Made by a program: the position numbers and the translations under genes. The notes under the pieces are model-generated. The model did no database searches and was not told the origin of the DNA. It worked only from the letters and a program-made list of their open reading frames with translations. From positions 172,653-236,652 of the IMG/VR virus record IMGVR_UViG_3300028384_001500: a DNA stretch of 64,000 nt. The stretch is one strand, 5' to 3'. Origin of the DNA: a virus. Shown piece after piece: positions 1-64,000 of this stretch (the stretch's first letter is position 1; each line of letters starts with the position of its first letter).

Positions 1-18
1 ATGATCTAAAAATCCCAT
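1..18 (-). CDS. 5' end of a CDS running off the left edge
   Basis: On the minus strand an ATG at 18..16 is preceded by CCGGAG with a 6-base spacer (revcomp of 19..30), and the frame stays open to the window edge, encoding MGFLDH. The spacing from the stop of the upstream structural gene (77) fits the tight packing of this operon. The opening residues resemble the MGILDK start of the 351-residue structural protein at 9226..10281, so it could be a paralogue, but six residues cannot decide that. Function is unknown. Confidence 0.35.
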
Positions 19-76
19 GTAATTCTCCGGTTATTTTTGTATAATTATATGTTTAATTATCAGCGTAGTAAATTTT

Positions 77-2164
77 TTATTCAACACCGTATTGAAAACT
101 TACATTTTTATCAGAAAAGTTTGCCGGACTTACTTCAAAAAAGTTTTCACCTATTCCGTTAGGGCTAGCAAAGTTTTGTAATTTAATGTTGACAACTTGA
201 TCTTTTTGATTATCGACGTTAATTAGCTGCATTTTATACCTAGCTTTTTTAGGATCAATTGCTAATAAACCTAAATCAATTTCAGAAACTAGCTCGTTAT
301 TTAGATTGTTTAACCTCTTGTACTTGGTCACTTTATAATGATCCGGATCTAAAAATACATTAATTCTATCATAGCCACTTACTTTTATACAGTCTTCAAA
401 AGCGTCAACATTTAAAAGAATATTAGGGTAAGGCTTAGGGGCACCTTCCCTACTAATGACTTTTCTATGAACTCTATTTGTATATCTATCTCTTTCAACT
501 TGAAGCTGAGGCCCATAATTAGAACTCATTCCGTGTGCATCGACACAAGCAACAGTATATATTGGTTTTTCTCCTTCTTTATGAGTCATATCGACAAAAG
601 AAAGCCTAGGACCGTCCAATGTTTCTATACTTTCATCAATTGCAATCTCTGAAACTCCGCCTTTTATAATAGAATCGTCAAAGTTGTACTCTTTTAAAAG
701 TGTAAAAGGTTGACTGGTGCTAAATCTTTTAAATATTTGAAATCGCTTAATGTCTCTCTGCTTATTTAGCGGAAATTGCCAAGTTATTCTAGGTTTAATG
801 ACATCAAAGTCAAAAGTAATCCTCATTGAATTAGGAGGTGGTGGAGGTACTTTTTCAACGCAAGTTACGCCTGCCAATACGCCTTCAGACGCCATTAACA
901 TTGTAGCCAGCACATTTTGATTTAGTGAGCTGTCATCTTTATGTTCACTGCTAGCAATTACTTTAACGGAACACAAACTTCTAATTTTATAAAAATAACT
1001 ACCACCGTACCTTACATCATTATCAATCGCATATGTTGAACTGTGACCTTGAATAAAAAGACGATTAACAAAATTAACAGATTCATTAGGGAGTATTTCA
1101 TATTTTTCAATGATATATCCAACAAACTTAATCTCTGGGAATTTCTTTATGAATTCATTAATAAAACTCTGAGGCCCGGAAATTTCTTTTTGAGAAATTG
1201 CATCAACTTGCAAGTCATAATCAGCCTCTCCAAAAGTATTTGCCGGAGGAATAGAAGAAAGAATCTCAGACTTAATATCTCTAGAAAATTTTTCTAAACT
1301 TCTAATTTCGTCTTGGTAAACGTTGTCAGGAACTATAGTTGAATTTGAAATGACGTCTGCCATTAAAAGATTATTAAATTGAACAGAAAAAGATTGTTTT
1401 CCGATTGGGTCATTTGCAAAGTTGGCAATTTCTGGAGAGACGTCAGAAGGAGCCAAAGTATAACCCTCAGAAGCCATATTTGTCATAGCTTCAACAATTA
1501 GCTTCTTATCTGTACCTTCAAGCCCTCCCTTGTCTTTAAGAGTTGAATGCAAAAGTTCAGCTGATTCTTTTTGCGATAATCTTTCTGTTGGTAAGTCATA
1601 AAAAAACGCTGACCCCTTGAGAATAGAATAGATATTTGATTCTTTTCCTGTGTCTATTAATTCTACACCTGTAAATATCTCTGACGAGGTTGTTCCTTCT
1701 GCAACGATTTTATTTAAAGAGTTTTGAAAATCAAAGTCTAGCTGATTGATTGGTATTGTGTTTATTAGGCTATTTTCGACTTTAGGCGGCTTAATTTCAA
1801 TTTTAACGTATCTTGGTAATTTTTTATTTTTTACCTGATGAAATATATCTGCTGTATTACTTGCGTCTAAACTAACTAGTCTTTCGTTAAAGTTTTCTTT
1901 TCCATTTCTTACTCTTTCATCTCTAGTAAAATAATTATAAACAAAAGTTGCTTTTGCTGAAACAATTTCTGGTAAGTTTATTTTATCAGCTGGCCTACTA
2001 GTAAACGTGTCATAAGGCGTTGCCTTAGATCCGTAATTTTCTAATGCCAGTGCAACCAAGTCTTTCTCTAAATTATCAACAGTGCCTGCTATGCTAGGAG
2101 GTAAAACTTTTGCCTCACCTAAGTTTGAATTTACAGCTAATGTTTTGCTAAAATAAGTACTCAT
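77..2164 (-). CDS. Putative phage tail structural protein with Fn3-like segment
   Basis: A 695-residue protein I do not recognise by family. It is the last complete gene of the long minus-strand tail block, 11 bases downstream of the 1423-residue gene, so a virion role is inferred from context. A proline run near residue 440 (VPPPPPNSM) is followed by roughly 150 residues of alternating beta-strand character ending in YTVACVDAHGMSSNYG. That resembles a fibronectin-III-type sandwich of the kind common in tail proteins, and a further beta-rich region continues to the C terminus. No signal peptide or membrane segment is visible. The start ATG at 2164 follows AAGGAATGATTA. Tail accessory or baseplate-peripheral protein is the best guess. 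Confidence 0.6.
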   Translation of the reverse strand: MSTYFSKTLAVNSNLGEAKVLPPSIAGTVDNLEKDLVALALENYGSKATPYDTFTSRPADKINLPEIVSAKATFVYNYFTRDERVRNGKENFNERLVSLDASNTADIFHQVKNKKLPRYVKIEIKPPKVENSLINTIPINQLDFDFQNSLNKIVAEGTTSSEIFTGVELIDTGKESNIYSILKGSAFFYDLPTERLSQKESAELLHSTLKDKGGLEGTDKKLIVEAMTNMASEGYTLAPSDVSPEIANFANDPIGKQSFSVQFNNLLMADVISNSTIVPDNVYQDEIRSLEKFSRDIKSEILSSIPPANTFGEADYDLQVDAISQKEISGPQSFINEFIKKFPEIKFVGYIIEKYEILPNESVNFVNRLFIQGHSSTYAIDNDVRYGGSYFYKIRSLCSVKVIASSEHKDDSSLNQNVLATMLMASEGVLAGVTCVEKVPPPPPNSMRITFDFDVIKPRITWQFPLNKQRDIKRFQIFKRFSTSQPFTLLKEYNFDDSIIKGGVSEIAIDESIETLDGPRLSFVDMTHKEGEKPIYTVACVDAHGMSSNYGPQLQVERDRYTNRVHRKVISREGAPKPYPNILLNVDAFEDCIKVSGYDRINVFLDPDHYKVTKYKRLNNLNNELVSEIDLGLLAIDPKKARYKMQLINVDNQKDQVVNIKLQNFASPNGIGENFFEVSPANFSDKNVSFQYGVE

Positions 2165-2175
2165 TAATCATTCCT

Positions 2176-5100
2176 TTATTTGTCAAAGTCATCTGGAAGT
2201 AAAGAAACTGTAACAGAATAATTATATACTTCCGGAAAATTTTCATTAATTGATCTTGCATATTTCAAAATGGAAGAGTCTTTAGACTGACTCACACCAG
2301 CTACGTCTCTTAAATTAATTAAATTTTCATAAGCTCTACTAACTTTATCAGGTCTTTGAATTTTACTGGTAATGTGATGACTAATAGGATCATCAAATAT
2401 TTTAAAATTTGAGTCAAGTATAAAGTCTTTTTCGTTAACTAAGATTGAATACACTTTATCGAAAGACTTAGGTGAGATAACCTTTTTAAACCTATTTTCA
2501 AAAGAAAAAGGCAAAGACTGCTTAAGTATCTTTGTCAATCTAAAGACTTCACTTTTTAACTGAATATCAGACTCTGTGTTTGGATATAGTTTGCTTAAAA
2601 GTTCTAAGACCCTTAAGTATTCATCAGATATGTTTGCACCCAATGAACTTTCAGAAGTCATGTTAAAATTTATAGGTTGGGGCAGTAATAAAAAACTGTC
2701 TTCGTCAAAATTTAGACCGGTCGTTAACTTAGAGTACTCTTTTAAGACATAGTCAAACAAATGATTAATTAGCAAGTCTTTGTTTTTAAAAGCTTTTCCT
2801 GTGCCTACTTTTCCTGATCTTCCAGGTAAACCTGCCAACAAAGCTTTACCAAATCCTTTTTTTGTATTTTTAATTAGTCCACCACTTTCATTAATAAAAA
2901 CCCTAGAAACCTCCAGACTATTAAGAAGTTGATTAAATGTCATATCGTCTCTAAAATCTTTTAGATGCGATGATAATTCAAAATTATTAGGATTATAATC
3001 TAGTATGTTGGCACTGACGTCAAATACAAAGTTTTTTGGAAAAAAGCTATATTCCGGATAAAAATGGCTTTTCTTGTAAACACTAATACAAATAAAATTG
3101 CTATCTAAGTACCTAATATCATCTGTTTCTTGAAAAGCATTAAGTCGCAAAGATGATATCATTGAGTTTGTAATTCCTACATTTAATATTGATTTACTAC
3201 CTCTTTTTTCACTTTTTAAGAAGCCGTAACCTTGCTCACTTAATACTTTGCCCACCAGTCTATTCTTTTTTGCCAAAAATCTTATGTCTTTAGGAAAAAG
3301 AGACTCACTATTAGTTTCATAATTCTTTTGAAAAGAAGCTAGCATTAGGCTTGCTGTATCATCATTATTTAGAGTCAAAGAATCTTCGTACACTTTTAAC
3401 TTTTTTAGAGAAGATATTGCTAATAATGTCTTCTTAGGTATTGTTTTTTCACCTATGCTGGACACACTTCCTTCTATTGTATTAAGCGCATAAGATTTAG
3501 ACTTCTCTAAAGAGTTTGCATGAATATTAAATAATGAAACACAGTCTCTTATTCTTTTTTGTCTTATAAAAACGCGCTTGTAGAGGTCGTTAACAATATT
3601 TTTTGCAGAATCATAAGCTTCTTTCCCACCTGAAGACTCAAAAATATTGTTTAGTTCGTTTCCACGAAGTGCAGCAATAACAGCTTTTATTTGATTACTG
3701 TGTACTCCTAATGTTAACCCTCCATCGTCATCAGTTTTAGCCGTTGCTTGCAGCGTTAGTTTTAAAAGATTGTGAACATAAGAAAACCAAATTAAAGATC
3801 TTTGCACAGCAGAAAACTGAACTATTGACCCGGTAACGGCTGGGTTCTTTTTACCTCTAATTTTATCATCTTTATTTTCATCTTTAACAAAAAAAGAATT
3901 AATTCTTTCTTCTCCACTAGGTGTCCTATAAGGTATTGATCCTTGTTTTCCTACTGCTTCTGATAAATTGCGATTTTCACCTAAAATAATTTTTTTAATT
4001 GAATTTCTAAATAAAGTGTAAAAACCGTAACCTTTAGTGTTTGCAGAGTGATTATACCTGTAATTCCTTATTGTTCTTAAGCGTGCTCCTGGTGCAAAAG
4101 TTTCAGAGAAAACATTGTCTAATTTATTGTGATTCATTTTAATTTTTAGATTAGAATTACTCTTATCATCAACAGTGCTATTTAAGTATTTCCCTTGATT
4201 AATTGCACCACTAACTTTATTTTTATTAGTTAAGTCACCATCTTCTGCAAGTACAACTTTAAACTTTTCATTTGAATTGTGAAATTTTCTTTTTCCTACA
4301 CCGCCATTTCTATAATCAATGTTGCAAATATCTTTTAAAAAGTAATCTGCCAAGTCTTCACAGTAGTATTGCACAAATGCTGCAATCGTTTCAAAAACTT
4401 TTTCGGTCGGTGTGTTTCCTAAATCTTCTCTATTAATAATGCTTCTTTCATTGTCATTATTTTTTTGTCGGTTGCCTATATCAAAAACAAATCCCCAAAA
4501 CATACTAGCAAAAAGCTTTGTCATTTTATCAGGTGGAAGATCAGATAAGAATATTGACAAGAGTGGTATTTTGCTAATTTTTCTGTCATCATAATCTTCT
4601 AACATTGCTTTTAAATCGTCAGCCAGCGCATTATTCATATCTTGCAAATAAGTGACAACTGAATTATTTTTAAGATAGCTGAAATTTGTCATTCCTTTGG
4701 TGCTATTTAAGGCCACCTGACTATCTGGAATCATTGTGAGAATGTCAGATTGCAATGATTTTGATAATGACTTATAAGTAGAAGTAAAGTTATTAATATC
4801 AGAAAAGTCTATGTTGTTGTTAGTGTTGTTAGAAATGCCTGACGCAACTATAGGGTTTTCAATAAAAAACTGAGTCGCCGGAATCAATCCTTTGCCATTT
4901 TTGTTCACTTCTTTTTTTGTCGACTCAATCGGAGAATAAAAAACACTGTTGTTAATTTCTGAAGACCCTGCCTGATTTTTTTCTTTTACACCTGCTATCT
5001 GTGCACCAAATATTCCAAACCCTTGTAAACTTTCATTAAAATCAGGAAGCCCTGTCCTTTGGATGTTATTGTCATCATTATCTACGCTTATTATGCTGTT

Positions 5101-6447
5101 TGGTACCCCTAAAACATCGCTAAGATAACTTCTAATTAAACCAGGATTGTTTGATCCGTAGTTGTTTCTTATCTGCAACTTACTGTTTACATTGTTAGTA
5201 CTACAAACAAAGCTAATGTAATCATACGATAACGCAGCTAGCAGCTCATTAATACTCGTAGTTTTATCAGAAACAGAATCACCTGCTGCATCAGATATTT
5301 TACCAAATACAGAATTTAAAAATGAATATGACATTGGTTTATGATCAATTTGCAAACCTAGAGTTTTATATTCGTTGCTTAGTCCAGATTTTGCACCTGC
5401 AAACATACTTCTTAAATTAATTTGCTTAAGCTCAGATATGGCCTCTTCTAGATCACCCTCAATTCCATATCTAATTTCTCCCGGATCAACTTCTAAATAA
5501 CCGTCATCTAAAGATGTTGCAGTTTCTAAGACAGTGCTAGAATCTTTTAACAATATTAAGCTGGCCAGTTGGGACAATGTATTTGCAAACATATCAGTGT
5601 CAGAGTTAAGCCCAGATCGATATAGGCTTAATAAACTCTTAGGGATATTTGATTCATTATTAAGTAATGTCTCAGCTGAAGCGTATGCACGCTTAAGTGC
5701 ATTTTCATCAAAAGCATTTGCTTGATCAAATGATTCGTTTTTATAAAAATTTTCTATGGACCAAACAGAAGACAAATATTCGTCAATTGATGAAACCCTA
5801 CCCACATACTTAATAATTTCCTCAATTATGTTTTCATAGATAATATACTCTATCATTCCTAGAAAAAACGGGTGATTTGTATTTCTATTTACAATATCTT
5901 TTGTACTTTGCGTTGCTTGTTCTTTTAAGGATGTGGTTATATTTTTAAAAGTTTTCTGTATATCTTCGTCAGCGTCGTTATCAAAATTTAAAGCTACTAT
6001 ATTTTTTACTTCTTGGATAAAAGATTTTTCACTTAACTCTGGATACATTTTATTTAAAACTAATTCAGCAGTTTGAATTATATATTCCCTTATTTGGCGA
6101 TGAAGCTCCATCAATCTTGCAACATTAGTTACAGACACCTGTTTTCCATCACCTAAATTATAATTTATAGTATTTTTATTTGTATCGTCTAGATCACCAG
6201 TTGCAAAAGGAATGAATTCAGAAATGCCGACAATTTCAGATCTTAACATATTTAGGCCTTTACTTTGGAGCCTAACATATCTTACTGTTGTGTCTTCATC
6301 AGTAAATGCGATAGCGCCTTCTTTTGTTTGGGGTGGGCGATCTTGATACTCTTTAAGCGATACTATCATTTTTCCCATTGAGGCTGGAATTTTAACTTCC
6401 TGATTTGTACTTAAACTAATTTTTGATTTATTAAGTTTTAATGGCAT
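2176..6447 (-). CDS. Giant putative tail/baseplate protein (1423 aa)
   Basis: A 1423-residue soluble protein rich in Asn, Ser, Lys and Asp, with no motif that I can assign. It is mostly helical in the N-terminal two thirds (for example a heptad-rich stretch near residues 100-180) and mixed toward the C terminus. It lies 4 bases after the 923-residue gene and 11 bases before the 695-residue gene in the same operon, so it is almost certainly a virion component or a large assembly factor. Its length and lack of transmembrane stretches argue against a classical tape measure. No frameshift or internal break is seen. Confident as a gene, unknown as to function. Confidence 0.6.
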   Translation of the reverse strand: MPLKLNKSKISLSTNQEVKIPASMGKMIVSLKEYQDRPPQTKEGAIAFTDEDTTVRYVRLQSKGLNMLRSEIVGISEFIPFATGDLDDTNKNTINYNLGDGKQVSVTNVARLMELHRQIREYIIQTAELVLNKMYPELSEKSFIQEVKNIVALNFDNDADEDIQKTFKNITTSLKEQATQSTKDIVNRNTNHPFFLGMIEYIIYENIIEEIIKYVGRVSSIDEYLSSVWSIENFYKNESFDQANAFDENALKRAYASAETLLNNESNIPKSLLSLYRSGLNSDTDMFANTLSQLASLILLKDSSTVLETATSLDDGYLEVDPGEIRYGIEGDLEEAISELKQINLRSMFAGAKSGLSNEYKTLGLQIDHKPMSYSFLNSVFGKISDAAGDSVSDKTTSINELLAALSYDYISFVCSTNNVNSKLQIRNNYGSNNPGLIRSYLSDVLGVPNSIISVDNDDNNIQRTGLPDFNESLQGFGIFGAQIAGVKEKNQAGSSEINNSVFYSPIESTKKEVNKNGKGLIPATQFFIENPIVASGISNNTNNNIDFSDINNFTSTYKSLSKSLQSDILTMIPDSQVALNSTKGMTNFSYLKNNSVVTYLQDMNNALADDLKAMLEDYDDRKISKIPLLSIFLSDLPPDKMTKLFASMFWGFVFDIGNRQKNNDNERSIINREDLGNTPTEKVFETIAAFVQYYCEDLADYFLKDICNIDYRNGGVGKRKFHNSNEKFKVVLAEDGDLTNKNKVSGAINQGKYLNSTVDDKSNSNLKIKMNHNKLDNVFSETFAPGARLRTIRNYRYNHSANTKGYGFYTLFRNSIKKIILGENRNLSEAVGKQGSIPYRTPSGEERINSFFVKDENKDDKIRGKKNPAVTGSIVQFSAVQRSLIWFSYVHNLLKLTLQATAKTDDDGGLTLGVHSNQIKAVIAALRGNELNNIFESSGGKEAYDSAKNIVNDLYKRVFIRQKRIRDCVSLFNIHANSLEKSKSYALNTIEGSVSSIGEKTIPKKTLLAISSLKKLKVYEDSLTLNNDDTASLMLASFQKNYETNSESLFPKDIRFLAKKNRLVGKVLSEQGYGFLKSEKRGSKSILNVGITNSMISSLRLNAFQETDDIRYLDSNFICISVYKKSHFYPEYSFFPKNFVFDVSANILDYNPNNFELSSHLKDFRDDMTFNQLLNSLEVSRVFINESGGLIKNTKKGFGKALLAGLPGRSGKVGTGKAFKNKDLLINHLFDYVLKEYSKLTTGLNFDEDSFLLLPQPINFNMTSESSLGANISDEYLRVLELLSKLYPNTESDIQLKSEVFRLTKILKQSLPFSFENRFKKVISPKSFDKVYSILVNEKDFILDSNFKIFDDPISHHITSKIQRPDKVSRAYENLINLRDVAGVSQSKDSSILKYARSINENFPEVYNYSVTVSLLPDDFDK

Positions 6448-6451
6448 GCTT

Positions 6452-9223
6452 TTACTCTATAATTTGTGCTGTTACTAGTCTTGGTAACAATATTCTTCCC
6501 GACTTAAGAAAAGGAACAACATAGTATTCTATTACGCCTTGTGCACCTGCGTGTTCAATTAAGTAAGAATAGCTTTTAGTTCTTTGATAATTGTCATTAC
6601 TATGCGCTGCTCCATCTAAATATACATTGTTTCCTTCTTTAATAAAAACTGCATAAAAATCAACGACTGAATCACCCTCAACGTCAAAGCTTAAATCATA
6701 GTATTTTTTTGTAATAGAATTATAGGATTCTCTTTCAATTAAGGCGTGTTGAATTTCTAATATATCTCCGTTTAATAAAGTAACATCTGTTCCTGAAGTA
6801 CTTCTATTACTGCCTCCCACTTCAATATAAGCTATGTCACCTGTGGAAGAGTCAGCAAATATGTCTGCACCGTTATTTTGAACTATTTTCTTAGGGTCTC
6901 TAATTAAGCCTTTTTTGAAAACTTGTCTGTCATTAAACTTGTTTCTTTTTGCTGAGAAAACTTTATCGTTTCTATTTCTTGCATTTGATCTTGCAGCAGC
7001 TGAGACAAAATTAACAGACTTTGATATCGTATATTTTGCGAGAGAGTTTAATTGTGCATTAATACTATCAATTGCTTCGCTAGCTGGTTTAACTCTAGGT
7101 ATTAGTTTATAAGTAACATCAGACAACAAAGGAGCCTCTTTATCTTCAAAAAAGCACATTCCTGATTCATTAGCAGTTACTTTTCCTATTGTTTTAGAGT
7201 CACCTGTGTCGTTGTCGATTCTTTGTATTTCAATAGAATAAACTAAACCTTGCGCATCTTTTACTTTTTTAAGTTCATCACTAAATATGTCAAAAAGGTT
7301 TCCAAACATGTTTTTAATGACTTTATCTATTTCATTTTCAATTTTTTCAATTTTAAAACTTATCGATATGCTTCTCGTAGGTTGTTCAAAGACATCTCTA
7401 GTAAAACTTTCTAAACTATCAAAAGACTCATCTATAACATTAGTGTCAGATATTAATACTGTCTCAGTTCTGGCTTCAAACTTTTCGATAAAATAGTCTG
7501 AAGCCAATTTTCTTTCTCCGTTTGACATTATACATTCTACAACATACATGTATGCTTTTCCCTCAAAGACATCACTATCAAAAAAGCTAATATTTTGTTT
7601 TCCTGAGGTTTTTTCTAGATAACTAAAGTCGTTATTATTTCCTTCCAAATCTTTAGTTGTTAAAAGTTTGCCTTTTGCTGATCCCTTAAATCTGTATTTT
7701 TTTAAACAAACAGCAGCTATATTTTCTGATATATCGTAAATATTAACATTAAATCCACGCCCACTTTCATCAATTTTTGCAATTAATTTTAAACTTGGAA
7801 AGTTCAAAGATCTTCTATTTCCTGACATGCTTTTACTTGATATTGACTTTGAATTTTGATATTGCTTGTCTCTGTAATTTAATGTTGATCGATAGAATAT
7901 TGATGATGACCTATTAAAGTTAATAGGTTGTCTAGGGTTAGCATCTACAACCCCGTCATTTAAAGTAGCAGTGTTTTTTGGAAAAACACCTATATTGCTA
8001 GCTATTTTTTTATAAAAAGAATCTAGCTTACCTTGTGATCTATTAATAGTTTTAGCTTCAATGTCAATACTTGCATAGTTTTTATTGTCTAAGTTAGAAA
8101 CTGTGAGTTTAGAAACACCTGTAGGTTTTCTTAAAGTTGAAAGTTTAACAATAGTACTTTGCTCTTTTACTTGGTCAGTTAGCGCTTTGACGCTAAAAGG
8201 TACAGATTGAGCTTGAATATTTAAACCGCCTAATGATTTAGCTATAAAAAGAATATAACCGTTTTTTCCAATTTTTAGCAGTTCGTCCTTACTAATAGAA
8301 CCTACTATTTCAATAATTTTATAATTCTCAGTTTTTTCTACTTTACTAAATTGATATTTCTGACCAGATAAAAGATTAATCTCTTCAACAAGAGTGTTGT
8401 TTATGTCTTTAAAAAATGCCGGAACTTTAATTGTTGTATTTTTAATTCCTTTTCTTTCTTGATTAAAAGACCTTTTACCTATCGGATTTTCGTAATATCT
8501 AATAGGATCGATATCACTATCAATTAAATTATTGTACGTGTTTAAAAAAGTATCTAAATTAGATCCTCGAGATCTTTTAATATTTTGATCTATTCTGTCG
8601 TCCAAAGATTTAATTTGTAGAACTTTTTTATTACTACTTAAAGTATTTGTTAGTTTTGCGCGAGCAATATTAAAAGATCCAATTTTTTTTGCGCTTTCAT
8701 ATATATCGTTGTTTTTTGATAGCATAAAATTAGCGCTGTTTCTAGAACTTCTAACTAGTGCTTTAGTATCTAAAATTACTTTTGAATTGACTCCAGATGT
8801 CAACCTGTTCTTATTAGATATTTTGTTTTTTTCTTTTTTTTCTCTTGCTCTTCGCCTTCTCTCTTTTCTTCTTTGTTGTCTTTTTGATGATTCTAAAAAT
8901 GACTTAGTTGTATTATCTTTTGTTTGAGCGTCAACTTCTTTATCAAGAATATTAGCGGCAACGACATTTGTCTGAGTCATTTTTCCTAATGTTCTGTAAT
9001 AAGATAAATCTTTTGAAGATAAACGTGCATCAATTTTTTCACATTCAACTTCATTAATGGTATCAAGATTAATTCTGCAAAATAATTTAATAGTCAGTAT
9101 TGACTTATCTCTACCATCTCTGTCTTTTACAATGTTTTCTTTAAGAATACGTGGCTGCAACTTGTCATTGCTATTTTCGTTTGCTAAAATTTTATATTTT
9201 TTAATTGGGTTTCTAATAAACAT
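6452..9223 (-). CDS. Putative tail structural protein (923 aa)
   Basis: A 923-residue protein without a recognised family. Residues about 120-150 form a very basic segment (RRKERRRRAREKKEKNK) that is probably disordered or nucleic-acid binding. The middle and C-terminal parts contain several stretches that read like repeated beta-sandwich modules (for example FEGKAYMYVVECIMSNGE and VTYKLIPRVKPAS), similar in style to the Fn3-like part of the 695-residue neighbour. It ends 4 bases before the next gene and starts 2 bases after the 351-residue gene, which implies translational coupling inside the tail operon. A virion role is inferred from position and composition only. Confidence 0.55.
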   Translation of the reverse strand: MFIRNPIKKYKILANENSNDKLQPRILKENIVKDRDGRDKSILTIKLFCRINLDTINEVECEKIDARLSSKDLSYYRTLGKMTQTNVVAANILDKEVDAQTKDNTTKSFLESSKRQQRRKERRRRAREKKEKNKISNKNRLTSGVNSKVILDTKALVRSSRNSANFMLSKNNDIYESAKKIGSFNIARAKLTNTLSSNKKVLQIKSLDDRIDQNIKRSRGSNLDTFLNTYNNLIDSDIDPIRYYENPIGKRSFNQERKGIKNTTIKVPAFFKDINNTLVEEINLLSGQKYQFSKVEKTENYKIIEIVGSISKDELLKIGKNGYILFIAKSLGGLNIQAQSVPFSVKALTDQVKEQSTIVKLSTLRKPTGVSKLTVSNLDNKNYASIDIEAKTINRSQGKLDSFYKKIASNIGVFPKNTATLNDGVVDANPRQPINFNRSSSIFYRSTLNYRDKQYQNSKSISSKSMSGNRRSLNFPSLKLIAKIDESGRGFNVNIYDISENIAAVCLKKYRFKGSAKGKLLTTKDLEGNNNDFSYLEKTSGKQNISFFDSDVFEGKAYMYVVECIMSNGERKLASDYFIEKFEARTETVLISDTNVIDESFDSLESFTRDVFEQPTRSISISFKIEKIENEIDKVIKNMFGNLFDIFSDELKKVKDAQGLVYSIEIQRIDNDTGDSKTIGKVTANESGMCFFEDKEAPLLSDVTYKLIPRVKPASEAIDSINAQLNSLAKYTISKSVNFVSAAARSNARNRNDKVFSAKRNKFNDRQVFKKGLIRDPKKIVQNNGADIFADSSTGDIAYIEVGGSNRSTSGTDVTLLNGDILEIQHALIERESYNSITKKYYDLSFDVEGDSVVDFYAVFIKEGNNVYLDGAAHSNDNYQRTKSYSYLIEHAGAQGVIEYYVVPFLKSGRILLPRLVTAQIIE

Positions 9224-9225
9224 GC

Positions 9226-10281
9226 TTAATCCATTACGATTGTAAATATATTGACAAATGTGGGCGTATTAAAATCATCTAAAAAAGTTTTACCTACGTA
9301 GAATATTTGCTTTTGAATTCTTCCATTTTCATCTGATTCATCTTCAAATATTCCTGCGTCAACTATATCCAACTTTTGCATTGTTGGCCCTAAAGAATCT
9401 TCAAATAGCTGAATTAAAAGATTGTTTTCTGTTGACGTTTTGTTAAACCTTATAGTTTTGTTTTCTTTTTTAGACTGCTTAATATTAGGAAGCTTCCCAT
9501 TGATAAGTAGCTTTCTACTCTTTTTATTAATGCCTATTGCATTTTTTCTGATATCATTGTCATTTCCAAGAGGTGACATGTCTGATTCGCTAAAAACTTC
9601 ATAACCAATTCTAGCCTTAATATCATCCCATGTTTCTCTTGATCTAGATCTGATATCTGTATATGTACCATAGTTTGATCCATCTGTATTTACGGGAGGT
9701 AAAAACTGAAAATTTTCTAAGTGTGTAAGTTTTGGATCAATAAAAAAAGGATCAGCTTTATTAACATTTATTGTTTCTTTATAAGGGCTGCCGCCAAAAG
9801 GTTGCTCGTTATTGATTGTAAAAACTATCTCTGTATTATCAACTTCAAATTCATTGTTGTCTCTTTTATCGTTTGTCCCTATGAAGTAATTTTTTTTAAA
9901 ATGATTAAGCGAAGTGTCTAAAACAGAATTTTGCCCCACATCAAAACTACTGCCTGTTACAGCATTTAAACTTAGCTTTTGCGCGTTATTAGTGTCTTTT
10001 AGAAAAATATTGTTCCCAACAATAGATCCAGTCGGCGAAAAGTTAAAACTTATTAATTTTCCACTGTCATCTTTTTCTAAAACTATTGAGTTTTCTGGTC
10101 TTTCCATTACTTCAAAATAAAGTCTTTGTGATATATCATCTTTATGTGATTTGTCGTAAAATGCATTGCAGTCTGAAAGTGAAGCAAACTCAGCTTTAAG
10201 CTCTCCCGCAGCAATTTGGCGCTTACCTTCTTGTGTGACAACTAAGTCTATGAATCTTGTTTTTTTATCTAGAATTCCCAT
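9226..10281 (-). CDS. Conserved phage structural protein (MGILDKKTRFIDLVVT family)
   Basis: A 351-residue protein whose opening, MGILDKKTRFIDLVVTQEGK followed by RQIAAG, is one I recognise from uncharacterised structural proteins of marine T4-like phages. I cannot name a specific T4 equivalent. The rest is Asn/Asp-rich and of mixed beta character, with no membrane segments. It stands between the repeat-rich fibre gene (43 bases upstream) and the 923-residue tail gene (2 bases downstream), which suggests a tail or fibre-attachment role. The start has AGGAAA upstream at about 10289-10294 on the minus strand. Confidence 0.6.
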   Translation of the reverse strand: MGILDKKTRFIDLVVTQEGKRQIAAGELKAEFASLSDCNAFYDKSHKDDISQRLYFEVMERPENSIVLEKDDSGKLISFNFSPTGSIVGNNIFLKDTNNAQKLSLNAVTGSSFDVGQNSVLDTSLNHFKKNYFIGTNDKRDNNEFEVDNTEIVFTINNEQPFGGSPYKETINVNKADPFFIDPKLTHLENFQFLPPVNTDGSNYGTYTDIRSRSRETWDDIKARIGYEVFSESDMSPLGNDNDIRKNAIGINKKSRKLLINGKLPNIKQSKKENKTIRFNKTSTENNLLIQLFEDSLGPTMQKLDIVDAGIFEDESDENGRIQKQIFYVGKTFLDDFNTPTFVNIFTIVMD

Positions 10282-10324
10282 ATTTGTTTCCTGTTAACTA
10301 TAACTATCTTGCCTATAAAAAACC

Positions 10325-13300
10325 TTAACCACAATGATAAGTACACGCCAGTAGTTTAGACTTGAACCCAAGATTACTATCTACGTCTATCGTTGAAAAG
10401 TCAATTGATTCTGTTGCTTTTGCAACTGTAAAGTTTTTTAAACTATCACTATCTTGCTTCATTCCATGACCTTCCCTATTGCTGCTGCATATATAATCAC
10501 CAACCTCAATATTTCCATTTTCGTCTGTAACAAGTAACATTCCTTCACCGACAGCATTATAACAATGTAGACTGCCGGAAACAAATGAGTTATATTCATC
10601 CCAAAGCCCGGTATAAACTCCTACTACTGCTTTATCTTTTGCAGACGTTGTTGTTTCAAATTCTACCCAAGCGTTAGATATATCGTTTGGCGAGTTTGAT
10701 TTATGGACAACATTGCCGGTCGATTTTACAATACTACCTAGTTTATAATCTAAACTTCCGCTTAACTTTACACCCGGGTGATTTCCCGTGAAAGTTCCGT
10801 ATATGACTTCGCTGTGTATACTACCTACAAGTGTTCCATTCTGAGTAAAAGTAATCCAATAATTAGTCGTACCCATAGACTGATCAGCTGAGTCTATTCT
10901 CATTATTCTTTGGCCTGTTCCCATAATTGTATCGTTAGAGTCAATGTAAAACATTCCAACTTTATCACCTGATCCGTCTGTAGTATTGTATGCACTAGTA
11001 AATCTTGCAAAAGTATTACCGCTATCAGCAATGTATAACTCGTTTCCTCCTGCATCCAACGTAATGTCACCTGATACGTCTAAAGTATAATCACCAGTTA
11101 CAGCAGCTGTCACACCTGAGAGTTGAGGTATATTATATGCAAGTTTAGTTACACCTGCTGATTTAAAAGTTATATCTGCGCCCCCGGCATCCAACGTAAT
11201 GTCACCTGAAACATCTAGTGTAAGATTTCCTGTTGCATCAATTGAATCATTTGTCCCATCAACGTTAAAACCTAGATAATTATTACCTCCATCACCAAAG
11301 TAAATTTGACCGCCATCTGCATCTAAAGTAATATCGCCAGTACAATCTAGTGTAAAATTACCTGCAACATCCATTTCAGGAGTACTATCTAGATTAAATG
11401 TCATCCTAGTTGTGTTATTATTTTTAAGCACAACTTGAGGCACAACGTCTGTTGCATTTAAAATTATACCACTTCCTGTTATTGCGTACGCACCAGTTGT
11501 TTCTATTCCAACCGGGTCGACACCAGAACCTCCGATATTGTATGTGATTCTTGTATTTCCAGAATCTTTAAAATAAATTTGATCACCGCCGGCGTCTAGT
11601 GTAATATCTCCTGACGCGTCAATAATGTATGCGCCAACAACATCAACCTCTACAGCACCGGCGTTTGGAATATTATGTGTTAACTTTGTAATACCGCCTG
11701 ATTTAAAGACAATGTCAGTACCAGCAGCGTCCAATATAATATCTGTAGAAGCGTCTAGCGTCATATCTCCTGTTGAATATATTCCTAATGGGCTTGGAGA
11801 TATAATTCTAGGTGTTGAGTCTAATTCAAATGTTAACTCTGTCACTCCTGACCCATTAAATTTAATTTCATCACTACCTGCGTCAAAAGTTAATCCACCA
11901 CTCCCAGTCAATGCATAATTTCCAACAACATCTACTTCAACTGCACCTAGTTGAGGAATATTGTAAGTTAATTTTGTAGTACCGCTATCTTTAAAATAAA
12001 TCTGATCACCGGCTGCATCTAGCGTAATATCTCCAGAAGAGTCTAGAGTTATACTCCCGTCTGCAGACAAGCTCATATTACCTGATGTGCCATCATTATC
12101 GTAGGTTGACAGTGTTGTACTTCCGTTTGCAGCAACTTGAATTCTAAAATAATCGTTTGAATTGGTGTCGTCATAAATTGACATGGAAGTGTTATCCATG
12201 TCAAAAAGAAAATGATTGGTTCCGCCATCCTTAAAATCTATTTGACCGCCACCCGCATCGATGACGATGTCACCTCCGCAGTCAATAGTAAAGTTACCAT
12301 TAATATCTAATTCAGGTGTTGAATCTAGATTAAATGTAAATCGTGTATTGCCTTGACCGTCATCCATAGTTATCTGATCACCGTCTGCTGATAGAGCAAT
12401 ATCCCCGGAAGCATCTAAAGTGATATCACCAGTTGCATTTAAATCAATATATCCATCAATGTTTGCAATTAATCGAGCATTTGATGCAGCATTATCTACT
12501 GTCGTTAAAGTAACACCGCCGTTAGGTACAACCTGGATGTCAAAATAATCACCGGTGTCTGCATCGTCTCTCATTCTAAATCGACCGTTGTCTAAGTCAA
12601 AATTAAAAATTGTGTTATTACTATTATCAACAAAGTTTATGTCACCTGTTAAACTATCAAGTGTAATAGAACCATCGACTTCAAAAGTCAAGTCGCCACT
12701 GGTTCCGTCATTGTCATTTGTTGATATTGTACTGGCACCATTTGTGTCCACTTTAAATTTTAAATAGTCACTGCTAGTTACATCATCATAGATTGTTAGT
12801 TCTGTATTGTCCATGTCAAAAAGAAAGTGTGTAGAAGTACTATCTTTTATTGTTAAAGAACCTCCATCTGCGTTAAGAACCATTGTTCCTGATCCGTCAA
12901 TAGTAAAGTTACCTGTGACGTCTATTGTTGGAGTTGCATCTAAATTAAATCTAAATCTTTCATTGCCGGCGGCTTTAAAATAAATTTGATCCCCGTCAGC
13001 ATCTAGTATAATATCCCCTGCCACGTCAAGGGTTAACTGACCTGAAGCAACATCAATTTCAGCGTCGTCTGTAAAGTTAATATTCCCTTCAAGGTGCAAA
13101 TCTTGCCATGCAGCCGTTGTAGATCCTAAGTCATAGGTGTCGTCTGCACCAGGCAATATCCTACCTGTCACAGTTAAGTCGCTACCGTCAAACGTCAAAT
13201 TTGTTTCGGCATTCATCCCATCGGTACCAGTTGCAGTTACAATTCTGTTATTTGCACCATTACTCATGAAATCAGAGACGTCGACAGCAAATTGCATATC

Positions 13301-13936
13301 GTAAGGATCAGCATCTGTACCGTCTGAAGTGTCTGTCCAGTTAATCTCAATGCCAGTTCCTTCTCTAAATTTTACTTCTTTATTCTCTGTAATTGTTACT
13401 TCTGTACCAGCTCCGTCTTCTAAAACAAATCCTGAACCCATTGTATTTTCTGTTACAAAACCACTGTCATTGTTAAAACCTGATAAATTAATGCTCCCTT
13501 TAGTCAACTTTTTATGAACGTTGCTGTTATTGACTACAACAAAATGATCTCCATCACCATCAGTTGTTGATGTTGGTATTTCTGAAAGATCTAGCTGTAT
13601 ATATGGTGTTGATGTTGGTGTAGTAATATCCAACCCAGTCCCAACAGATACTTCTGTTACTGTTCCGACTGCCTCACCAGAAGATGCATCGATTGTAATT
13701 TGTCCATTAGAAGCAGATGTAATTGTTATGTTGTCACCGGCAACTAAATAAGACTTACCTTGGCGTGTGTGGTGTATTGAACCGCTTATAGTTGATGCGA
13801 ATTCGTCACTAGACAAACCTACTTGTAGTGTATTTGGAAAGATTACTTTATTAATATTACCTGCAGAATTAATCTCTTTAAACGATTGCGTTTTTTTAAT
13901 ATCGTCGACACTTTTCTTGCTAGTGTTTTTACCCAT
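10325..13936 (-). CDS. Repeat-rich tail fibre / receptor-binding protein
   Basis: A 1203-residue fibre-like protein. After an N-terminal part (about residues 1-100) containing a TRQGKSYLVAGDNITI-type segment, most of the chain is a degenerate repeat of about 35-50 residues built around SGDITLDAGGDQIYFKDSG and FNLDSTPEMDVAGNFTLD. This is the pattern of a long trimeric beta-structured shaft. The C-terminal 150 residues lose the repeat and include GEGMLLVTDENGNIEVGDYI, resembling head/chaperone-type C-terminal domains of phage fibres; I cannot say whether it is cleaved. The gene shares its first base with the stop of the 1412-residue gene. Host recognition is inferred. Confidence 0.75.
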   Translation of the reverse strand: MGKNTSKKSVDDIKKTQSFKEINSAGNINKVIFPNTLQVGLSSDEFASTISGSIHHTRQGKSYLVAGDNITITSASNGQITIDASSGEAVGTVTEVSVGTGLDITTPTSTPYIQLDLSEIPTSTTDGDGDHFVVVNNSNVHKKLTKGSINLSGFNNDSGFVTENTMGSGFVLEDGAGTEVTITENKEVKFREGTGIEINWTDTSDGTDADPYDMQFAVDVSDFMSNGANNRIVTATGTDGMNAETNLTFDGSDLTVTGRILPGADDTYDLGSTTAAWQDLHLEGNINFTDDAEIDVASGQLTLDVAGDIILDADGDQIYFKAAGNERFRFNLDATPTIDVTGNFTIDGSGTMVLNADGGSLTIKDSTSTHFLFDMDNTELTIYDDVTSSDYLKFKVDTNGASTISTNDNDGTSGDLTFEVDGSITLDSLTGDINFVDNSNNTIFNFDLDNGRFRMRDDADTGDYFDIQVVPNGGVTLTTVDNAASNARLIANIDGYIDLNATGDITLDASGDIALSADGDQITMDDGQGNTRFTFNLDSTPELDINGNFTIDCGGDIVIDAGGGQIDFKDGGTNHFLFDMDNTSMSIYDDTNSNDYFRIQVAANGSTTLSTYDNDGTSGNMSLSADGSITLDSSGDITLDAAGDQIYFKDSGTTKLTYNIPQLGAVEVDVVGNYALTGSGGLTFDAGSDEIKFNGSGVTELTFELDSTPRIISPSPLGIYSTGDMTLDASTDIILDAAGTDIVFKSGGITKLTHNIPNAGAVEVDVVGAYIIDASGDITLDAGGDQIYFKDSGNTRITYNIGGSGVDPVGIETTGAYAITGSGIILNATDVVPQVVLKNNNTTRMTFNLDSTPEMDVAGNFTLDCTGDITLDADGGQIYFGDGGNNYLGFNVDGTNDSIDATGNLTLDVSGDITLDAGGADITFKSAGVTKLAYNIPQLSGVTAAVTGDYTLDVSGDITLDAGGNELYIADSGNTFARFTSAYNTTDGSGDKVGMFYIDSNDTIMGTGQRIMRIDSADQSMGTTNYWITFTQNGTLVGSIHSEVIYGTFTGNHPGVKLSGSLDYKLGSIVKSTGNVVHKSNSPNDISNAWVEFETTTSAKDKAVVGVYTGLWDEYNSFVSGSLHCYNAVGEGMLLVTDENGNIEVGDYICSSNREGHGMKQDSDSLKNFTVAKATESIDFSTIDVDSNLGFKSKLLACTYHCG

Positions 13937-16900
13937 TATACAACCTCGACAGTTTCTGTTCCATACGTTCTGTTTCTTGCAGTATTATCATCAAAGAAAG
14001 GCAAAGAAGACGTTGCAAATAAGCTTAAATTAGAGCTTTGAAATAACTCCTCCGAGGTGCCGTCAATATCGCCTGCTTTAATTAAACTAAACTTTCTAAA
14101 GTTTAAATTTTCTTCATCGTAATCATCTTCAACAAATTTAATTCTTACAGCAGCTTCTGTAATAGTTTGGTTGCCCCTTTCAATTACTCTTTTAAATTTA
14201 CCATCTAAACCTTGACGTAGATTATCAATGTAAAAACCGTAGTGTTTTTTATTAAAATAATACTTTGGTCTACCACCTAAATTTTTAATTCCGGTGCCAG
14301 GTAGCATTAAAGTTGTTGCTAAAGTTTGAGCCACACCATAAGCGTTTAGATTACCACTTCCGTTATCTGTTAAATTTTTCTGGAATTTTGTATCAGCATC
14401 GCTAAACTGCCTATCCGGATCCACAAAACTTTCAAATCTATTAATTTGTGGTAAAAGTAAGTTTTTTCCAAAGTCATTATTAAATCGACTAGTTAATGTT
14501 GAATTTGTAGTAAACTGTGTAATACTTAATACATTACCTGGGTATATAAAAGCAGGTATTGGTAAAGCGTCACTATAGGGCTTAGCTTTGATTCTTTGTA
14601 TTGGGTTTATTCCTATAACATAATTAGCATGAGTAGTATTTAATAGGTTATCATCAAAAAAAGCTATATTTCTACCTATAACATAAGATACATTATTGTC
14701 AGTATCAAGTGTAGAAAAAGAAAATTGATCAGAAAAACTACCAGTTAACTCACCCCTTGTTTCAATCTGCCACTGATCGATCACCGGTTCACTTCCAATA
14801 ACCTCATGCACTACATTTGATGTAAGGTTTTGATTCAGACCTTCGTGGAATTCTTTACCGTCTTTTACTTGCGAACCAAACAATTCTATATTTGTTATTC
14901 CTTTTAAAGTCATACTAAATTCATCAAACTCATCGTCACCCGAACCAATCCCGGCATCGGATTTCCTAGGTAGCGGATATTGCCAGCCAATAATTAATTC
15001 ATCTTCAGGAAATATTAAATAAGGTGAAGTTCGATCAAAAGAATTTAAACCTGCTATTTTTAAAGTTTTTGTCAACTCTGTTGTCAATCCGTCTGCTATA
15101 TTAATTTCTTTTGTTTCTAATAATGTCAAATTAGGATTAAATGCTGAACTAATATTTCTACTCAAACTATTAACTGTTATTGGTGTTCTTCCTCCTGCAG
15201 AATCTAATATTACCGTGTAATCTGTTCCACTTTTACCTATGTCAAATGTAGAAAAAACATCTTGGGATATAATGGGGCTTCGACATGGAAATTCCATGGT
15301 TAGTTGATTTATTTCTAAATTATTAGTGCTTGACGTTATTGTTAAAAGTTTAGCGTCCCTTGTTAATGCGTTAATAATATTTGACCCAAAAGGAGCATCG
15401 ATAAATGTGTAATTAGTACTATCATTAAAAACATTAATAAATGCACCCGGTTCTTCACTACCAGAGCGATAAACAGTAAACTGTCCGTAAGAAATTAGCT
15501 CTCTATTTGTTAAGACATTATCATTAAACGTATCTGGCGTACCTGAGTCTCTGTCAACAATATACCTATTACTAGGTATAGACAAATTTGATTTATAATT
15601 CTGAACTGTTGCCGATCCTACTTGATTAATGTATTGAACATTATTAGTAAATTCAACGCTATCTTTAAAGTTTCTTAACATGAAAAAAGTTGGAATATAT
15701 ATTTCTGTATTTTCTATATTAAATATTCCGTAATTTGATCCAGACCATTTTACTCCTTCCAGAGAGTAGTACTGTGAAGATGGAGATCCGTCTTCAATAT
15801 CAGAGAATTGCATTGATGCGTCAAACGATACTTTAATTTTTTCAAGCAAAAACGGCTTTGTAATTCCTATTTCTTTTGCTTTGATTGTTTGCCCTGATCC
15901 TGTTTGTGGTGCAAATTTAACATGTGAAGGAAAACCAAAAGTGTTTGTAGGCCTAACTCCTGAAGCAACAAAAAAGTCGCCATTGTAAGTAAAATCAGGA
16001 TATCTTATCGGTGTACTTAAAGATGTTGTTTGTGATTCGCCTATTAAGTTAAGTGATCCAAAACCTATAGAAGAGGACTCAATTAAATCAGTTAAATCTT
16101 GATCGTATCTTCTGAATCCTTGTAAAGCCCCATATTCCCATTTATTTTCTGTAAAATTATAGTAACACATCATATTTTGATAAGAAAAATTATTGTTTAT
16201 TGGGGGTGGGTAGATTAAACCAATTTGTGTTTCTTCGCTAGCAGATAACGTAAGTTTAAATTTGGTCTTGCTTAATAAACTACTGTTAAACCCAGGTAAA
16301 GTATCTTCTTTTGTTCCGACTGTATAAAAACCGTCATTTCTAAAATCTGTTACGCTTTCTTCATTAAACGGTGACGCTGTTTGATCGCTAAAAGAAAGGA
16401 TTTTACTATCTGATATATTTGATATAGATGATCCTGACGAAACTAAACTTCCAATATAGTTGGGTGTGGCGATTGATTGTGTCAAATGATAGTTTGTTGC
16501 GTGATCATTCACCCCCAAGTGAGGATAAGTAACTTGCTCTTCCCTAGAAATAATATTAACATGACCAATAGCCCAAACTGCGATATTGTCATCACTAATA
16601 GATGACTGGATAAAACGTAAATAAAACGGCTCTCTTAAGCCGGCTTTTGAAAAGTCCTGTATGTCTAATTTAATATTTAACACTGGCTTTTTTTGTTGCC
16701 CAGAAGTATTTTGTTGTTCGCCTGTTATCCCGTTAAAAAAAGTAAATATAGGTGTCGGTTGAAGCACACCCGAGTCTAAGTTAATATAATCACTATAAGT
16801 CGTCCCTAGATTATTAGCTGTAATATCAATATCATAATCCCAGTTAGTCCCGTCAATACTTGCCTGTATTTTAAAAGTATCAGTAATCTGACCTTGTCCT

Positions 16901-18174
16901 AAATTAAGTTTAAAATTTGCCAATGCGCCTGTGTTATTATATGGTCCTTGAAGCAGTGAAAATACTAATGTAGGATTTGCTATCTTATTTTTTGTTTTTA
17001 ACCACCTACCGTCAGAGTCACCAGCTCCCCCTAAAACAACAGCACCTGTTGTCAACTCTAAATCAGATGCTGGGTCAAATTCTTTCTTAACTAGTACATC
17101 TGAAGTCGACACTTCCCACAAGCTTGAATTAACTTGGCGAGAAAAAACATTATCTTCTTCAATAGTAAAGTCGTCCTTAATTGCGTTCCCAAATTTAATC
17201 GTCTTAGTATCGTCAAAGACAATATTAGATAATATACCAGTATTATCTTTTCTATTCATTCTGTGAACTGTGGGGTACGCTCCTGTTTTATTATCTAGGT
17301 CCTTAATAATAGTTCGAACTGGGTTATTAATTCTTCCTGATTTTATGACTGTTAACTGGACTTTATCTTTTGTACCTAAGTATATTGACTGGATTTCATT
17401 TGCTGTCAACTCTTTTGAAAATACAGAAAACTCTGCCATATATCCGTCAGCTTCTGCATTTCCATCCTTATCAGCGCCTATAAAAAACTTATCAGAAACA
17501 GATTCTAAAGATGTGTAAGATCCTGCTCCTGATCTAGCAGGTGAAGAAAGTTCAACACCATTAACATAGACAGTCATTCCATTTCTGCCGCTTGAACCAT
17601 CGTATGTAAAAGCGTAATGATCCCATTCGTCATTAATGTCGTCAATATTAAAAGATACTGCACAGTCTGGGTGGTATGCTGAATACGTTTCAGTACCTCC
17701 AGAAGAAGCATCTGTCAATTGAAATTCAATGTACCCGCTTGAGCTTATTTTTCCTCGATACTCACTTTTAGCAGCTGTGTCATCGCCTTTTTCAAAAAAT
17801 ACTTCTTGGGTTGCTGACTCATATGTGCTATCTCTATTATACCAAAAACTTATACTAAACGGGCTATCATTTGAACCGTCTCCAAAAGAAGTAGGGTTTG
17901 TTGTACTATTATATGATATCAATGCGTTTAAGTTTTCGCTATCATCAAATCTTGCAACATTATATTGTATACTTCCTATTGTTTGGAGTTCTGATGTGAC
18001 GGATCCTTCGTATTCTATAGTACTTATATCTGAGGAATAAACTGATCGATCGCTAGGAGATTCTGCAAAGTCCACCCAAAGCTTAAGATAACTTCTTAAA
18101 TCATACTCGTACCCGCTGATGGTGTACGCTCCTAAAAGATCATATTTTGATGTCATCGTCTTCTTAACTGGCAT
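13936..18174 (-). CDS. Large tail protein with N-terminal LamG-like domain
   Basis: A 1412-residue protein. Residues about 95-265 show a concanavalin/LamG-type jelly roll: FSISFWYNRDS, then DEWDHYAFTYDGSSGRNGMT, VYVNGVELSSP, KFFIGADKDG and MAEFSVFSKELTANEIQSIY. This fold often binds carbohydrate. The remainder is beta-rich with no assigned domain. It overlaps the upstream 368-residue gene and downstream fibre gene by one base each, so the three are translationally coupled. Likely a baseplate-attached fibre or host-surface-binding protein. A second LamG-like protein lies at 19290..22805. Confidence 0.65.
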   Translation of the reverse strand: MPVKKTMTSKYDLLGAYTISGYEYDLRSYLKLWVDFAESPSDRSVYSSDISTIEYEGSVTSELQTIGSIQYNVARFDDSENLNALISYNSTTNPTSFGDGSNDSPFSISFWYNRDSTYESATQEVFFEKGDDTAAKSEYRGKISSSGYIEFQLTDASSGGTETYSAYHPDCAVSFNIDDINDEWDHYAFTYDGSSGRNGMTVYVNGVELSSPARSGAGSYTSLESVSDKFFIGADKDGNAEADGYMAEFSVFSKELTANEIQSIYLGTKDKVQLTVIKSGRINNPVRTIIKDLDNKTGAYPTVHRMNRKDNTGILSNIVFDDTKTIKFGNAIKDDFTIEEDNVFSRQVNSSLWEVSTSDVLVKKEFDPASDLELTTGAVVLGGAGDSDGRWLKTKNKIANPTLVFSLLQGPYNNTGALANFKLNLGQGQITDTFKIQASIDGTNWDYDIDITANNLGTTYSDYINLDSGVLQPTPIFTFFNGITGEQQNTSGQQKKPVLNIKLDIQDFSKAGLREPFYLRFIQSSISDDNIAVWAIGHVNIISREEQVTYPHLGVNDHATNYHLTQSIATPNYIGSLVSSGSSISNISDSKILSFSDQTASPFNEESVTDFRNDGFYTVGTKEDTLPGFNSSLLSKTKFKLTLSASEETQIGLIYPPPINNNFSYQNMMCYYNFTENKWEYGALQGFRRYDQDLTDLIESSSIGFGSLNLIGESQTTSLSTPIRYPDFTYNGDFFVASGVRPTNTFGFPSHVKFAPQTGSGQTIKAKEIGITKPFLLEKIKVSFDASMQFSDIEDGSPSSQYYSLEGVKWSGSNYGIFNIENTEIYIPTFFMLRNFKDSVEFTNNVQYINQVGSATVQNYKSNLSIPSNRYIVDRDSGTPDTFNDNVLTNRELISYGQFTVYRSGSEEPGAFINVFNDSTNYTFIDAPFGSNIINALTRDAKLLTITSSTNNLEINQLTMEFPCRSPIISQDVFSTFDIGKSGTDYTVILDSAGGRTPITVNSLSRNISSAFNPNLTLLETKEINIADGLTTELTKTLKIAGLNSFDRTSPYLIFPEDELIIGWQYPLPRKSDAGIGSGDDEFDEFSMTLKGITNIELFGSQVKDGKEFHEGLNQNLTSNVVHEVIGSEPVIDQWQIETRGELTGSFSDQFSFSTLDTDNNVSYVIGRNIAFFDDNLLNTTHANYVIGINPIQRIKAKPYSDALPIPAFIYPGNVLSITQFTTNSTLTSRFNNDFGKNLLLPQINRFESFVDPDRQFSDADTKFQKNLTDNGSGNLNAYGVAQTLATTLMLPGTGIKNLGGRPKYYFNKKHYGFYIDNLRQGLDGKFKRVIERGNQTITEAAVRIKFVEDDYDEENLNFRKFSLIKAGDIDGTSEELFQSSNLSLFATSSLPFFDDNTARNRTYGTETVEVV

Positions 18175-19280
18175 TACTTTTTTAAACCTCCAAATGCAAT
18201 AGAGTCTGTACCTAATGCATTACTTTCACCAAATATTAATCCGTTTGTTGCAGATTTAAATCTTGTACCAACTTCGCTTATTCTATTTCTAGAACTAGAT
18301 AAAAAATTTGTTATTAAATTATTCTGAAATGAATAGCTTCCTGATAAATAGTCTTGTGAATCATCAAACGGCGACAATAAATATTGACTGTCTAAGTCAA
18401 CAAAACCTGGAAGAGCAAATTTATACCCCGATGATCCAGTAACGCCGACCCTAGGAAATTCATGACCACCAAACTCAACTTCTTGTGAGTCTAAAAAAAC
18501 TTCATTAGACACTTTATCGACTTCAAATTTGTTAGAAATTGTAATTCCACCTTTTTTATTGGCTTCAATTCCGCCTCCTTGATAACTTCCACGACATCCG
18601 TAGACTCCAATGTCAGAAATTGCTGTGTTTGTTAAAGATGCACGAACTTCAAACACATCAATTGCGCCGTCGCTGGCGGGAGAAGAAGGGTCAGAATAAT
18701 GCTCTAGATTCCTAATATCGTCATGAACAAAAGGATAGGCAAAAACAGAGGATTTACCCATTAAATCTTTTGGAATTAACTTTCCAAAGTCTGCAAACGG
18801 TATAAACTCAAAGCTTTCATTGACTGTTTTGTAATTTTCTCCCATCCCAAAATTATTAAAAGACGCGTAATGATTAATTCTATCCCCAAAAGATTCCTCA
18901 AAAAAACCTTCCGGAGAAATTCTGATCATAGGTCTTACGTTTGTTGCACCACCAAAATGAATAAAATCCTTGATATTTTTACCAGATCTAAATCCATTAA
19001 AAACTGCGTTGTTGATTTCATCTTCAGTTGCGTCGCCATTTCCAAAAAGAGTTACACTATTAAATCTTACACCACCAACTAGATCTGTTGTTTCGTATTC
19101 TTTGGGTTCTAAAAGAGACTTAGATAAAAAAGTCCCAATTCTTCTAGTTGCGTCTGTGATAGCGACTGACGGTATACTTGAAGTTATGTAGCCTCTCTGA
19201 CTTAAGCTGCCCGTCATGTATTCTAGCATTTTTCTAGGAGCTGAACCTCCTTGATCAATAAAAGTGTTTGATATTGCCAT
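18174..19280 (-). CDS. Putative tail structural protein (368 aa)
   Basis: A 368-residue protein in the tail operon without a recognised family. It is Gly/Ser/Phe-rich with mixed beta character, and includes GCRGSYQGGGIEANKKGG and a C-terminal segment (FLSSSRNRISEVGTRFKSAT) that may be helical. No signal peptide or membrane helix is seen. It starts 9 bases after the 1171-residue LamG-like gene and overlaps the next gene by one base. Being flanked on both sides by LamG-containing proteins suggests it belongs to the same fibre or baseplate substructure. Function is otherwise unknown. Confidence 0.55.
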   Translation of the reverse strand: MAISNTFIDQGGSAPRKMLEYMTGSLSQRGYITSSIPSVAITDATRRIGTFLSKSLLEPKEYETTDLVGGVRFNSVTLFGNGDATEDEINNAVFNGFRSGKNIKDFIHFGGATNVRPMIRISPEGFFEESFGDRINHYASFNNFGMGENYKTVNESFEFIPFADFGKLIPKDLMGKSSVFAYPFVHDDIRNLEHYSDPSSPASDGAIDVFEVRASLTNTAISDIGVYGCRGSYQGGGIEANKKGGITISNKFEVDKVSNEVFLDSQEVEFGGHEFPRVGVTGSSGYKFALPGFVDLDSQYLLSPFDDSQDYLSGSYSFQNNLITNFLSSSRNRISEVGTRFKSATNGLIFGESNALGTDSIAFGGLKK

Positions 19281-19289
19281 TTTATTTTC

Positions 19290-22200
19290 CTAGTATTTTT
19301 TTCCTCTACCTACAAACTGAGATAAAAATATGTTTCCTCTGCTTCCGTCTCTTTGATTTGCTTTCATGTATATTTCGTCATATAAGTATTTAAATCTATT
19401 TCTTTCTAAGATATGAGATTCATATATAAAGTTTATTCCTAGAAAATTTGTTGTTCTTGGAACTAAAGAAAAAACAACGTCTGTAAAAGAATTGTCAATC
19501 CACTTAAAAAGATCTCTATACTTTTGCAAGTCCATGACTTCTATAACATTATTAAAATATACCTCTCTTAAATGTCTTAAATCTCCGTAAGATTCACCAA
19601 ACAAAATGTTTGGGCTTCCTAAAGCGTCGTCGAGTGCACTAAAGTCATTAAACATTTTTAAAGCGTTTGCATTAAAACCTTTCATCACAGACATGTCTAG
19701 CGAAAGCCTATTGTCGTCAACTGATTCTTCTGAAGGTAATACTTCGTGGACAGGTGCTATTGTTGAAAAATAACCTTGCTCCAAATTGCTAGCATCTTGA
19801 AAAGACCTTACACGAACCTTGTCACGAGAGTAGTTTAAGTCAAAATTATCACTAAGAGATTCAAAATCAACGCGTACATTTTTCATAACATTCTGAGACG
19901 TAGGAAAATTGCTCCCTTCAAGATGTAATTCATTTTGTGAAAAATCAAAGAGTCTAATATTGCCGTTTGAGTCTGATTCTTGTGTTGCTTGTTTTGCGTC
20001 TGTTCTTAAAATAACTCTTTCAAAAGAACCGGTTATTTCATCAACAAAACTATGATTAACAGATGGATTTTTAACGCCATAACTATCGTAGTTTTTAGCC
20101 CTATTAAGATACTCCTCGTAAGTTGTATTTTTAGAGAAAAATCTAGCATTTGCCAACATACCACTAAAATTAGTAATTTTTGCATCATCTGGTACATTTG
20201 ATGTATTTCCGTTTAAGAAAGTATTAGCAGCGCCACCTTGAAAAGATTGACTTCCTATAACAATAAAACTTCCAGAAGCATTAAATGTACTATTTTGCAC
20301 TGAGAAAAAGTCACCTGCAATATTGTCATAATGGACAAATGAAGATGTGGCATAATTTTCGACCAGATCTCCGTTAACTTGTTTTGCTGCCCTTAAAAAC
20401 AACTCATATTTTCTATAAGCACCCTCAATTTCATACCCAGCTTTTCTTCCAAAAGAAACATACCAGGTATCACGATCGTAAATGTTTAATCCTGTTAAAT
20501 AAAGCCTAGTAGTTTCCATTCCACTAAGTGGTTGTTCTCTTAAATACAAAGAAACGTTTGTGTCATCAGCAACTAAATTTGATAAGACTGCTTCTTTATT
20601 TGTAGGTAATGTACTACCTGTTATGTGCATTCTTACCAAGCTTTGTTTTTCGTCTCTATATCCATCTTCAAATCTATAAAGCGCTTCATATGTAAAACTG
20701 CCGGATGTAAAAAGTCCGTCAGAAGCATCGTTGCTAATTCCATGAGGTTTATATAGGCTTTTTTGAACAAACGTACCAGCAGCCGGTGGTGATCCCGCTT
20801 GAATTCTCGATCCGGATAAAAAACCAGACTTAAGTCTAGGTATGGCACTATCTGTCGGGTACCCTTGCGCGTCTACCCCTGTTGTTGTTTTACCGTAAGA
20901 GCTAGAAAAATTTAAAAATCGATAAACATCTTTTTTTAGAATTCTTGACGCGTCTAATGATTTTTGCTTTGACCCACCATACTCTCTAAAGGTCAGTATA
21001 TTGTCTGGTTCAATCCCAGCGTTTCGAAATGCACTTTTAATCGATCTAACAGTACCTTTGTGAAGCTTCATTTTGGGTGCTTCTGAAAGTATTCTTCTCC
21101 AAATAAGATTCTGTATTTCATTTAAGGATCGTGCTGATTTTGCTTTAGAATCTGCTAAGTCAATGCCTAGAAGTAATTGACTTATATCACCCGTAGAAAA
21201 CATGTAAGGTAATGTTGTATTTGTTATTTTTGCTTTTTCTTTAAGAAAAACGTCAGGTGTCGTATCATATTCGTCATACTCAGTTGCCTGATATGAAGTA
21301 ATTCCATCAATCATTAATTTGAGCTCATCAAAGAATTTTGCATATGTTAAAAGCAATTTAATTAGCATTTGAGAGTCAGGTAGATCACTTACACCCGACC
21401 CGGGACTATTTTTACTTAAAGCATTAAACCCAGTGCCAAGCTTATCAAATTCCTCGCTAAATTCTCTAAAATTAGTACCTTCTTGAAAATAGTGCTTTGG
21501 TATTAAATTAGTAATTAAGTTAGGATTGTACTCATCATAAAGTGAAGCAGTTGTCAAAAGATCAGTATTTAAGTCAATTGATGGTTGAAATGTTGGAAAA
21601 AGAACTGGGTTTCTATTAATATTTTCTGACAATACCGGTACATCAGATGATGTAAGCCGATTGCTGACTTCGAAGTTAACAATTCTTTCATGTAAAGAAT
21701 TGCCAGATGAATCCAACACTATGTCATTACCTCCATAACTTCCATAGGGTTCATTGAATCTATAGTAAAGCTTTAAAGTTGGGTCGCCCTCATGCGGGTA
21801 ATAACTTCTATACTTTCTTTTTTTAATTGTTTTTATAGTGTCAACAGAGTGAAAATATCTAAAATCATCAATCGAACCAGATAGTGTCTCTTGTGGTGTA
21901 AAAACTAAACCGTTCATTCTCGCTGCAACGCCTGTTCCAATTTTAAAGTCTGAAGCTTCATAGTTTAAAGTATTGAATAGTTTTGCATTACTTGATGATA
22001 GCACTGTGTCGTTTATTAAAAGCTTTGCCCTTTGATCACCTAGCCGGTCGTAAAAAGCAGTTACATGATTAAACTCATTTTTTGACAATGCTCCGGTTAC
22101 AAATAAGTAGTTTGACCCAGATGAAATTCCAAAATTAATATTGCATTCTGATGTATCAGAAGATGCTGATATTGCTAACGTAAAGTTATTTGAAAGGCTG

Positions 22201-22805
22201 CTAAACTTCTGTACAATAATTTGATTGTCGTTAACCTTTTCAGGTAACTTTATAAAAAACTCTAAAGAGAAAGGAGACTGATTAGGATCTAAAACCGGAG
22301 CTCCGTCAACCCTATCTGATATAGATTCAATAGAAGATCCACGTCTATCTTTAACAATAATTTGTGTACCGTTACTTGAGCTTTCACCCTTGACAGTCCC
22401 AGAAAAATTAAGATATCCTACGTTTTTTGGAAAACTGTCTAGAATATATTTTTCGAAACCGGTTAAACCGTCTTCAAATTCTTCAATAGATTTTTGACTT
22501 TTTTCAAAAGGGTAAAAGTTGACTATTCTATCAAAAGACTCGTTAACATTAGCAACAGCTGAATGGAAAAAAGTATGATTTTCATATCTAGACCAATCTA
22601 TTTTAAGTTGTTGTGTTGAGACTAAATAAGGTTTATCACCGTATCTAAAAGATGAAGTACTTTCTAGATTTGTATTTTTAAACTCTGAATTATCTAAATA
22701 TAAGTCATTTTGTGATGACAAATAATTACTAGATTCCTTATTGTTTCTAGAAAACCTAGGCTTAAAAAGTTTTCCCTGTGATCGATCAAATAGACTTTTT
22801 GACAT
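19290..22805 (-). CDS. Large tail protein with LamG-like domain (1171 aa)
   Basis: A 1171-residue protein. Residues about 175-315 match a LamG/concanavalin jelly roll: SPFSLEFFIKLPEK, FNHVTAFYDRLGDQRAK, LLINDTVLSSSNAK, FKIGTGVAARMNG and LSGSIDDFRYFHSVDTIKTI. A second segment near residues 715-880 (SFTYEALYRFEDG, LYLTGLNIYDRDTWYVSFGR, FIVIGSQSF, FSGMLANARFFSKNTTYEEY) has the same cadence and may be a second LamG copy. The C terminus carries a helical stretch with YLYDEIYMKANQRDGSRGN. It shares one base with the upstream 508-residue gene. Probably a baseplate or fibre protein binding a surface glycan. Confidence 0.65.
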   Translation of the reverse strand: MSKSLFDRSQGKLFKPRFSRNNKESSNYLSSQNDLYLDNSEFKNTNLESTSSFRYGDKPYLVSTQQLKIDWSRYENHTFFHSAVANVNESFDRIVNFYPFEKSQKSIEEFEDGLTGFEKYILDSFPKNVGYLNFSGTVKGESSSNGTQIIVKDRRGSSIESISDRVDGAPVLDPNQSPFSLEFFIKLPEKVNDNQIIVQKFSSLSNNFTLAISASSDTSECNINFGISSGSNYLFVTGALSKNEFNHVTAFYDRLGDQRAKLLINDTVLSSSNAKLFNTLNYEASDFKIGTGVAARMNGLVFTPQETLSGSIDDFRYFHSVDTIKTIKKRKYRSYYPHEGDPTLKLYYRFNEPYGSYGGNDIVLDSSGNSLHERIVNFEVSNRLTSSDVPVLSENINRNPVLFPTFQPSIDLNTDLLTTASLYDEYNPNLITNLIPKHYFQEGTNFREFSEEFDKLGTGFNALSKNSPGSGVSDLPDSQMLIKLLLTYAKFFDELKLMIDGITSYQATEYDEYDTTPDVFLKEKAKITNTTLPYMFSTGDISQLLLGIDLADSKAKSARSLNEIQNLIWRRILSEAPKMKLHKGTVRSIKSAFRNAGIEPDNILTFREYGGSKQKSLDASRILKKDVYRFLNFSSSYGKTTTGVDAQGYPTDSAIPRLKSGFLSGSRIQAGSPPAAGTFVQKSLYKPHGISNDASDGLFTSGSFTYEALYRFEDGYRDEKQSLVRMHITGSTLPTNKEAVLSNLVADDTNVSLYLREQPLSGMETTRLYLTGLNIYDRDTWYVSFGRKAGYEIEGAYRKYELFLRAAKQVNGDLVENYATSSFVHYDNIAGDFFSVQNSTFNASGSFIVIGSQSFQGGAANTFLNGNTSNVPDDAKITNFSGMLANARFFSKNTTYEEYLNRAKNYDSYGVKNPSVNHSFVDEITGSFERVILRTDAKQATQESDSNGNIRLFDFSQNELHLEGSNFPTSQNVMKNVRVDFESLSDNFDLNYSRDKVRVRSFQDASNLEQGYFSTIAPVHEVLPSEESVDDNRLSLDMSVMKGFNANALKMFNDFSALDDALGSPNILFGESYGDLRHLREVYFNNVIEVMDLQKYRDLFKWIDNSFTDVVFSLVPRTTNFLGINFIYESHILERNRFKYLYDEIYMKANQRDGSRGNIFLSQFVGRGKKY

Positions 22806-24331
22806 TATATTACCCTAAATTTAGATGCTGCGTCCTTAATTACTGTATCTTTTCCATTTCTTTTAATTAAAAAATCAAATGAGTAAAGTCTGTTCTTAGG
22901 AAGCGAATCTGTATAAAAATCAAAAAACATACCGTCCTGATCTGTTGATAACTTTGTTGAATTATTAATGGTGTCAAAGTCTATTACAATATTTCCATCA
23001 TTGACATCTCTTATTCTGTAGTACATTTGATTATATATTTCGCTTTTCTTTTCGTAAGGCGTCCGGACGTATGTAATGTCTCTATCTCTTCTTTCTGCAA
23101 AAACTCTTACATTTACGACTTCACCTCTTCTATATTCGTCACTTACGTTTAAAACTGACACAAGTAAGTTATTTTGATTTTGTGTATTTGAAAGCTTTCT
23201 ACCTTCTTTTTTAATTGTTATTGAAGAAGAAAGATACGTGACAGTTTCGTTAGAATTAGTCCAGACTTCATTAAAAGTTATTGATCCGGTAAGATTTGCT
23301 TGTTCATACAAGCTCGTATCAAAGCTTGAAATTGCAAAAGAAGCGCTATATACTCCTGTTTGCGCATGTCTTCCTAAGAGTGCTTGGGATACATTAAACG
23401 TTTCTTTAAAACTTCCACTCTCAATTTTTAGTACCAGACAATTTTCACCTGTTAGTTCTGTCCCGGCTGACCCAGAAATAATATTAGCTAAATTACCTTG
23501 ATGATAATTTCTCAAGTATAAAGATGATGTTGCATTAAATATAAATTCAGAATGGCTATCATTAATACTATCATCAAAATTAATAATTAGTTTTGGCCTT
23601 AAGGCAGATATCTGGACATCTTTTGATGCAAATCTTTTAACAAAATAAGATCGATCATTTTTTTCGTAGCTGCCTGACAATCCTATTAAAAAACCATTAT
23701 CAGGAATTTGCCCTGAAACAGTTCCAGAAACTATAGTTGTTACGTCTATTAAAAGATCTTCCTTTCCTGTCACAAAAGTTTGCTGGGGCGACAAAGAAAC
23801 AGTTGACGTCCCCGAAGGGCCTGCCAAAGATCCGCTTACGTAAATATCAATATTGCTATCACCTAACGATCCAGATGCTGCAGCTCCTGGCAAATCCCAC
23901 TCAACAGCTGAACCGTTAGTTATTGACGCTGTTATAAAGTTTGTTGTCCCTACGTCTGAAAAATTGACAACATTCATTCCAAAACCTTCATCAAAGTTCT
24001 TTGCTAAAGGAAAAAGTATTGCTTTAAAATTGCTAGGAGTTGTTTGACCGCCATATACATCATGAAGCTTAACATAGCATTTAAAAGTGTCATCATTGAT
24101 ATCAATTTTTCCATCTGAATCCATTGTACCAATTTCGTTTACAGGAAACTTTATTAAAAGTCGAGATAATTCAATAGGATTTGTTTCTCCAGAAATTTTA
24201 TTTTCATTGTAAAGTTTAAATAGGTCGAGTGTGCCTGCAGCGCCTACATTTGCATCTGTAGCTCTAAAATTATTTTTAATAATTTTGTTTGTAATGTAAG
24301 TGTCTTTTGATGCGCTTAATATTCTATACAT
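22805..24331 (-). CDS. Putative baseplate/tail structural protein (508 aa)
   Basis: A 508-residue protein directly following the gp6-like baseplate gene and overlapping it by one base. It starts MYRILSASKDTYITNKIIKNN, which reads like the DNRLP-type carbohydrate-binding segments seen at the start of some secreted and phage structural proteins, although I cannot assign a domain. Most of the chain is beta-rich, with Ser/Gly linkers (for example YVSGSLAGPSGTSTVSLS) and a C terminus reading RLYSFDFLIKRNGKDTVIKD. Position immediately after gp6 suggests a baseplate wedge or wedge-fibre adaptor. No membrane or catalytic motif is visible. Confidence 0.55.
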   Translation of the reverse strand: MYRILSASKDTYITNKIIKNNFRATDANVGAAGTLDLFKLYNENKISGETNPIELSRLLIKFPVNEIGTMDSDGKIDINDDTFKCYVKLHDVYGGQTTPSNFKAILFPLAKNFDEGFGMNVVNFSDVGTTNFITASITNGSAVEWDLPGAAASGSLGDSNIDIYVSGSLAGPSGTSTVSLSPQQTFVTGKEDLLIDVTTIVSGTVSGQIPDNGFLIGLSGSYEKNDRSYFVKRFASKDVQISALRPKLIINFDDSINDSHSEFIFNATSSLYLRNYHQGNLANIISGSAGTELTGENCLVLKIESGSFKETFNVSQALLGRHAQTGVYSASFAISSFDTSLYEQANLTGSITFNEVWTNSNETVTYLSSSITIKKEGRKLSNTQNQNNLLVSVLNVSDEYRRGEVVNVRVFAERRDRDITYVRTPYEKKSEIYNQMYYRIRDVNDGNIVIDFDTINNSTKLSTDQDGMFFDFYTDSLPKNRLYSFDFLIKRNGKDTVIKDAASKFRVI

Positions 24332-26175
24332 TATACAACTCTCCCTTTGATATCACTATTTGGAAACTTAACTTCAAATATACCACCTATAGGAGGAAAT
24401 AGCATTCCTCTATCTAGATTTTGTTTGACATTAAAACTATAAGTGCTGTATAGTTTGTTATCAACAATACCTTTTTTATTAACAATGTTTAGCGAAAGTA
24501 TTGAAACAACACCGGGTACGTTAAGAATCAAATTTTCAATTTCGCCAACAATGATTGGTTTATTGATTTGAAAGTTTTTTATGTTAAAGTAATTTTTAAT
24601 TTTTGAATTAATTGCATTAATTACAATTTCAGATCGATATCCTTTTTCAATTGTGACGTTATAATTCATTCCAATATTAACTATCACTCCGTCTAAAATA
24701 TCTATTGCATCTGAAACTAATCTAAACTTATTTAAGTATTTAGCAAGATTATTTTTTAACGTATCAGAAGAAGTAACAATATTTCCTGAGCTGGATCTCG
24801 AAAGAATATGAAGTTGTGATCCCCTAGGGTTGCGTGGATTATCGGAAACTGCTACCCTAAAGACTCTTCCAAAGTTTGAAGGCATTGAGTATACTCTTGC
24901 AATTAAGTCCTCTCTTGTTACAATTCTATTTTGCGCATTTCTATTTAGTATTGCTATATTTCTTAACTCTTCGAGAGTAGGTTCATCTTCACCACCTGCT
25001 GCTTTTTTAAAGTTAGTGACGTCCAAAGAAGATCTTACAAACGCTTCAGTTGATGGTGAAAGTGACGAGTTAAATGTTGTCAAAAGAGATTTAACAGATG
25101 TTATTTTTCCTGCAGAAACATTATGTGATAATCCTCCACCATATCTGTATGTTACTGTTAGTGTAGTATTCCTGGGTGATATTCCTAAAGTCTGTGTTGT
25201 TAAAAAGCTATTTGGATCAATAGCTACAGTTGTCAATGCTGTTCTATCTCCATAAAGTCTAATTGCATGTTCACTAGGGTCCGGAATTACGTCTTCGTCA
25301 AAAGATTCTTCTGATCCAGCACCAAACCTTAATGTTGTTTTTCCTGTATTATTACTTCTAGTCTTTACAAATCTTTTTGGCGCATGCATGATTTCCATTC
25401 TAAAAGGAACGTCAGCACTATCGTAGGAATTATTTTCGTATGTTTTAAAAATTGTATCTTGGGATAGCGTGTCAACTTCATAGTAATTATCACCGCTAGT
25501 GTCAACAACAGATATGATCTCTGTTACCCCTTCCTGGTCAAGTGTAATTGTTCTAAATGGAATTAGTTGATCACTTATTGCGATTGATTCTGTGGCTATT
25601 TTCGAGCTAGCAGCGATACCATTTAACTTAACAATGAAGTTTGTAGGGACTCCTCCTGACGATGCACCAATAGAGTAATTAGCTATTAATTCACCTGCAT
25701 CGTTTGTTTTTGAAAAGTCCATATCTTCTAAAAGCACAAAGTCGATGCCATCAGGAGTAGAAAAGACTGAGTTTTTTCTTACGACAGGAAGTGCAATAGT
25801 TTGTGGTTTGTATTCGCCATTAACTAATTGGGCAGGAATAATTAAAGACAGCGTCACATCAGCATATGCAGGACTAGCAGCTGGTATTTCTATTCCTGCC
25901 TCCCTTATAAGTCTTTCAAGATTGTTTCTGTCCACAGCGTTTTCAATTGAGTTTTCATTAAATTGATGATCCATATAAAAGGTCATAACATCACCAACAT
26001 AAGAAGCTAAGTCTAATATAAGCCCACCCATACTTGCGTCAGAAAAATCAACAATATTGTCTCTAAAGTGTGTAAGCGCATATCTTCTTAGTTCATTTCT
26101 CAAAGACTTAAAGTCTTTATTTGTATAGCTTCTTTCCTTGTGCTTTTGGACTTCTTTTTTAATGTTTTTTGCCAA
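24331..26175 (-). CDS. Baseplate wedge protein, T4 gp6 / baseplate J-like
   Basis: A 614-residue baseplate wedge protein. The N-terminal 120 residues contain the pattern typical of gp6/J proteins of contractile tails: RYALTHFRDNIVDFSDASMG, then LASYVGDVMTFYMDHQFNEN and NLERLIREAGIEIPAASPAYADV. The C-terminal third (about 420-560) has ILNRNAQNRIVTREDLIARV and INKPIIVGEIENLILNVPGV, as expected for the J-like core that dimerises to form the inner baseplate ring. The length is close to T4 gp6 (660). It starts 1 base after the gp25-like gene, an order conserved in T4-type phages (25 then 6). Confidence 0.85.
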   Translation of the reverse strand: MAKNIKKEVQKHKERSYTNKDFKSLRNELRRYALTHFRDNIVDFSDASMGGLILDLASYVGDVMTFYMDHQFNENSIENAVDRNNLERLIREAGIEIPAASPAYADVTLSLIIPAQLVNGEYKPQTIALPVVRKNSVFSTPDGIDFVLLEDMDFSKTNDAGELIANYSIGASSGGVPTNFIVKLNGIAASSKIATESIAISDQLIPFRTITLDQEGVTEIISVVDTSGDNYYEVDTLSQDTIFKTYENNSYDSADVPFRMEIMHAPKRFVKTRSNNTGKTTLRFGAGSEESFDEDVIPDPSEHAIRLYGDRTALTTVAIDPNSFLTTQTLGISPRNTTLTVTYRYGGGLSHNVSAGKITSVKSLLTTFNSSLSPSTEAFVRSSLDVTNFKKAAGGEDEPTLEELRNIAILNRNAQNRIVTREDLIARVYSMPSNFGRVFRVAVSDNPRNPRGSQLHILSRSSSGNIVTSSDTLKNNLAKYLNKFRLVSDAIDILDGVIVNIGMNYNVTIEKGYRSEIVINAINSKIKNYFNIKNFQINKPIIVGEIENLILNVPGVVSILSLNIVNKKGIVDNKLYSTYSFNVKQNLDRGMLFPPIGGIFEVKFPNSDIKGRVV

Positions 26176-26176
26176 T

Positions 26177-26668
26177 TTATCCTCCTACGTTAATATCTAC
26201 TTCTAAAGCCATGTTGGGGCTTTTAAACTTAGGAATCGTATAGTCAATTCTTATTCTTACTTTTGTCATACCTAAATTGTTTAATTCGTTTTTTTCTGCA
26301 TCATCTACAAAAACAGCTTTAATGTTATTAATAGCTATACTAGGAATGTACTTCTTTGTTGTCTCAATAATTGTTTCGCTAACTGCTGTTTCAAAGTTAG
26401 GTGAGTTACTGTATTCAAAAACGACACTGTTTAAATTTGCACCAAAATTAAAAGTTCCTAATCGCTCACCGTGATTAGTCATGATTAAGTTTCTAAAGTT
26501 ATCTGCCAACTGTTTAACAGGATTTGTGTGCATTTCAAAAAGATCATCACCCTGTACTAGTGGTGTTTTAAACCCAATTGGTCGGTTTTGTGTAGGCGGT
26601 GCTTTTGTAAATTGTCGAGCTGATTTTCTAACACCACTACTTTTAAAATTGAATTGAGAATGACTCAT
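26177..26668 (-). CDS. Baseplate wedge protein, T4 gp25-like
   Basis: A 163-residue gp25/gpW-type baseplate protein. The diagnostic part is residues about 55-160: LADNFRNLIMTNHGERLGTF, then EYSNSPNFETAVSETIIETTKKYIP and KVRIRIDYTIPKF. These correspond to the conserved core of the gp25-like family, which sits at the hub-wedge junction and helps trigger sheath contraction. An extra 45-residue N-terminal extension precedes the core. The start ATG at 26668 has GAGGCG nearby on the minus strand. It is followed immediately by the gp6-like gene, supporting the call. Confidence 0.85.
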   Translation of the reverse strand: MSHSQFNFKSSGVRKSARQFTKAPPTQNRPIGFKTPLVQGDDLFEMHTNPVKQLADNFRNLIMTNHGERLGTFNFGANLNSVVFEYSNSPNFETAVSETIIETTKKYIPSIAINNIKAVFVDDAEKNELNNLGMTKVRIRIDYTIPKFKSPNMALEVDINVGG

Positions 26669-26700
26669 ATTAACGCCTCATTTTTATATATAAATATACC

Positions 26701-27837
26701 TTACTTTAAAATTCCCAATCCTATAGCTGCACTTTTCATAATTAAACCTTCCCCAAACAAAATTCCGACTACAGATACAACCAGTGACCCGACAAGCGTG
26801 AGTATAGTTTGATGCAAAGCAGATATTAAAGATGTACTATCTTTAAGAAGATTTTTAATTTTTTCATTTTTTTCTAATTCATTAAAAAACTTTCCAAAAA
26901 TAGAATCTGCAAGAGCTTTTAAAAAGTTAGGTATGCTAAACTCACCAGTTAGTATCTTTTTTGCTTCTTCGATTGCTGCTATAAGTATATCAGGCGGGTC
27001 AAGTATACCAGCTGGCGTCGAAGCTAGGGCGATTTCTCGAAGCATGTCAAGTTTTATCTTAAGCATTTCAATAAAAATCACACCAATAGGCGGCACATCT
27101 AGTTCAAAATTAAACAAAAAGGCTATTATCGACTCGAGTGATATAAGTTCTAGATCTATTCCTGGAATATCAAAATCAAACAAACTTATTGGATCTGTTA
27201 TGTCAGGTATTGCAGGTAACTCAGGTATTTCAATATTGAATCCTGCTGCTATTTTTTCGGCAGCTTCTAATATTTTCGTTTTAACGTCGTTAATGTTAAG
27301 TTCTGAAATTATTTCTTTAAAAACTTCTGCTATTTTTTCGGCAGCTTTTGTCACTATGTCTATATCGTCAATGCCCTCAGCTAGTTTTTTAATTTGATTC
27401 ATTAGCTCTTTGCTTCTTTCTAAAACTTCTGGTAATTTTGTAAGTAAAAATTCATTCGGGTTTGGTATACCTATATCAGATAGTATATCTGTTAAATTAT
27501 TCAAAACAGGCAGCAAAGCTGCTGTTGGATCTGACACTCCAACAGCAGATAGAACATTAACAGCAGGTATTGCATCGACAATAGAAAAAATAGGTTTAAC
27601 AGCAGGTATAAAAACAGATCTAAAGGTTGATTCATCTTTTGATGCTTGTGCGATAAAACCATCAGCTGCTGATTCTGCTGCTTCACCCGTAGGCAGTTCT
27701 ACGTCAAAACCAAAGTCTAAATCTAAAAAATCAATTCTAGGCTTTTTGCCAGCACGAATTCCTTCCTCTATAGCTTTGATAAACATATCTGAAAAACCAC
27801 CATCTAAGTCTATTCCTATGTTTTTTAAAGCTCCCAT
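26701..27837 (-). CDS. Unknown tail-region protein with amphipathic helices and hydrophobic C terminus
   Basis: A 378-residue protein between the spike-like and gp25-like genes. It contains repeated amphipathic helical segments (IVTKAAEKIAEVFKEIISEL and KILEAAEKIAAGFNIEIPEL), Pro-rich links and acidic motifs. It ends in a strongly hydrophobic stretch, LTLVGSLVVSVVGILFGEGL, that could span a membrane. Such composition fits a tail-hub-associated or tape-measure-like protein that contacts the host membrane, but no family is recognised. It starts 4 bases after the 521-residue gene, so it is coupled to it. Function is inferred from position only. Confidence 0.55.
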   Translation of the reverse strand: MGALKNIGIDLDGGFSDMFIKAIEEGIRAGKKPRIDFLDLDFGFDVELPTGEAAESAADGFIAQASKDESTFRSVFIPAVKPIFSIVDAIPAVNVLSAVGVSDPTAALLPVLNNLTDILSDIGIPNPNEFLLTKLPEVLERSKELMNQIKKLAEGIDDIDIVTKAAEKIAEVFKEIISELNINDVKTKILEAAEKIAAGFNIEIPELPAIPDITDPISLFDFDIPGIDLELISLESIIAFLFNFELDVPPIGVIFIEMLKIKLDMLREIALASTPAGILDPPDILIAAIEEAKKILTGEFSIPNFLKALADSIFGKFFNELEKNEKIKNLLKDSTSLISALHQTILTLVGSLVVSVVGILFGEGLIMKSAAIGLGILK

Positions 27838-27841
27838 TTTA

Positions 27842-29407
27842 TTACCTAAACATTACTTTGCTAGCAAATTTACCAGCTGGTCCTGACGCATCTTGTGGGT
27901 CAATACCCACAACGCCACCCATCGTTGATGTTATTGGCACACCTGAAACAGTTCCTCCTGCTGGAATACCTGTTTGAACAAGTGCTACATTTAGTGCGTC
28001 TTCAGGTTCCCCACCTAGATATAAAAGACCGTTTGCACCTGGGACTATAGCTATTGAACCGTCCTGTCGTATGCTAATATACGCGCCGCCTTTGGCGGCC
28101 TTAAGAATAATATTGCCTTTGTCATCTAAATCAATAAACGTTTCCCCTATTTTAGATGCTAGCCTTACATCTTCACTTCCAACAACTCTGTTATGCTTAG
28201 CATAAGTAATTATTGACGGACCTAGTTTTAGGTTATCTCCTAGAATGTCAAAATTAATGCCAAAAACGTTGTCAACGTCACAATTGTGAGAAAGATACAT
28301 TCTTGCGCCAATGTCTATTGCATCTGTTTTATCGTCAACTAGTTCTTTATCAAAAACAGTGTCATCTTTGTACCTTATGTGCGCTAGCTTATCATTTTCT
28401 ATATAAGCATATAAGTCGTCATCTGTGGAGTTTTTGACTGTATTGATTTTATCTAATTTTTCTGTTGGTGTACTTTCTGTAAGTTGGTTTATGGATTCAA
28501 GTTTTCTTTTTACAAATATGTCAATCGCTGACATGTCTGTCTTTCTAGCAGCTAGTGTATCGCTAGATGATAACTTTCCTGTAAATTTTACAGGATCAGC
28601 GTTTACTTCTTCAGGAAGGCTAAACTTTTCTGTTGTTAAATGTATACCTGAATTGTTGGATCCTTGAAGAAGTAAATCAGAACAACCTTTTGCCATTCTT
28701 GGAACCGGTTCTCCTGTAAACTCACCTCTGTATGCATACGAATTAGAAAATAAGTCGATAAATGTAGTATCTAGGTTCGTAAATTCATCTTCACCTTTAT
28801 TTAGAATTGATCCTAGACTTAATAAATCATCAGACAAATCTCTTGCTCCGGCACTTTTAATGAATTCGTCAAGTATTACATTTGTTCCCGATGTTCTTTC
28901 AATATGAGTAAAGTTTAAGTCATCAACGTGAATTGAACCAACCTGGCGACACATCCAATAGTAGAGTTTTGATCCTCTCATATCAGCTTCAATTAGCCAG
29001 ACATACTCTCCTGGTTTTAAAGGTAAGGATAAGTGAGGAGGGAAGAATGGGTAACAAACAACAGGCAAAGCACCATCTTTTGAATTATTTCCAGCGTCAA
29101 CAATTTTTGCAAATATTGAATTAATAGGAGCAGTTTCAACTAACTCTTTGTTTTTTATACCCAGATTGATACCTTCTAGTTTTTTACGACCAGAAAGTAC
29201 CTCGCCAACAGTTGCTTCGTCTCCATTATCGTTTTTAATTTTGCTTCTTAAAAACTCATACGGGTTTGAGATTACGTCTGTTACAATACCTGTCAAAAAC
29301 CTGTATTCAACGCCTCTCTCTAGTCTGTCTTTTGAATTTTGCAACAAGTCAGAACCTGCAACCTTTCCGAGCGTCGACTTAAGAAATCGGTAATCTTTTC
29401 CTGCCAC
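27842..29407 (-). CDS. Baseplate hub/spike protein with gp5-type OB-fold region
   Basis: A 521-residue protein. Residues about 30-170 resemble the OB-fold region of T4 gp5/VgrG-like spike proteins: VEYRFLTGIVTDVISNPYEF, then ALPVVCYPFFPPHLSLPLKPGE and YVWLIEADMRGSKLYYWMCR. The C-terminal part contains short hydrophobic beta repeats (LASKIGETFIDLDDKGNIIL, GAYISIRQDGSIAIVPGANG) like those that form the trimeric beta-helix needle of central spikes. I see no lysozyme catalytic domain, so unlike T4 gp5 it seems to be a spike without a muralytic module. It stands first in the run spike, unknown, gp25, gp6. Confidence 0.7.
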   Translation of the reverse strand: MAGKDYRFLKSTLGKVAGSDLLQNSKDRLERGVEYRFLTGIVTDVISNPYEFLRSKIKNDNGDEATVGEVLSGRKKLEGINLGIKNKELVETAPINSIFAKIVDAGNNSKDGALPVVCYPFFPPHLSLPLKPGEYVWLIEADMRGSKLYYWMCRQVGSIHVDDLNFTHIERTSGTNVILDEFIKSAGARDLSDDLLSLGSILNKGEDEFTNLDTTFIDLFSNSYAYRGEFTGEPVPRMAKGCSDLLLQGSNNSGIHLTTEKFSLPEEVNADPVKFTGKLSSSDTLAARKTDMSAIDIFVKRKLESINQLTESTPTEKLDKINTVKNSTDDDLYAYIENDKLAHIRYKDDTVFDKELVDDKTDAIDIGARMYLSHNCDVDNVFGINFDILGDNLKLGPSIITYAKHNRVVGSEDVRLASKIGETFIDLDDKGNIILKAAKGGAYISIRQDGSIAIVPGANGLLYLGGEPEDALNVALVQTGIPAGGTVSGVPITSTMGGVVGIDPQDASGPAGKFASKVMFR

Positions 29408-29408
29408 A

Positions 29409-29744
29409 TTAATCTCCTATACTATTAAATATATCATCAGGAGATACTGTGTCTTGTCTTTCTTGTTCTTTTGCTATAACTTCTGCCAGTTTAATAATTT
29501 GATCATTACATTTTGACATTCTTTCTAGATATTTTGTTGCCAAACCGCCATAAGTTGAATGATTTGCTGCATTACCCGGGATTGTAACCAATAAGTCATT
29601 TAAAAGAATTGCAGCACTTTCTCTATCTTCAATGGCATTTTGATAGGACTCTCTCCACAAAAGCTTTTTTTTGTCTTCAGTATTCTCTAAACTGTCTAAT
29701 AGATCAGCAAATTCTTTTATTTTGTCTTCTTTGTTCTTTTTCAT
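29409..29744 (-). CDS. Small helical protein of unknown function (111 aa)
   Basis: A 111-residue, predominantly helical and charged protein (DSLENTEDKKKLLWRESYQN, then YLERMSKCNDQIIKLAEVIA). It sits between the late sigma factor (sharing one base with its stop) and the spike gene (1 base away). No motif, signal peptide or membrane segment is visible. The size and composition would fit a small assembly or recombination-mediator protein, but nothing in the sequence proves either. The gene is supported by tight packing on both sides. Confidence 0.6.
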   Translation of the reverse strand: MKKNKEDKIKEFADLLDSLENTEDKKKLLWRESYQNAIEDRESAAILLNDLLVTIPGNAANHSTYGGLATKYLERMSKCNDQIIKLAEVIAKEQERQDTVSPDDIFNSIGD

Positions 29745-30496
29745 TAAAGTCCCATTTTAAACATCGATGAATATTCATCATTGTTTTTAACTATTTCCCT
29801 ATAATGTTTTCTTACATTCGACATTGCTACTGAGAGCTGCTTTGGATTAAGTCCTGATATTTCCCTTAAATAGACAAAAATAGCTCTCTTGTTTAAAAAT
29901 TCTAGCTCATCTATGTTTTCAAATAGTTTTATCACAGCATGCACACAGAGTTTTTCATTTTCATTTCTAATTTTATTTGAAATAATATTAAGTACTTCAA
30001 ACATTCTTTTTCTGTCTTCCCTTCTTATCATTGTCGACTCTGGAGAAGGCACATAACTATACACTTCTATGCTTTGTTTATCTTTTGAACTTAAACTTGC
30101 AAAATTTTCAAAGCTAACATTTCTTCTCTCTTTTTTGTTTCGCTTGTTTGTTTGAATTATTAAAAAGTTTTTAGCACAAACATTAAAATATGAAAACGCT
30201 TTAGATCCTCTTTCAGGATCAAACTTTTCTAAAGTTTCATATAAAAAAGTAACAGCATCGTTTTTAAGAATACTAAAAGAAGCAGGGTCTCTTGCAAAAC
30301 TATGTATGAAGATTAAGTTTTCAACTAGCTTATTAAAAGAAGGCCTAATTTTTTCTTCATATATTTTATGCTTTTCTTTTACACATAGACTGGATTGGTA
30401 TTCAACAATGGCTTCGTGAGCTTCTTTTCCAAAATAAAGTTTTTTTTGTGTTGATTTTTTGCCTCTTTTAACTGTCTTCTTTTTTAATTTCGCCAC
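29744..30496 (-). CDS. Late transcription sigma factor, T4 gp55-like
   Basis: A protein of about 250 residues resembling phage late sigma factors. Residues about 55-125 form a sigma region-2-like block (NKLVENLIFIHSFARD, then FLYETLEKFDPERGSKAFSY and FNVCAKNFLI). The C-terminal segment (FLNKRAIFVYLREISGLNPK, QLSVAMSNVRKHYREI) matches the terminal helix-turn-helix-like part of gp55-type proteins. It would direct host RNA polymerase to late promoters of TATAAATA type. Two GTG starts are possible: 30505 with GGAGA only 2 bases upstream, and 30496 with the same GGAGA at about 9 bases. I prefer the latter. It overlaps the end of the upstream membrane-protein gene. Confidence 0.8.
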   Translation of the reverse strand: MAKLKKKTVKRGKKSTQKKLYFGKEAHEAIVEYQSSLCVKEKHKIYEEKIRPSFNKLVENLIFIHSFARDPASFSILKNDAVTFLYETLEKFDPERGSKAFSYFNVCAKNFLIIQTNKRNKKERRNVSFENFASLSSKDKQSIEVYSYVPSPESTMIRREDRKRMFEVLNIISNKIRNENEKLCVHAVIKLFENIDELEFLNKRAIFVYLREISGLNPKQLSVAMSNVRKHYREIVKNNDEYSSMFKMGL

Positions 30497-30788
30497 TATT
30501 TTCACTCTCCATATTTTTTGTAATCTTATTAGCTATAACAAGTATTGATCTGTGACAATCTTTAATATCATTTATTACTTGCCTGATTTCAACTGAGTCA
30601 AAAAATATAGGTTTTTGAATAACTTCATTCATACTGCTATATTTTGCATTAAGTATGTCAAGAGACTCTTCAACAGCGTCTTCTATATCAATAATTAGCA
30701 AAGCAAATTGATATAGCTTCCACCCAAGAAACGCAGATAAAGACATTGACAGGCCACACAAAATCATAAGTATGATATTTAAACTCAT
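30468..30788 (-). CDS. Small N-terminally anchored membrane protein (106 aa)
   Basis: A 106-residue protein with one N-terminal hydrophobic helix (residues about 3-33, LNIILMILCGLSMSLSAFLG) followed by a charged cytoplasmic-type domain containing PIFFDSVEIRQVINDIKDCH. I recall similar small proteins next to gp55-type genes in marine T4-like phages, but no function is known to me. It overlaps the upstream glycosyltransferase gene by 4 bases (ATGA) and the sigma-factor gene downstream, so all three are probably co-translated. It is too short to be a holin with several spans. Confidence 0.6.
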   Translation of the reverse strand: MSLNIILMILCGLSMSLSAFLGWKLYQFALLIIDIEDAVEESLDILNAKYSSMNEVIQKPIFFDSVEIRQVINDIKDCHRSILVIANKITKNMESENSGEIKKEDS

Positions 30789-31972
30789 TTTTCTAAGTAC
30801 TCGCTCAAAAGATTATTATATTTATTAATAATTGCTGATCTATTGTAATTAAATCTTACATCCTTCATTAACAATTTGGCATTTTGTTTTGCAGATTGGT
30901 AGTCATCTTTTATTTTTCGAATTTCTTTTTTAAAGCTTTCTTCTTTAGGGTTTGCCCATTTAAACCCTTCTTTAAACACCCTATTATCTATTTTAGACTT
31001 TTGTATTTCAACCAAATCGTAATCAACTACTCCAAAATATTTTTTATTTAAAAATTCTAAATGTCCTGACCATCCTGTTGCAATAATTGGGATTCCAGAA
31101 GCAGCAGCCTCTACTAAAGGTAGTCCGTAACCTTCTCCTCTTGTTGCTGTGGCATAGCATTTAACGTAACGATGATTGAAAAGTGCAGACATTTCTTCTT
31201 TTTGCATATTACCATGAACTAGTTTAATTTTAGGGTGGCTAGGTAATTGATGTGCCTCTTTAAAAGATCTTAAGTAATCTATACACATTTTTTTATCTAC
31301 AGTCGACCCTTTTCCAAAACTAGTCTTAAGAATGATTTCTACATTTTCGTCGTCTTTAAATTCTTCACACGTCCATTTAATTGTATTTAGAATATTTTTT
31401 CTATCATTTTCAGGTATTTGACTTGTTAACGTTCCTACCATTAAGACATTAAACTTATTACTAATTTTTTTAAATCTATCATCATTTAGTATTTTATCAT
31501 TAAGACTTTTATTAGTTAAAACTGGATTAAACCACTCTTGTATGACAGAAAGTTTTGTGGTAACTATTCCTGATCTCTTAAGTACATTTTTTGTAAATGT
31601 TGAGGGTACAATTACATGATCCATGCTATTACATTTATCAACCCATTCCGGAGAACACTTGTCAGTTTCTACTAGCGCAGTCACACCAATGTTAAATTTT
31701 CCCAAAGAAGTATCCCACTCATCAGGAAGCTGAACTTGAATTGACATGTCTATTTCATTTTTATTAAAGGGTTTAGACTTAGCCATTATTCTTTTTACTA
31801 TTCCATTTTCTTCTTTTTCATCAATTATCCAACTTGTCCTTCCCCACTGGAGACACTCAACAATCAAGTCTATATCTTCTCTTCCATCTAACCAATCAAA
31901 TATTTGGCGTGAATGTACCCCGTAACCACTATTTGTGAGTAAAGGTGCTCTTAAAAGTATCTTTTTCATCAT
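30785..31972 (-). CDS. Glycosyltransferase, GT-B fold (GT4-like)
   Basis: A 395-residue GT-B glycosyltransferase that would transfer a sugar from a nucleotide donor. The C-terminal donor-binding half shows NVLMVGTLTSQIPENDRKNI (start of the second Rossmann domain) and the family signature RGEGYGLPLVEAAASGIPII followed by ATGWSGHLEF, with the paired acidic positions of GT4 enzymes. The N terminus, NSGYGVHSRQIFDWL, is a typical acceptor-domain start. The acceptor and sugar cannot be read from sequence. It overlaps the next glycosyltransferase (31969..33219) by 4 bases, and both belong to the glycan island. Confidence 0.8.
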   Translation of the reverse strand: MMKKILLRAPLLTNSGYGVHSRQIFDWLDGREDIDLIVECLQWGRTSWIIDEKEENGIVKRIMAKSKPFNKNEIDMSIQVQLPDEWDTSLGKFNIGVTALVETDKCSPEWVDKCNSMDHVIVPSTFTKNVLKRSGIVTTKLSVIQEWFNPVLTNKSLNDKILNDDRFKKISNKFNVLMVGTLTSQIPENDRKNILNTIKWTCEEFKDDENVEIILKTSFGKGSTVDKKMCIDYLRSFKEAHQLPSHPKIKLVHGNMQKEEMSALFNHRYVKCYATATRGEGYGLPLVEAAASGIPIIATGWSGHLEFLNKKYFGVVDYDLVEIQKSKIDNRVFKEGFKWANPKEESFKKEIRKIKDDYQSAKQNAKLLMKDVRFNYNRSAIINKYNNLLSEYLEK

Positions 31973-33219
31973 AATTCCTCAATATCCCAGTGCTTTTTAT
32001 TTTTAAAGCGATTAATTGTTTTTATCATTGAGTCATGCCACTTATCAATTGTATCTTGGTATTTAAACTCAAAGTCAGCATAATCTTTTACTTTCTTAGA
32101 AAGTTTAACTTTTTCACTTTCTGGCAGTTGATAAATTTTCATCATTGCATCTGCGAACGTTTCTATCGATGTGTAGTCTTCATAGATATATGGGACAGAT
32201 TGGCTCCCTACAAGCGTTTTAAGTTCTACTTCACAAGCAACACCGTTATGACTTCCGTCTCTATAATCCTCAACTTGTCTAGTAAGCCCACCTGTTTTTG
32301 GTGCAATAATAGGAGTTCCTGTCATCATAGACTCTAGAGTTGCTAACCCAAAGCCTTCAGCGTAAGACGTGTTTATGCAAAAATCAGAAATATTATAAAG
32401 AACGTTCATTTTTTCAAATTCAATTCTGTCTCTAGAAAAGAAAACATGATCTTGAATGTTTAGCATTTCTGTAACTTTAAACAAATTAGGACCTTCATTG
32501 TCGTTAGGTTCAGTATGCATAATTAGCGTTGCTTTTTGATGACCTTCTTTTTCTTGTAGTTTATCTAAAAACGTCTTCCAAGCAACAAGAAGATCAGAGG
32601 GTCTTTTTCTTTTAGCGTTTCTATTGACCCATATTCCAACAAAATGATCTTTTCTATCGATACCTAAAAGTGATGATTTGTGAGTTTGAATATTATCATT
32701 TGACATTTTATAAAATAAGCTATCAGGCAGGGAGTGCGGAATAAAGTTAGTTTTTTCTGGATAAGTGTCTTTTAACATTGTATAGGTCATATGACTATGA
32801 CAGTTAATTAAATCAGTTGCCTGATAATAGCTATCATTAAATTTTGGGTATGGATAATTATCCCAAACATGCCACCAGACAATCGGACAAATTTTTCTAA
32901 CTTCATCTTCAATTTCAAATAGCCAAGTAAAAAATCTTGGATCAGTAAAAATAAAAAGAACATCTGGTTTTTCAGTTGCCAATGTTACCCTAATTAAGTC
33001 TGGACTTCCAAAACCATCTATAGGCTTAATAATAAAGTCTTCGTTAACAACGACTGTTCTATAGTCATTGTGCTTTAAAGCTGCTCCAAACTGTCTAAAA
33101 GACCAGCAGTCTTTTTTTAAAAGACCCTCTATTAAATGCCTTGTTTGTGTACCTACACCACTCGTTGAGAGTGCATGATCTGACAAGACTAAAACTTTAT
33201 ATTTGCCATCTTCTGTCAT
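31969..33219 (-). CDS. Glycosyltransferase, GT-B fold (GT4-like)
   Basis: A 416-residue GT-B glycosyltransferase, paralogous in architecture to its downstream neighbour. The N terminus reads VLVLSDHALSTSGVGTQTRH (first Rossmann strand and loop). Later motifs are FVGIWVNRNAKRKRPSDLLV and INTSYAEGFGLATLESMMTG followed by TPIIAPKTGG, the donor-nucleotide signature. The start ATG at 33219 has GAGGAA upstream, and the 55-base gap before it holds an AT-rich TATAAT-like segment that may be a promoter. Sugar specificity is unknown. Confidence 0.8.
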   Translation of the reverse strand: MTEDGKYKVLVLSDHALSTSGVGTQTRHLIEGLLKKDCWSFRQFGAALKHNDYRTVVVNEDFIIKPIDGFGSPDLIRVTLATEKPDVLFIFTDPRFFTWLFEIEDEVRKICPIVWWHVWDNYPYPKFNDSYYQATDLINCHSHMTYTMLKDTYPEKTNFIPHSLPDSLFYKMSNDNIQTHKSSLLGIDRKDHFVGIWVNRNAKRKRPSDLLVAWKTFLDKLQEKEGHQKATLIMHTEPNDNEGPNLFKVTEMLNIQDHVFFSRDRIEFEKMNVLYNISDFCINTSYAEGFGLATLESMMTGTPIIAPKTGGLTRQVEDYRDGSHNGVACEVELKTLVGSQSVPYIYEDYTSIETFADAMMKIYQLPESEKVKLSKKVKDYADFEFKYQDTIDKWHDSMIKTINRFKNKKHWDIEEL

Positions 33220-33274
33220 AAATAATAATTCCTCTTTCTTGTTATAATATTATATCTAGTAATAAAAAAGTAAA

Positions 33275-34123
33275 CTATTTACAATGTTCAGTTTCAAAAA
33301 ACGGACAAAACTTACAACTATTTCTATTTTTAAGATAGAGGCCCCTTCTAACAGTTTTAATCATGCTTCTCATAAGCTTCATCCCTTTTTCATATGTCTT
33401 AGGCCCTACAGATACTTTTACGATATCACATACTTTTCCGGGTTTGGCACCTCTTTTAAGAAGAACAAATGCACATCGAACATCTTTTAGGTTAATTCCG
33501 TGCTTTTTTGCCCAAAAATGCTTATAGAGGATTAGCTGAGCAGTCATCCCTAAATCTTGTTTTTTATCTCTCCTCCAACCGTATGCTCCTGCCGTTTTCC
33601 AGTCAATGATCCAGTATTCGTGACCTTTGCCGCGCTTTTTAGGAACTTTGAGAATTCCATCAACAAAGCCTTTAAAGTTAAGTGGTTTATCTAATCCTTC
33701 AATAGGCTCGTAGAGCTCCTCTTCTGCTTTAAAACATTCCCACCCAGGAAACTCTTTGTCTAGAAAGCTGTTAACTTCATCCCACATGTTATTGGCCCAC
33801 TGTTCCCAAGTTTCAACCGGTTCGTGTTTATACCAACCAGGCTGCTTTGAATACCACTCCTCGTTCTCAAATCCAGCTTTCTCCCAGCTTTCTTTCATAA
33901 CCCCTAGTATTTTATCACGGTCAATATCACGTCCCTCTAAAAGACTTTCGCAACCTTCGTGCACAGCTGTTCCAAAGTGAAGATATGGACTGTCTTGGAA
34001 AGTGTCAATTTTATCAATATAGACTAATTTGTGTCTGTAGCTACACTCTTTCCATTGTTTAATCTCTGAAAAAGATACGTGGGGTTTTCCGTTAGGAAAG
34101 CTTGGAGTTTTATTATCACTCAT
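33275..34123 (-). CDS. PD-(D/E)XK nuclease, Cas4/RecB-like with probable Fe-S cluster
   Basis: A 282-residue nuclease of the PD-(D/E)XK superfamily. It shows FSEIKQWKECSYRHKL at residues 18-33, FGTAVHEGCESLLEG near 50, FKGFVDGILKV (metal-binding Asp) and EYWIIDWKTAG (D-x-K catalytic core). Cys27 plus three C-terminal cysteines (270, 273 and 281, CKFCPFFETEHC) match the 4Fe-4S arrangement of Cas4 and AddB-type exonucleases. It probably processes DNA ends during phage recombination or replication. A good AAAGGAG precedes the ATG. It stands alone between glycan genes, with gaps of about 50 bases on both sides, and no cas genes are nearby. Confidence 0.75.
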   Translation of the reverse strand: MSDNKTPSFPNGKPHVSFSEIKQWKECSYRHKLVYIDKIDTFQDSPYLHFGTAVHEGCESLLEGRDIDRDKILGVMKESWEKAGFENEEWYSKQPGWYKHEPVETWEQWANNMWDEVNSFLDKEFPGWECFKAEEELYEPIEGLDKPLNFKGFVDGILKVPKKRGKGHEYWIIDWKTAGAYGWRRDKKQDLGMTAQLILYKHFWAKKHGINLKDVRCAFVLLKRGAKPGKVCDIVKVSVGPKTYEKGMKLMRSMIKTVRRGLYLKNRNSCKFCPFFETEHCK

Positions 34124-34172
34124 TTTTGCTCCTTTTTATTTTCTATAATACTAAGAAATGCAAAAATTTACA

Positions 34173-35045
34173 CTAATCAATGCTTATAGCTCGACCTTTC
34201 ATTTTTTCCCAATCTCTGTTGTTTCTAATTAAGGAGTTGTAATTTTCTACTTCTTGCAAGAACGATAACGAACCAAAGGTGTTGTTGTCCTTGCCAAACT
34301 TAATCATTGCGGATAGATCTTTTGGTAAACAGTGTCCACCAAAACCCATGTCACCATCTGGCCCGGGTACCATCATATGACTATTTCCAATCCTAGGATC
34401 TAAAAGTGCTAAAAATTTAACAGTATTATAATCTAACCCTATTGATTTGCAAATATTGTGCATTTGATTTGCAAAAATTACTTTTGTTGCAAGAAAACAA
34501 TTAATAAAATATTTGCACATTTCAGCTTCATCAGCTTTGACTATTTGTATTGTTACATTTTCCTTAAATGCTTTTTTAAACATTTTTTTAACTTTTTTAC
34601 CTTCAAAACTTACTCGAGTGTTGTCGTAATTAGGTACACCAATTATAATTCTATTTTGATTTTTAAAGTCTTCAAAAGAATTAGCTTCAGTTAAAAACTC
34701 TGGGCTAAATAATACCTTCATATCTTTGTATTTTGAATTAATTCTATTTGTTGTTCCAGGTGGTACAGTTGATTTAATAATTAATATTGGGAACGTTTTT
34801 GTTTTACAGCATTCATTATATACTTTGTCGATTACTGACTCTAAAATTCTCGTATCACAACTTCCATCAATTCTCATTGGTGTAGGTACACATATAAAAA
34901 TAACATTTGAACGATTGCAAACTTCTTTGTGAGTTGAATTGCATTTATCTTTATCTAGATCATATGTTAATATATCATAATGGTTTTTTAATCCTTCCTT
35001 TATTGCAGATCCAACAAAACCTTGCCCAATTATTCCAATATTCAT
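34173..35045 (-). CDS. UDP-glucose/GDP-mannose dehydrogenase family, short form lacking C-terminal domain
   Basis: Nucleotide-sugar dehydrogenase that would oxidise a UDP- or GDP-hexose to the uronate with NAD. It has NIGIIGQGFVGSAI (dinucleotide-binding loop at the N terminus), IFICVPTP, IIKSTVPPGTT, VLFSPEFLTE and GFGGHCLPKD with the catalytic Cys239. I start it at the ATG at 35045, which overlaps the upstream TGA as ATGA; an upstream in-frame ATG at 35066 would add 7 residues. At 290 residues it lacks the roughly 100-residue C-terminal UDP-binding domain of typical 390-440-residue enzymes, so it may be specialised or dependent on a partner. Confidence 0.8.
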   Translation of the reverse strand: MNIGIIGQGFVGSAIKEGLKNHYDILTYDLDKDKCNSTHKEVCNRSNVIFICVPTPMRIDGSCDTRILESVIDKVYNECCKTKTFPILIIKSTVPPGTTNRINSKYKDMKVLFSPEFLTEANSFEDFKNQNRIIIGVPNYDNTRVSFEGKKVKKMFKKAFKENVTIQIVKADEAEMCKYFINCFLATKVIFANQMHNICKSIGLDYNTVKFLALLDPRIGNSHMMVPGPDGDMGFGGHCLPKDLSAMIKFGKDNNTFGSLSFLQEVENYNSLIRNNRDWEKMKGRAISID

Positions 35046-35608
35046 TTTTTTGATTTCCCTATCCAAGGATATATAATTTCTTTATAAACTTTAATATCAT
35101 TTTTAATTAAGAAATTATATATTTTTTCTTCTTTTTTTTCTTCAGTTAAATGTATTAACAAAAAGTTTTCTTTGTCTTTAAAGTAGTCTCTTACTTCCAT
35201 TTCATATTTTTCAAAAGCAATTTTAAGTTGTTTTTCATTAAAAGAGGTTGTTCCGTATACTTTTTCTCTAAGATATCCTTTCATAGTCTCTTTTTTAGGT
35301 TCTGGTCTAATACTAATGTGTTTTTTGTATGACCTTATCCAACTTTCATAGTCTCTAAATGTGTGTATGAAGACAGAATCAAAGGCTTGATCCAACTCTT
35401 TATAAATTGTACAAACCTGTATATCAGACATGCCATCGATTTTGTAAATATTTTTTAGGTTTTCTGTTGATGGTTTTTTTATCGCTTGATTTATAAGATC
35501 ATTGTTGATTGGGTAGTGAAGTATATTTAAGCAGCAAGAATTATTTAAAAAACTAGTCATACTTTTAGTACTTGTTTTACTTAACCCAGTTATAAATACT
35601 TTTTTCAT
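35042..35608 (-). CDS. Sulfotransferase-like P-loop protein
   Basis: A 188-residue protein resembling the small sulfotransferase family. The N terminus KVFITGLSKTSTKSMTSFLN fits the PAPS 5'-phosphosulfate-binding loop, followed by an HYP segment, GMSDIQVCTIYKELDQAF and FIHTFRDYESWIRSYKKHIS, which fits the 3'-phosphate-binding motif with Arg and Ser. It would sulfate a glycan or other acceptor using host PAPS. Another P-loop enzyme remains possible. It is coupled to both neighbours: the upstream methyltransferase stop abuts its ATG, and the dehydrogenase start overlaps its stop. Confidence 0.6.
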   Translation of the reverse strand: MKKVFITGLSKTSTKSMTSFLNNSCCLNILHYPINNDLINQAIKKPSTENLKNIYKIDGMSDIQVCTIYKELDQAFDSVFIHTFRDYESWIRSYKKHISIRPEPKKETMKGYLREKVYGTTSFNEKQLKIAFEKYEMEVRDYFKDKENFLLIHLTEEKKEEKIYNFLIKNDIKVYKEIIYPWIGKSKK

Positions 35609-36259
35609 TTAAAACTTAATTCCTATTAAGACTTCTTTTTTACTTTTATTTATTTCTTGCGGTTTTGTTTTAATCTTTACGGACTTTACATCTCTGTTAA
35701 TTAGATTAACAATATCTTGAACATGACTTACATCTTCACTTTCAACATCTTTTTCAGTTACTTCTTTCATAATGTTGAAATGGGTTGGGTGCCCTTGTCT
35801 AGGCTCTTTTCCGGGAGGTAAGACTATATAAATGCCTAGTTTTGCTATAGATCCGGCAGACTCAAGAAATGAGTCAGGATCGATAATGTGTTCTAAACTA
35901 TGTCTAGAATAAATAATGTCAAATTCATTTTCTTTAAATGTATTAGAAATTTTAGCTGCGTCTAGTCTAATTATTCTAGGGGAAGGGTTGTCGTTAATAT
36001 CTACACCTTTTGCATCGATTCCGGAACTTATGAAAGATTGAAGCTCAGAATCATCTCTACACCCGATGCACAAAACACTTTTAATTTCTTTTTCAAAGAA
36101 TTCTCTCATAAAGCTTATATCTTCACTTCTACTTTTTTCTGACCTGGGGTCTTTAGTCAGTTGTATTTTTTCTTTAGTAGAATGCTTTTTTGACTCTAAC
36201 GTTAAAATGTTTTCAATTCTTACTTTTGATATATTTTTTGTTTCAAATAGTTTTTTCAC
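35609..36259 (-). CDS. SAM-dependent methyltransferase (class I)
   Basis: A 216-residue class I methyltransferase. It has VLCIGCRDDSELQSFISSGI (SAM-binding motif I region, residues about 66-86), AKGVDINDNPSPR (acidic residue after strand 2) and NEFDIIYSRHSLEHIIDPDS, typical of the Methyltransf_11 group. The start codon is GTG at 36259, preceded by AAAGGGA and overlapping the end of the upstream gene by 17 bases. Placed among glycosyltransferases, it probably O-methylates a sugar, but small-molecule or protein substrates cannot be excluded. Confidence 0.7.
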   Translation of the reverse strand: MKKLFETKNISKVRIENILTLESKKHSTKEKIQLTKDPRSEKSRSEDISFMREFFEKEIKSVLCIGCRDDSELQSFISSGIDAKGVDINDNPSPRIIRLDAAKISNTFKENEFDIIYSRHSLEHIIDPDSFLESAGSIAKLGIYIVLPPGKEPRQGHPTHFNIMKEVTEKDVESEDVSHVQDIVNLINRDVKSVKIKTKPQEINKSKKEVLIGIKF

Positions 36260-37151
36260 CTTTTATCCCTTTTTTAGTAGTATCTTTTAAAAAGCTTTTA
36301 TTGTTCTCTTTAAAGAAATTTAGTAATCTTTCACTCTGAAACAGCTGAGGTCTGTTAAATTTTTTATAAGTTTCTACTCTTTGTTCCAGTTTTTTAATTA
36401 CGTCTCCGTGCCATTTAAAATGATGGACAAAAAACCCATGCTTGTCTTTCATCATTTGATAAGCTGATTCGTTAAAGTCTTCTTGGTTATATTCTTTGTT
36501 GCTGTTGTTAGGTTCGCCTAAGATCTTTATAGATAGATCATTATTTGCTAAACATTGATTGCCGCCGTGAGAATAATTAACTTTGTCTCTTAGTTGATTG
36601 TGAATCTGGCCTGATCCGTTATTTGCTCTTAAGTATCCTTTGTAAGCCATTAATTTTACACCAGATATTCCAATTAATTTTGTTAAGTTAATTTTCTTCG
36701 GAAACTGGTTTTGTATATTATCATCACTAGATATTTTTTTAATTGAACCGTCTGAAGTTATTCTATCTATTAAATACCCTTGAATGGCATTAACACCAAT
36801 ATTGTCACAGTGATTTAAAATTTCACTTACGCCGGCAGGAAATTCATGGAATTCATCTGAGTCGGGATGAATTACCCAATCTTGGGACGTGACATGTTTG
36901 TTTAACATCATATGAACTCTTTGCCATTTTTCTTCGCTTTCGTATTCATAACACCAAATGTCTTTAGGAAAAATATTGTACTTGTTTAGTATTTTTAATC
37001 CTTTCTCTAAATTATCTCTATCTTTAAAAACATTTAATACAAAAAGAAAATTTTCAGGATTTATTCCTAGGTTCATGTAATGCTTAATAAAATGATCTAA
37101 TAAACCTAAGTCAAAGTCTAAACTAAAACAAGTTGCTAAATATACTTTCAT
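36243..37151 (-). CDS. Glycosyltransferase, GT2/GT92-like (GT-A fold)
   Basis: A 302-residue protein resembling GT-A enzymes of the Glyco_tranf_2_4 type. It opens MKVYLATCFSLDFDLGLLDH with FIKHYMNLGINPENFLFVLN, and has the metal-binding D-x-D as WVIHPDSDEFHEFPAG, followed by a C-terminal region rich in His and Trp (HGFFVHHFKWHGDVIKKLEQ). It overlaps the upstream GT-B gene by 4 bases (ATGA), so the two are translated together. The acceptor is unknown; a role in building the same glycan as its neighbours is inferred. Confidence 0.65.
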   Translation of the reverse strand: MKVYLATCFSLDFDLGLLDHFIKHYMNLGINPENFLFVLNVFKDRDNLEKGLKILNKYNIFPKDIWCYEYESEEKWQRVHMMLNKHVTSQDWVIHPDSDEFHEFPAGVSEILNHCDNIGVNAIQGYLIDRITSDGSIKKISSDDNIQNQFPKKINLTKLIGISGVKLMAYKGYLRANNGSGQIHNQLRDKVNYSHGGNQCLANNDLSIKILGEPNNSNKEYNQEDFNESAYQMMKDKHGFFVHHFKWHGDVIKKLEQRVETYKKFNRPQLFQSERLLNFFKENNKSFLKDTTKKGIKGEKTI

Positions 37152-38104
37152 CTTCTAACCTCTTTTAAAATATCGTAATATGAATTAACACATTTTACAA
37201 AATGCGAAACATTTTTGCCTTTTTTTCTATTGCTAAATTCTTTTTGTATTGCTATTTCTTTTGTCTTGCTGAAATCCACGTTAGGAGGTTTATAAAGCGC
37301 ACAAGGCTTCATATCCCATTCATCTTCTAAAATCATAGTGCCGTTATCGACAATTTCATGTGTGCCACCCGTAGAAGAACAAATAATCTTACATCCAGCT
37401 GCCTGTGCGTCAATAACTACATTAGGACAATGATCTAAATAAGCTAAATGTACAAAAGTAGAAGATCTATGATAAAGTGCTAAAAGATTTTGGTATGACA
37501 ATTCCCCTAAAACGTATATTCTTTCACTCATAGATAAGTACTGTTTTGCTTCATCCATTCCTAAACTTCCCGCTATAGCAAAAACAGCTTCAGGAGGTGA
37601 ATGATCTAAAAAGTATAATATGTTTTGTAAAAGTCTTTTATGCGGCCTCCAAGAAGCTGCACACGACCAAACTTCTTTTTCTTTATTCCACGGCCACTGC
37701 ATTGTTTTGTAAGATTCAATTACTATTGGATGATTTACAATGTCAGGATCAGCAGCATTATGAACAACATGACCATTTTTATGAGGGCCAAACCAAGACT
37801 CAGTTAGTTTTTTATTAAAGTTTGACTGAAATATCACTGCATCAGCATTGTTATAAGCAAATCTAATTGGTGTGTTCTGTTGTTTAAAGTCCTGTTCGGA
37901 ATTAAAGTATATTCCATCTAACCTAAGGACCATAGGTTTAACCTTATGGGCTTGCTGTTGAATTACACAGAATTCAACGTCAGCATCTTCTTGACTACTT
38001 AAAGAAACCTTTTTGTCATTTACAAGTTTTGAAAAAAGCGTTCTTGTGAACTTATTAGGTCCGCTATTAGATTGCGGATTGAAATTGTGAGTAAATACTT
38101 TCAT
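37148..38104 (-). CDS. Glycosyltransferase, GT-B fold (GT4-like)
   Basis: A 318-residue GT-B glycosyltransferase, shorter than the other two. It starts VFTHNFNPQSNSGPNKFTRT. The donor domain opens VWSCAASWRPHKRLLQNILY, continues with RIYVLGELSYQNLLALYHRS, and carries the signature LDHCPNVVIDAQAAGCKIIC followed by SSTGGTHEIV. It is embedded in a chain of 4-base overlaps with the cupin gene upstream and the GT-A gene downstream. Which sugar it transfers is not deducible. Confidence 0.75.
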   Translation of the reverse strand: MKVFTHNFNPQSNSGPNKFTRTLFSKLVNDKKVSLSSQEDADVEFCVIQQQAHKVKPMVLRLDGIYFNSEQDFKQQNTPIRFAYNNADAVIFQSNFNKKLTESWFGPHKNGHVVHNAADPDIVNHPIVIESYKTMQWPWNKEKEVWSCAASWRPHKRLLQNILYFLDHSPPEAVFAIAGSLGMDEAKQYLSMSERIYVLGELSYQNLLALYHRSSTFVHLAYLDHCPNVVIDAQAAGCKIICSSTGGTHEIVDNGTMILEDEWDMKPCALYKPPNVDFSKTKEIAIQKEFSNRKKGKNVSHFVKCVNSYYDILKEVRR

Positions 38105-38439
38105 CTTTTATAATCATCTTTGAGTCTTACGACATCGTCTAGTTCAGGAGTACTTACTTCAAATACTTGTGTGAGAATTCCTTCTGGTGATCCAAATCGA
38201 TGGACTTGCCCAGGTTTAACATGATATGAAGTGCCCGGATTTAAAATTAATTTATTGTCATCTTTATCGCTTGTCCAGACGATTAGTTTACCCATTGTGA
38301 CATATATAGTTTCTTCTTTCTTTTGATGATACTGGAGACTTAATCGTTGTCCCGGTTTAATTGTTAAAACTTTACCTACGTATTTATCAGTTTCTGCCCA
38401 AACCTCTTCATGCCCCCATGGTTTTTCAACTTTTCTCAT
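38101..38439 (-). CDS. Mannose-6-phosphate isomerase type II-like cupin
   Basis: A 112-residue single-domain cupin matching the C-terminal isomerase part of bifunctional ManC/AlgA enzymes. It has VEKPWGHEEVWAETDKYVGK, LTIKPGQRLSLQYHQKKEET (metal-binding His and Glu), and YHVKPGQVHRFGSPEG with the last conserved His. It probably interconverts fructose-6-P and mannose-6-P, or a related sugar phosphate, to feed nucleotide-sugar supply. The guanylyltransferase half is absent. 4-base overlaps on both sides place it inside the glycan operon. Confidence 0.75.
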   Translation of the reverse strand: MRKVEKPWGHEEVWAETDKYVGKVLTIKPGQRLSLQYHQKKEETIYVTMGKLIVWTSDKDDNKLILNPGTSYHVKPGQVHRFGSPEGILTQVFEVSTPELDDVVRLKDDYKR

Positions 38440-39158
38440 TCTATTAACCCTCTTGATCTTACTAGCCTAATTGTGTCCATTTGATTTTTTTCTTTTTCCG
38501 GTCTAAATTTTAAAGAGTTTGAATTAATTCTGTACAGATAACATATTTCATTTAAGAATTTTCTATCTTTTGCAAGAAGTAACATAGGAAGATAAAGCGC
38601 TTGATCGTAACCTCTTTCAAACCAGTTACCATCTAAGTCTTTAAAGTTTTCTTCTTTAATTTTTTTAAATAAATTCACTTTAAAAGTTTTAAGATGTGAG
38701 CTTACCCATGGATAGTGATATGGATTAATTTTTTCTGGTAACTCTCTAGAGATATTCATACCGTTTATATCCCAGGAATGTGCTGTCCAAAGGGCATCTA
38801 ATTGAGGATTGTTGTCATACTCTTTAAGAATAAGATCAACAGTGTTTTCATTGCACAAGGCATCGTCGCCATCAAGAACTGCTATAATTTGCTCTGAAAA
38901 ATCATTATATCCGCTCAGATAATCATAAATACCCTTTAACGCAAATTTCTTATGATCATGATTAATAACAGTTACTCTTTCTTTTTCATCTGACAAAACA
39001 ATTTTATTAGCAATTTCAAAAGTATCATCATTTGACATGTCATTTAAAATGACCCATTCCCAATTTGGATTTAATTGCTCTTTTAGTGACTCATAACATT
39101 CTTTTAAATGAAAAGAAGCATTATAAGTCGGCGTAACAAAACATACTGTTTTTCTCAT
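38436..39158 (-). CDS. Glycosyltransferase family 2
   Basis: A 240-residue GT2 enzyme with the standard N-terminal nucleotide-binding start CFVTPTYNASFHLKECYESL, the NPNWEWVILNDMSNDDT segment and a metal-binding motif in IIAVLDGDDALCNENTVDL. A later GNWFERGYDQALYLPML holds the probable catalytic-base region. It overlaps the cupin by 4 bases and abuts the 99-residue coiled-coil gene upstream. As with the other transferases, donor and acceptor are unknown. Confidence 0.8.
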   Translation of the reverse strand: MRKTVCFVTPTYNASFHLKECYESLKEQLNPNWEWVILNDMSNDDTFEIANKIVLSDEKERVTVINHDHKKFALKGIYDYLSGYNDFSEQIIAVLDGDDALCNENTVDLILKEYDNNPQLDALWTAHSWDINGMNISRELPEKINPYHYPWVSSHLKTFKVNLFKKIKEENFKDLDGNWFERGYDQALYLPMLLLAKDRKFLNEICYLYRINSNSLKFRPEKEKNQMDTIRLVRSRGLIE

Positions 39159-39458
39159 TTATCTTCCTACTTTTGTTTTAGTTGAATCTTTAAGTGATCT
39201 AACTGATTCTTGAATAAAATCTCTTCTACTTTCTAACTCAGAAACGCTTCTTAAAATATGCAATGTATCTTCTTCTAAAGTTGCTACTATTGTTAAATCT
39301 GCTTTAAATGCGTCTTCTTCTAACTGTTCTACTAATCGATTAAGTTTTTCAGAAAGTGTTCTGCACTTTGTCCTAAGTTCAACGTCGCATTTGTTAAAAG
39401 ATTGCTGGCTTTGTATAAAAACCTGTGAAAAAACTTGGAATAAATTTTCTTGTTCCAT
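39159..39458 (-). CDS. Small coiled-coil protein of unknown function (99 aa)
   Basis: A 99-residue helical protein with heptad-like spacing (LSEKLNRLVEQLEEDAFKAD and HILRSVSELESRRDFIQESV). No motif or membrane segment is seen. The ATG at 39458 follows AAAGGAGTTAAT, a strong ribosome-binding site, and the gene sits 1 base from the large transferase upstream and directly abuts the GT2 gene. It might be a scaffold for the glycosylation enzymes or simply an unrelated small phage protein. Confidence 0.55.
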   Translation of the reverse strand: MEQENLFQVFSQVFIQSQQSFNKCDVELRTKCRTLSEKLNRLVEQLEEDAFKADLTIVATLEEDTLHILRSVSELESRRDFIQESVRSLKDSTKTKVGR

Positions 39459-39459
39459 A

Positions 39460-41370
39460 TTAACTCCTTTTCTGTAACCAGCCTTTGATTACTTCTGGGT
39501 GATCCGACTCTACAAAATACCAATTTGTAGGTTTACTAAAGTCAACTCTACTGTGGAATATCCAGCCACCCATTTCATTATCTAATCTTTTTGCCATATT
39601 TACAATTTCTTTTTCTGAAACTTCTGACCATGGTTTATTAAAAAACTTATTGTTCTCTGCATTATCAACAACTTGCTTATTATACAAGCTAGCGTGAAAC
39701 TTGCTCCAAAAATCTCTATAGTTGTATATTTTTCTTTGAATGTCAAACCATGAATAATGATGAACTGACGGTAATTCTTTTAGTGCAGCGTTAATAAAGT
39801 TAACGTAAACATCTAGACTAGAATTTTTAAAATTTTCGTCTGTCAATATTTTCTGTCTTATTTGTTCATGTTGTGGTGTATAAAAATTCATATTAGGGAT
39901 AGGTTGATAATTATCAGTGTGAACGTAGTCACATCCGTCTGATCCTGCAGAGTATACATTTCCGTTTTCATCGTATCTTCTGTGTGCTGCAGGTATATCA
40001 TGCGTTATATGTGTATCATTTCTAGATAATCTCCATTTCCATGGGTGTACATCTAGTCTTACTTTGTTTTGTTTTCCCCAATAGTCTATGACAGGCAGGC
40101 AAACAACTTTAACAGCTTTAGGAATTTGCCTGGCTAGCTTTTTAACTTTTTTATAGTCACTTTCATGAACAATTTCATCAACATCAGACTGCCAACACCA
40201 GTCTCCCGTGCATAAAGATCTTGCAACTGCTTTTTGCTGACCATCGAACAAAGCAAATCGATAATGATCCCAGTCACGATTAACTTGGTACACTCTAAGT
40301 TTTTCTTCCTTTTCTGACCATTTTTGAAGTTGCTCCCAAGTCCCGTCTTTTGACCCACCGTCGACTACAACAACTTCATCACAAAAACCCAATAAAGATT
40401 TAATAGATTCTCTCCATGGGTAGTCAGCGTCTATTACATCTTTTGTTGTTGTATAACCGCTAACAGTAACTTCTCTTTCAAAAAAAGATGTTATAACACT
40501 CCAAAAAGTATCGTGGCGAGAAAGTAGGTAGAAAAGAAGTTCGTCTGGCGAGTCACTTTGACTATTTTTAAACCAGCCTTCTTCTGAGTGCTGAACATTT
40601 TCATTTATAGATAATTCTAATCCTAAGAGCTTAGCTTCAATAGTTGTTCTAGGGCATGTATCACCGCCAAGAGGATGAAATGACAATCCTTTGAATTCTG
40701 ATAACTTTCTTAATAAATCATAATAAGGTAAACCTGAAAGTATTTCTGCTTCATCCTGGAGAATGTCTGTCACTACTTTTTTACTCTCAACAATTCCTTT
40801 TATCCAGCTATTACCGTCTATGATTGCCCATTTATTATTATTTGATTTTCTATCTGCCCTTAGCCTGGTCATAAATTCTAAGTCTTCTAAGCTAAAAATT
40901 GAACTTAAGACTGTTTGTTTGTTTTCTTTTAAAAATGGAAATCTTTGGTGATATATTTCAGATTGTTTCTTTGACATCCAAAAAATATGTTCTGACCCAT
41001 GCAAAAACGCAGAAATGATTTTTCCTAACTGGCTATTTTGACAGTCACAATCTTCGCCCGTCTGTCGTTTGTGCAGATCAATTGATCGGTATTGACAAAA
41101 TTTATAGTCATATTCAACAATTGCGTAGTTTAAATTTGCAACAATCATAGGTATTAACTCATGATTCATTGATCGATAATTAAAAAATACCCAAAACTTA
41201 TTAACACCTTGTTGAATTAATTCTTTTGTTACTTCCGATGATTTTAGTTTAAAAGTCGTATAAGGAGAAGTTTCAAAAAGAGCCTCTGTTGATTTTTCAG
41301 CTCCTCCTCCATATTCATCTAAAAAAGCGTCTGCAACAAAAACGACGCTAGAATCTAAAAAATTATCCAT
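39460..41370 (-). CDS. Two-domain glycosyltransferase (C-terminal GT2)
   Basis: A protein of 636 residues with two parts. The N-terminal half (about 1-290) reads VVFVADAFLDEYGGGAEKST and later SFHPLGGDTCPRTTIEAKLL, like a degenerate GT-B transferase. The C-terminal half (about 300-580) is a GT2 domain: DEVVVVDGGSKDGTWEQLQK, GDWCWQSDVDEIVHESD (D-x-D), and a His/Tyr-rich end (LPSVHHYSWFDIQRKIYNYR). I start it at 41370 because GAGG lies 9 bases upstream; a further ATG at 41385 contains that site. Fusion of two sugar transferases would let it add consecutive residues. It is the most upstream gene of the glycan island. Confidence 0.7.
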   Translation of the reverse strand: MDNFLDSSVVFVADAFLDEYGGGAEKSTEALFETSPYTTFKLKSSEVTKELIQQGVNKFWVFFNYRSMNHELIPMIVANLNYAIVEYDYKFCQYRSIDLHKRQTGEDCDCQNSQLGKIISAFLHGSEHIFWMSKKQSEIYHQRFPFLKENKQTVLSSIFSLEDLEFMTRLRADRKSNNNKWAIIDGNSWIKGIVESKKVVTDILQDEAEILSGLPYYDLLRKLSEFKGLSFHPLGGDTCPRTTIEAKLLGLELSINENVQHSEEGWFKNSQSDSPDELLFYLLSRHDTFWSVITSFFEREVTVSGYTTTKDVIDADYPWRESIKSLLGFCDEVVVVDGGSKDGTWEQLQKWSEKEEKLRVYQVNRDWDHYRFALFDGQQKAVARSLCTGDWCWQSDVDEIVHESDYKKVKKLARQIPKAVKVVCLPVIDYWGKQNKVRLDVHPWKWRLSRNDTHITHDIPAAHRRYDENGNVYSAGSDGCDYVHTDNYQPIPNMNFYTPQHEQIRQKILTDENFKNSSLDVYVNFINAALKELPSVHHYSWFDIQRKIYNYRDFWSKFHASLYNKQVVDNAENNKFFNKPWSEVSEKEIVNMAKRLDNEMGGWIFHSRVDFSKPTNWYFVESDHPEVIKGWLQKRS

Positions 41371-41425
41371 ACAGTAATACCTCATTTAAGATAATTTTAC
41401 TGTGATGATTGTGCAGGTAAACCTT

Positions 41426-41878
41426 TTATACTATATAAGATGCTTTTATGTCGATATTAATTGTTCCTCCTGCAGCAGTAACTGCAGATTGAACTGTTGC
41501 TTGATTAACTGTATTTGTACTTGATGGGTTAACTAAGCCGGTTTTAAAATAAACGTCAATAATAATTTTGTCTGATGAAAGGGCTCTGGTTGTTTCTCTA
41601 ATATATGGGACTATATTACTGCCTAGTGAGTCGTAAGAATCAATGTTAATGTAAGGCATAGCTGTTGTTTTTTCATCAAGTACTAGAGAAGTAGTAAAAG
41701 TAACATAACCATTGCCGCTTGCGTTGTTTACATCAGAACTTATAAAAGAAAAACTTTCTTTAATTTCATACACAGTACCAACATCATCAGGTTCAGATTC
41801 AACCACTAAAGAGTGTTTTGGCTTTCTTCTAATAAATGAATATATTTTTCTATTTCTGTTAAGATCTTTATAAGCCAT
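41426..41878 (-). CDS. Beta-rich protein of unknown function, possibly virion
   Basis: A 150-residue protein with a basic N terminus (NRNRKIYSFIRRKPKH) followed by a beta-rich body (GNGYVTFTTSLVLDEKTTAM) and a Thr/Ala-rich end. It has no signal peptide or catalytic motif. It lies 3 bases downstream of the phoH-like gene, with AGGAT as a modest ribosome-binding site. Composition resembles small capsid or fibre-decoration proteins, but this is only an impression. Confidence 0.5.
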   Translation of the reverse strand: MAYKDLNRNRKIYSFIRRKPKHSLVVESEPDDVGTVYEIKESFSFISSDVNNASGNGYVTFTTSLVLDEKTTAMPYINIDSYDSLGSNIVPYIRETTRALSSDKIIIDVYFKTGLVNPSSTNTVNQATVQSAVTAAGGTINIDIKASYIV

Positions 41879-41881
41879 AAT

Positions 41882-43246
41882 TTATCCTAAGATTGAAGCA
41901 GCTACTGCACTTAAATGAGATCTTTCTCCTCTTTTGAGTGCAATATGAGAAGCACAACTTTGATTTTTAAACTTTTCAGAAACTATAGTCAAACCATTTG
42001 AAAGAGTGTCAATGTAAGGAGTGTCAATCTGATCAACGTCACCTAGAAGAATAATTTTAGAATTTTCTCCCATTCGTGTAATTACAGTTTTTAACTCATG
42101 TATTGTCGCATTTTGCGCTTCATCCATGATAAGTATAGTGTCATTAAACGTTCTTCCTCTAATAAAAGAAAGTGGTGCAATTTCAATAACACCTTGCGAT
42201 CTTAGTGTATTGAAAAGTGAAAGATTATTATCTTTAAGGCCTACTCTTAAATTATCCATGATGGGTGCTAACCATGGTGCCATTTTTTCTTCCATTGAAC
42301 CAGGCAAGAAACCTATATCACGACCTACAGGCTGAACATTTCTTGTAAAAACTATTCGATCATAATAACCAGCCTGTACCATCGCATATGCTGACATCAA
42401 GGTGATAAATGTTTTTCCACTACCTGCTAATCCGGAGATGGTCACTAGAGGTAATGATGGATCTAGTAATGAATTTAAAGCATAAAGCTGTTCTCTATTT
42501 TTTGCTTTAATGTCAAGTCTAGCAAATGAATCGAGAAGATCTTTGGCTTTTTTTACGCGAATGATATCTCCTTCTTCATATCTACCAATAAATGATGAAG
42601 AATCATATTTAACACAAAGATACTCATTTTCATAAGGTTGACGATTATATTTTTCCTGAAACATGTCTAAAAGCTCTTCTAGAACATCACTATCATTTTT
42701 ATATCGATCTTTGCTTTTTGTGTAATCGTAAAGTTCATCAATTAAAAAAGGATCTAACGCTTCAATTTCAGAGTAACCTTTAAAAACACCTTTATCTTCT
42801 AGTTGTATTTTATCTTTATAATAGTCTTCAGAGTGTATTCCTAGAGAATCACACTTGACTCTAAAGTTAATGTCTTTTGTTACTAATATAACTTTTTGTT
42901 TTTCTTGGTTTTGTATTTCTAAAGCCAACGATATCATTTTATTATCTGAATATTCTGGGTCTAGACCGGCTGGTACTTTATTAAAACCTGAGAGTGCTAC
43001 TTTGATTGTCTGGCCATTTTCTAATTCTATTCCTGTGTGAAGAGATCCTTTTTGTCTAAGATCATCTAGAAAACGATTAACATGTCTTGCGTTTTCTCCA
43101 ACTAAACCTTTTTTATCTTTAAACCTGTCTAACTCGTCTAAAACCACTAATGGTATTAAAAGGTCGTTTTCTGGAAAAGAGTGAATTGAATCTTTATCGT
43201 ATAGCAATACGCAAGTATCAATAATGAATATTTTTCTATCTGACAT
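41882..43246 (-). CDS. PIN-PhoH family ATPase
   Basis: A protein of 454 residues with an N-terminal PIN nuclease-like domain (KIFIIDTCVLLYDKDS and VVLDELDRFKDKKG, with the acidic metal ligands) and a C-terminal PhoH P-loop domain. The latter carries VTISGLAGSGKTFITLMSAY (Walker A) and DTILIMDEAQNATIHELKTV (Walker B). PIN-PhoH proteins couple RNA unwinding to RNase activity and are frequent in marine phages. I choose the ATG at 43246: AGGA lies 5 bases upstream, whereas the longer frame to 43297 overlaps the divergent promoter region. It may be involved in RNA turnover or phosphate-stress adaptation. Confidence 0.85.
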   Translation of the reverse strand: MSDRKIFIIDTCVLLYDKDSIHSFPENDLLIPLVVLDELDRFKDKKGLVGENARHVNRFLDDLRQKGSLHTGIELENGQTIKVALSGFNKVPAGLDPEYSDNKMISLALEIQNQEKQKVILVTKDINFRVKCDSLGIHSEDYYKDKIQLEDKGVFKGYSEIEALDPFLIDELYDYTKSKDRYKNDSDVLEELLDMFQEKYNRQPYENEYLCVKYDSSSFIGRYEEGDIIRVKKAKDLLDSFARLDIKAKNREQLYALNSLLDPSLPLVTISGLAGSGKTFITLMSAYAMVQAGYYDRIVFTRNVQPVGRDIGFLPGSMEEKMAPWLAPIMDNLRVGLKDNNLSLFNTLRSQGVIEIAPLSFIRGRTFNDTILIMDEAQNATIHELKTVITRMGENSKIILLGDVDQIDTPYIDTLSNGLTIVSEKFKNQSCASHIALKRGERSHLSAVAASILG

Positions 43247-43256
43247 AATCATCCTT

Positions 43257-43285
43257 TTGTTAATTTTAAATTGTCGATGTATAAT
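43257..43285 (+). promoter_or_regulatory. Sigma70-type promoter for the divergent sigma-r4-like gene
   Basis: TTGTTA at 43257-43262 and a perfect TATAAT at 43280-43285 are separated by 17 bases. They sit in the intergenic space between the divergent phoH-like gene and the plus-strand gene at 43315, whose ribosome-binding site AGGAAA (43301-43306) lies downstream. This looks like a promoter read by the unmodified host polymerase, hence early expression is inferred. Confidence 0.7.
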
Positions 43286-43314
43286 CTTAAATATCACATA
43301 AGGAAACGTATATT

Positions 43315-43560
43315 ATGAAATGTTTTAATTATAACAAAAAGAATAATACAAATTGCGCAAACAAAGATTGCAGATACTGGATTAATTGTAACAAATCAAA
43401 TAATTGTTGTATTTTACTCCTAAAGAATAAAGAATTCAATGAAGACAAAACAACTTTACAAGATATTGGTGATATATTTAAAGTTACAAGAATGAGAATA
43501 TGTCAGATAGAGAAAAATGCAATTAAAAAGTTAAAAGACAAAATTGGTAACTTGGTATAA
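43315..43560 (+). CDS. Small Cys-rich protein with sigma70 region-4-like HTH
   Basis: An 81-residue protein. The N-terminal third has six cysteines (residues 3, 14, 19, 25, 31 and 32), suggesting a zinc-binding knuckle. The C-terminal part (about 46-76: TLQDIGDIFKVTRMRICQIE, then KNAIKKLK) matches the helix-turn-helix of sigma region 4, with the typical R-x-R-I-x-Q-I-E recognition helix. It could bind a -35 element or DNA near it and redirect host polymerase. It has its own consensus promoter upstream and a palindromic terminator directly after the stop, so it is a monocistronic unit inside minus-strand territory. Confidence 0.7.
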   Translation: MKCFNYNKKNNTNCANKDCRYWINCNKSNNCCILLLKNKEFNEDKTTLQDIGDIFKVTRMRICQIEKNAIKKLKDKIGNLV

Positions 43561-43586
43561 AAAAAGGTCGCCATGGCGACCTTTTT
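43561..43586. terminator. Bidirectional rho-independent terminator
   Basis: A 26-base perfect palindrome: five A, the inverted pair GGTCGCCA/TGGCGACC, five T. On either strand it gives a 6-8 bp GC-rich stem with flanking A and U runs. It ends the plus-strand sigma-r4-like unit, whose TAA stop ends one base before it. It can also stop minus-strand transcription arriving from the histone-like gene at 43610. Confidence 0.9.
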
Positions 43587-43609
43587 AAGCTTAATAATAA
43601 AATTAATTT

Positions 43610-43801
43610 TTAAGATTTGCTAGCTTCTAAAGACGTTTTAACAACAGCTGATGCCATTTTCTTAGCTTCTCTTAGGCCTTTTCTGGCTCTAATTCCTGCT
43701 GATTTATTACCTTGAGCATTTTTAACAACGTCTGTTTGCAAAGCCTCAATTAAAACTTTAAGTTCTTCAAATTGGGAAATTAATTCTTCGTTTAGTGACA
43801 T
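43610..43801 (-). CDS. Histone H1-like (Hc1-type) protein
   Basis: A 63-residue protein matching the core of the bacterial/chlamydial Hc1-like family: EELISQFEELKVLIEALQTD is followed by KNAQGNKSAGIRARKGLREA and KKMASAVVKTSLEASK. The GNKSAGIRARKGLREAKK segment is the recognisable signature. Such small basic proteins bind and condense DNA; in a phage they might coat the phage or host nucleoid. The long lysine/alanine tail of full-length Hc1 is missing. The gene has GGAGG upstream of its ATG at about 43806 on the minus strand. Confidence 0.7.
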   Translation of the reverse strand: MSLNEELISQFEELKVLIEALQTDVVKNAQGNKSAGIRARKGLREAKKMASAVVKTSLEASKS

Positions 43802-43811
43802 ATCATCCTCC

Positions 43812-44072
43812 TTAATCTAAAATAATCTTTGGTTTGTCATCTTCTTTTAAATTATTATCTACTTCTTCTTCTTTGTTAATAACTTCTCTGTACTTTTTTA
43901 ATATATTATTAATATCTTTGAGTGCTTCATTGCTTTCTAGACTTAGGCATATACCATGTATTATGTCTAGTTTTTGTTGTTCAGAAACACCAAATTTAAG
44001 AACTTCAGAAACAATTTCTCTTGATTGTTGTTTTTGTCGGGCTAGTTTTTCTAACTTTACTGAATAGCTCAT
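43812..44072 (-). CDS. Small charged protein of unknown function (86 aa)
   Basis: An 86-residue helical protein with an acidic tail (NKEEEVDNNLKEDDKPKIIL) and a basic N-terminal helix (VKLEKLARQKQQSREIVSEV). No family is recognised. It directly abuts the 160-residue gene upstream, and its stop lies 10 bases before the ATG of the histone-like gene. I recall pairs of such small genes near PhoH in T4-like marine phages, but no function is known. Confidence 0.55.
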   Translation of the reverse strand: MSYSVKLEKLARQKQQSREIVSEVLKFGVSEQQKLDIIHGICLSLESNEALKDINNILKKYREVINKEEEVDNNLKEDDKPKIILD

Positions 44073-44555
44073 TTATTCCTCACTGTTTTTTATATAAAAT
44101 ATATCTTGTATAGTCTCTGATAGTATTTTTATTTTTTTACTACTTTCTAAGTTCAAAATTTTTAAATTGTGTTTATCATCGACAATATCTCTTTTTAATA
44201 CAATACTGCTAGGATACAAATCATTATCTATAACGTCCTCAACTTCTTCGTATAGATCAATAGTCGCATTATACTCGGATAAAATTTTAACTAACTTTTC
44301 AGGCAAACTAATTTCTATATCTTGTATTGATCTTACAGAACCGATCTCTTCGCTACCTACTTTAATTTCTGATTTGCATAACTCATAAACTAAATGTGTG
44401 ATTCCACAATTATTGCAATTTACATACTTAGGAATAATTTTTCCTGCATCGTCTATTTTAGAGTATACAGAGAACTTATGATATACAATTGGTTTGACAC
44501 CTTTATATAAGGGTAGTACACAGTGACATTCAATTAAGTGTTTTTGCCCGCGCAT
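44073..44555 (-). CDS. Protein of unknown function with CxC/CxxC cysteines (160 aa)
   Basis: A 160-residue protein whose N-terminal 55 residues contain cysteines at about 10, 12 and the pair in VNCNNCGITHLVYELCKSEI. That arrangement could bind zinc (HLIECHCVLPLYKGVKPIVY precedes it). The C-terminal part is acidic with alternating beta/helix character (ATIDLYEEVEDVIDNDLYPS). It directly abuts the 86-residue gene and is 2 bases from the 78-residue gene upstream. No enzymatic motif is visible. The family looks conserved in marine myoviruses from memory, but I cannot name it. Confidence 0.55.
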   Translation of the reverse strand: MRGQKHLIECHCVLPLYKGVKPIVYHKFSVYSKIDDAGKIIPKYVNCNNCGITHLVYELCKSEIKVGSEEIGSVRSIQDIEISLPEKLVKILSEYNATIDLYEEVEDVIDNDLYPSSIVLKRDIVDDKHNLKILNLESSKKIKILSETIQDIFYIKNSEE

Positions 44556-44557
44556 AA

Positions 44558-44794
44558 TTATTTAAGTGAGTTCTCTATTTGACCGGATGCTCTAGTAAAA
44601 GCTGTTGTCATGCTGGCTTCAACATAAAAACATACTTTTCTTAATTCTTCTGAATCTAGATTAATTTTTCCCTGGCCGGTTGCATCATTTAAGCTGGAAA
44701 CAACAGACTTTTTCATAAAGTCTACAACATCTGCAACGGATGCCATTACTTTGGATGCGTCAACTGTTTTTATTTTTTCTTCTTTTTTAGACAT
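44558..44794 (-). CDS. Small helical protein of unknown function (78 aa)
   Basis: A 78-residue helical protein (VMASVADVVDFMKKSVVSSL, then LRKVCFYVEASMTTAFTRAS). It has no membrane segment long enough for a holin and no recognised motif. It lies 10 bases downstream of the gene carrying the GroEL-apical-like domain, with a good AGGAGAAT ribosome-binding site before its ATG, so it may belong to the same transcript as the PrkA cassette. Confidence 0.55.
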   Translation of the reverse strand: MSKKEEKIKTVDASKVMASVADVVDFMKKSVVSSLNDATGQGKINLDSEELRKVCFYVEASMTTAFTRASGQIENSLK

Positions 44795-44804
44795 GATTAT
44801 TCTC

Positions 44805-46037
44805 CTATAGAATTATTTTTTGGATATTATTGAAATTATTTTCAATACTTTTGACCTTCTCATCAATAATTTTAATACAGTCATCAGGAATGTAAAACTT
44901 TTGTCCGTCAATAACTATTTGTCGGTATACTTTTTTAATATTTTTCACAAACCTTAAAAAATAGTCTAGTTCTCTTGTCATTTTTTTATCAGATAAAATT
45001 CTATCTGGAAGATAAACATTTATTCTTTTTCCAGTAAACATTTTTAATCTTTTCTTTAATGGATCTACGTTTACGTCAGTTTTGATCATAGCATCGTCAA
45101 TTCTTCTTTTTAAAAAAGACCTATGAAGTTCTATTTTTTTCTTAGCAACACAAGGTTTTATTACAATCCCTTTGTTTGTAAAAGTTATCTTTTTTCCCGT
45201 TCTAAGTTTTTTTCTAACAGCTTGTGATATTGATTCTCCCATATCGCTAGAAACTACATGTCCTCCGTGAATTGCAGCGAAGTCATTTAATATGTTGAGA
45301 GTGTTTTCATCATTTACATTCAAAGAGACAGGATAAACTCTAAGTCTACCCATCTTATTGTTTTTGAGTATTGTCTCTTTTACTTCCTCATTCATTCCAA
45401 AGCAAAATATAACGTAGGGTATTTTTGTTTGATTTGCTTCAGTAAGTAAATGATGAATTTCACCAACAGACTCTATATAACCATTGATAATTACGTATTT
45501 GTAGCTCTTTGCTTCTTTTGGGATATCTCTAGTAAATGATGTATCATAATCAATATCAAATAAAAATTCGTCTAGACACTCAATTGATATATCTTCGCCT
45601 GGATAAGAATTAATATTTATGCTTCTTTCTAGACAAGCATTCTCAAATAGCCATTTTGCTAGTAGCATATTTTCTTTTCTAGAAAGAGATGATAAAAAGT
45701 CTTGTTGCATTTTCTTTTCAAATACAAACTTTTTACCTTTTTTAACTTTTGATTTAAAAAAACTGTGAATAAAAAGATCACCCATGTATGGGTAAATACT
45801 TTCACATTTATAATATTCGCTCATAATTATGTTTTTTAAAACTTCTGATCCATAGCAACTAGGCACTATATTTAGATAGTTTAAAGATGTATCTTCAATT
45901 AATTCTTTTGTGTCGTAAAGCGCTTTTCTATTTAAAGAAAGGGAGTTAAATACTTCCCTTTCTTTTTTAAGAAAACTTTGCACAAAGTCTTTTTCTAGAA
46001 TCTCTTTATGAGTCTCGCCAAAGGTTGTTGCTTGCAT
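44805..46037 (-). CDS. Protein with free-standing GroEL/Hsp60 apical-like domain
   Basis: A 410-residue protein. Residues about 149-295 follow the order of the GroEL apical domain: EDISIECLDEFLFDIDYDTS, YKYVIINGYIESVGEIHHLL, TKIPYVIFCFGMNEEV, GRLRVYPVSLNVNDENTLNI, and LNDFAAIHGGHVVSSDMGES. In GroEL the matching parts are the substrate/GroES-binding face and the ATLTGGTVIS turn. I see no ATP-binding equatorial domain; the N-terminal 145 and C-terminal 110 residues are helical and unassigned. It could bind unfolded proteins, or compete with or modify the host chaperonin. The ATG overlaps the end of the PrkA gene by 32 bases, with AGAGGA 11 bases upstream, so expression is coupled. Confidence 0.6.
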   Translation of the reverse strand: MQATTFGETHKEILEKDFVQSFLKKEREVFNSLSLNRKALYDTKELIEDTSLNYLNIVPSCYGSEVLKNIIMSEYYKCESIYPYMGDLFIHSFFKSKVKKGKKFVFEKKMQQDFLSSLSRKENMLLAKWLFENACLERSININSYPGEDISIECLDEFLFDIDYDTSFTRDIPKEAKSYKYVIINGYIESVGEIHHLLTEANQTKIPYVIFCFGMNEEVKETILKNNKMGRLRVYPVSLNVNDENTLNILNDFAAIHGGHVVSSDMGESISQAVRKKLRTGKKITFTNKGIVIKPCVAKKKIELHRSFLKRRIDDAMIKTDVNVDPLKKRLKMFTGKRINVYLPDRILSDKKMTRELDYFLRFVKNIKKVYRQIVIDGQKFYIPDDCIKIIDEKVKSIENNFNNIQKIIL

Positions 46038-47946
46038 AAGTCAATATTTCCTCTGCTGATGCTTCATTATAGCCATATTCTTCAATTAAAGTTTGGATCA
46101 TATCAGTATATTTCTTTTTCTGGTCGTCATCACGCGATTTTGAACGTGTAACAATCCTTGCGATATCTTTTACTGATGAAATTAAATATTGTTCGATTGC
46201 TTCTTTTAAAGGGCCGTATGAACGATAATCAACAGTTTCACCTTTTCTCATTTTAGAAAACATAAATGCAGTTACATCATTTCTAAATCCATCTCTAGCT
46301 GAACCAACAACACCAATCATTTCTTCAATTGTTCTCATGAACTTTTCATCTGGTTCTGACTCTTCTCTTGTGATTTTATTTTTTACTTTTGTTTTAGTTG
46401 TAAAACATTCTGCGTTATCTAAGTATGAATCAAATAGTGATTGTGCTTGCTCTTCATATGCAGTAATAAATGCTTTTGCAATTTCAGTTTCTAGAATTCT
46501 GAGATATTCTTCACGAATAATCTTTTGTAGAATTTCAAGATATCTTGTCTTAGCATCTTCATCAATAATCTGTTCTTTGACTTGCTTAATTAAAGAGTCG
46601 ACAACATTAATCGGTGTAATCATACCATTATCTGAATCTGAAAGTGCTGCATCCAAGGCTTTCATAATAAAGCGTGTAGAAATACCTTCCATACCTTCGT
46701 GCTTTGCCTCATCTTTAAGATCACGAATATCGACTTTCTTTACGCGACCTTTTTCAATAATTGCCTCACCATTGTAAATTTTCATTTTAGTTAGTAAGTC
46801 ACACTTTCTAGACTGTTGTAGGCGGCTCATCACTGAAAACATTGAAGCTATTTTTAAAGTATGCGGTGCGATATGTGCATCTGTAAAGTCAGACCTACGA
46901 ATTATCTTTTCATAAATTTTTTGTTCTTGATCTAATTCTAACACATAAGGTACTTCAATCTTTAATACCCTGTCCAAAATAGCCTCGTTAGTGTGTTCAG
47001 ATTTAAATCTGTTCCACTCTGACTCATTACAATGAGATAATATCACCCCATCAAAATAAAGCATATCGTTCTTACCTGGGGTAGGCACACGTTTCTCTTG
47101 GGTTGCTGTTAACATTGTATGTAAGAATTCAATCTCATTCTTGAAAACTTCTACAAACTCAACAATACCTCGATTACCTACGTTAAATGCTCCATTAAGT
47201 GACAAAACTCTTGGATCGTCTTCTGGATATAGGTCTAATTTACTAATATCTTCTGTACCAATAAGGACTGACACGTCTTGGCTATTAGCATCCATTGGCG
47301 GAACTACAGCAATACCTCTGCGTCCTCTTTGCGAGTAACCGGTTTGCTTTACTGGAAACTTTTCATACTCACCGTTAAATTCATTCATTAATCTATGACG
47401 ACATACCGGACATAAGTCACCTTCAATATGCACACCTAGTAATTCTTCAAAGTCTTTTCTGAGACTCCTAGGTAGAAGGTGAAGTGGTTCTTCTCTTACC
47501 GGGCAGCCATCTAAGTAGTAATAATCTTCTGCTTCTTCCAGTGCACGCTTTACTGAATCGATCAACGCTGATTTTCCTGCTCCAACAGGACCCATTAAGA
47601 GAAGAACCTGCCGACTTTCTTCACCTTTAAAAGCTGCCGACTTCATAAATCTCATCAATTTGTTGATGACAGACTCCATTCCAAAAAATTCTTTTTCAAA
47701 ATAGTCATACTTTCTAATTTTGTCGCCATTAAAAATATCTCGATAACCATCAGTCCCTACATCCAAAGTATCAACACCACGATTTTTAATAGTTTCATAT
47801 AATCGCTTATGTGCTAGCTTAACTGATCCCGGTTTTTCTCTGACTAATTCAAGATAGTCTAAAAAAGTACCTTCAAACTTAACTTTATTTTTTTGTTCTC
47901 TTTGCTTTTTAATCATTGTCAAAAAGTCTTTTTGATTGCGTGCCAT
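46006..47946 (-). CDS. prkA: PrkA-type serine protein kinase / AAA+ ATPase
   Basis: A 646-residue protein of the PrkA (YeaG) family, about the length of bacterial members (near 630-645). It has a PrkA AAA+ domain with Walker A GPVGAGKS at residues 119-126, DLCPVCRHRLMNEFNGEYEK (family-specific insertion), and NRGIVEFVEVFKNEIEFLHT followed by LTATQEKRVPTPGK (Walker B and sensor region). The C-terminal PrkA-specific domain follows, with AKAFITAYEEQAQSLFDSYL. In bacteria these kinases act with YeaH and YcgB/SpoVR in stress and starvation responses. Here SpoVR- and YeaH-like genes lie immediately upstream, so the module is complete. Nothing looks truncated. Confidence 0.9.
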   Translation of the reverse strand: MARNQKDFLTMIKKQREQKNKVKFEGTFLDYLELVREKPGSVKLAHKRLYETIKNRGVDTLDVGTDGYRDIFNGDKIRKYDYFEKEFFGMESVINKLMRFMKSAAFKGEESRQVLLLMGPVGAGKSALIDSVKRALEEAEDYYYLDGCPVREEPLHLLPRSLRKDFEELLGVHIEGDLCPVCRHRLMNEFNGEYEKFPVKQTGYSQRGRRGIAVVPPMDANSQDVSVLIGTEDISKLDLYPEDDPRVLSLNGAFNVGNRGIVEFVEVFKNEIEFLHTMLTATQEKRVPTPGKNDMLYFDGVILSHCNESEWNRFKSEHTNEAILDRVLKIEVPYVLELDQEQKIYEKIIRRSDFTDAHIAPHTLKIASMFSVMSRLQQSRKCDLLTKMKIYNGEAIIEKGRVKKVDIRDLKDEAKHEGMEGISTRFIMKALDAALSDSDNGMITPINVVDSLIKQVKEQIIDEDAKTRYLEILQKIIREEYLRILETEIAKAFITAYEEQAQSLFDSYLDNAECFTTKTKVKNKITREESEPDEKFMRTIEEMIGVVGSARDGFRNDVTAFMFSKMRKGETVDYRSYGPLKEAIEQYLISSVKDIARIVTRSKSRDDDQKKKYTDMIQTLIEEYGYNEASAEEILTYASNNLWRDS

Positions 47947-48001
47947 ATATTGTTACTCCTGCTTCTCTATAATAATATTTTATTATATTTTGTATGTAAA
48001 A

Positions 48002-49327
48002 TTAAATTTCCCAAACTTCCTCTTCAATTATTGTATAAAGCTTAGCGTCAAAAGGCCAGAGATCTCTGACGTGATCCATTACTTTATCAGCATAGTCTAA
48101 GTCTAGGTCTCGACCGTCATGTTCATGCTTAAGAACTAAAGTGTTTTCACTGTCAACACTATCAACATAAACATGAGGTATCATGTTAATACCTGTGTTT
48201 CTAATAAGTTCATTCCTGACCGTCTTCCAGTCATCGTGATCTGTTACTTCAGATACAATTGCGCTACCGTCTTTTTGATTCTCGTAAGCGAAGAAGTTTA
48301 ATTCTCTAAAGTCTTCTTCATCAAGAAGCATTCTTAGAGCTGAGACATCATCGCTAGTTTCTCTGACTTCAAAGCACCTTTCTAGCCCGTATTCTCTCTC
48401 TAGTTTTTGGAAAATATAAAAACCAACATGATATGGGTTAACTCTTCCTAAATGAGGCCTGACAACTGCATTATGCATCTTTAAAAAAGGAAGATGCATT
48501 TCATCAGGTAATTTTAAATCATGCAATATTTTATAATGCCAAAATGAAGCCCACCCCTCGTTAAGGATTTTTGTTTGAATCTGTGGCATAAAGTACTGAC
48601 TGTCTTCTTTGACGATATCAATTAAGTCTAATTGCCAGTCTTCAAAATAGTCTGGATAGTATTCAGAAAAGAATGCCAACATATCGTGGTCAGGTTGAAG
48701 AAGTCTTTGCTTGTTAAGGACGTCTGAATTAAGAATAATCCCTTTTTCTTTGTATTTGTTGTATTTTTTAATTTCACCTGCTTTGATTTCAGACTTAGAC
48801 TTTCTTGGTGAGTTATATCTATTTGTTTGATATTTAATTGCATGTAAGTTATCTAAAAAAGTTTCTACTTTTTCTTGACCAATCAAAGGATCTTCAACAT
48901 ATCCTTGAATTCTTTTTTTAGCATTTCTCATTCTAGAAACTACATGACTCGGGTCAGTATTCTTAAAACATCTGTTGTTTTTAAAGAAGTCACTGTGTCC
49001 AACACAATGTGCCATAATTAATATCTGTAAGTATAACGGGTTTTGCATCATCAGATATGCTATTGAAGGATTGGAATTAATAATCATTTCATAAGGCAAA
49101 CCTGTCTGACCTAAATTATAATTAAAATGTGTCTGCTCAAATGATTTACCAAATGACCAATGGTTGTAGTGGCTAGGCATTCCATGATAAGACATGTGAC
49201 CAATCATCTCGTAATAGTCACATATCTCATAAGTTATTTCGTGCCAGTCTAATCCATAACCTTTAGCTATTTCGCATATTTTATCATCCCATTCTTTGAG
49301 ATCACTTACACCCCAATCAGAGCTCAT
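48002..49327 (-). CDS. spoVR: SpoVR/YcgB family protein
   Basis: A protein of 441 residues with the SpoVR family hallmarks: YHGMPSHYNHWSFGKSFEQT, PYEMIINSNPSIAYLMMQNP followed by LYLQILIMAHCVGHSDFFKN, ILNEGWASFWHYKI, and NPYHVGFYIFQKLE. The biochemical role is not established; B. subtilis SpoVR affects spore cortex, and enterobacterial YcgB is co-regulated with YeaG and YeaH. I start it at 49327, where a strong GGAGGAAAAT precedes the ATG. This start overlaps the end of the DUF444 gene by 11 bases; the longer frame to 49405 would overlap much more and lacks such a site. Confidence 0.9.
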   Translation of the reverse strand: MSSDWGVSDLKEWDDKICEIAKGYGLDWHEITYEICDYYEMIGHMSYHGMPSHYNHWSFGKSFEQTHFNYNLGQTGLPYEMIINSNPSIAYLMMQNPLYLQILIMAHCVGHSDFFKNNRCFKNTDPSHVVSRMRNAKKRIQGYVEDPLIGQEKVETFLDNLHAIKYQTNRYNSPRKSKSEIKAGEIKKYNKYKEKGIILNSDVLNKQRLLQPDHDMLAFFSEYYPDYFEDWQLDLIDIVKEDSQYFMPQIQTKILNEGWASFWHYKILHDLKLPDEMHLPFLKMHNAVVRPHLGRVNPYHVGFYIFQKLEREYGLERCFEVRETSDDVSALRMLLDEEDFRELNFFAYENQKDGSAIVSEVTDHDDWKTVRNELIRNTGINMIPHVYVDSVDSENTLVLKHEHDGRDLDLDYADKVMDHVRDLWPFDAKLYTIIEEEVWEI

Positions 49328-50489
49328 ATTTTCCTCCAAAAAGTTTGGCAAATTGCGGCCAGACATCTTCTTTTTCTCTAATTCTACATACTTTAAAACT
49401 ATCACTAGTTAGAACTTCAAAAACTTTTGCCATTTCTTCTCCCCAAATGCTTTCTTGTTCAGGTTTAATTTGAATATAACCGGCAAGTTGACTAATATCT
49501 GAAAGATAAGACATTTTTTCCAATGCCTTGTCATTATCTTCAGACCAGTTATCACCATCTGAGCAGTGGAACGTATAGATATTCCAAGCTGAAGGACTAT
49601 ATCTTTCATCAATAATATCTTCTGCCATTGCTAAACCGGAAGAAATATAAGTTCCTCCACTGCTGGCTTTCTTAAAGAAATCGTCTTCATTTACTTCTTG
49701 AGCTTCAGTTGTATGTGAAATAAAAACAATATCAACAGTTTGATATTTATATCTAATAAATTGATAAAGCAAAAAGAAGAAAGATCTAGCCAAAAACTTT
49801 TTACGTTTACCCATCGATCCTGAAACATCCATTATCATAAAAATCACAGCATTAGTGATAGGTTTCTTTTTCACCTCAATATGTTTATATTTTAAATCAT
49901 CATAATGAAATGGAAACCTTTCACCACTTTCTGGGTCATATGTTCCGTTTTTTATCGCTTGTTTTTGTCTTCTTATTTTGTTTTTAAGAGTTTCCTTTTT
50001 AGACAGTCTTGCACGTATACCTTTCGGTCTATATCCCTTTCTTTTAATTTTTTCAGCCATTACAGTTGATGACTGTTTTTTATCTAGATCAGGAAGATTT
50101 AAATCGTCAAAAAGATACTTTGCCAATTCATCTAATGATATCTCTACATCATAAAAGTCTTCACCTTTATTATTTCCCGGTTTACCTTCTCCGGATCGAC
50201 CTTGACCTTTTTGTTTGGCTTGTCTTACAACTTGGCCCTTCTGAATATCTTGTCCTTGAGCAGAGCCTACTCCTTTAGAACCACTTCCTTTACCATGAAT
50301 AAATTGGTATTCTTTTATACCTCTTACAGGTATTTTAATCTTTTTCTTTCCATCTTGACCAATAATAGACTCTTCAGCAACTATATCATGAATTCCTTCT
50401 TTAATTGCTTTTTCAATCTTTTCTTTATGGCGTCTTCGATCAGAAGCTGATCGATCAGCAACTGTTTTATGATTTTTAAAAATTGACAT
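49317..50489 (-). CDS. yeaH: YeaH family (DUF444) protein with vWA-like MIDAS
   Basis: A 390-residue DUF444/YeaH protein. A basic N terminus (TVADRSASDRRRHKEKIEKA, shared with YeaH) is followed by a Gly/Gln-rich linker (about 65-110). A vWA-like domain then carries the metal-ion site in NAVIFMIMDVSGSMGKRKKF (DxSGS at 221-225), with SSGGTYISSGLAMAEDII and YTFHCSDGDNWSEDNDKALE later. In bacteria yeaH is encoded between prkA/yeaG and ycgB. It heads the four-gene minus-strand cassette, and a roughly 80-base AT-rich divergent region precedes it. Confidence 0.9.
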   Translation of the reverse strand: MSIFKNHKTVADRSASDRRRHKEKIEKAIKEGIHDIVAEESIIGQDGKKKIKIPVRGIKEYQFIHGKGSGSKGVGSAQGQDIQKGQVVRQAKQKGQGRSGEGKPGNNKGEDFYDVEISLDELAKYLFDDLNLPDLDKKQSSTVMAEKIKRKGYRPKGIRARLSKKETLKNKIRRQKQAIKNGTYDPESGERFPFHYDDLKYKHIEVKKKPITNAVIFMIMDVSGSMGKRKKFLARSFFFLLYQFIRYKYQTVDIVFISHTTEAQEVNEDDFFKKASSGGTYISSGLAMAEDIIDERYSPSAWNIYTFHCSDGDNWSEDNDKALEKMSYLSDISQLAGYIQIKPEQESIWGEEMAKVFEVLTSDSFKVCRIREKEDVWPQFAKLFGGKYEL

Positions 50490-50570
50490 ATATTATTAAC
50501 ATCCTAATTGATAATTACCTATATATTCTATACTTAGTAATAGATAAAGTTAATATATTAGGTACATATA

Positions 50571-51512
50571 ATGAATAAAGACAATAAATTAATAAAGCAA
50601 GTTTTAGATAATTTACAATTAGTAAGTGAAAAAAAGAAAGTAGATGGAATGAGAAGCGTTAAAAAAGGTGCAGACAACAATCCTAAAGTAACAAAAATGG
50701 ACTTTTTGCCCAATAAAGTTTTAGATAAAATAGCTAAAAATAAAAAAGTTAACGAAGGAGATACTAATCGATTAGTATGCCCTAATTGCGGTACACATAA
50801 TGAAGAAGGAATAGATAAATGTAAAAATTGCGGTCATCCTTATCCTTCTCCTAAAGATGGAAAAGAGTGGAAAGAGGTAGCCAGTGAAAGCTTAGAAAGT
50901 GTGCTCGAGTCTTTTATTAACTTAGATGAAAAACGTAAGAAAAGAAAAAAGGGTAGAAAAAAGAAGAAAAAAACTGATTTTGACGTTGGAGGACAACCGC
51001 AATACAGAGCAGGAAGGTCTAAAAAACAGATTAGTCGACAAGCTAGTTTAACTAGAAAGTATAACGCTGCAACAACTGAAAAGCAAAGGCAGAAATATAG
51101 AGACATGATAGATCGGTCAAGAGCAAAAGAAAGATTATCTGAAAGTTTAATATTAGATAAAGAATCACTTGAAGAATTGATTAATGAATCCATAGAAGCT
51201 GAAAAACTAGCTATTATGTTAGAAAAGATTGAAGAACTTGAAGAAAAAAAGAAACGTAAAAAAAAGAAAGGCGGCGGATTATCAGCAGCAGTTAAAAAGT
51301 CTTTAGATAAAAAAGCAGATAGAAGAGGACTTACACGTGGATCTGTATACGCTGAGTTTAGAAAAGGATTAGCAGCTTATTACTCTTCTGGATCCAGAAA
51401 AGGTATGTCAGCACATCAATGGGCTCATGCCCGCGTTAACTCTGCAAACCCAAGTAAGTCTTGGGCAGTTGTTAAAAAGCGCAAGGGTGGAAAGAAGAAA
51501 AAGAAGAAATAG
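50571..51512 (+). CDS. Zinc-ribbon, lysine-rich protein of unknown function
   Basis: A 313-residue plus-strand protein. Residues about 66-86 form a zinc ribbon (LVCPNCGTHNEEGIDKCKNC, then GHPYP). Two stretches are almost pure Lys/Arg (KRKKRKKGRKKKKK near 125 and another near 225), and the protein ends in KRKGGKKKKKK. Between them are helical acidic segments. The last about 75 residues (AVKKSLDKKADRRGLTRGSV, AHQWAHARVNSANPSKSW) form a small domain I have seen in uncharacterised marine-phage proteins. The charge pattern suggests DNA or RNA binding. It starts opposite the DUF444 gene, with a weak site (TTAGGTAC) before the ATG, and its stop abuts the convergent nucleotidyltransferase gene. Confidence 0.6.
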   Translation: MNKDNKLIKQVLDNLQLVSEKKKVDGMRSVKKGADNNPKVTKMDFLPNKVLDKIAKNKKVNEGDTNRLVCPNCGTHNEEGIDKCKNCGHPYPSPKDGKEWKEVASESLESVLESFINLDEKRKKRKKGRKKKKKTDFDVGGQPQYRAGRSKKQISRQASLTRKYNAATTEKQRQKYRDMIDRSRAKERLSESLILDKESLEELINESIEAEKLAIMLEKIEELEEKKKRKKKKGGGLSAAVKKSLDKKADRRGLTRGSVYAEFRKGLAAYYSSGSRKGMSAHQWAHARVNSANPSKSWAVVKKRKGGKKKKKK

Positions 51513-52217
51513 TCAAAGACTTAAATCAACATCAAAAACGTTATCTTTCATGTCATAAAGTTTTTGTATATCTCCTTCAGAGCGTAGTACCTTATATATA
51601 ATATTCTCATCAGCCATCTCGCCGCTCTTTTCGAGACCTGCTGAACGCATATCACGAATTTTTTTTATGAGCTTTTCCAGTCCTTTAATGTTTCTATTCA
51701 TCTTGGCTTCTTCGATCTCCATATCAATAAGTCTTTTAAAGTACTTTACTTTTCTAGCAACATTAACGCCGTTAAACTCTTTTCTAAACTTTTTAGGTTT
51801 TTCAATCCATTTATCTTCTTTGACTGAGTATACTCCACTACTAGCATGGGGTTCATCCTTATCTTGTGCATACAATTCAACTTCTATGTTAAGTACTCTG
51901 ATGTCGTGCCTGTTATTCCAGAATTGTCTTTTAGCTTTTAAAAATTCTTCAACTAAATCTACATCTTTATTGATACCTGCTGGGTCTACAATTATATGCA
52001 GGTCAATGTCTGAATAGGGAGTGTAATTATAGTTTGCGTATGATCCAGTCATTGTAATATCAATAACATCAATAGGTACACCTAGGTATTCAATAAAGAC
52101 GTCTGCTATTTTTAACAACTGTTCGCGTATTGCAGGTTTTAACTTTTCTTCTTTCCAAAGTTTTTCTGATAACTCTTGGTGAGGTAAATGTTGTTTTATT
52201 TTGCCAGTAATTGACAT
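51513..52217 (-). CDS. Nucleotidyltransferase-fold protein
   Basis: A 234-residue protein with the signature of the pol-beta-like nucleotidyltransferase superfamily: ITMTGSYANYNYTPYSDIDL followed by HIIVD. This gives the GS motif and the D-x-D metal ligands, with a third acidic strand in IEVELYAQDKDE. A helical C-terminal half (ARKVKYFKRLIDMEIEEAKM) follows. Substrates in this superfamily range from proteins to tRNAs and antibiotics, so the target is unknown. It overlaps the uvsE gene by 22 bases, with GGAGAAAATAA before its ATG, implying coupled translation. Confidence 0.7.
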   Translation of the reverse strand: MSITGKIKQHLPHQELSEKLWKEEKLKPAIREQLLKIADVFIEYLGVPIDVIDITMTGSYANYNYTPYSDIDLHIIVDPAGINKDVDLVEEFLKAKRQFWNNRHDIRVLNIEVELYAQDKDEPHASSGVYSVKEDKWIEKPKKFRKEFNGVNVARKVKYFKRLIDMEIEEAKMNRNIKGLEKLIKKIRDMRSAGLEKSGEMADENIIYKVLRSEGDIQKLYDMKDNVFDVDLSL

Positions 52218-53128
52218 TTATTTTCTCCGTATAATTCTCTGTACTTAAGTATGGCTTGTTCTTTGGCTTTTGCCTCAAAAACAACATCAATGTCTAAACC
52301 GTAGTCTTGTACTTCTTTTAAAATATAATCACTATGTGCTTGAGGTTTAACGTCTAAGCCTTCATTAAGCGCCTTAGACTCTGAATAGTGACAACAAGGT
52401 CGTATATCACCCCAAGTGCTAGCAGCTAGCTTAAGAGCCTCTTCTTCTGTTTGACCACCGGTGCAGAACTTGTGATGGTGATAGTCAAATACAATAGGTA
52501 CACCGAGTCGTTCGTAGACCTGATGTAAGTCTTTCGTACTGTACATGCTAGCTTTGTCGTCATTTTCTAGTGTGATACGAGTTTTGACACTTTCTGGTAG
52601 TCTTTCGTAGTTTTTACACCAGCGATCGATAGCTGACTGCTTATCGCCGTAGGTAGCACCAATGTGTATATTAATCTTTGACCATCGATCACGAGGCATA
52701 CCGATAGTGTCCATAATTTTACCGTGTATAGATAAATCTTTGACAGCATTTTGCACAACATGTTCTTTAGGTGATGTAAGAATATTAAAAGGGCCTGGGT
52801 GGAAAGAAAGACGTATACCACAATGCTTTGCATAAGCACCAACTTTTTTGAGATTGATTTGAATTTGATCCCAATGTGGCAAGTCTTCCAATTCATATTC
52901 AGAGGCCCATGGGAATAGGCAGGATGTCATTCTGAATACTTTAATGTTGTGCTTTTGATTCCACATAAGAATAGGCAAAAGGTTTCTTGTATTATGTTCT
53001 GCCAACTCTGAGGCATATGCAATACCTTTTGCTTTGAAAGTACGCTTGATCATGCCGCGATTTGTAGTAATTTTTTGTGTTTTTTGAAGGTGCATATTAA
53101 TACATGCGTAACCTAACCTAATTGTCAT
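52196..53128 (-). CDS. uvsE: UV damage endonuclease UvsE-like
   Basis: A 310-residue TIM-barrel UV damage endonuclease. Characteristic pieces are the start RLGYACINMHLQKTQKITTN, NILTSPKEHVV, INIHIGATYGDKQSAIDRWC, RITLENDDKASMYSTKDLHQ, VPIVFDYHHHKFCTGGQTEE, and the C-terminal HSDYI. The conserved His and acidic residues bind the metal ions that cut 5' to photoproducts. The length agrees with bacterial UvsE (about 300). The start has a strong AAGGAG five bases from the ATG. It protects phage DNA from sunlight damage, consistent with a surface-water phage. Confidence 0.9.
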   Translation of the reverse strand: MTIRLGYACINMHLQKTQKITTNRGMIKRTFKAKGIAYASELAEHNTRNLLPILMWNQKHNIKVFRMTSCLFPWASEYELEDLPHWDQIQINLKKVGAYAKHCGIRLSFHPGPFNILTSPKEHVVQNAVKDLSIHGKIMDTIGMPRDRWSKINIHIGATYGDKQSAIDRWCKNYERLPESVKTRITLENDDKASMYSTKDLHQVYERLGVPIVFDYHHHKFCTGGQTEEEALKLAASTWGDIRPCCHYSESKALNEGLDVKPQAHSDYILKEVQDYGLDIDVVFEAKAKEQAILKYRELYGENKCQLLAK

Positions 53129-53254
53129 AATAACTCCTTGATTGTATAGATATATTATATACTGTTATTTTATACGTTGCATTTTTGCATAATACTTAAA
53201 ATTATAAGGGTTTGTATGTATGTAGATTATTTTATTAAACATTGGAGAGAAATT

Positions 53255-54004
53255 ATGTGGGGATCTATTCTATCTTTATTTGGCTTGTTTTATTTATTTA
53301 GTTGTCAAGGTCACCCAAAAATAATTACGCCAAAGTTTAATAATAAATTTCAACATCAACTCTCTAACTTTGTGTTCTTAGTCAAAGAAGTCAAATTAAC
53401 TTTTTGTGATGAGATTGACAAAGAAATGGGAACATGTGACGAAGTCCAGTTTCCTGAAGCTTCTGCAAGTGGAGTTGTAATATCTCAGTCAAGTTCTCAT
53501 ATTTTTATTCTTACTGCAAATCATTTTTGTGTTGACGCTCCTCCCGAAGAAGACATGTCTCTTGTAGGTGAAAGAAAAATTAAAGTATTTATTGGTGACA
53601 CAGAAAGAGAGTCTCAAGTTCTCTATGAGGATGAAGAAAACGATCTATGTCTTTTAGGTTCTATTAAGCTCGAAAAAGAAAACTTTAAGACTGTAAAGTT
53701 CGCAAAAAGGATGCCTAAAATAGGAGAGAAGGTCTATAATTTTGCCGCTCCTAACGGTATAGGCTCACCTAATACAAGACTCGTGTTCGACGGATACTTT
53801 GCGGGTTGTGAACAAAAACTCTGCATGTACAGCATACCTGCAACTTTTGGAAGCAGTGGATCAGCTGTTTATAATGAAAAAGGAGAGTTAGTTTCAATTT
53901 TAGTTGCAGCAGCAATAGATTTTGAAAATGTATCAATGGGCCCGGATATACAAAAAATATCTGAATTAATAATATCTATCGATGATGTAATAGATATTTA
54001 CTAA
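53255..54004 (+). CDS. Trypsin-like serine protease, predicted lipoprotein
   Basis: A protein of 249 residues with an N-terminal lipoprotein-type signal (MWGSILSLFGLFYLFSC; lipid-anchored Cys17 predicted) and an S1-type protease domain. The triad is complete: His90 in ILTANHFC, Asp130 in DEENDLCLLG, and Ser201 in ATFGSSGSAVY. It probably sits on the periplasmic face of a host membrane and cleaves host or phage proteins. I start it at the ATG at 53255, which has GGAGAG upstream and gives a clean signal peptide; an in-frame ATG at 53177 would bury that signal. It is followed 15 bases later by another metalloprotease-like gene. Confidence 0.8.
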   Translation: MWGSILSLFGLFYLFSCQGHPKIITPKFNNKFQHQLSNFVFLVKEVKLTFCDEIDKEMGTCDEVQFPEASASGVVISQSSSHIFILTANHFCVDAPPEEDMSLVGERKIKVFIGDTERESQVLYEDEENDLCLLGSIKLEKENFKTVKFAKRMPKIGEKVYNFAAPNGIGSPNTRLVFDGYFAGCEQKLCMYSIPATFGSSGSAVYNEKGELVSILVAAAIDFENVSMGPDIQKISELIISIDDVIDIY

Positions 54005-54019
54005 TAAAAAGAGGTAACA

Positions 54020-54427
54020 ATGAGATTAAATGTTGATCATGACCTGCATTATACACCTGAGCAGCTGAAACTTGCTGGAGAATTCATCCTATTCTGCGCA
54101 GATAGTTTACCAATAGAGGGAGACTTTAGTGTTTACCTGACCAATTCTCGGGAACAACACGGTATAGCAACAACTGCACTTTATGAAGTTGGAAATAATT
54201 GTTGCCGTGTCTATTGCAAAAACAGAGCACTGGCTGACGTATTAAGGTCGGTGGCACATGAAATGACGCATATGATGCAAGACCAAACCGGTCTAATAAG
54301 AGGACCAATTAGAGATGCAGGTGGATTTCATGAAGATCAGGCAAACGCAAAAGCAGGTGAGTTAATTAAACTCTTTGCAAAAAGTAAACCTGAAAATAGA
54401 ATGATTTACGAGCGTAGATTAAATTAA
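54020..54427 (+). CDS. HExxH metalloprotease-like protein (135 aa)
   Basis: A 135-residue soluble protein with a zinc-protease motif HEMTHMMQDQTG (His80, Glu81, His84). A downstream acidic helix, FHEDQANAKAGELI, could supply the third zinc ligand in gluzincin fashion. It has no signal peptide. It lies 15 bases after the trypsin-like gene with AGAGGTAACA before its ATG, so both form a small plus-strand operon. It overlaps the convergent M15-like gene by 9 bases. Substrate is unknown. Confidence 0.65.
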   Translation: MRLNVDHDLHYTPEQLKLAGEFILFCADSLPIEGDFSVYLTNSREQHGIATTALYEVGNNCCRVYCKNRALADVLRSVAHEMTHMMQDQTGLIRGPIRDAGGFHEDQANAKAGELIKLFAKSKPENRMIYERRLN

Positions 54428-55138
54428 CTTTTGATAAAGTTTTGCCAATGCCTTGGTTGACGTAATTCTATTTGATGACATACCTACTTTTTTAAGCTCA
54501 TTTTCAAAATTTTTAAAATACTTAGGCATATCTTTATTAGCAAATTCAAAATGATGAAATTCAGTAATTCCTCTTCCCTTAGGTGTCTGACCTTTTTTTA
54601 GTGAAGCTTTTCCTGAGCTAAAAGCACCGCCCCAATACACTTTATTTTTATACTCAGGCAATTCTAAAAAAGAAATAATAGCATCAACTAATTTTTGATC
54701 TTTTACTAATATCGAATTAAACTTTTTATAGCTTGTATACTTTCCGTATTTTTTTGTGTGCATATAGACGTCTTGAGCAAGACCTGCCCCGTGCTTAGAT
54801 CCAGAAACCCTGTCTTTATTGCCTGCATTGTCAGCTGCAGCACTTAATGCTCTTGTCACGCCTAAGTTGTCAATTTTAAGTCCAATTTCTGGGTAAACAG
54901 AATTAACATAAGCTTCTAATTTTTTTCTAAATCCATCCCAGTAACCTTTTGGCGATATGCCTGTTCTAGGGTCACCTAAATACTTTTTTCCACCAGAGGC
55001 AGTTACTAGTTCTCCTTCATACGCAGATGATTTGTCTGTATTATTTGAATTATTGCTTGTTGTCTTGACATTATAGTCGCCTTTATTTTTGAGTTTTTCT
55101 CTTAATAACAGGCGTATTTTTTCTTCAGATATTATCAT
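54419..55138 (-). CDS. Leader-tagged M15-like peptidase (putative cell-wall hydrolase)
   Basis: A 239-residue protein. Residues 1-19 (MIISEEKIRLLLREKLKNK) form the short basic amphipathic leader shared with the neighbouring genes. A low-complexity linker (about 20-45) leads to an M15 D-Ala-D-Ala peptidase-like domain with the zinc motif SKHGAGLAQDVY (His116, Asp123), YWGGAF, and TEFHHFEF (His195/196). It would cleave peptidoglycan cross-links. No secretion signal is present, so it may act as an endolysin or be carried in the virion. The ATG directly abuts the stop of the 594-residue gene. The catalytic assignment is by motif only. Confidence 0.65.
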   Translation of the reverse strand: MIISEEKIRLLLREKLKNKGDYNVKTTSNNSNNTDKSSAYEGELVTASGGKKYLGDPRTGISPKGYWDGFRKKLEAYVNSVYPEIGLKIDNLGVTRALSAAADNAGNKDRVSGSKHGAGLAQDVYMHTKKYGKYTSYKKFNSILVKDQKLVDAIISFLELPEYKNKVYWGGAFSSGKASLKKGQTPKGRGITEFHHFEFANKDMPKYFKNFENELKKVGMSSNRITSTKALAKLYQKLI

Positions 55139-56923
55139 TTAGTTGTACCTACCAGCAGGAAAATTTAAAACAATTTCAAATTTTCTTGTTTTGGACCTAA
55201 TTTTACTTCTAATTCTTGACGGCTCAATCTTTTCGTTGTCTGCGCTTCCGGCTTTTTCTAAATACCTTCTAACAACGTTTCTAAGATTTTCAAATTGCTT
55301 TGCAACTGGAGATCTTCTTTGACCAGGCGCTAATCTTACGTTTTTAACAACACCTTGACGATCTGTCACTATAGTTAAGTTAATTGTCCCACCAGAAATA
55401 TTTCCTTTAACCCTTTGAGAGACAGCATTTACTAAACCATTAGTAGTTCCTTCTTTAAAACCTATACTTTCTAAAGAAGATTTTCCTTGGCCTGCTAATA
55501 TTACTCTAACTGTAGGCTTAAGTCCAAAACCAGTATCAGTTAGCTCACTTCCTGAAATTGTTTCATTACCTGGTATTCTTTTTCGGCTGCGGCCTCCTGA
55601 ACCTCCACCTGATTTAATTTTTTTATTACCTGATCCATAATCAGTGTTTCCATTATAAGCATCAACAACAAACGCTAAACAACCGATTGATCTAGGTACA
55701 TATCCAGGAAAAGCTCCTATCATGTCACCTGAAACTTCCGTCCATGGATAAAAACCACTTTGATAAGTTTTTGAATATTCAAGTGTTTTAAAGACTGAAT
55801 GATATGTAAAAGAGTGGTTAAGCACTTTCCCCCAAAGATCGTCAGTTTGTGGGCCCCATTTACCATCAACTGTGATTTTCATTCCTAAGTTTCTTTCTTC
55901 TGAGTACTTGTTCATAACAAATTGTATTTTTTGAACGGTTGTTCCTTTTAAATCATTAGGATTGATAGGTACAATCTGAGTTGTAGGATCATCAGGTTCT
56001 GGTGGGTTGTTAATTAACTCGTTAACTTGATTTGAAAATTCAATCAATTCTTTTTCACTATAACAAGCTTTTTGTCCATTTCCGTCTTTGAAGCAAATAA
56101 CTGCCTTTCTTTTAAGATCTTGAATAGGCTTTCGGACATAGTCTTCCATATCGTTAGTAAAAGCTAAAGATTCTTCATCACTAAGTTCCTCATTAAAAAC
56201 TTTAACCAAGTCTTTTTTGTATTGCTGCTTAAAAGCTGATGCTGTTAACGACAAATCCATGAGTGAAGGCATTTCTCTAATAACAGTCTCAATTTCACCC
56301 TCATCAGTTCCCATTCCAAAAAAACCACCCTTGGTAGCTCTCCAGAGACGTTTGGCCATTTTAGTATGTAAGTCTAAGACATCATTGTAGTGTGTTAAAG
56401 AAGGAAAGTTTGCCAATTGATCTTGCATGCCGGCTTCTTTCATTTTAGCTTTTGTTTCTGTTTCAATTTTTTTAAGTTCAGCGTTTGTTTTTTCAGCCCA
56501 AGTTCCGTTAAGAATACCCTCAATGTCACTTCCCACGTCACCTTCATCTAATAAAATGTATGCAATTCCAAGTCCTATAGCAACGCCAGCACCAATAACC
56601 CAACCCGGAGGACCCCCCGATATAGCAGCTGCTGCACCGGATGCAGCACCACCGCCAGAAAGATAACCAGCTGCAATAGCAGCAGTAGTTGAATTAGCCA
56701 CACCACCTGCTGTTGCAAGCTGTGCTGCTGCGCCTAAAGTTAAGTTTGTAGCACCTAGCGCACCTAACCCACCTGTTACTCCGTATGTGGTAGCTGCCCC
56801 AGCGATACCTGCTGTTGCAAGATCACCAGCTATTTCTCCCCCACCTTGCTTGTATTTTTCTGCTTTTTCTGCAAGTATGCGCTTTCTAATTATTTTTCTT
56901 AATTCTACCTCTGATAATCTCAT
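55139..56923 (-). CDS. Leader-tagged multidomain protein: Gly/Ala hydrophobic, annexin-like, PG-binding-like
   Basis: A 594-residue mosaic. It has the basic leader (1-19, MRLSEVELRKIIRKRILAE), a Gly/Ala-rich hydrophobic region (30-128) that could insert as hairpins and ends GWVIGAGVAIGLGIAYILL, and an annexin-repeat-like segment (199-262) with the calcium motif GMGTDE. A peptidoglycan-binding-like segment (about 325-370, ITVDGKWGPQTDDLW) follows. The C-terminal domain (about 490-594, GGTINLTIVTDRQGVVKNVR) reads like TonB/AgmX-type C-terminal domains. The combination suggests a protein working at the envelope, perhaps virion-borne. It is 1 base from the 267-residue gene upstream. All domain calls are by eye. 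Confidence 0.6.
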   Translation of the reverse strand: MRLSEVELRKIIRKRILAEKAEKYKQGGGEIAGDLATAGIAGAATTYGVTGGLGALGATNLTLGAAAQLATAGGVANSTTAAIAAGYLSGGGAASGAAAAISGGPPGWVIGAGVAIGLGIAYILLDEGDVGSDIEGILNGTWAEKTNAELKKIETETKAKMKEAGMQDQLANFPSLTHYNDVLDLHTKMAKRLWRATKGGFFGMGTDEGEIETVIREMPSLMDLSLTASAFKQQYKKDLVKVFNEELSDEESLAFTNDMEDYVRKPIQDLKRKAVICFKDGNGQKACYSEKELIEFSNQVNELINNPPEPDDPTTQIVPINPNDLKGTTVQKIQFVMNKYSEERNLGMKITVDGKWGPQTDDLWGKVLNHSFTYHSVFKTLEYSKTYQSGFYPWTEVSGDMIGAFPGYVPRSIGCLAFVVDAYNGNTDYGSGNKKIKSGGGSGGRSRKRIPGNETISGSELTDTGFGLKPTVRVILAGQGKSSLESIGFKEGTTNGLVNAVSQRVKGNISGGTINLTIVTDRQGVVKNVRLAPGQRRSPVAKQFENLRNVVRRYLEKAGSADNEKIEPSRIRSKIRSKTRKFEIVLNFPAGRYN

Positions 56924-56924
56924 T

Positions 56925-57728
56925 TTATTCTTGTCCTTTTCCTAAAATTTGATTTGCCAAATCTTTTCCGCTACCGGCTCTTCTTGCATCGTCTCTATTT
57001 GATAATCCTTTGTTAGCAGCGTCTAAGCCGCCCTCAACACCAATTGCACCTAAAGTACCTACAGCACCCATCTTAGCAAAATCGCCTAGTTCATCTGCTA
57101 AACCACCTTTATATACGCCGTTGTATAAGAAGTCTTTTAAACTATCATATTCACAAAATATAGCCTCAATCTTAGGTTCAATAATCGGCCCAATCCATTG
57201 GTAAATAAACTGATTAACAACCTCTCTACCCGCTGCATTTATTAATCCGCCAAGCGCCTTATCTAATCTATCTAATAACTCAGGTGATTTAATTTTTTCT
57301 TGACCGGTAACTGTATAATAAATAACTTTGATCAGTTCAGCACCTTGAAGTTCTGTAATTGTTTCAATACCTGCACGAGCAACTAATGCTGGTATTTCTT
57401 TGCATTTCCCTTCCTCAAAATATTTACCCATACCTAAAATATTAAATTCTTCAATAAAATTCATTAAGAATCTAAAAACTACGCTTTGTTTATCAACACC
57501 CATAAGATCAGCAAGGTATTCAATCACTTGAGACTTAAATGCACTAACTAAACCACCGCCAAAAATATCCATAATATTTTCCTCAATAACACGAGGCTGA
57601 TATCCGGATAATTTGTAGTTGATTTGATCGATTCTTTCCATAATCAAATGATTGGTTTTTAATTCATTTAACATTACTTTGCTTTCAATAGACTCTTGCA
57701 CAAGCCTTCTTATTTGATATTTGTTCAT
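56925..57728 (-). CDS. Leader-tagged protein of unknown function (267 aa)
   Basis: A protein of 267 residues beginning with the shared leader MNKYQIRRLVQESIESK. The middle is helical (IMDIFGGGLVSAFKSQVIEY with LADLMGVDKQSVVFRFLMNF) and the end is Gly-rich (AKMGAVGTLGAIGVEGGLDA), resembling the Gly/Ala region of the next gene. It has no recognised family. I place the start at 57728, where GGAG lies 9 bases upstream; the longer frame to 57797 would add a non-matching 23 residues. It is 1 base from the 594-residue gene, so the two are co-expressed and may act together. Confidence 0.6.
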   Translation of the reverse strand: MNKYQIRRLVQESIESKVMLNELKTNHLIMERIDQINYKLSGYQPRVIEENIMDIFGGGLVSAFKSQVIEYLADLMGVDKQSVVFRFLMNFIEEFNILGMGKYFEEGKCKEIPALVARAGIETITELQGAELIKVIYYTVTGQEKIKSPELLDRLDKALGGLINAAGREVVNQFIYQWIGPIIEPKIEAIFCEYDSLKDFLYNGVYKGGLADELGDFAKMGAVGTLGAIGVEGGLDAANKGLSNRDDARRAGSGKDLANQILGKGQE

Positions 57729-57786
57729 TATTATGTTCTCCATGCATGATCTAACTATAATTATTAACGTCTGATTAAATGTTATA

Positions 57787-58110
57787 TTATATTTCAATCA
57801 CATAAGAATATTTAACACCTGGATTGAATAATTGCTTCTGATACGGTCTGGCTTTGAAATCTTTAAGTATGTTGAAGTCTTTATCTAAAAATATAATATG
57901 AAGAGGAATTCCAGTATTTTTCATTGTAAAAGAATGATTTACGGGTGTATTATAAACAAACAACATACCGTGATTTTTTGGAAGTTCTTTTATTTTTGAC
58001 AGGCCTATTCTTTTTTTATTGGGAGTGTCAGCTATGGCTAGTGTGTAAGTCCTTCCCATAATTTTTGTTTTAATTCTCTTATAACCTTTAAAAAGTTGGT
58101 AAAAATGCAA
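57787..58110 (-). CDS. DUF192 family protein
   Basis: A small beta-rich protein of the DUF192 family. It has TYTLAIADTPNKKRIGLSKI, LPKNHGMLFVYNTPVNHSFT (the conserved GMLF segment), MKNTGIPLHIIFLDKDFNIL and the terminal YSYVIEI. The function of the family is unknown; many members are secreted, but none of the usual signal peptide is seen here. The frame opens at a TTG (58110) after TAGGCGG; the first ATG (58059) would cut into the first strand, so I keep the TTG start with reservation. It lies divergent to the metzincin gene. Confidence 0.7.
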   Translation of the reverse strand: MHFYQLFKGYKRIKTKIMGRTYTLAIADTPNKKRIGLSKIKELPKNHGMLFVYNTPVNHSFTMKNTGIPLHIIFLDKDFNILKDFKARPYQKQLFNPGVKYSYVIEI

Positions 58111-58132
58111 CGTGCACCGCCTAATGATATAG

Positions 58133-58140
58133 TATAAATA
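58133..58140 (+). promoter_or_regulatory. T4-type late promoter motif
   Basis: TATAAATA at 58133-58140 equals the T4 late promoter consensus. It lies 17 bases upstream of the ATG of the plus-strand metzincin gene, whose AGGAGAAGAG ribosome-binding site begins at 58147. A gp55-like late sigma factor is encoded at 29744, so late expression is plausible. No convincing -35 hexamer is seen, as expected for this promoter class. Confidence 0.5.
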
Positions 58141-58157
58141 TACACCAGGAGAAGAGA

Positions 58158-58616
58158 ATGTTTATGTTTGCAATATTTTTAACAATTCAAAATGCAAATG
58201 CTGACAAAGAGACGCTAGTAAAAGCATATGAATGGGAAAAAAAACCAGCAATACAAATTTGCGGTGATTCAAATGTAACAATTAAAGAAGTAAATAATGC
58301 CCTTTCTTATTGGCAAGATGAGCTAAATAATAAAAACTTGGTAAAAAGTGTATCTTACAAAGAAACATGCTCATTTAATAGATCAAATGTTATTTTATTT
58401 ACTAACGAATACAATAGAAGATTTGAAAAAGAACTGGCAAATACAAACTTAGACTGGTATTATTATGAAGGTGAAAGCCAAAAATATCTGAACACAGCAA
58501 AAGTAGCAATCCCTAATAATATATCATATAAGCGACAATTAACAATTACACATGAGTTAGGTCACGCCTTGGGTTATCACCACTCGAATCACGAAGTAAT
58601 GAAAAGCCATTTTTAA
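58158..58616 (+). CDS. Secreted metzincin-type zinc metalloprotease
   Basis: A 152-residue protein with a short signal peptide (MFMFAIFLTIQNANA, cleavage after Ala15). The full metzincin zinc motif HELGHALGYHH starts at residue 132 (HExxHxxGxxH), followed by a Met in NHEVMKSHF that could serve as the Met-turn. The family is matrixin-like; the domain is short, so it is a minimal protease. The ribosome-binding site AGGAGAAGAG is strong, and a T4-type late promoter motif lies upstream. Export to the periplasm and digestion of envelope proteins is inferred. Confidence 0.75.
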   Translation: MFMFAIFLTIQNANADKETLVKAYEWEKKPAIQICGDSNVTIKEVNNALSYWQDELNNKNLVKSVSYKETCSFNRSNVILFTNEYNRRFEKELANTNLDWYYYEGESQKYLNTAKVAIPNNISYKRQLTITHELGHALGYHHSNHEVMKSHF

Positions 58617-58619
58617 ACA

Positions 58620-58644
58620 AATAAAAACTCCGGCCTGACCGGAG
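58620..58644 (-). terminator. Rho-independent terminator of the accessory operon
   Basis: CTCCGG (58628-58633) pairs with CCGGAG (58639-58644). On the minus strand the hairpin is followed by a U-rich tract (revcomp of 58617-58627: TTTTTATTTGT). It ends transcription from the genes at 58711 and above before it can run into the plus-strand metzincin gene. A second small hairpin, ACCCC/GGGGT (58677-58681 and 58685-58689), lies between it and the stop at 58711. Confidence 0.75.
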
Positions 58645-58710
58645 CGAGCTGCCCAACTCTATGAGCGAAGAGCAGTACCCCGAGGGGGTCCTACTTTCTC
58701 TCCACCCTGC

Positions 58711-59169
58711 TTACTCAAGAAAATCATCTGGATATCGATTTGGGTTCCGATTTCTAGAATACCGATCAAGATTATAATCATCCGAACCCAAATAAGAGTC
58801 AGTCTTACTCCGAGCTAGATCATATGCTTTATCATCTAATGCACGTAGATCATGCAAAGAGTCAGGGTGAAGTGCACGATACCCGCCCGGGAAAAAAGGA
58901 TCAACCGGCTCATAGAGTGCAGCAGCCTCATTACCTAACCTTTCCATGTCACCAACTTCCATATACGCTATGTAGTTATCGACATAATCATCTGGACCGC
59001 CCAATGCGTCGACAAGAGAGTGGGCTTGTTCTACTGACCCCCTATCGATCAACGAGTTAATCTTTGCTACGTGACTATTAGGAATATGCGCAGGTAATGT
59101 CGGCTTAATCCGATGTTCAGATAAAACTTCCATGATTAGGTCTCGTAAACGTCTTCTATTTAATTTCAT
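58711..59169 (-). CDS. Leader-tagged single-module protein, paralogue of the repeat protein
   Basis: A protein of 152 residues: leader MKLNRRRLRDLIMEVLSE, then HRIKPTLPAHIPNSHVAKIN, LIDRGSVEQAHSLVDALGGP, DDYVDNYIAYMEVGDMERLG and a C-terminal DRYSRNRNPNRYPDDFLE. This is one complete copy of the module present four times in the protein at 59575..61680, with the LSEH junction at its start; it stops just where the next L-x-E would occur. I use the ATG at 59169 (GGAG about 8 bases upstream) rather than 59232. Function is unknown. The module is helical with an invariant VGDMEKLGN-type motif. Confidence 0.7.
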   Translation of the reverse strand: MKLNRRRLRDLIMEVLSEHRIKPTLPAHIPNSHVAKINSLIDRGSVEQAHSLVDALGGPDDYVDNYIAYMEVGDMERLGNEAAALYEPVDPFFPGGYRALHPDSLHDLRALDDKAYDLARSKTDSYLGSDDYNLDRYSRNRNPNRYPDDFLE

Positions 59170-59191
59170 ATTATTTTCTCCAATTGCCTGC

Positions 59192-59578
59192 TTAAATAAA
59201 GTCATCATCATCATCGTCGAAATCATCGACAATAGTCGACACCGGATAAGTGTTCATATTACCAGGATAATATTCTCTAAATCGGCCTCGTCCTCCGCCT
59301 ATCTCATCATCGAAGTATTGGATCTGTGCGCCGATTGTATCTGTGTCACCGCTCTCTAAGCTGTGCACGTGAGTAAAACCCATACCTTTGAGTGCTACAA
59401 GAGCACCGGCAACTTCATCCATTTCGTCGACGACGATTTCTCCACCTGCTAGTTCAGGATGGCGCAGGGTGAATCCGGCACCTAGTGATAACTCTACAAC
59501 CTTCATAGTATTGTCTTGTAGCATTGTTAGCTCATTAAGGATCATGCGTCGCAACGCTCTTCTGTTTAAGCTTTTCAT
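59192..59578 (-). CDS. Leader-tagged acidic protein of unknown function (128 aa)
   Basis: A 128-residue protein with the shared leader MKSLNRRALRRMILNELTML, a middle that alternates strand and helix (KVVELSLGAGFTLRHPELAG and VAGALVALKGMGFTHVHSLE), and a very acidic end (TIVDDFDDDDDDFI). No family is recognised. It overlaps the large repeat-protein gene by 4 bases at its start and is 22 bases from the next tagged gene, so the three are one transcription unit. The leader is nearly identical to the internal leader-like copy in the repeat protein. Confidence 0.65.
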   Translation of the reverse strand: MKSLNRRALRRMILNELTMLQDNTMKVVELSLGAGFTLRHPELAGGEIVVDEMDEVAGALVALKGMGFTHVHSLESGDTDTIGAQIQYFDDEIGGGRGRFREYYPGNMNTYPVSTIVDDFDDDDDDFI

Positions 59579-61680
59579 AAAGTAGGCCCTCCTGCGGCTT
59601 CTATCATTTCTTCCAGTTCATAAGCACGAGACTGCAATTCTTCTTTATCATCGTAGTAATCGGGATACTCCATTTCATACCCATAAGCAGCCTCGATGGG
59701 ATCAACACCGAATCGCTCTTGAGTCATGAGGTAGTCCTGTCTTTCCATTTCCATTTCTTCGAGTTGTGCCTCGATACGCTGCAATTCTTGCATCATTGCG
59801 TCGATCGACATGGGAGGCTGTCCGCCTATACCCATGCTTGACATCTCTTGCAAGATCATGCGTCGTAATCCGGCTCTGTTGGAGTTATGTTCATTTAGCG
59901 GTTTAACACTTCCCATGCCTCGCATGTATCTGTCACGCATGTATGGGTAACTTGCATGTGTACGCGCACCCGGTTTTGTAGTGCCATCGAACCCAGGGGC
60001 TAGTCCGCGTGAGACTTTGTCTGCCCCTAACCTGTAAGCCTGGTTGTCTAAGTCTTCAAGTTGTCTGTAGTCATCAGATTCGTACCATTCTGGATCTGAG
60101 TAATCAGCATTGGCAAGTATATCAGCTCGAGCATTACCTAGCTTTTCTAAGTCACCCACTTCTTCGTAGGCTCGATAATTTTCGACCCAATTTGGATCGC
60201 CACCAAAAGCGTCGATGAATGTCTGTGCCTGATCAAAATCGCCGGTATTAATTAAGTCATGGATCTTATCGATGTGCGACTGCGGCAAACCTAGTAGATC
60301 AAGCGGTGGAGGCGCAATACGATGTTCATTTAGTGGGTTGCCGTCGTCATCGAAATAGGTAGGCGACTTGTCTCCTCTATGGTCAACAAAAGTATGAGGC
60401 AAAGTGTTATTTCTAATGTTGAAGTATCTGTCACGCATATAGTCACGATCCCAAGTGGTGTCAGCTGGAAGTTCCCCTCTTTCTATTTTGCTATTGACAC
60501 TGTCATAAGCATGCTTATCGATATCGTAGACAGGCTGCATATCACTCATTGTTGACCAACCTCTTTCTGTTTTAGGTACTCTGGACATAACGTCAGCTGC
60601 CCGGTTACCCAGCTTTTCTAAGTCTCCGACTTCATCATACATTTGATAATCTCTTGCATAGTTAGGAGGACCACCAAAAGCGTCGATGAGTGACTGTGCC
60701 ATTTCTAATTCTCCATCACTGATGAGATCATGGATCTTGTCGACGTGATCCTGTGGTACACCCGGTAGATTAAGTGAGGGCGCAATGCGATGCTCAGATA
60801 GCGGCCTGTCTCTGTTACCTACATATCGTCGCATATCAGACTGAAAGCTACCACTACCACCAAAAATAGAATGAGCATCTCCGTCTATCATTTGCCCTCT
60901 TTTGTGAGCTATACCAACAGCTTCCCTATCTATGTTTTTGAGTGCATTTGTCAATTCTAAACTGTCGCGATCATATGTCGATCTAGCATCGTAGGCTTGA
61001 TTGCCCAATTTCTCCATGTCACCTACATTACTATAAAGAATATAGTCGTCAACGTAGTCAACAGGCCCGCCAAGAGCATCGATGAGCGACCGTGCCATCT
61101 CTATTTCACCTCCGTCGATGAGGTCTTGTATTTTGTGCAAATGGTGAAGAGGAATATTTGTGGGAACAGGAGGCGCAGTGAGATGCTCAAATAAGAATTC
61201 ATCCGGATCCGATTCATCATCGATATATCTATCTCTGTTACCTCTATAGCGATCCAGAGCTATGTCTTGGGCATCTGGGTTATAATACTCTTGACCGTCC
61301 TCAATTTCTACGGCTTTGTCCTGTGATAGCGAGTAAGCCTCCCTGTCTACATCACGTACTTTTTTCCAGTCATCAGTTTTCATAAAGTCACGCGCAGCGA
61401 ATTCTTCTGGAGAGTCAGGGAGGATGTCTGCAGCTCGATTACCTAGCTTCTCCATATCACCTACATTTTGGTACTCTAGATAATCCTGCGCATAAGTAGG
61501 AGAGCCACCCAAAGCATCAACCAGCGATTGGGCTTGGGATAAGTCACCGTGATCGATGATGCCATGTATAGTATCCAAGTGCTGAGGTGGTATTGCACCT
61601 GCGTCTGGCATTGTCCGGTGTTCTCTTAAAGCCATTCGCTCCAAGATCATTCGTCGTATTTTCTGTCGTGAGATTTTCAT
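59575..61680 (-). CDS. Leader-tagged four-module repeat protein (putative polyprotein)
   Basis: A protein of 701 residues. It starts with the leader MKISRQKIRRMILERMALRE and then carries four homologous modules of 131-156 residues. Each begins after an L-x-E-H site (numbering from the longer in-frame ATG at 61698: 24-27, 169-172, 300-303, 456-459, and a fifth at 601-604). Each contains IDALGG...YxxVGDxEKLGN, an acidic middle and an NRDR or DRYxR end. After the fifth site comes a second leader-like segment, NRAGLRRMILQEMSS, and a coiled-coil tail of about 90 residues. I start it at 61680 (GGAG about 8 bases upstream). No enzymatic motif is seen. Confidence 0.75.
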   Translation of the reverse strand: MKISRQKIRRMILERMALREHRTMPDAGAIPPQHLDTIHGIIDHGDLSQAQSLVDALGGSPTYAQDYLEYQNVGDMEKLGNRAADILPDSPEEFAARDFMKTDDWKKVRDVDREAYSLSQDKAVEIEDGQEYYNPDAQDIALDRYRGNRDRYIDDESDPDEFLFEHLTAPPVPTNIPLHHLHKIQDLIDGGEIEMARSLIDALGGPVDYVDDYILYSNVGDMEKLGNQAYDARSTYDRDSLELTNALKNIDREAVGIAHKRGQMIDGDAHSIFGGSGSFQSDMRRYVGNRDRPLSEHRIAPSLNLPGVPQDHVDKIHDLISDGELEMAQSLIDAFGGPPNYARDYQMYDEVGDLEKLGNRAADVMSRVPKTERGWSTMSDMQPVYDIDKHAYDSVNSKIERGELPADTTWDRDYMRDRYFNIRNNTLPHTFVDHRGDKSPTYFDDDGNPLNEHRIAPPPLDLLGLPQSHIDKIHDLINTGDFDQAQTFIDAFGGDPNWVENYRAYEEVGDLEKLGNARADILANADYSDPEWYESDDYRQLEDLDNQAYRLGADKVSRGLAPGFDGTTKPGARTHASYPYMRDRYMRGMGSVKPLNEHNSNRAGLRRMILQEMSSMGIGGQPPMSIDAMMQELQRIEAQLEEMEMERQDYLMTQERFGVDPIEAAYGYEMEYPDYYDDKEELQSRAYELEEMIEAAGGPTL
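59890..61620 (-). repeat. Four tandem coding modules separated by L-x-E-H junctions
   Basis: Within the preceding CDS the modules cover residues 27-171, 172-302, 303-458 and 459-603 (61698 numbering). Conserved lines are the junctions LREHR, LFEHL, LSEHRI and LNEHRI; the helix IHDLI..G....A.SLIDA.GG; and the block VGDMEKLGN or VGDLEKLGN. A fifth, free copy is the 152-residue protein at 58711..59169. The sequences have diverged at both protein and DNA level, so the duplication is old and unlikely to be an assembly artefact. Confidence 0.85.
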
Positions 61681-61749
61681 TTCTGCTCCGTGATGCATCG
61701 TATTATAACTATTTACACTGTATTTATTTTTCTTATTAAATATTAAAAA

Positions 61750-62385
61750 CTAGTCACGAGTTATAAAAAGTTTATTGCCCATTGCCATAATAGTCGTGTT
61801 ACTCTTAGAATAGCGTTTACTCAGGGGAGACATTGCCCAGTAAATACCGTCGTAGCCTATCATGTTCTTAGGAATACGCTGAGACATGTTATCCCAGTCG
61901 TCAGGAGTCAAGGTGTTCTTTGTGTCATCACACTGAAAAACATCGATGTCTCCGGCGCCTGACTGGCTATACTGGGATCGATTTCTAAGATAGAAGTCCC
62001 AGACGTCTTGAGCATCTTTGCTGACCATGCGACGATCAGCGACCAGCCCTGACCCCTTCATCGAGGCGACTTCCATCGCGATATCATAGATAAGCGGGCC
62101 GTAACCGTTTGCCGCCATGGCCTGATACACCTCCCAAGCGCCGCCGCACGTGTCGTCTTTTAAGGGCACTATCGCAATATATCCGTATATGCCCTCAGGA
62201 GACGGACTGTGGTCTTCAGCGTAGAATCTACCCATAGACCCGTCGGCGTTGATTCCGCAATATGTCACACAAACGTCGCCCTTAGGGAAGAAATTGACAT
62301 TTACACCGATTGTCGGAGGTAACTCTCCGTGTGCGATCATGGCTTCAGAGATTATTTGATTTAGCTGCCTTCTTGTAATTCTCAT
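61750..62385 (-). CDS. Leader-tagged GNAT-like protein
   Basis: A 211-residue protein opening with the leader MRITRRQLNQIISEAMIAHG. It continues with GIYGYIAIVPLKDDTCGGAW, EVYQAMAANGYGPLIYDIAM and EVASMKGSGLVADRRMVSKD followed by AQDVWDFYLRNR. The order of strand, GAWEV turn and YGPLLYD-like helix resembles acetyltransferase-like proteins seen in marine phages, but the acetyl-CoA loop is not canonical, so the activity is uncertain. The ISEA at residues 13-16 fits a T4-prohead-protease-type cleavage site. It is preceded by a TATAAT and a copy of the conserved upstream box at 62403. Confidence 0.6.
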   Translation of the reverse strand: MRITRRQLNQIISEAMIAHGELPPTIGVNVNFFPKGDVCVTYCGINADGSMGRFYAEDHSPSPEGIYGYIAIVPLKDDTCGGAWEVYQAMAANGYGPLIYDIAMEVASMKGSGLVADRRMVSKDAQDVWDFYLRNRSQYSQSGAGDIDVFQCDDTKNTLTPDDWDNMSQRIPKNMIGYDGIYWAMSPLSKRYSKSNTTIMAMGNKLFITRD

Positions 62386-62402
62386 AGTGATTATAACTAT
62401 CT

Positions 62403-62430
62403 AAAAGTTCTCCAAAATTCAGGAGAAATT
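62403..62430 (-). promoter_or_regulatory. Conserved upstream box, copy C, with TATAAT
   Basis: On the minus strand, AATTTCTCCTGAATTTTG followed by GAGAACTTTT, homologous to the boxes at 62948 and 63631. It precedes a TATAAT at 62395-62390, five bases in front of the GNAT-like gene start. TTCTCC and GGAGAA form an inverted repeat here. The box overlaps the stop codon of the gene at 62429. The -10 is closer (7 bases) than in the other copies, so the promoter assignment is less certain. Confidence 0.45.
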
Positions 62431-62710
62431 AACGTCGTCTTACCCATATGTTATCATCACAGCGACTAGTTCGCAAATGCCAACAACCGCAGTCATCCGA
62501 CCAGTACGCTGTATGCTGACGATCGTACTTCAAGAACTGATATCTTGAGTAAAGATCAGCAACTTCCTCGTAAGGAAAACGAATTTTCTTGCACCCGCTG
62601 TAGAAACAGTTACACTTACTGAACTCACCGCGGAAATGATATTTTCCGTTTTTAATAATTATTGACCAAGTTCTCCGCCCATCCCTGACAGACTTACATA
62701 CACGTTCCAT
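62429..62710 (-). CDS. Small Cys-rich protein of unknown function (93 aa)
   Basis: A protein of 93 residues with cysteines at the N terminus, in SKCNCFYSGCKK and in WSDDCGCWHLRTSRC, a pattern that could bind zinc. It is basic and aromatic-rich (VADLYSRYQFLKYDRQHTAY). The ATG at 62710 has GAGGAG about 8 bases upstream; a GTG at 62719 lies too close to that site. It lacks the leader of its neighbours, and a promoter and roughly 200-base leader region lie upstream. Gene status is likely but not certain. Confidence 0.5.
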   Translation of the reverse strand: MERVCKSVRDGRRTWSIIIKNGKYHFRGEFSKCNCFYSGCKKIRFPYEEVADLYSRYQFLKYDRQHTAYWSDDCGCWHLRTSRCDDNIWVRRR

Positions 62711-62920
62711 TGAACACACTCCTCTATGATAATCGTTTTTTTACGATATCACTTACGATGTGTCCCGAAACTTCACGTCCACCCATTAGCCTCTCTTCCA
62801 GAAGGACCTGCGCTTTCCCGTTCGGATCTAAGCTTTACCTCTATGTTGCTGTCTAGACACCGTCGATCTTTTAGGTTGGCCATTCTGGACTATGGCAATC
62901 TCTAGTACCCATACATTTAT

Positions 62921-62949
62921 ATTATATGCTGTTTCACACACGGTTACAA
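62921..62949 (-). promoter_or_regulatory. Sigma70-type promoter
   Basis: On the minus strand TTGTAA (62949-62944), a 17-base spacer and a perfect TATAAT (62926-62921). It lies directly downstream of the conserved box (62984-62948) and points toward the Cys-rich gene at 62710. It follows the terminator of the previous gene, so it starts a new transcription unit. Confidence 0.65.
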
Positions 62950-62984
62950 AAGTTTTGCAAAATTTTCCGGAGAAATTTTTGTGA
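62948..62984 (-). promoter_or_regulatory. Conserved upstream box, copy B
   Basis: A 37-base element, on the minus strand TCACAAAAATTTCTCCGG then AAAATTTTGCAAAACTTTT. It is nearly identical to the 36-base copy at 63631-63666. It spans the -35 and the region just upstream of it at the promoter 62949-62921. Its centre is an imperfect palindrome (AAATTT..TCCGGA..AAATTT type), which would suit a regulator-binding site or an UP element. Confidence 0.6.
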
Positions 62985-63013
62985 GAAAAAGAAACGCCGG
63001 TGATGAGCCGGCG
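62985..63013 (-). terminator. Rho-independent terminator after the 185-residue gene
   Basis: CGCCGG (62995-63000) pairs with CCGGCG (63008-63013) around a 7-base loop. On the minus strand the hairpin is followed by TTTCTTTTTCTC. It lies 20 bases beyond the stop of the gene at 63034. On the plus strand a T run (63018-63022) also follows at short distance, so it may work both ways. Confidence 0.75.
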
Positions 63014-63033
63014 CGAGTTTTTACTTTTATCTA

Positions 63034-63591
63034 TTAACCCCAACCATCAATTCTCATATGCGGGTAATTTTCAACAATATACATCATTGCCATACGGCCC
63101 CAGTCATTTTCATCTTGAATATTTAAAAGCAAATTAATTGGGCCGTCTTTCCAACTATTAAATGGGCCAGGTCCTCGATTCTGGACCACGTAATCATAAT
63201 TACAATAATTAAGCAACGTCTGCTGCCTATCAATATCGATCGGATTTGTAGGTCCCATAGTGTCAGGAAAATCATCAGGTTTCATACCCGCAATACCGTA
63301 AGTTAACTCTAGTTCTGCCAAGATTCTCTCAAACTCCTGAATAGCTCGATCAATCGCTCTTTTAACACTAGCTTCAGAAGTTCCACCGTATATCGTCTTC
63401 AAAACATTATCACTAGCTTCGTCAAGATATATTTTTAAAATGGCTTCGCCTTTTCCGCCGGCTCGATCTTCTCCCATGCCAAAAAATCCACCTGGCGGCG
63501 ATATCACATTGTCTTTATCATCATCGTTAAAAATAGTGTCTCTAAACTCTTTTAAAACCATCTGTCGTAACTGTGTTCTAGTCAATTTCAT
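63034..63591 (-). CDS. Leader-tagged protein with GGFFGMG annexin-like motif (185 aa)
   Basis: A 185-residue protein starting with the leader MKLTRTQLRQMVLKEFRD. At residues 34-43 it carries GGFFGMGEDR, matching GGFFGMGTDE at the start of the annexin-like repeat in the 594-residue protein. The rest is helical (ASVKRAIDRAIQEFERILAE), with a C terminus reading WGRMAMMYIVENYPHMRIDG. No known family. The ATG at 63591 follows AAAGGAGAAGCT, and a TATAAT plus conserved box lie upstream. A terminator follows, so it is monocistronic. Confidence 0.65.
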   Translation of the reverse strand: MKLTRTQLRQMVLKEFRDTIFNDDDKDNVISPPGGFFGMGEDRAGGKGEAILKIYLDEASDNVLKTIYGGTSEASVKRAIDRAIQEFERILAELELTYGIAGMKPDDFPDTMGPTNPIDIDRQQTLLNYCNYDYVVQNRGPGPFNSWKDGPINLLLNIQDENDWGRMAMMYIVENYPHMRIDGWG

Positions 63592-64000
63592 AGCTTCTCC
63601 TTTATGATTATAATATACAATTTATATAGGAAAAGTTTTCCAAATTTTCCGGAGAAATTTTTGTGACGAAATGTGCAATGTCCACAGTCTGGTGCGCAGA
63701 AAACAGGGTTGTAAATCGTATTGCTGCTGAGTGTACGTATGTTTAGGTAAGTTGATCAAAAAGTGGTCGTGTAGAAAATTTTGACTTAGGCCCGGCAGGG
63801 AGCGCTAGACGGGCCGGTGGGCATGGGGCTCTGCGCGGGGGGCGGGCGCCCCCAGCCCTCTAGAAGGGGCCTAAATAGGGGCTGCAGGAAGCTCCAGAAT
63901 GACGTGCAAGACACTTTTACTCGTGCGCCAGACAGATACATAAGTTCTCATCGGAAATGCAACCGGGCGCAAGATGATGTATAATATAGATGTCCACCCC
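63592..64000. other. Non-coding right end with GC-rich stem-loop island
   Basis: About 400 bases with no open frame of note. The left part holds the promoter and box of the 185-residue gene. Between about 63788 and 63880 the sequence becomes extremely GC-rich, against roughly one-third GC in most of the window. It can fold: GGCCCG (63789-63794) with CGGGCC (63810-63815), and GGGGGC (63838-63843) with GCCCCC (63848-63853) inside GGGCT/AGCCC (63826-63830 and 63854-63858). A TATAAT lies at 63980 (plus). No tRNA fold is recognised. A structured RNA, a packaging or replication signal, or a foreign insertion are possible. Confidence 0.5.
63607..63666 (-). promoter_or_regulatory. Conserved upstream box, copy A, with TATAAT
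   Basis: On the minus strand the box TCACAAAAATTTCTCCGG then AAAATTTGGAAAACTTTT (63666-63631) is followed 18 bases later by TATAAT (63612-63607), 15 bases before the ATG of the 185-residue gene. The -35 hexamer is poor (CTTTTC with 17-base spacing), so the box itself may be what recruits polymerase or an activator. Confidence 0.55.

Follow-up and report, generated by a model that had tools for sequence, protein, structure and literature searches.

The window analysed here, 64,000 nucleotides of the IMG/VR virus record IMGVR_UViG_3300028384_001500, carries eight minus-strand genes whose products start with a common basic leader (Table 1). The leaders noticed in the original prediction are real: all eight genes were found where it had placed them, and with a position matrix trained only on 37 leaders from elsewhere in the record, each of the eight outscores almost the whole control set, 19,870 internal windows of 30 amino acids from the same proteome. 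The empirical p is 0 for six of the eight, including 54419 (13.7 bits), and reaches 0.0002 for 55139 and 0.0009 for 56925. The 56925 leader is the weakest, with VQE at the usual place and MLNE further along; in the 61750 protein, the ISE at the predicted cut is the sole (L/I/M/F)-x-E. As had been proposed, the leader also settles start codons, placing those of 58711 and 59575 at 59169 and 61680, respectively, and that of 56925 at 57743 or 57728, the latter being more likely because GGAG lies just upstream.

Table 1. Leader-bearing genes of the window and predicted gp21 sites within 59575
Feature	Position (strand)	Length (aa)	Leader	Predicted cut	Remarks
54419, leader-bearing	54419..55138 (-)	239	MIISEEKIRLLLRE	LRE|K (codons 55138-55097)	
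55139, leader-bearing	55139..56923 (-)	594	MRLSEVELRKIIRKRILAE	LAE|K, after residue 19	shifted site
56925, leader-bearing	56925..57728 (-)		MNKYQIRRLVQE (start 57728)		start 57728 or 57743
58711, leader-bearing	58711..59169 (-)	152		LSE|HRIKP, after residue 18	
59192, leader-bearing	59192..59578 (-)	128	MKSLNRRALRRMILNE	LNE|L	
59575, leader-bearing polyprotein	59575..61680 (-)	701			leader, four ~140-aa repeats, C-terminal unit
59575, repeats 1/2	61185..61186 (-)			FLFE|HLTAP, residue 165	predicted gp21 site
59575, repeats 2/3	60792..60793 (-)			PLSE|HRIAP, residue 296	predicted gp21 site
59575, repeats 3/4	60324..60325 (-)			PLNE|HRIAP, residue 452	predicted gp21 site
59575, after repeat 4	59889..59890 (-)			PLNE|HNSNR, residue 597	predicted gp21 site
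59575, after internal leader-like stretch	59844..59845 (-)			ILQE|MSSMG, residue 612	predicted gp21 site
61750, leader-bearing	61750..62385 (-)	211	MRITRRQLNQIISE	ISE|A	
63034, leader-bearing	63034..63591 (-)	185	MKLTRTQLRQMVLKE	LKE|F	

The 58711 protein is a single copy of the unit that is repeated in the polyprotein 59575, whose C-terminal unit has a leader-like stretch of its own (NRAGLRRMILQE). All polyprotein units (7/7) carry (L/I/F)-x-E|H at their junctions, the form in 59575 itself being (L/F)-x-E|H between all its repeats, and the repeats of 59575 may be released by a gp21-type protease, the same one that would remove the leader. AlphaFold gives an all-helical model of the repeat unit (pLDDT 73), for which no PDB match was found.

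The leader set is much larger than the eight genes first noticed, as confirmed over the whole 236,652-base record, in which 45 of 252 genes (18%), accounting for 20% of coded residues, carry it; internal or shuffled controls predict about 0.5. The matrix also picked out 164275 and 196983 (internal GTG), which were considered false on inspection by eye and dropped. Alignment of all 45 proteins confines the consensus, MKITRxxLRxLIxE, to the leader, and the proteins fall into 42 BLAST clusters that have only this consensus in common, which bears out the claim that the bodies are unrelated. In a wider set, 476 leader proteins form 291 body clusters. The names originally proposed for individual bodies are weakly supported: the M15 peptidase in 54419 is matched at E=0.063 only, and Pfam (E<=0.01) gives no match for 54419, 55139, 56925 or 61750. 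A PDB sequence search with 54419 returned nothing, and the AlphaFold model of 61750 (pLDDT 39) is unusable, so that its GNAT-like fold is merely putative. Almost all of the phage's 45 bodies are orphans with respect to Pfam, PHROGs and NCBIfam. Among the leader bodies are some with a likeness to nucleases and peptidoglycan enzymes, and some similar to enzymes that act in the cytoplasm or the tail (nucleotidase, HNH, transglycosylase, baseplate hub), which is a point against their being head cargo. Two weak matches to Tat signals, in one member each, were discounted as an explanation.

Two properties of T4-type capsid-targeting sequences (CTS), a short N-terminal propeptide ending in (L/I)-x-E and mature bodies poor in that protease motif, are met by these proteins. 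The leaders are 12-32 residues long in this phage, compared with 10-20 residues for the T4 type, and 44 of 45 contain (L/I/M)-x-E. Every leader without E at the usual position carries the motif shifted (21/21; mean 10.5 and maximum 19 in 5,000 shuffles). The leader bodies of relatives contain 438 (L/I)-x-E against 606 mirror motifs (permutation p<1e-4), whereas the counts in non-leader proteins are 1,011 and 1,005; leader bodies of the phage itself are likewise poor in the motif, and among 1,079 patterns none is more depleted in leader bodies than LxE. Calibration on T4 IPI-III gave one (L/I)-x-E in each protein, at the propeptide end, and none in the mature bodies, where 2.7 were expected. 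LxE is not avoided by the mature capsid protein, so that not every head protein shows the avoidance. Avoidance of LxE provides a separate criterion for recognising proteins located in one compartment with a prohead protease.

By sequence match, the phage encodes a T4 head set, namely a gp21-type S77 protease (Peptidase_S77, PF03420; 2.1e-27), a Gp23 capsid protein (1e-77) and a gp20 portal (1e-73). At the place of the T4 gp23 cut, the capsid proteins of aligned relatives have (V/L/I)-x-(R/K/S)-E before a small or polar residue, with the exception of the diverged pelagiphage HTVC008M. The same type of leader occurs on head-operon genes downstream of gp21 in nearly all of 80 related loci, and gp21 is present in all 12 of the leader-bearing contigs that reach 141 kb; leader contigs are, however, akin to one another, and the control contains few large leaderless contigs (one of 191 kb). 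A degenerate DNA pattern of the leader matches 84 stretches in viral contigs, compared with none for a codon-permuted pattern, and in 257 Gb of genomes it matches a single contig, with gp21 and 25 leaders. An even spread of matches over genomes without a prohead protease, which would have counted against the original prediction, was not seen; the pattern tracks gp21 contigs. At most one leader of the same sequence was found in gp21 phages from other lineages, namely in HTVC008M and in part of Mel-JY01.

We consider it highly probable that the leader is a T4-type capsid-targeting propeptide that is cut by gp21 after (L/I)-x-E. The targeting and processing role first proposed for it withstood all the checks that sequence permits and is supported by the S77 protease, the motif at the leader end, the leaders beside gp21 and the avoidance of the motif in bodies. 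In the mechanism we propose, the basic amphipathic N-terminal stretch (M-K-I-T-R/K-x-x-L-R/K-x-L/I-I) would bring the new protein into the prohead core, the gp21-type S77 protease would remove the leader by cutting after (L/I)-x-E, and the mature cargo would be left inside the head with the DNA. About 45 proteins of this phage may use the tag, and small proteins beside gp21 in its relatives start alike. The sequence evidence strongly supports head loading and processing, which have not been shown by experiment; core binding, cutting and presence in the virion are inferences, without backing from virion proteomics or cleavage data.

The most serious alternative is that the leader proteins are loaded into the head and processed there without being injected, most of them serving for a time as core or structural proteins that help to give the head its shape or to fill it, and then staying behind or being degraded. 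This is possible, if doubtful: leader-type proteins do adjoin gp21 in the head operon, and LxE is abundant in the scaffold (24 versus 13 mirror motifs), as expected of a digested core. The bodies of leader proteins, however, avoid LxE instead of gaining it, some look like nucleases and peptidoglycan enzymes, and their near-complete turnover between sister phages in which other genes are conserved is unlike that of core proteins. It is improbable that the leader is an amphipathic helix that targets a membrane or host structure and has no link to the head. Such a helix would account for the net charge of residues 2-15 (+3.4, compared with +0.8 in other proteins) and the raised hydrophobic moment, but leaves unexplained the (L/I)-x-E that moves in position yet is never missing, its avoidance in bodies, the (L/I/F)-x-E|H junctions and the leaders beside gp21. 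Still less credible is a nucleic-acid signal, such as a translation or RNA element or a recombination seed, that is coded by accident: leader genes are arranged in tandem arrays, as they would be for a recombination cassette, but the conserved tripeptide shifts register, and neither late promoters nor upstream k-mers are enriched before leader genes, which have no shared upstream motif. Moreover, pairs of identical leader residues share their codon in 47% of cases, near the 42% expected from genome codon usage, which indicates that the leader is conserved at the protein level and did not arise by recent copying of DNA. Chance, in the form of basic N-termini in an AT-rich genome combined with selection by the reader, has nothing in its favour beyond the short length of the leader and is already refuted by the controls, namely the observed excess over expectation, the recovery of the eight by independent training, the absence of the leader from 299 genes of random viral contigs and the lack of any match to reversed and permuted patterns.

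The proposed capsid-targeting propeptide has several known counterparts. In T4, the CTS of IPI-III and Alt is removed by gp21 (PMC9026906, PMC3012670); replacing the final E by D prevents processing there while leaving targeting intact (PMC9026906). The likeness includes an N-terminal propeptide ending in (L/I)-x-E, an S77 protease with a Gp23/gp20 head, unrelated bodies with the leader alone in common, and mature bodies that lack the motif in T4 and are poor in it here. Unlike the T4 CTS, the present leader is strongly basic, its cargo includes a polyprotein and turns over almost completely between sister phages, and it occurs on about 45 proteins, compared with the four internal cargo proteins of T4 named in PMC9026906. 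No similarity to the T4 propeptide MKTYQEFIAE was found (matrix scores of -17 to -20 for IPI-III); common descent is therefore not shown and a claim of homology is barred, although such similarity is not a functional requirement. The inner-head proteins of phiKZ, 201phi2-1 and SPN3US also carry propeptides (PMC5694885, PMC9026906). As proposed here, a gp21-related protease cuts many head proteins of a large phage after Glu, propeptide sites are redundant, and SPN3US gp53 and gp54 have 15 N-terminal residues in common, comparable to the shared leader. However, the phiKZ motif is S/A-x-E rather than (L/I)-x-E, so that the leader does not qualify as phiKZ-type, and SPN3US propeptides often exceed 100 residues. 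The packaged polyvalent or escort proteins of phages are predicted virion-delivered effectors (PMC5512222) and resemble the present set in predicted virion delivery and in nuclease, peptidase or peptidoglycan domains; they are defined by multidomain architecture and not by a common leader, and most bodies here are orphans.

What happens to the cargo after packaging is more weakly inferred. A homologue in a sister phage was found for 4 of 44 leader proteins, compared with 129 of 178 other proteins (p=6e-15), which indicates that the cargo turns over fast. T4 IPI acts on host defences, and the fast turnover suggests that many leader proteins do the same. That the cargo is ejected into the host to act against it or its defences has a precedent in T4, which makes it plausible, and is in keeping with the rapid turnover, although injected and merely packaged proteins are not distinguished by our analysis. 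On balance, we lean slightly towards the view that the group of marine jumbo phages to which this one belongs has dozens of virion-borne effectors under one cleavable tag, forming a modular arsenal that is exchanged fast; some would be polyproteins cut into units by the head protease, and the effectors would be ejected into the host at infection.

For most genes of large environmental phages, no function has been assigned. With the leader, hundreds of orphan families can be predicted to be virion cargo on the basis of sequence only, and the predicted number of tagged cargo proteins in a phage rises about tenfold over T4. While the T4 CTS kind is already known, the scale here is unprecedented, and the leader would represent a new packaging tag; a literature search for the leader strings found no paper. 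A tblastn search of cultured phages with a joined leader peptide returned nothing, such a short query being insensitive. One cultured phage, Flavobacterium phage vB_FspM_immuto_2-6A, whose host is Flavobacterium sp. LMO8, has three leader genes: YP_010114603 (MKKSQLRQIIKEAL), YP_010114589 (MKKSQLREIIRKEL) and YP_010114588 (MKKSELVKLIKEEL).

The original prediction had placed a shared basic N-terminal leader on eight otherwise unrelated proteins of the window, the final 64 kb of the 236,652-base virus record. All eight genes were found on the minus strand, and their leaders were recovered by a matrix trained without them, solely on the 37 leaders from the rest of the record. With ORFs called across the whole record and an 11-position matrix made for the leader core, 45 of the 252 genes are credible leader genes, where about 0.5 would be expected from internal or shuffled N-termini. 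The core consensus is T-R/K-x-Q-L/I-R/K-x-L/I-I-x-E, preceded by M-K-I, and an alignment of the 45 proteins (15,302 of the 75,753 coded residues) yields a consensus nowhere but in the leader. The leader is neither a recent DNA repeat, since codon identity at residues common to two leaders is 47% versus 42% expected, nor a promoter, since no upstream element is common to leader genes; judged from sequence, it is conserved as a protein signal. Leaders and redundant LxE sites are present in both members of a pair of neighbouring paralogues (764 and 763 aa). A small gene without a leader, whose product resembles the DUF192 family by eye only, lies among the leader genes of the window.

T4 gp21, the S77 prohead protease, cleaves its substrates after L/I-x-E, and the ten N-terminal residues of internal protein IPIII are enough for targeting (PMC9026906). 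An (L/I/M)-x-E motif lies near the core end in 44 of the 45 leaders; in the remaining one, 56925, the usual place is occupied by VQE, and MLNE follows further along. In 21 leaders a residue other than E stands at the usual position, and every one of these has the motif shifted (5,000 shuffles gave a null mean of 10.5 and a maximum of 19). The conserved unit is the tripeptide rather than one fixed residue, as would be expected of a cleavage site.

Bodies behind the leader would be expected to avoid the gp21 motif if they share a compartment with the protease. Counted from residue 46 on, 320 leader-protein bodies in relatives contain 438 (L/I)-x-E versus 606 mirror motifs, E-x-(L/I), whereas 532 non-leader proteins contain 1,011 versus 1,005 (permutation p<1e-4). 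The corresponding counts in the window's own genome are 129 versus 191 for leader proteins and 606 versus 583 for the others. No comparable depletion was seen for control motifs containing D, Q, K or V/F or having another spacing. LxE was the top depleted pattern of a blind scan (1,079 residue pairs, four spacings, one protein per cluster), with 228 seen and 314 expected (z -4.1), and IxE was likewise low. In T4, which serves as calibration, IPI, IPII and IPIII carry a single (L/I)-x-E apiece, located at the end of the propeptide, with 2.7 expected in their mature parts. LxE is abundant in the scaffold (24 versus 13 mirror motifs), a protein expected to be digested. The mature capsid protein shows no avoidance.

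The head genes of the record stand in T4 order: terminase, gp20 portal, gp21-type S77 protease, scaffold-like protein and Gp23 capsid protein. Aligned relatives share a VLRE/AN-like site at the end of the capsid N-terminus, altered solely in the diverged HTVC008M sequence; the site lies where T4 gp23 is known to be cut. Close downstream of gp21, nearly all of 80 related contigs have a gene type of ~130-190 aa (start like MAKLSRSxLKSIVKECLVEILxEG) followed by one of ~80 aa (start like MSxVKKLTPxxLKRIIxEEK). Both show leader architecture, many falling below the matrix threshold applied elsewhere, and both are placed in the head cluster, between the protease and capsid genes. The gene between those for portal and gp21 encodes a 280-aa protein with 11 LxE versus 2 mirror motifs, as though it were a core protein destined for digestion. 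Three related contigs carry a tandem pair of Gp23 major capsid genes with identical N-terminal sequence.

Coordinates of the features discussed (a slash follows the leader site)
Feature	Sequence	Coordinates	Leader site
Leader gene clusters	record	near 24-42, 57-87, 135-147 and 227-236 kb	
764- and 763-aa paralogues	L002 (part of record)	7415-9709 and 9709-12000 (record 26415-31000)	
gp21-type S77 protease	record	152873-153475	
280-aa protein	record	153477-154319 (L009:1477-2319)	
Small gene without leader	window	57787-58110	
58711	window		LSE/HRIKP
L128	single-unit protein		INE/HRIKP
L148	single-unit protein		FLE/HIIKP
Tandem Gp23 genes	L075, L076, L082	14781-16679 and 16773-18662	

The 59575 product is a repeat-containing polyprotein of 701 aa. 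Between its leader and C-terminal unit, (L/I/M/F)-x-E sites occur exclusively at the four repeat junctions, each followed by H. The same residue follows the leader site in the single-unit proteins 58711, L128 and L148, regardless of leader length (18 to 32 residues among single-unit proteins). Since H follows sites at junctions and at single-unit leaders alike, the duplicated piece is the site plus the mature domain. The final unit has an internal leader-like stretch of its own, NRAGLRRMILQE, followed by M.

A degenerate DNA pattern of the leader matched 84 stretches in IMG/VR contigs, and a codon-permuted pattern matched none there. In 257 Gb of prokaryote genomes a single contig matched (L178; contig C5 of G044, NHDW01000006.1), 306 kb long and assigned to a Methylococcaceae metagenome-assembled genome (TMED69); it holds an S77 protease (gp21) and 25 leaders and is best interpreted as jumbo phage sequence that was binned with a bacterium. 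Co-occurrence with a prohead protease, which the original prediction had offered as a check, was borne out: S77 is present in 12 of 12 leader records with contigs of at least 141 kb, and less frequent on shorter fragments. With three mismatches allowed, each of 16 gp21 records has 2 to 36 leaders, seven controls have none, and the reversed pattern gives none; random viral contigs have the leader in 0 of 299 genes. The large controls are few, and the leader records are kin to one another.

Grouped by body, the 476 leader proteins of the record and related contigs form 291 clusters, of which 210 have a single member. Known domains are rare and include L,D-transpeptidase, SLT transglycosylase, LysM, phage lysozyme, HNH, exonuclease and HD; a further match is to a PHROG named internal virion protein with endolysin domain, and the window's phage adds a TseH-like match and a nucleotidase. 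In the sister phage G040, whose protease is 91% identical and which has 31 leader genes out of 261, homologues exist for 4 of 44 leader proteins versus 129 of 178 other proteins (p=6e-15). Between the sister phages the putative address is kept and the cargo is replaced. A conserved address with changing cargo is also described for the T4 internal proteins, highly diverse defence proteins in which the capsid targeting sequence (CTS) alone is conserved (PMC3012670).

Most likely, the leader would bind the prohead core and be removed by gp21, and the mature proteins would stay in the head alongside the DNA and would probably be ejected. Comparative evidence for the predicted core binding and leader removal is strong; ejection, which is probable, rests on precedent and turnover. 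In this reading the leader works like the T4 CTS; homology to it is not shown. Precedents exist in T4 and in phiKZ-type phages; new are the scale, the sequence of the leader, the polyprotein, the signature of motif avoidance and a demonstration in marine phages from metagenomes. A search of the open literature for the leader strings yielded no paper (subscription journals and preprints lay outside the search), and targeting sequences are unmentioned in a jumbo phage survey (PMC7824862). Three genes of the cultured Flavobacterium phage vB_FspM_immuto_2-6A (NC_055915.1; L211, L214) carry a shorter leader form (MKKSQLRQIIKEAL), and this phage offers a ready test system.
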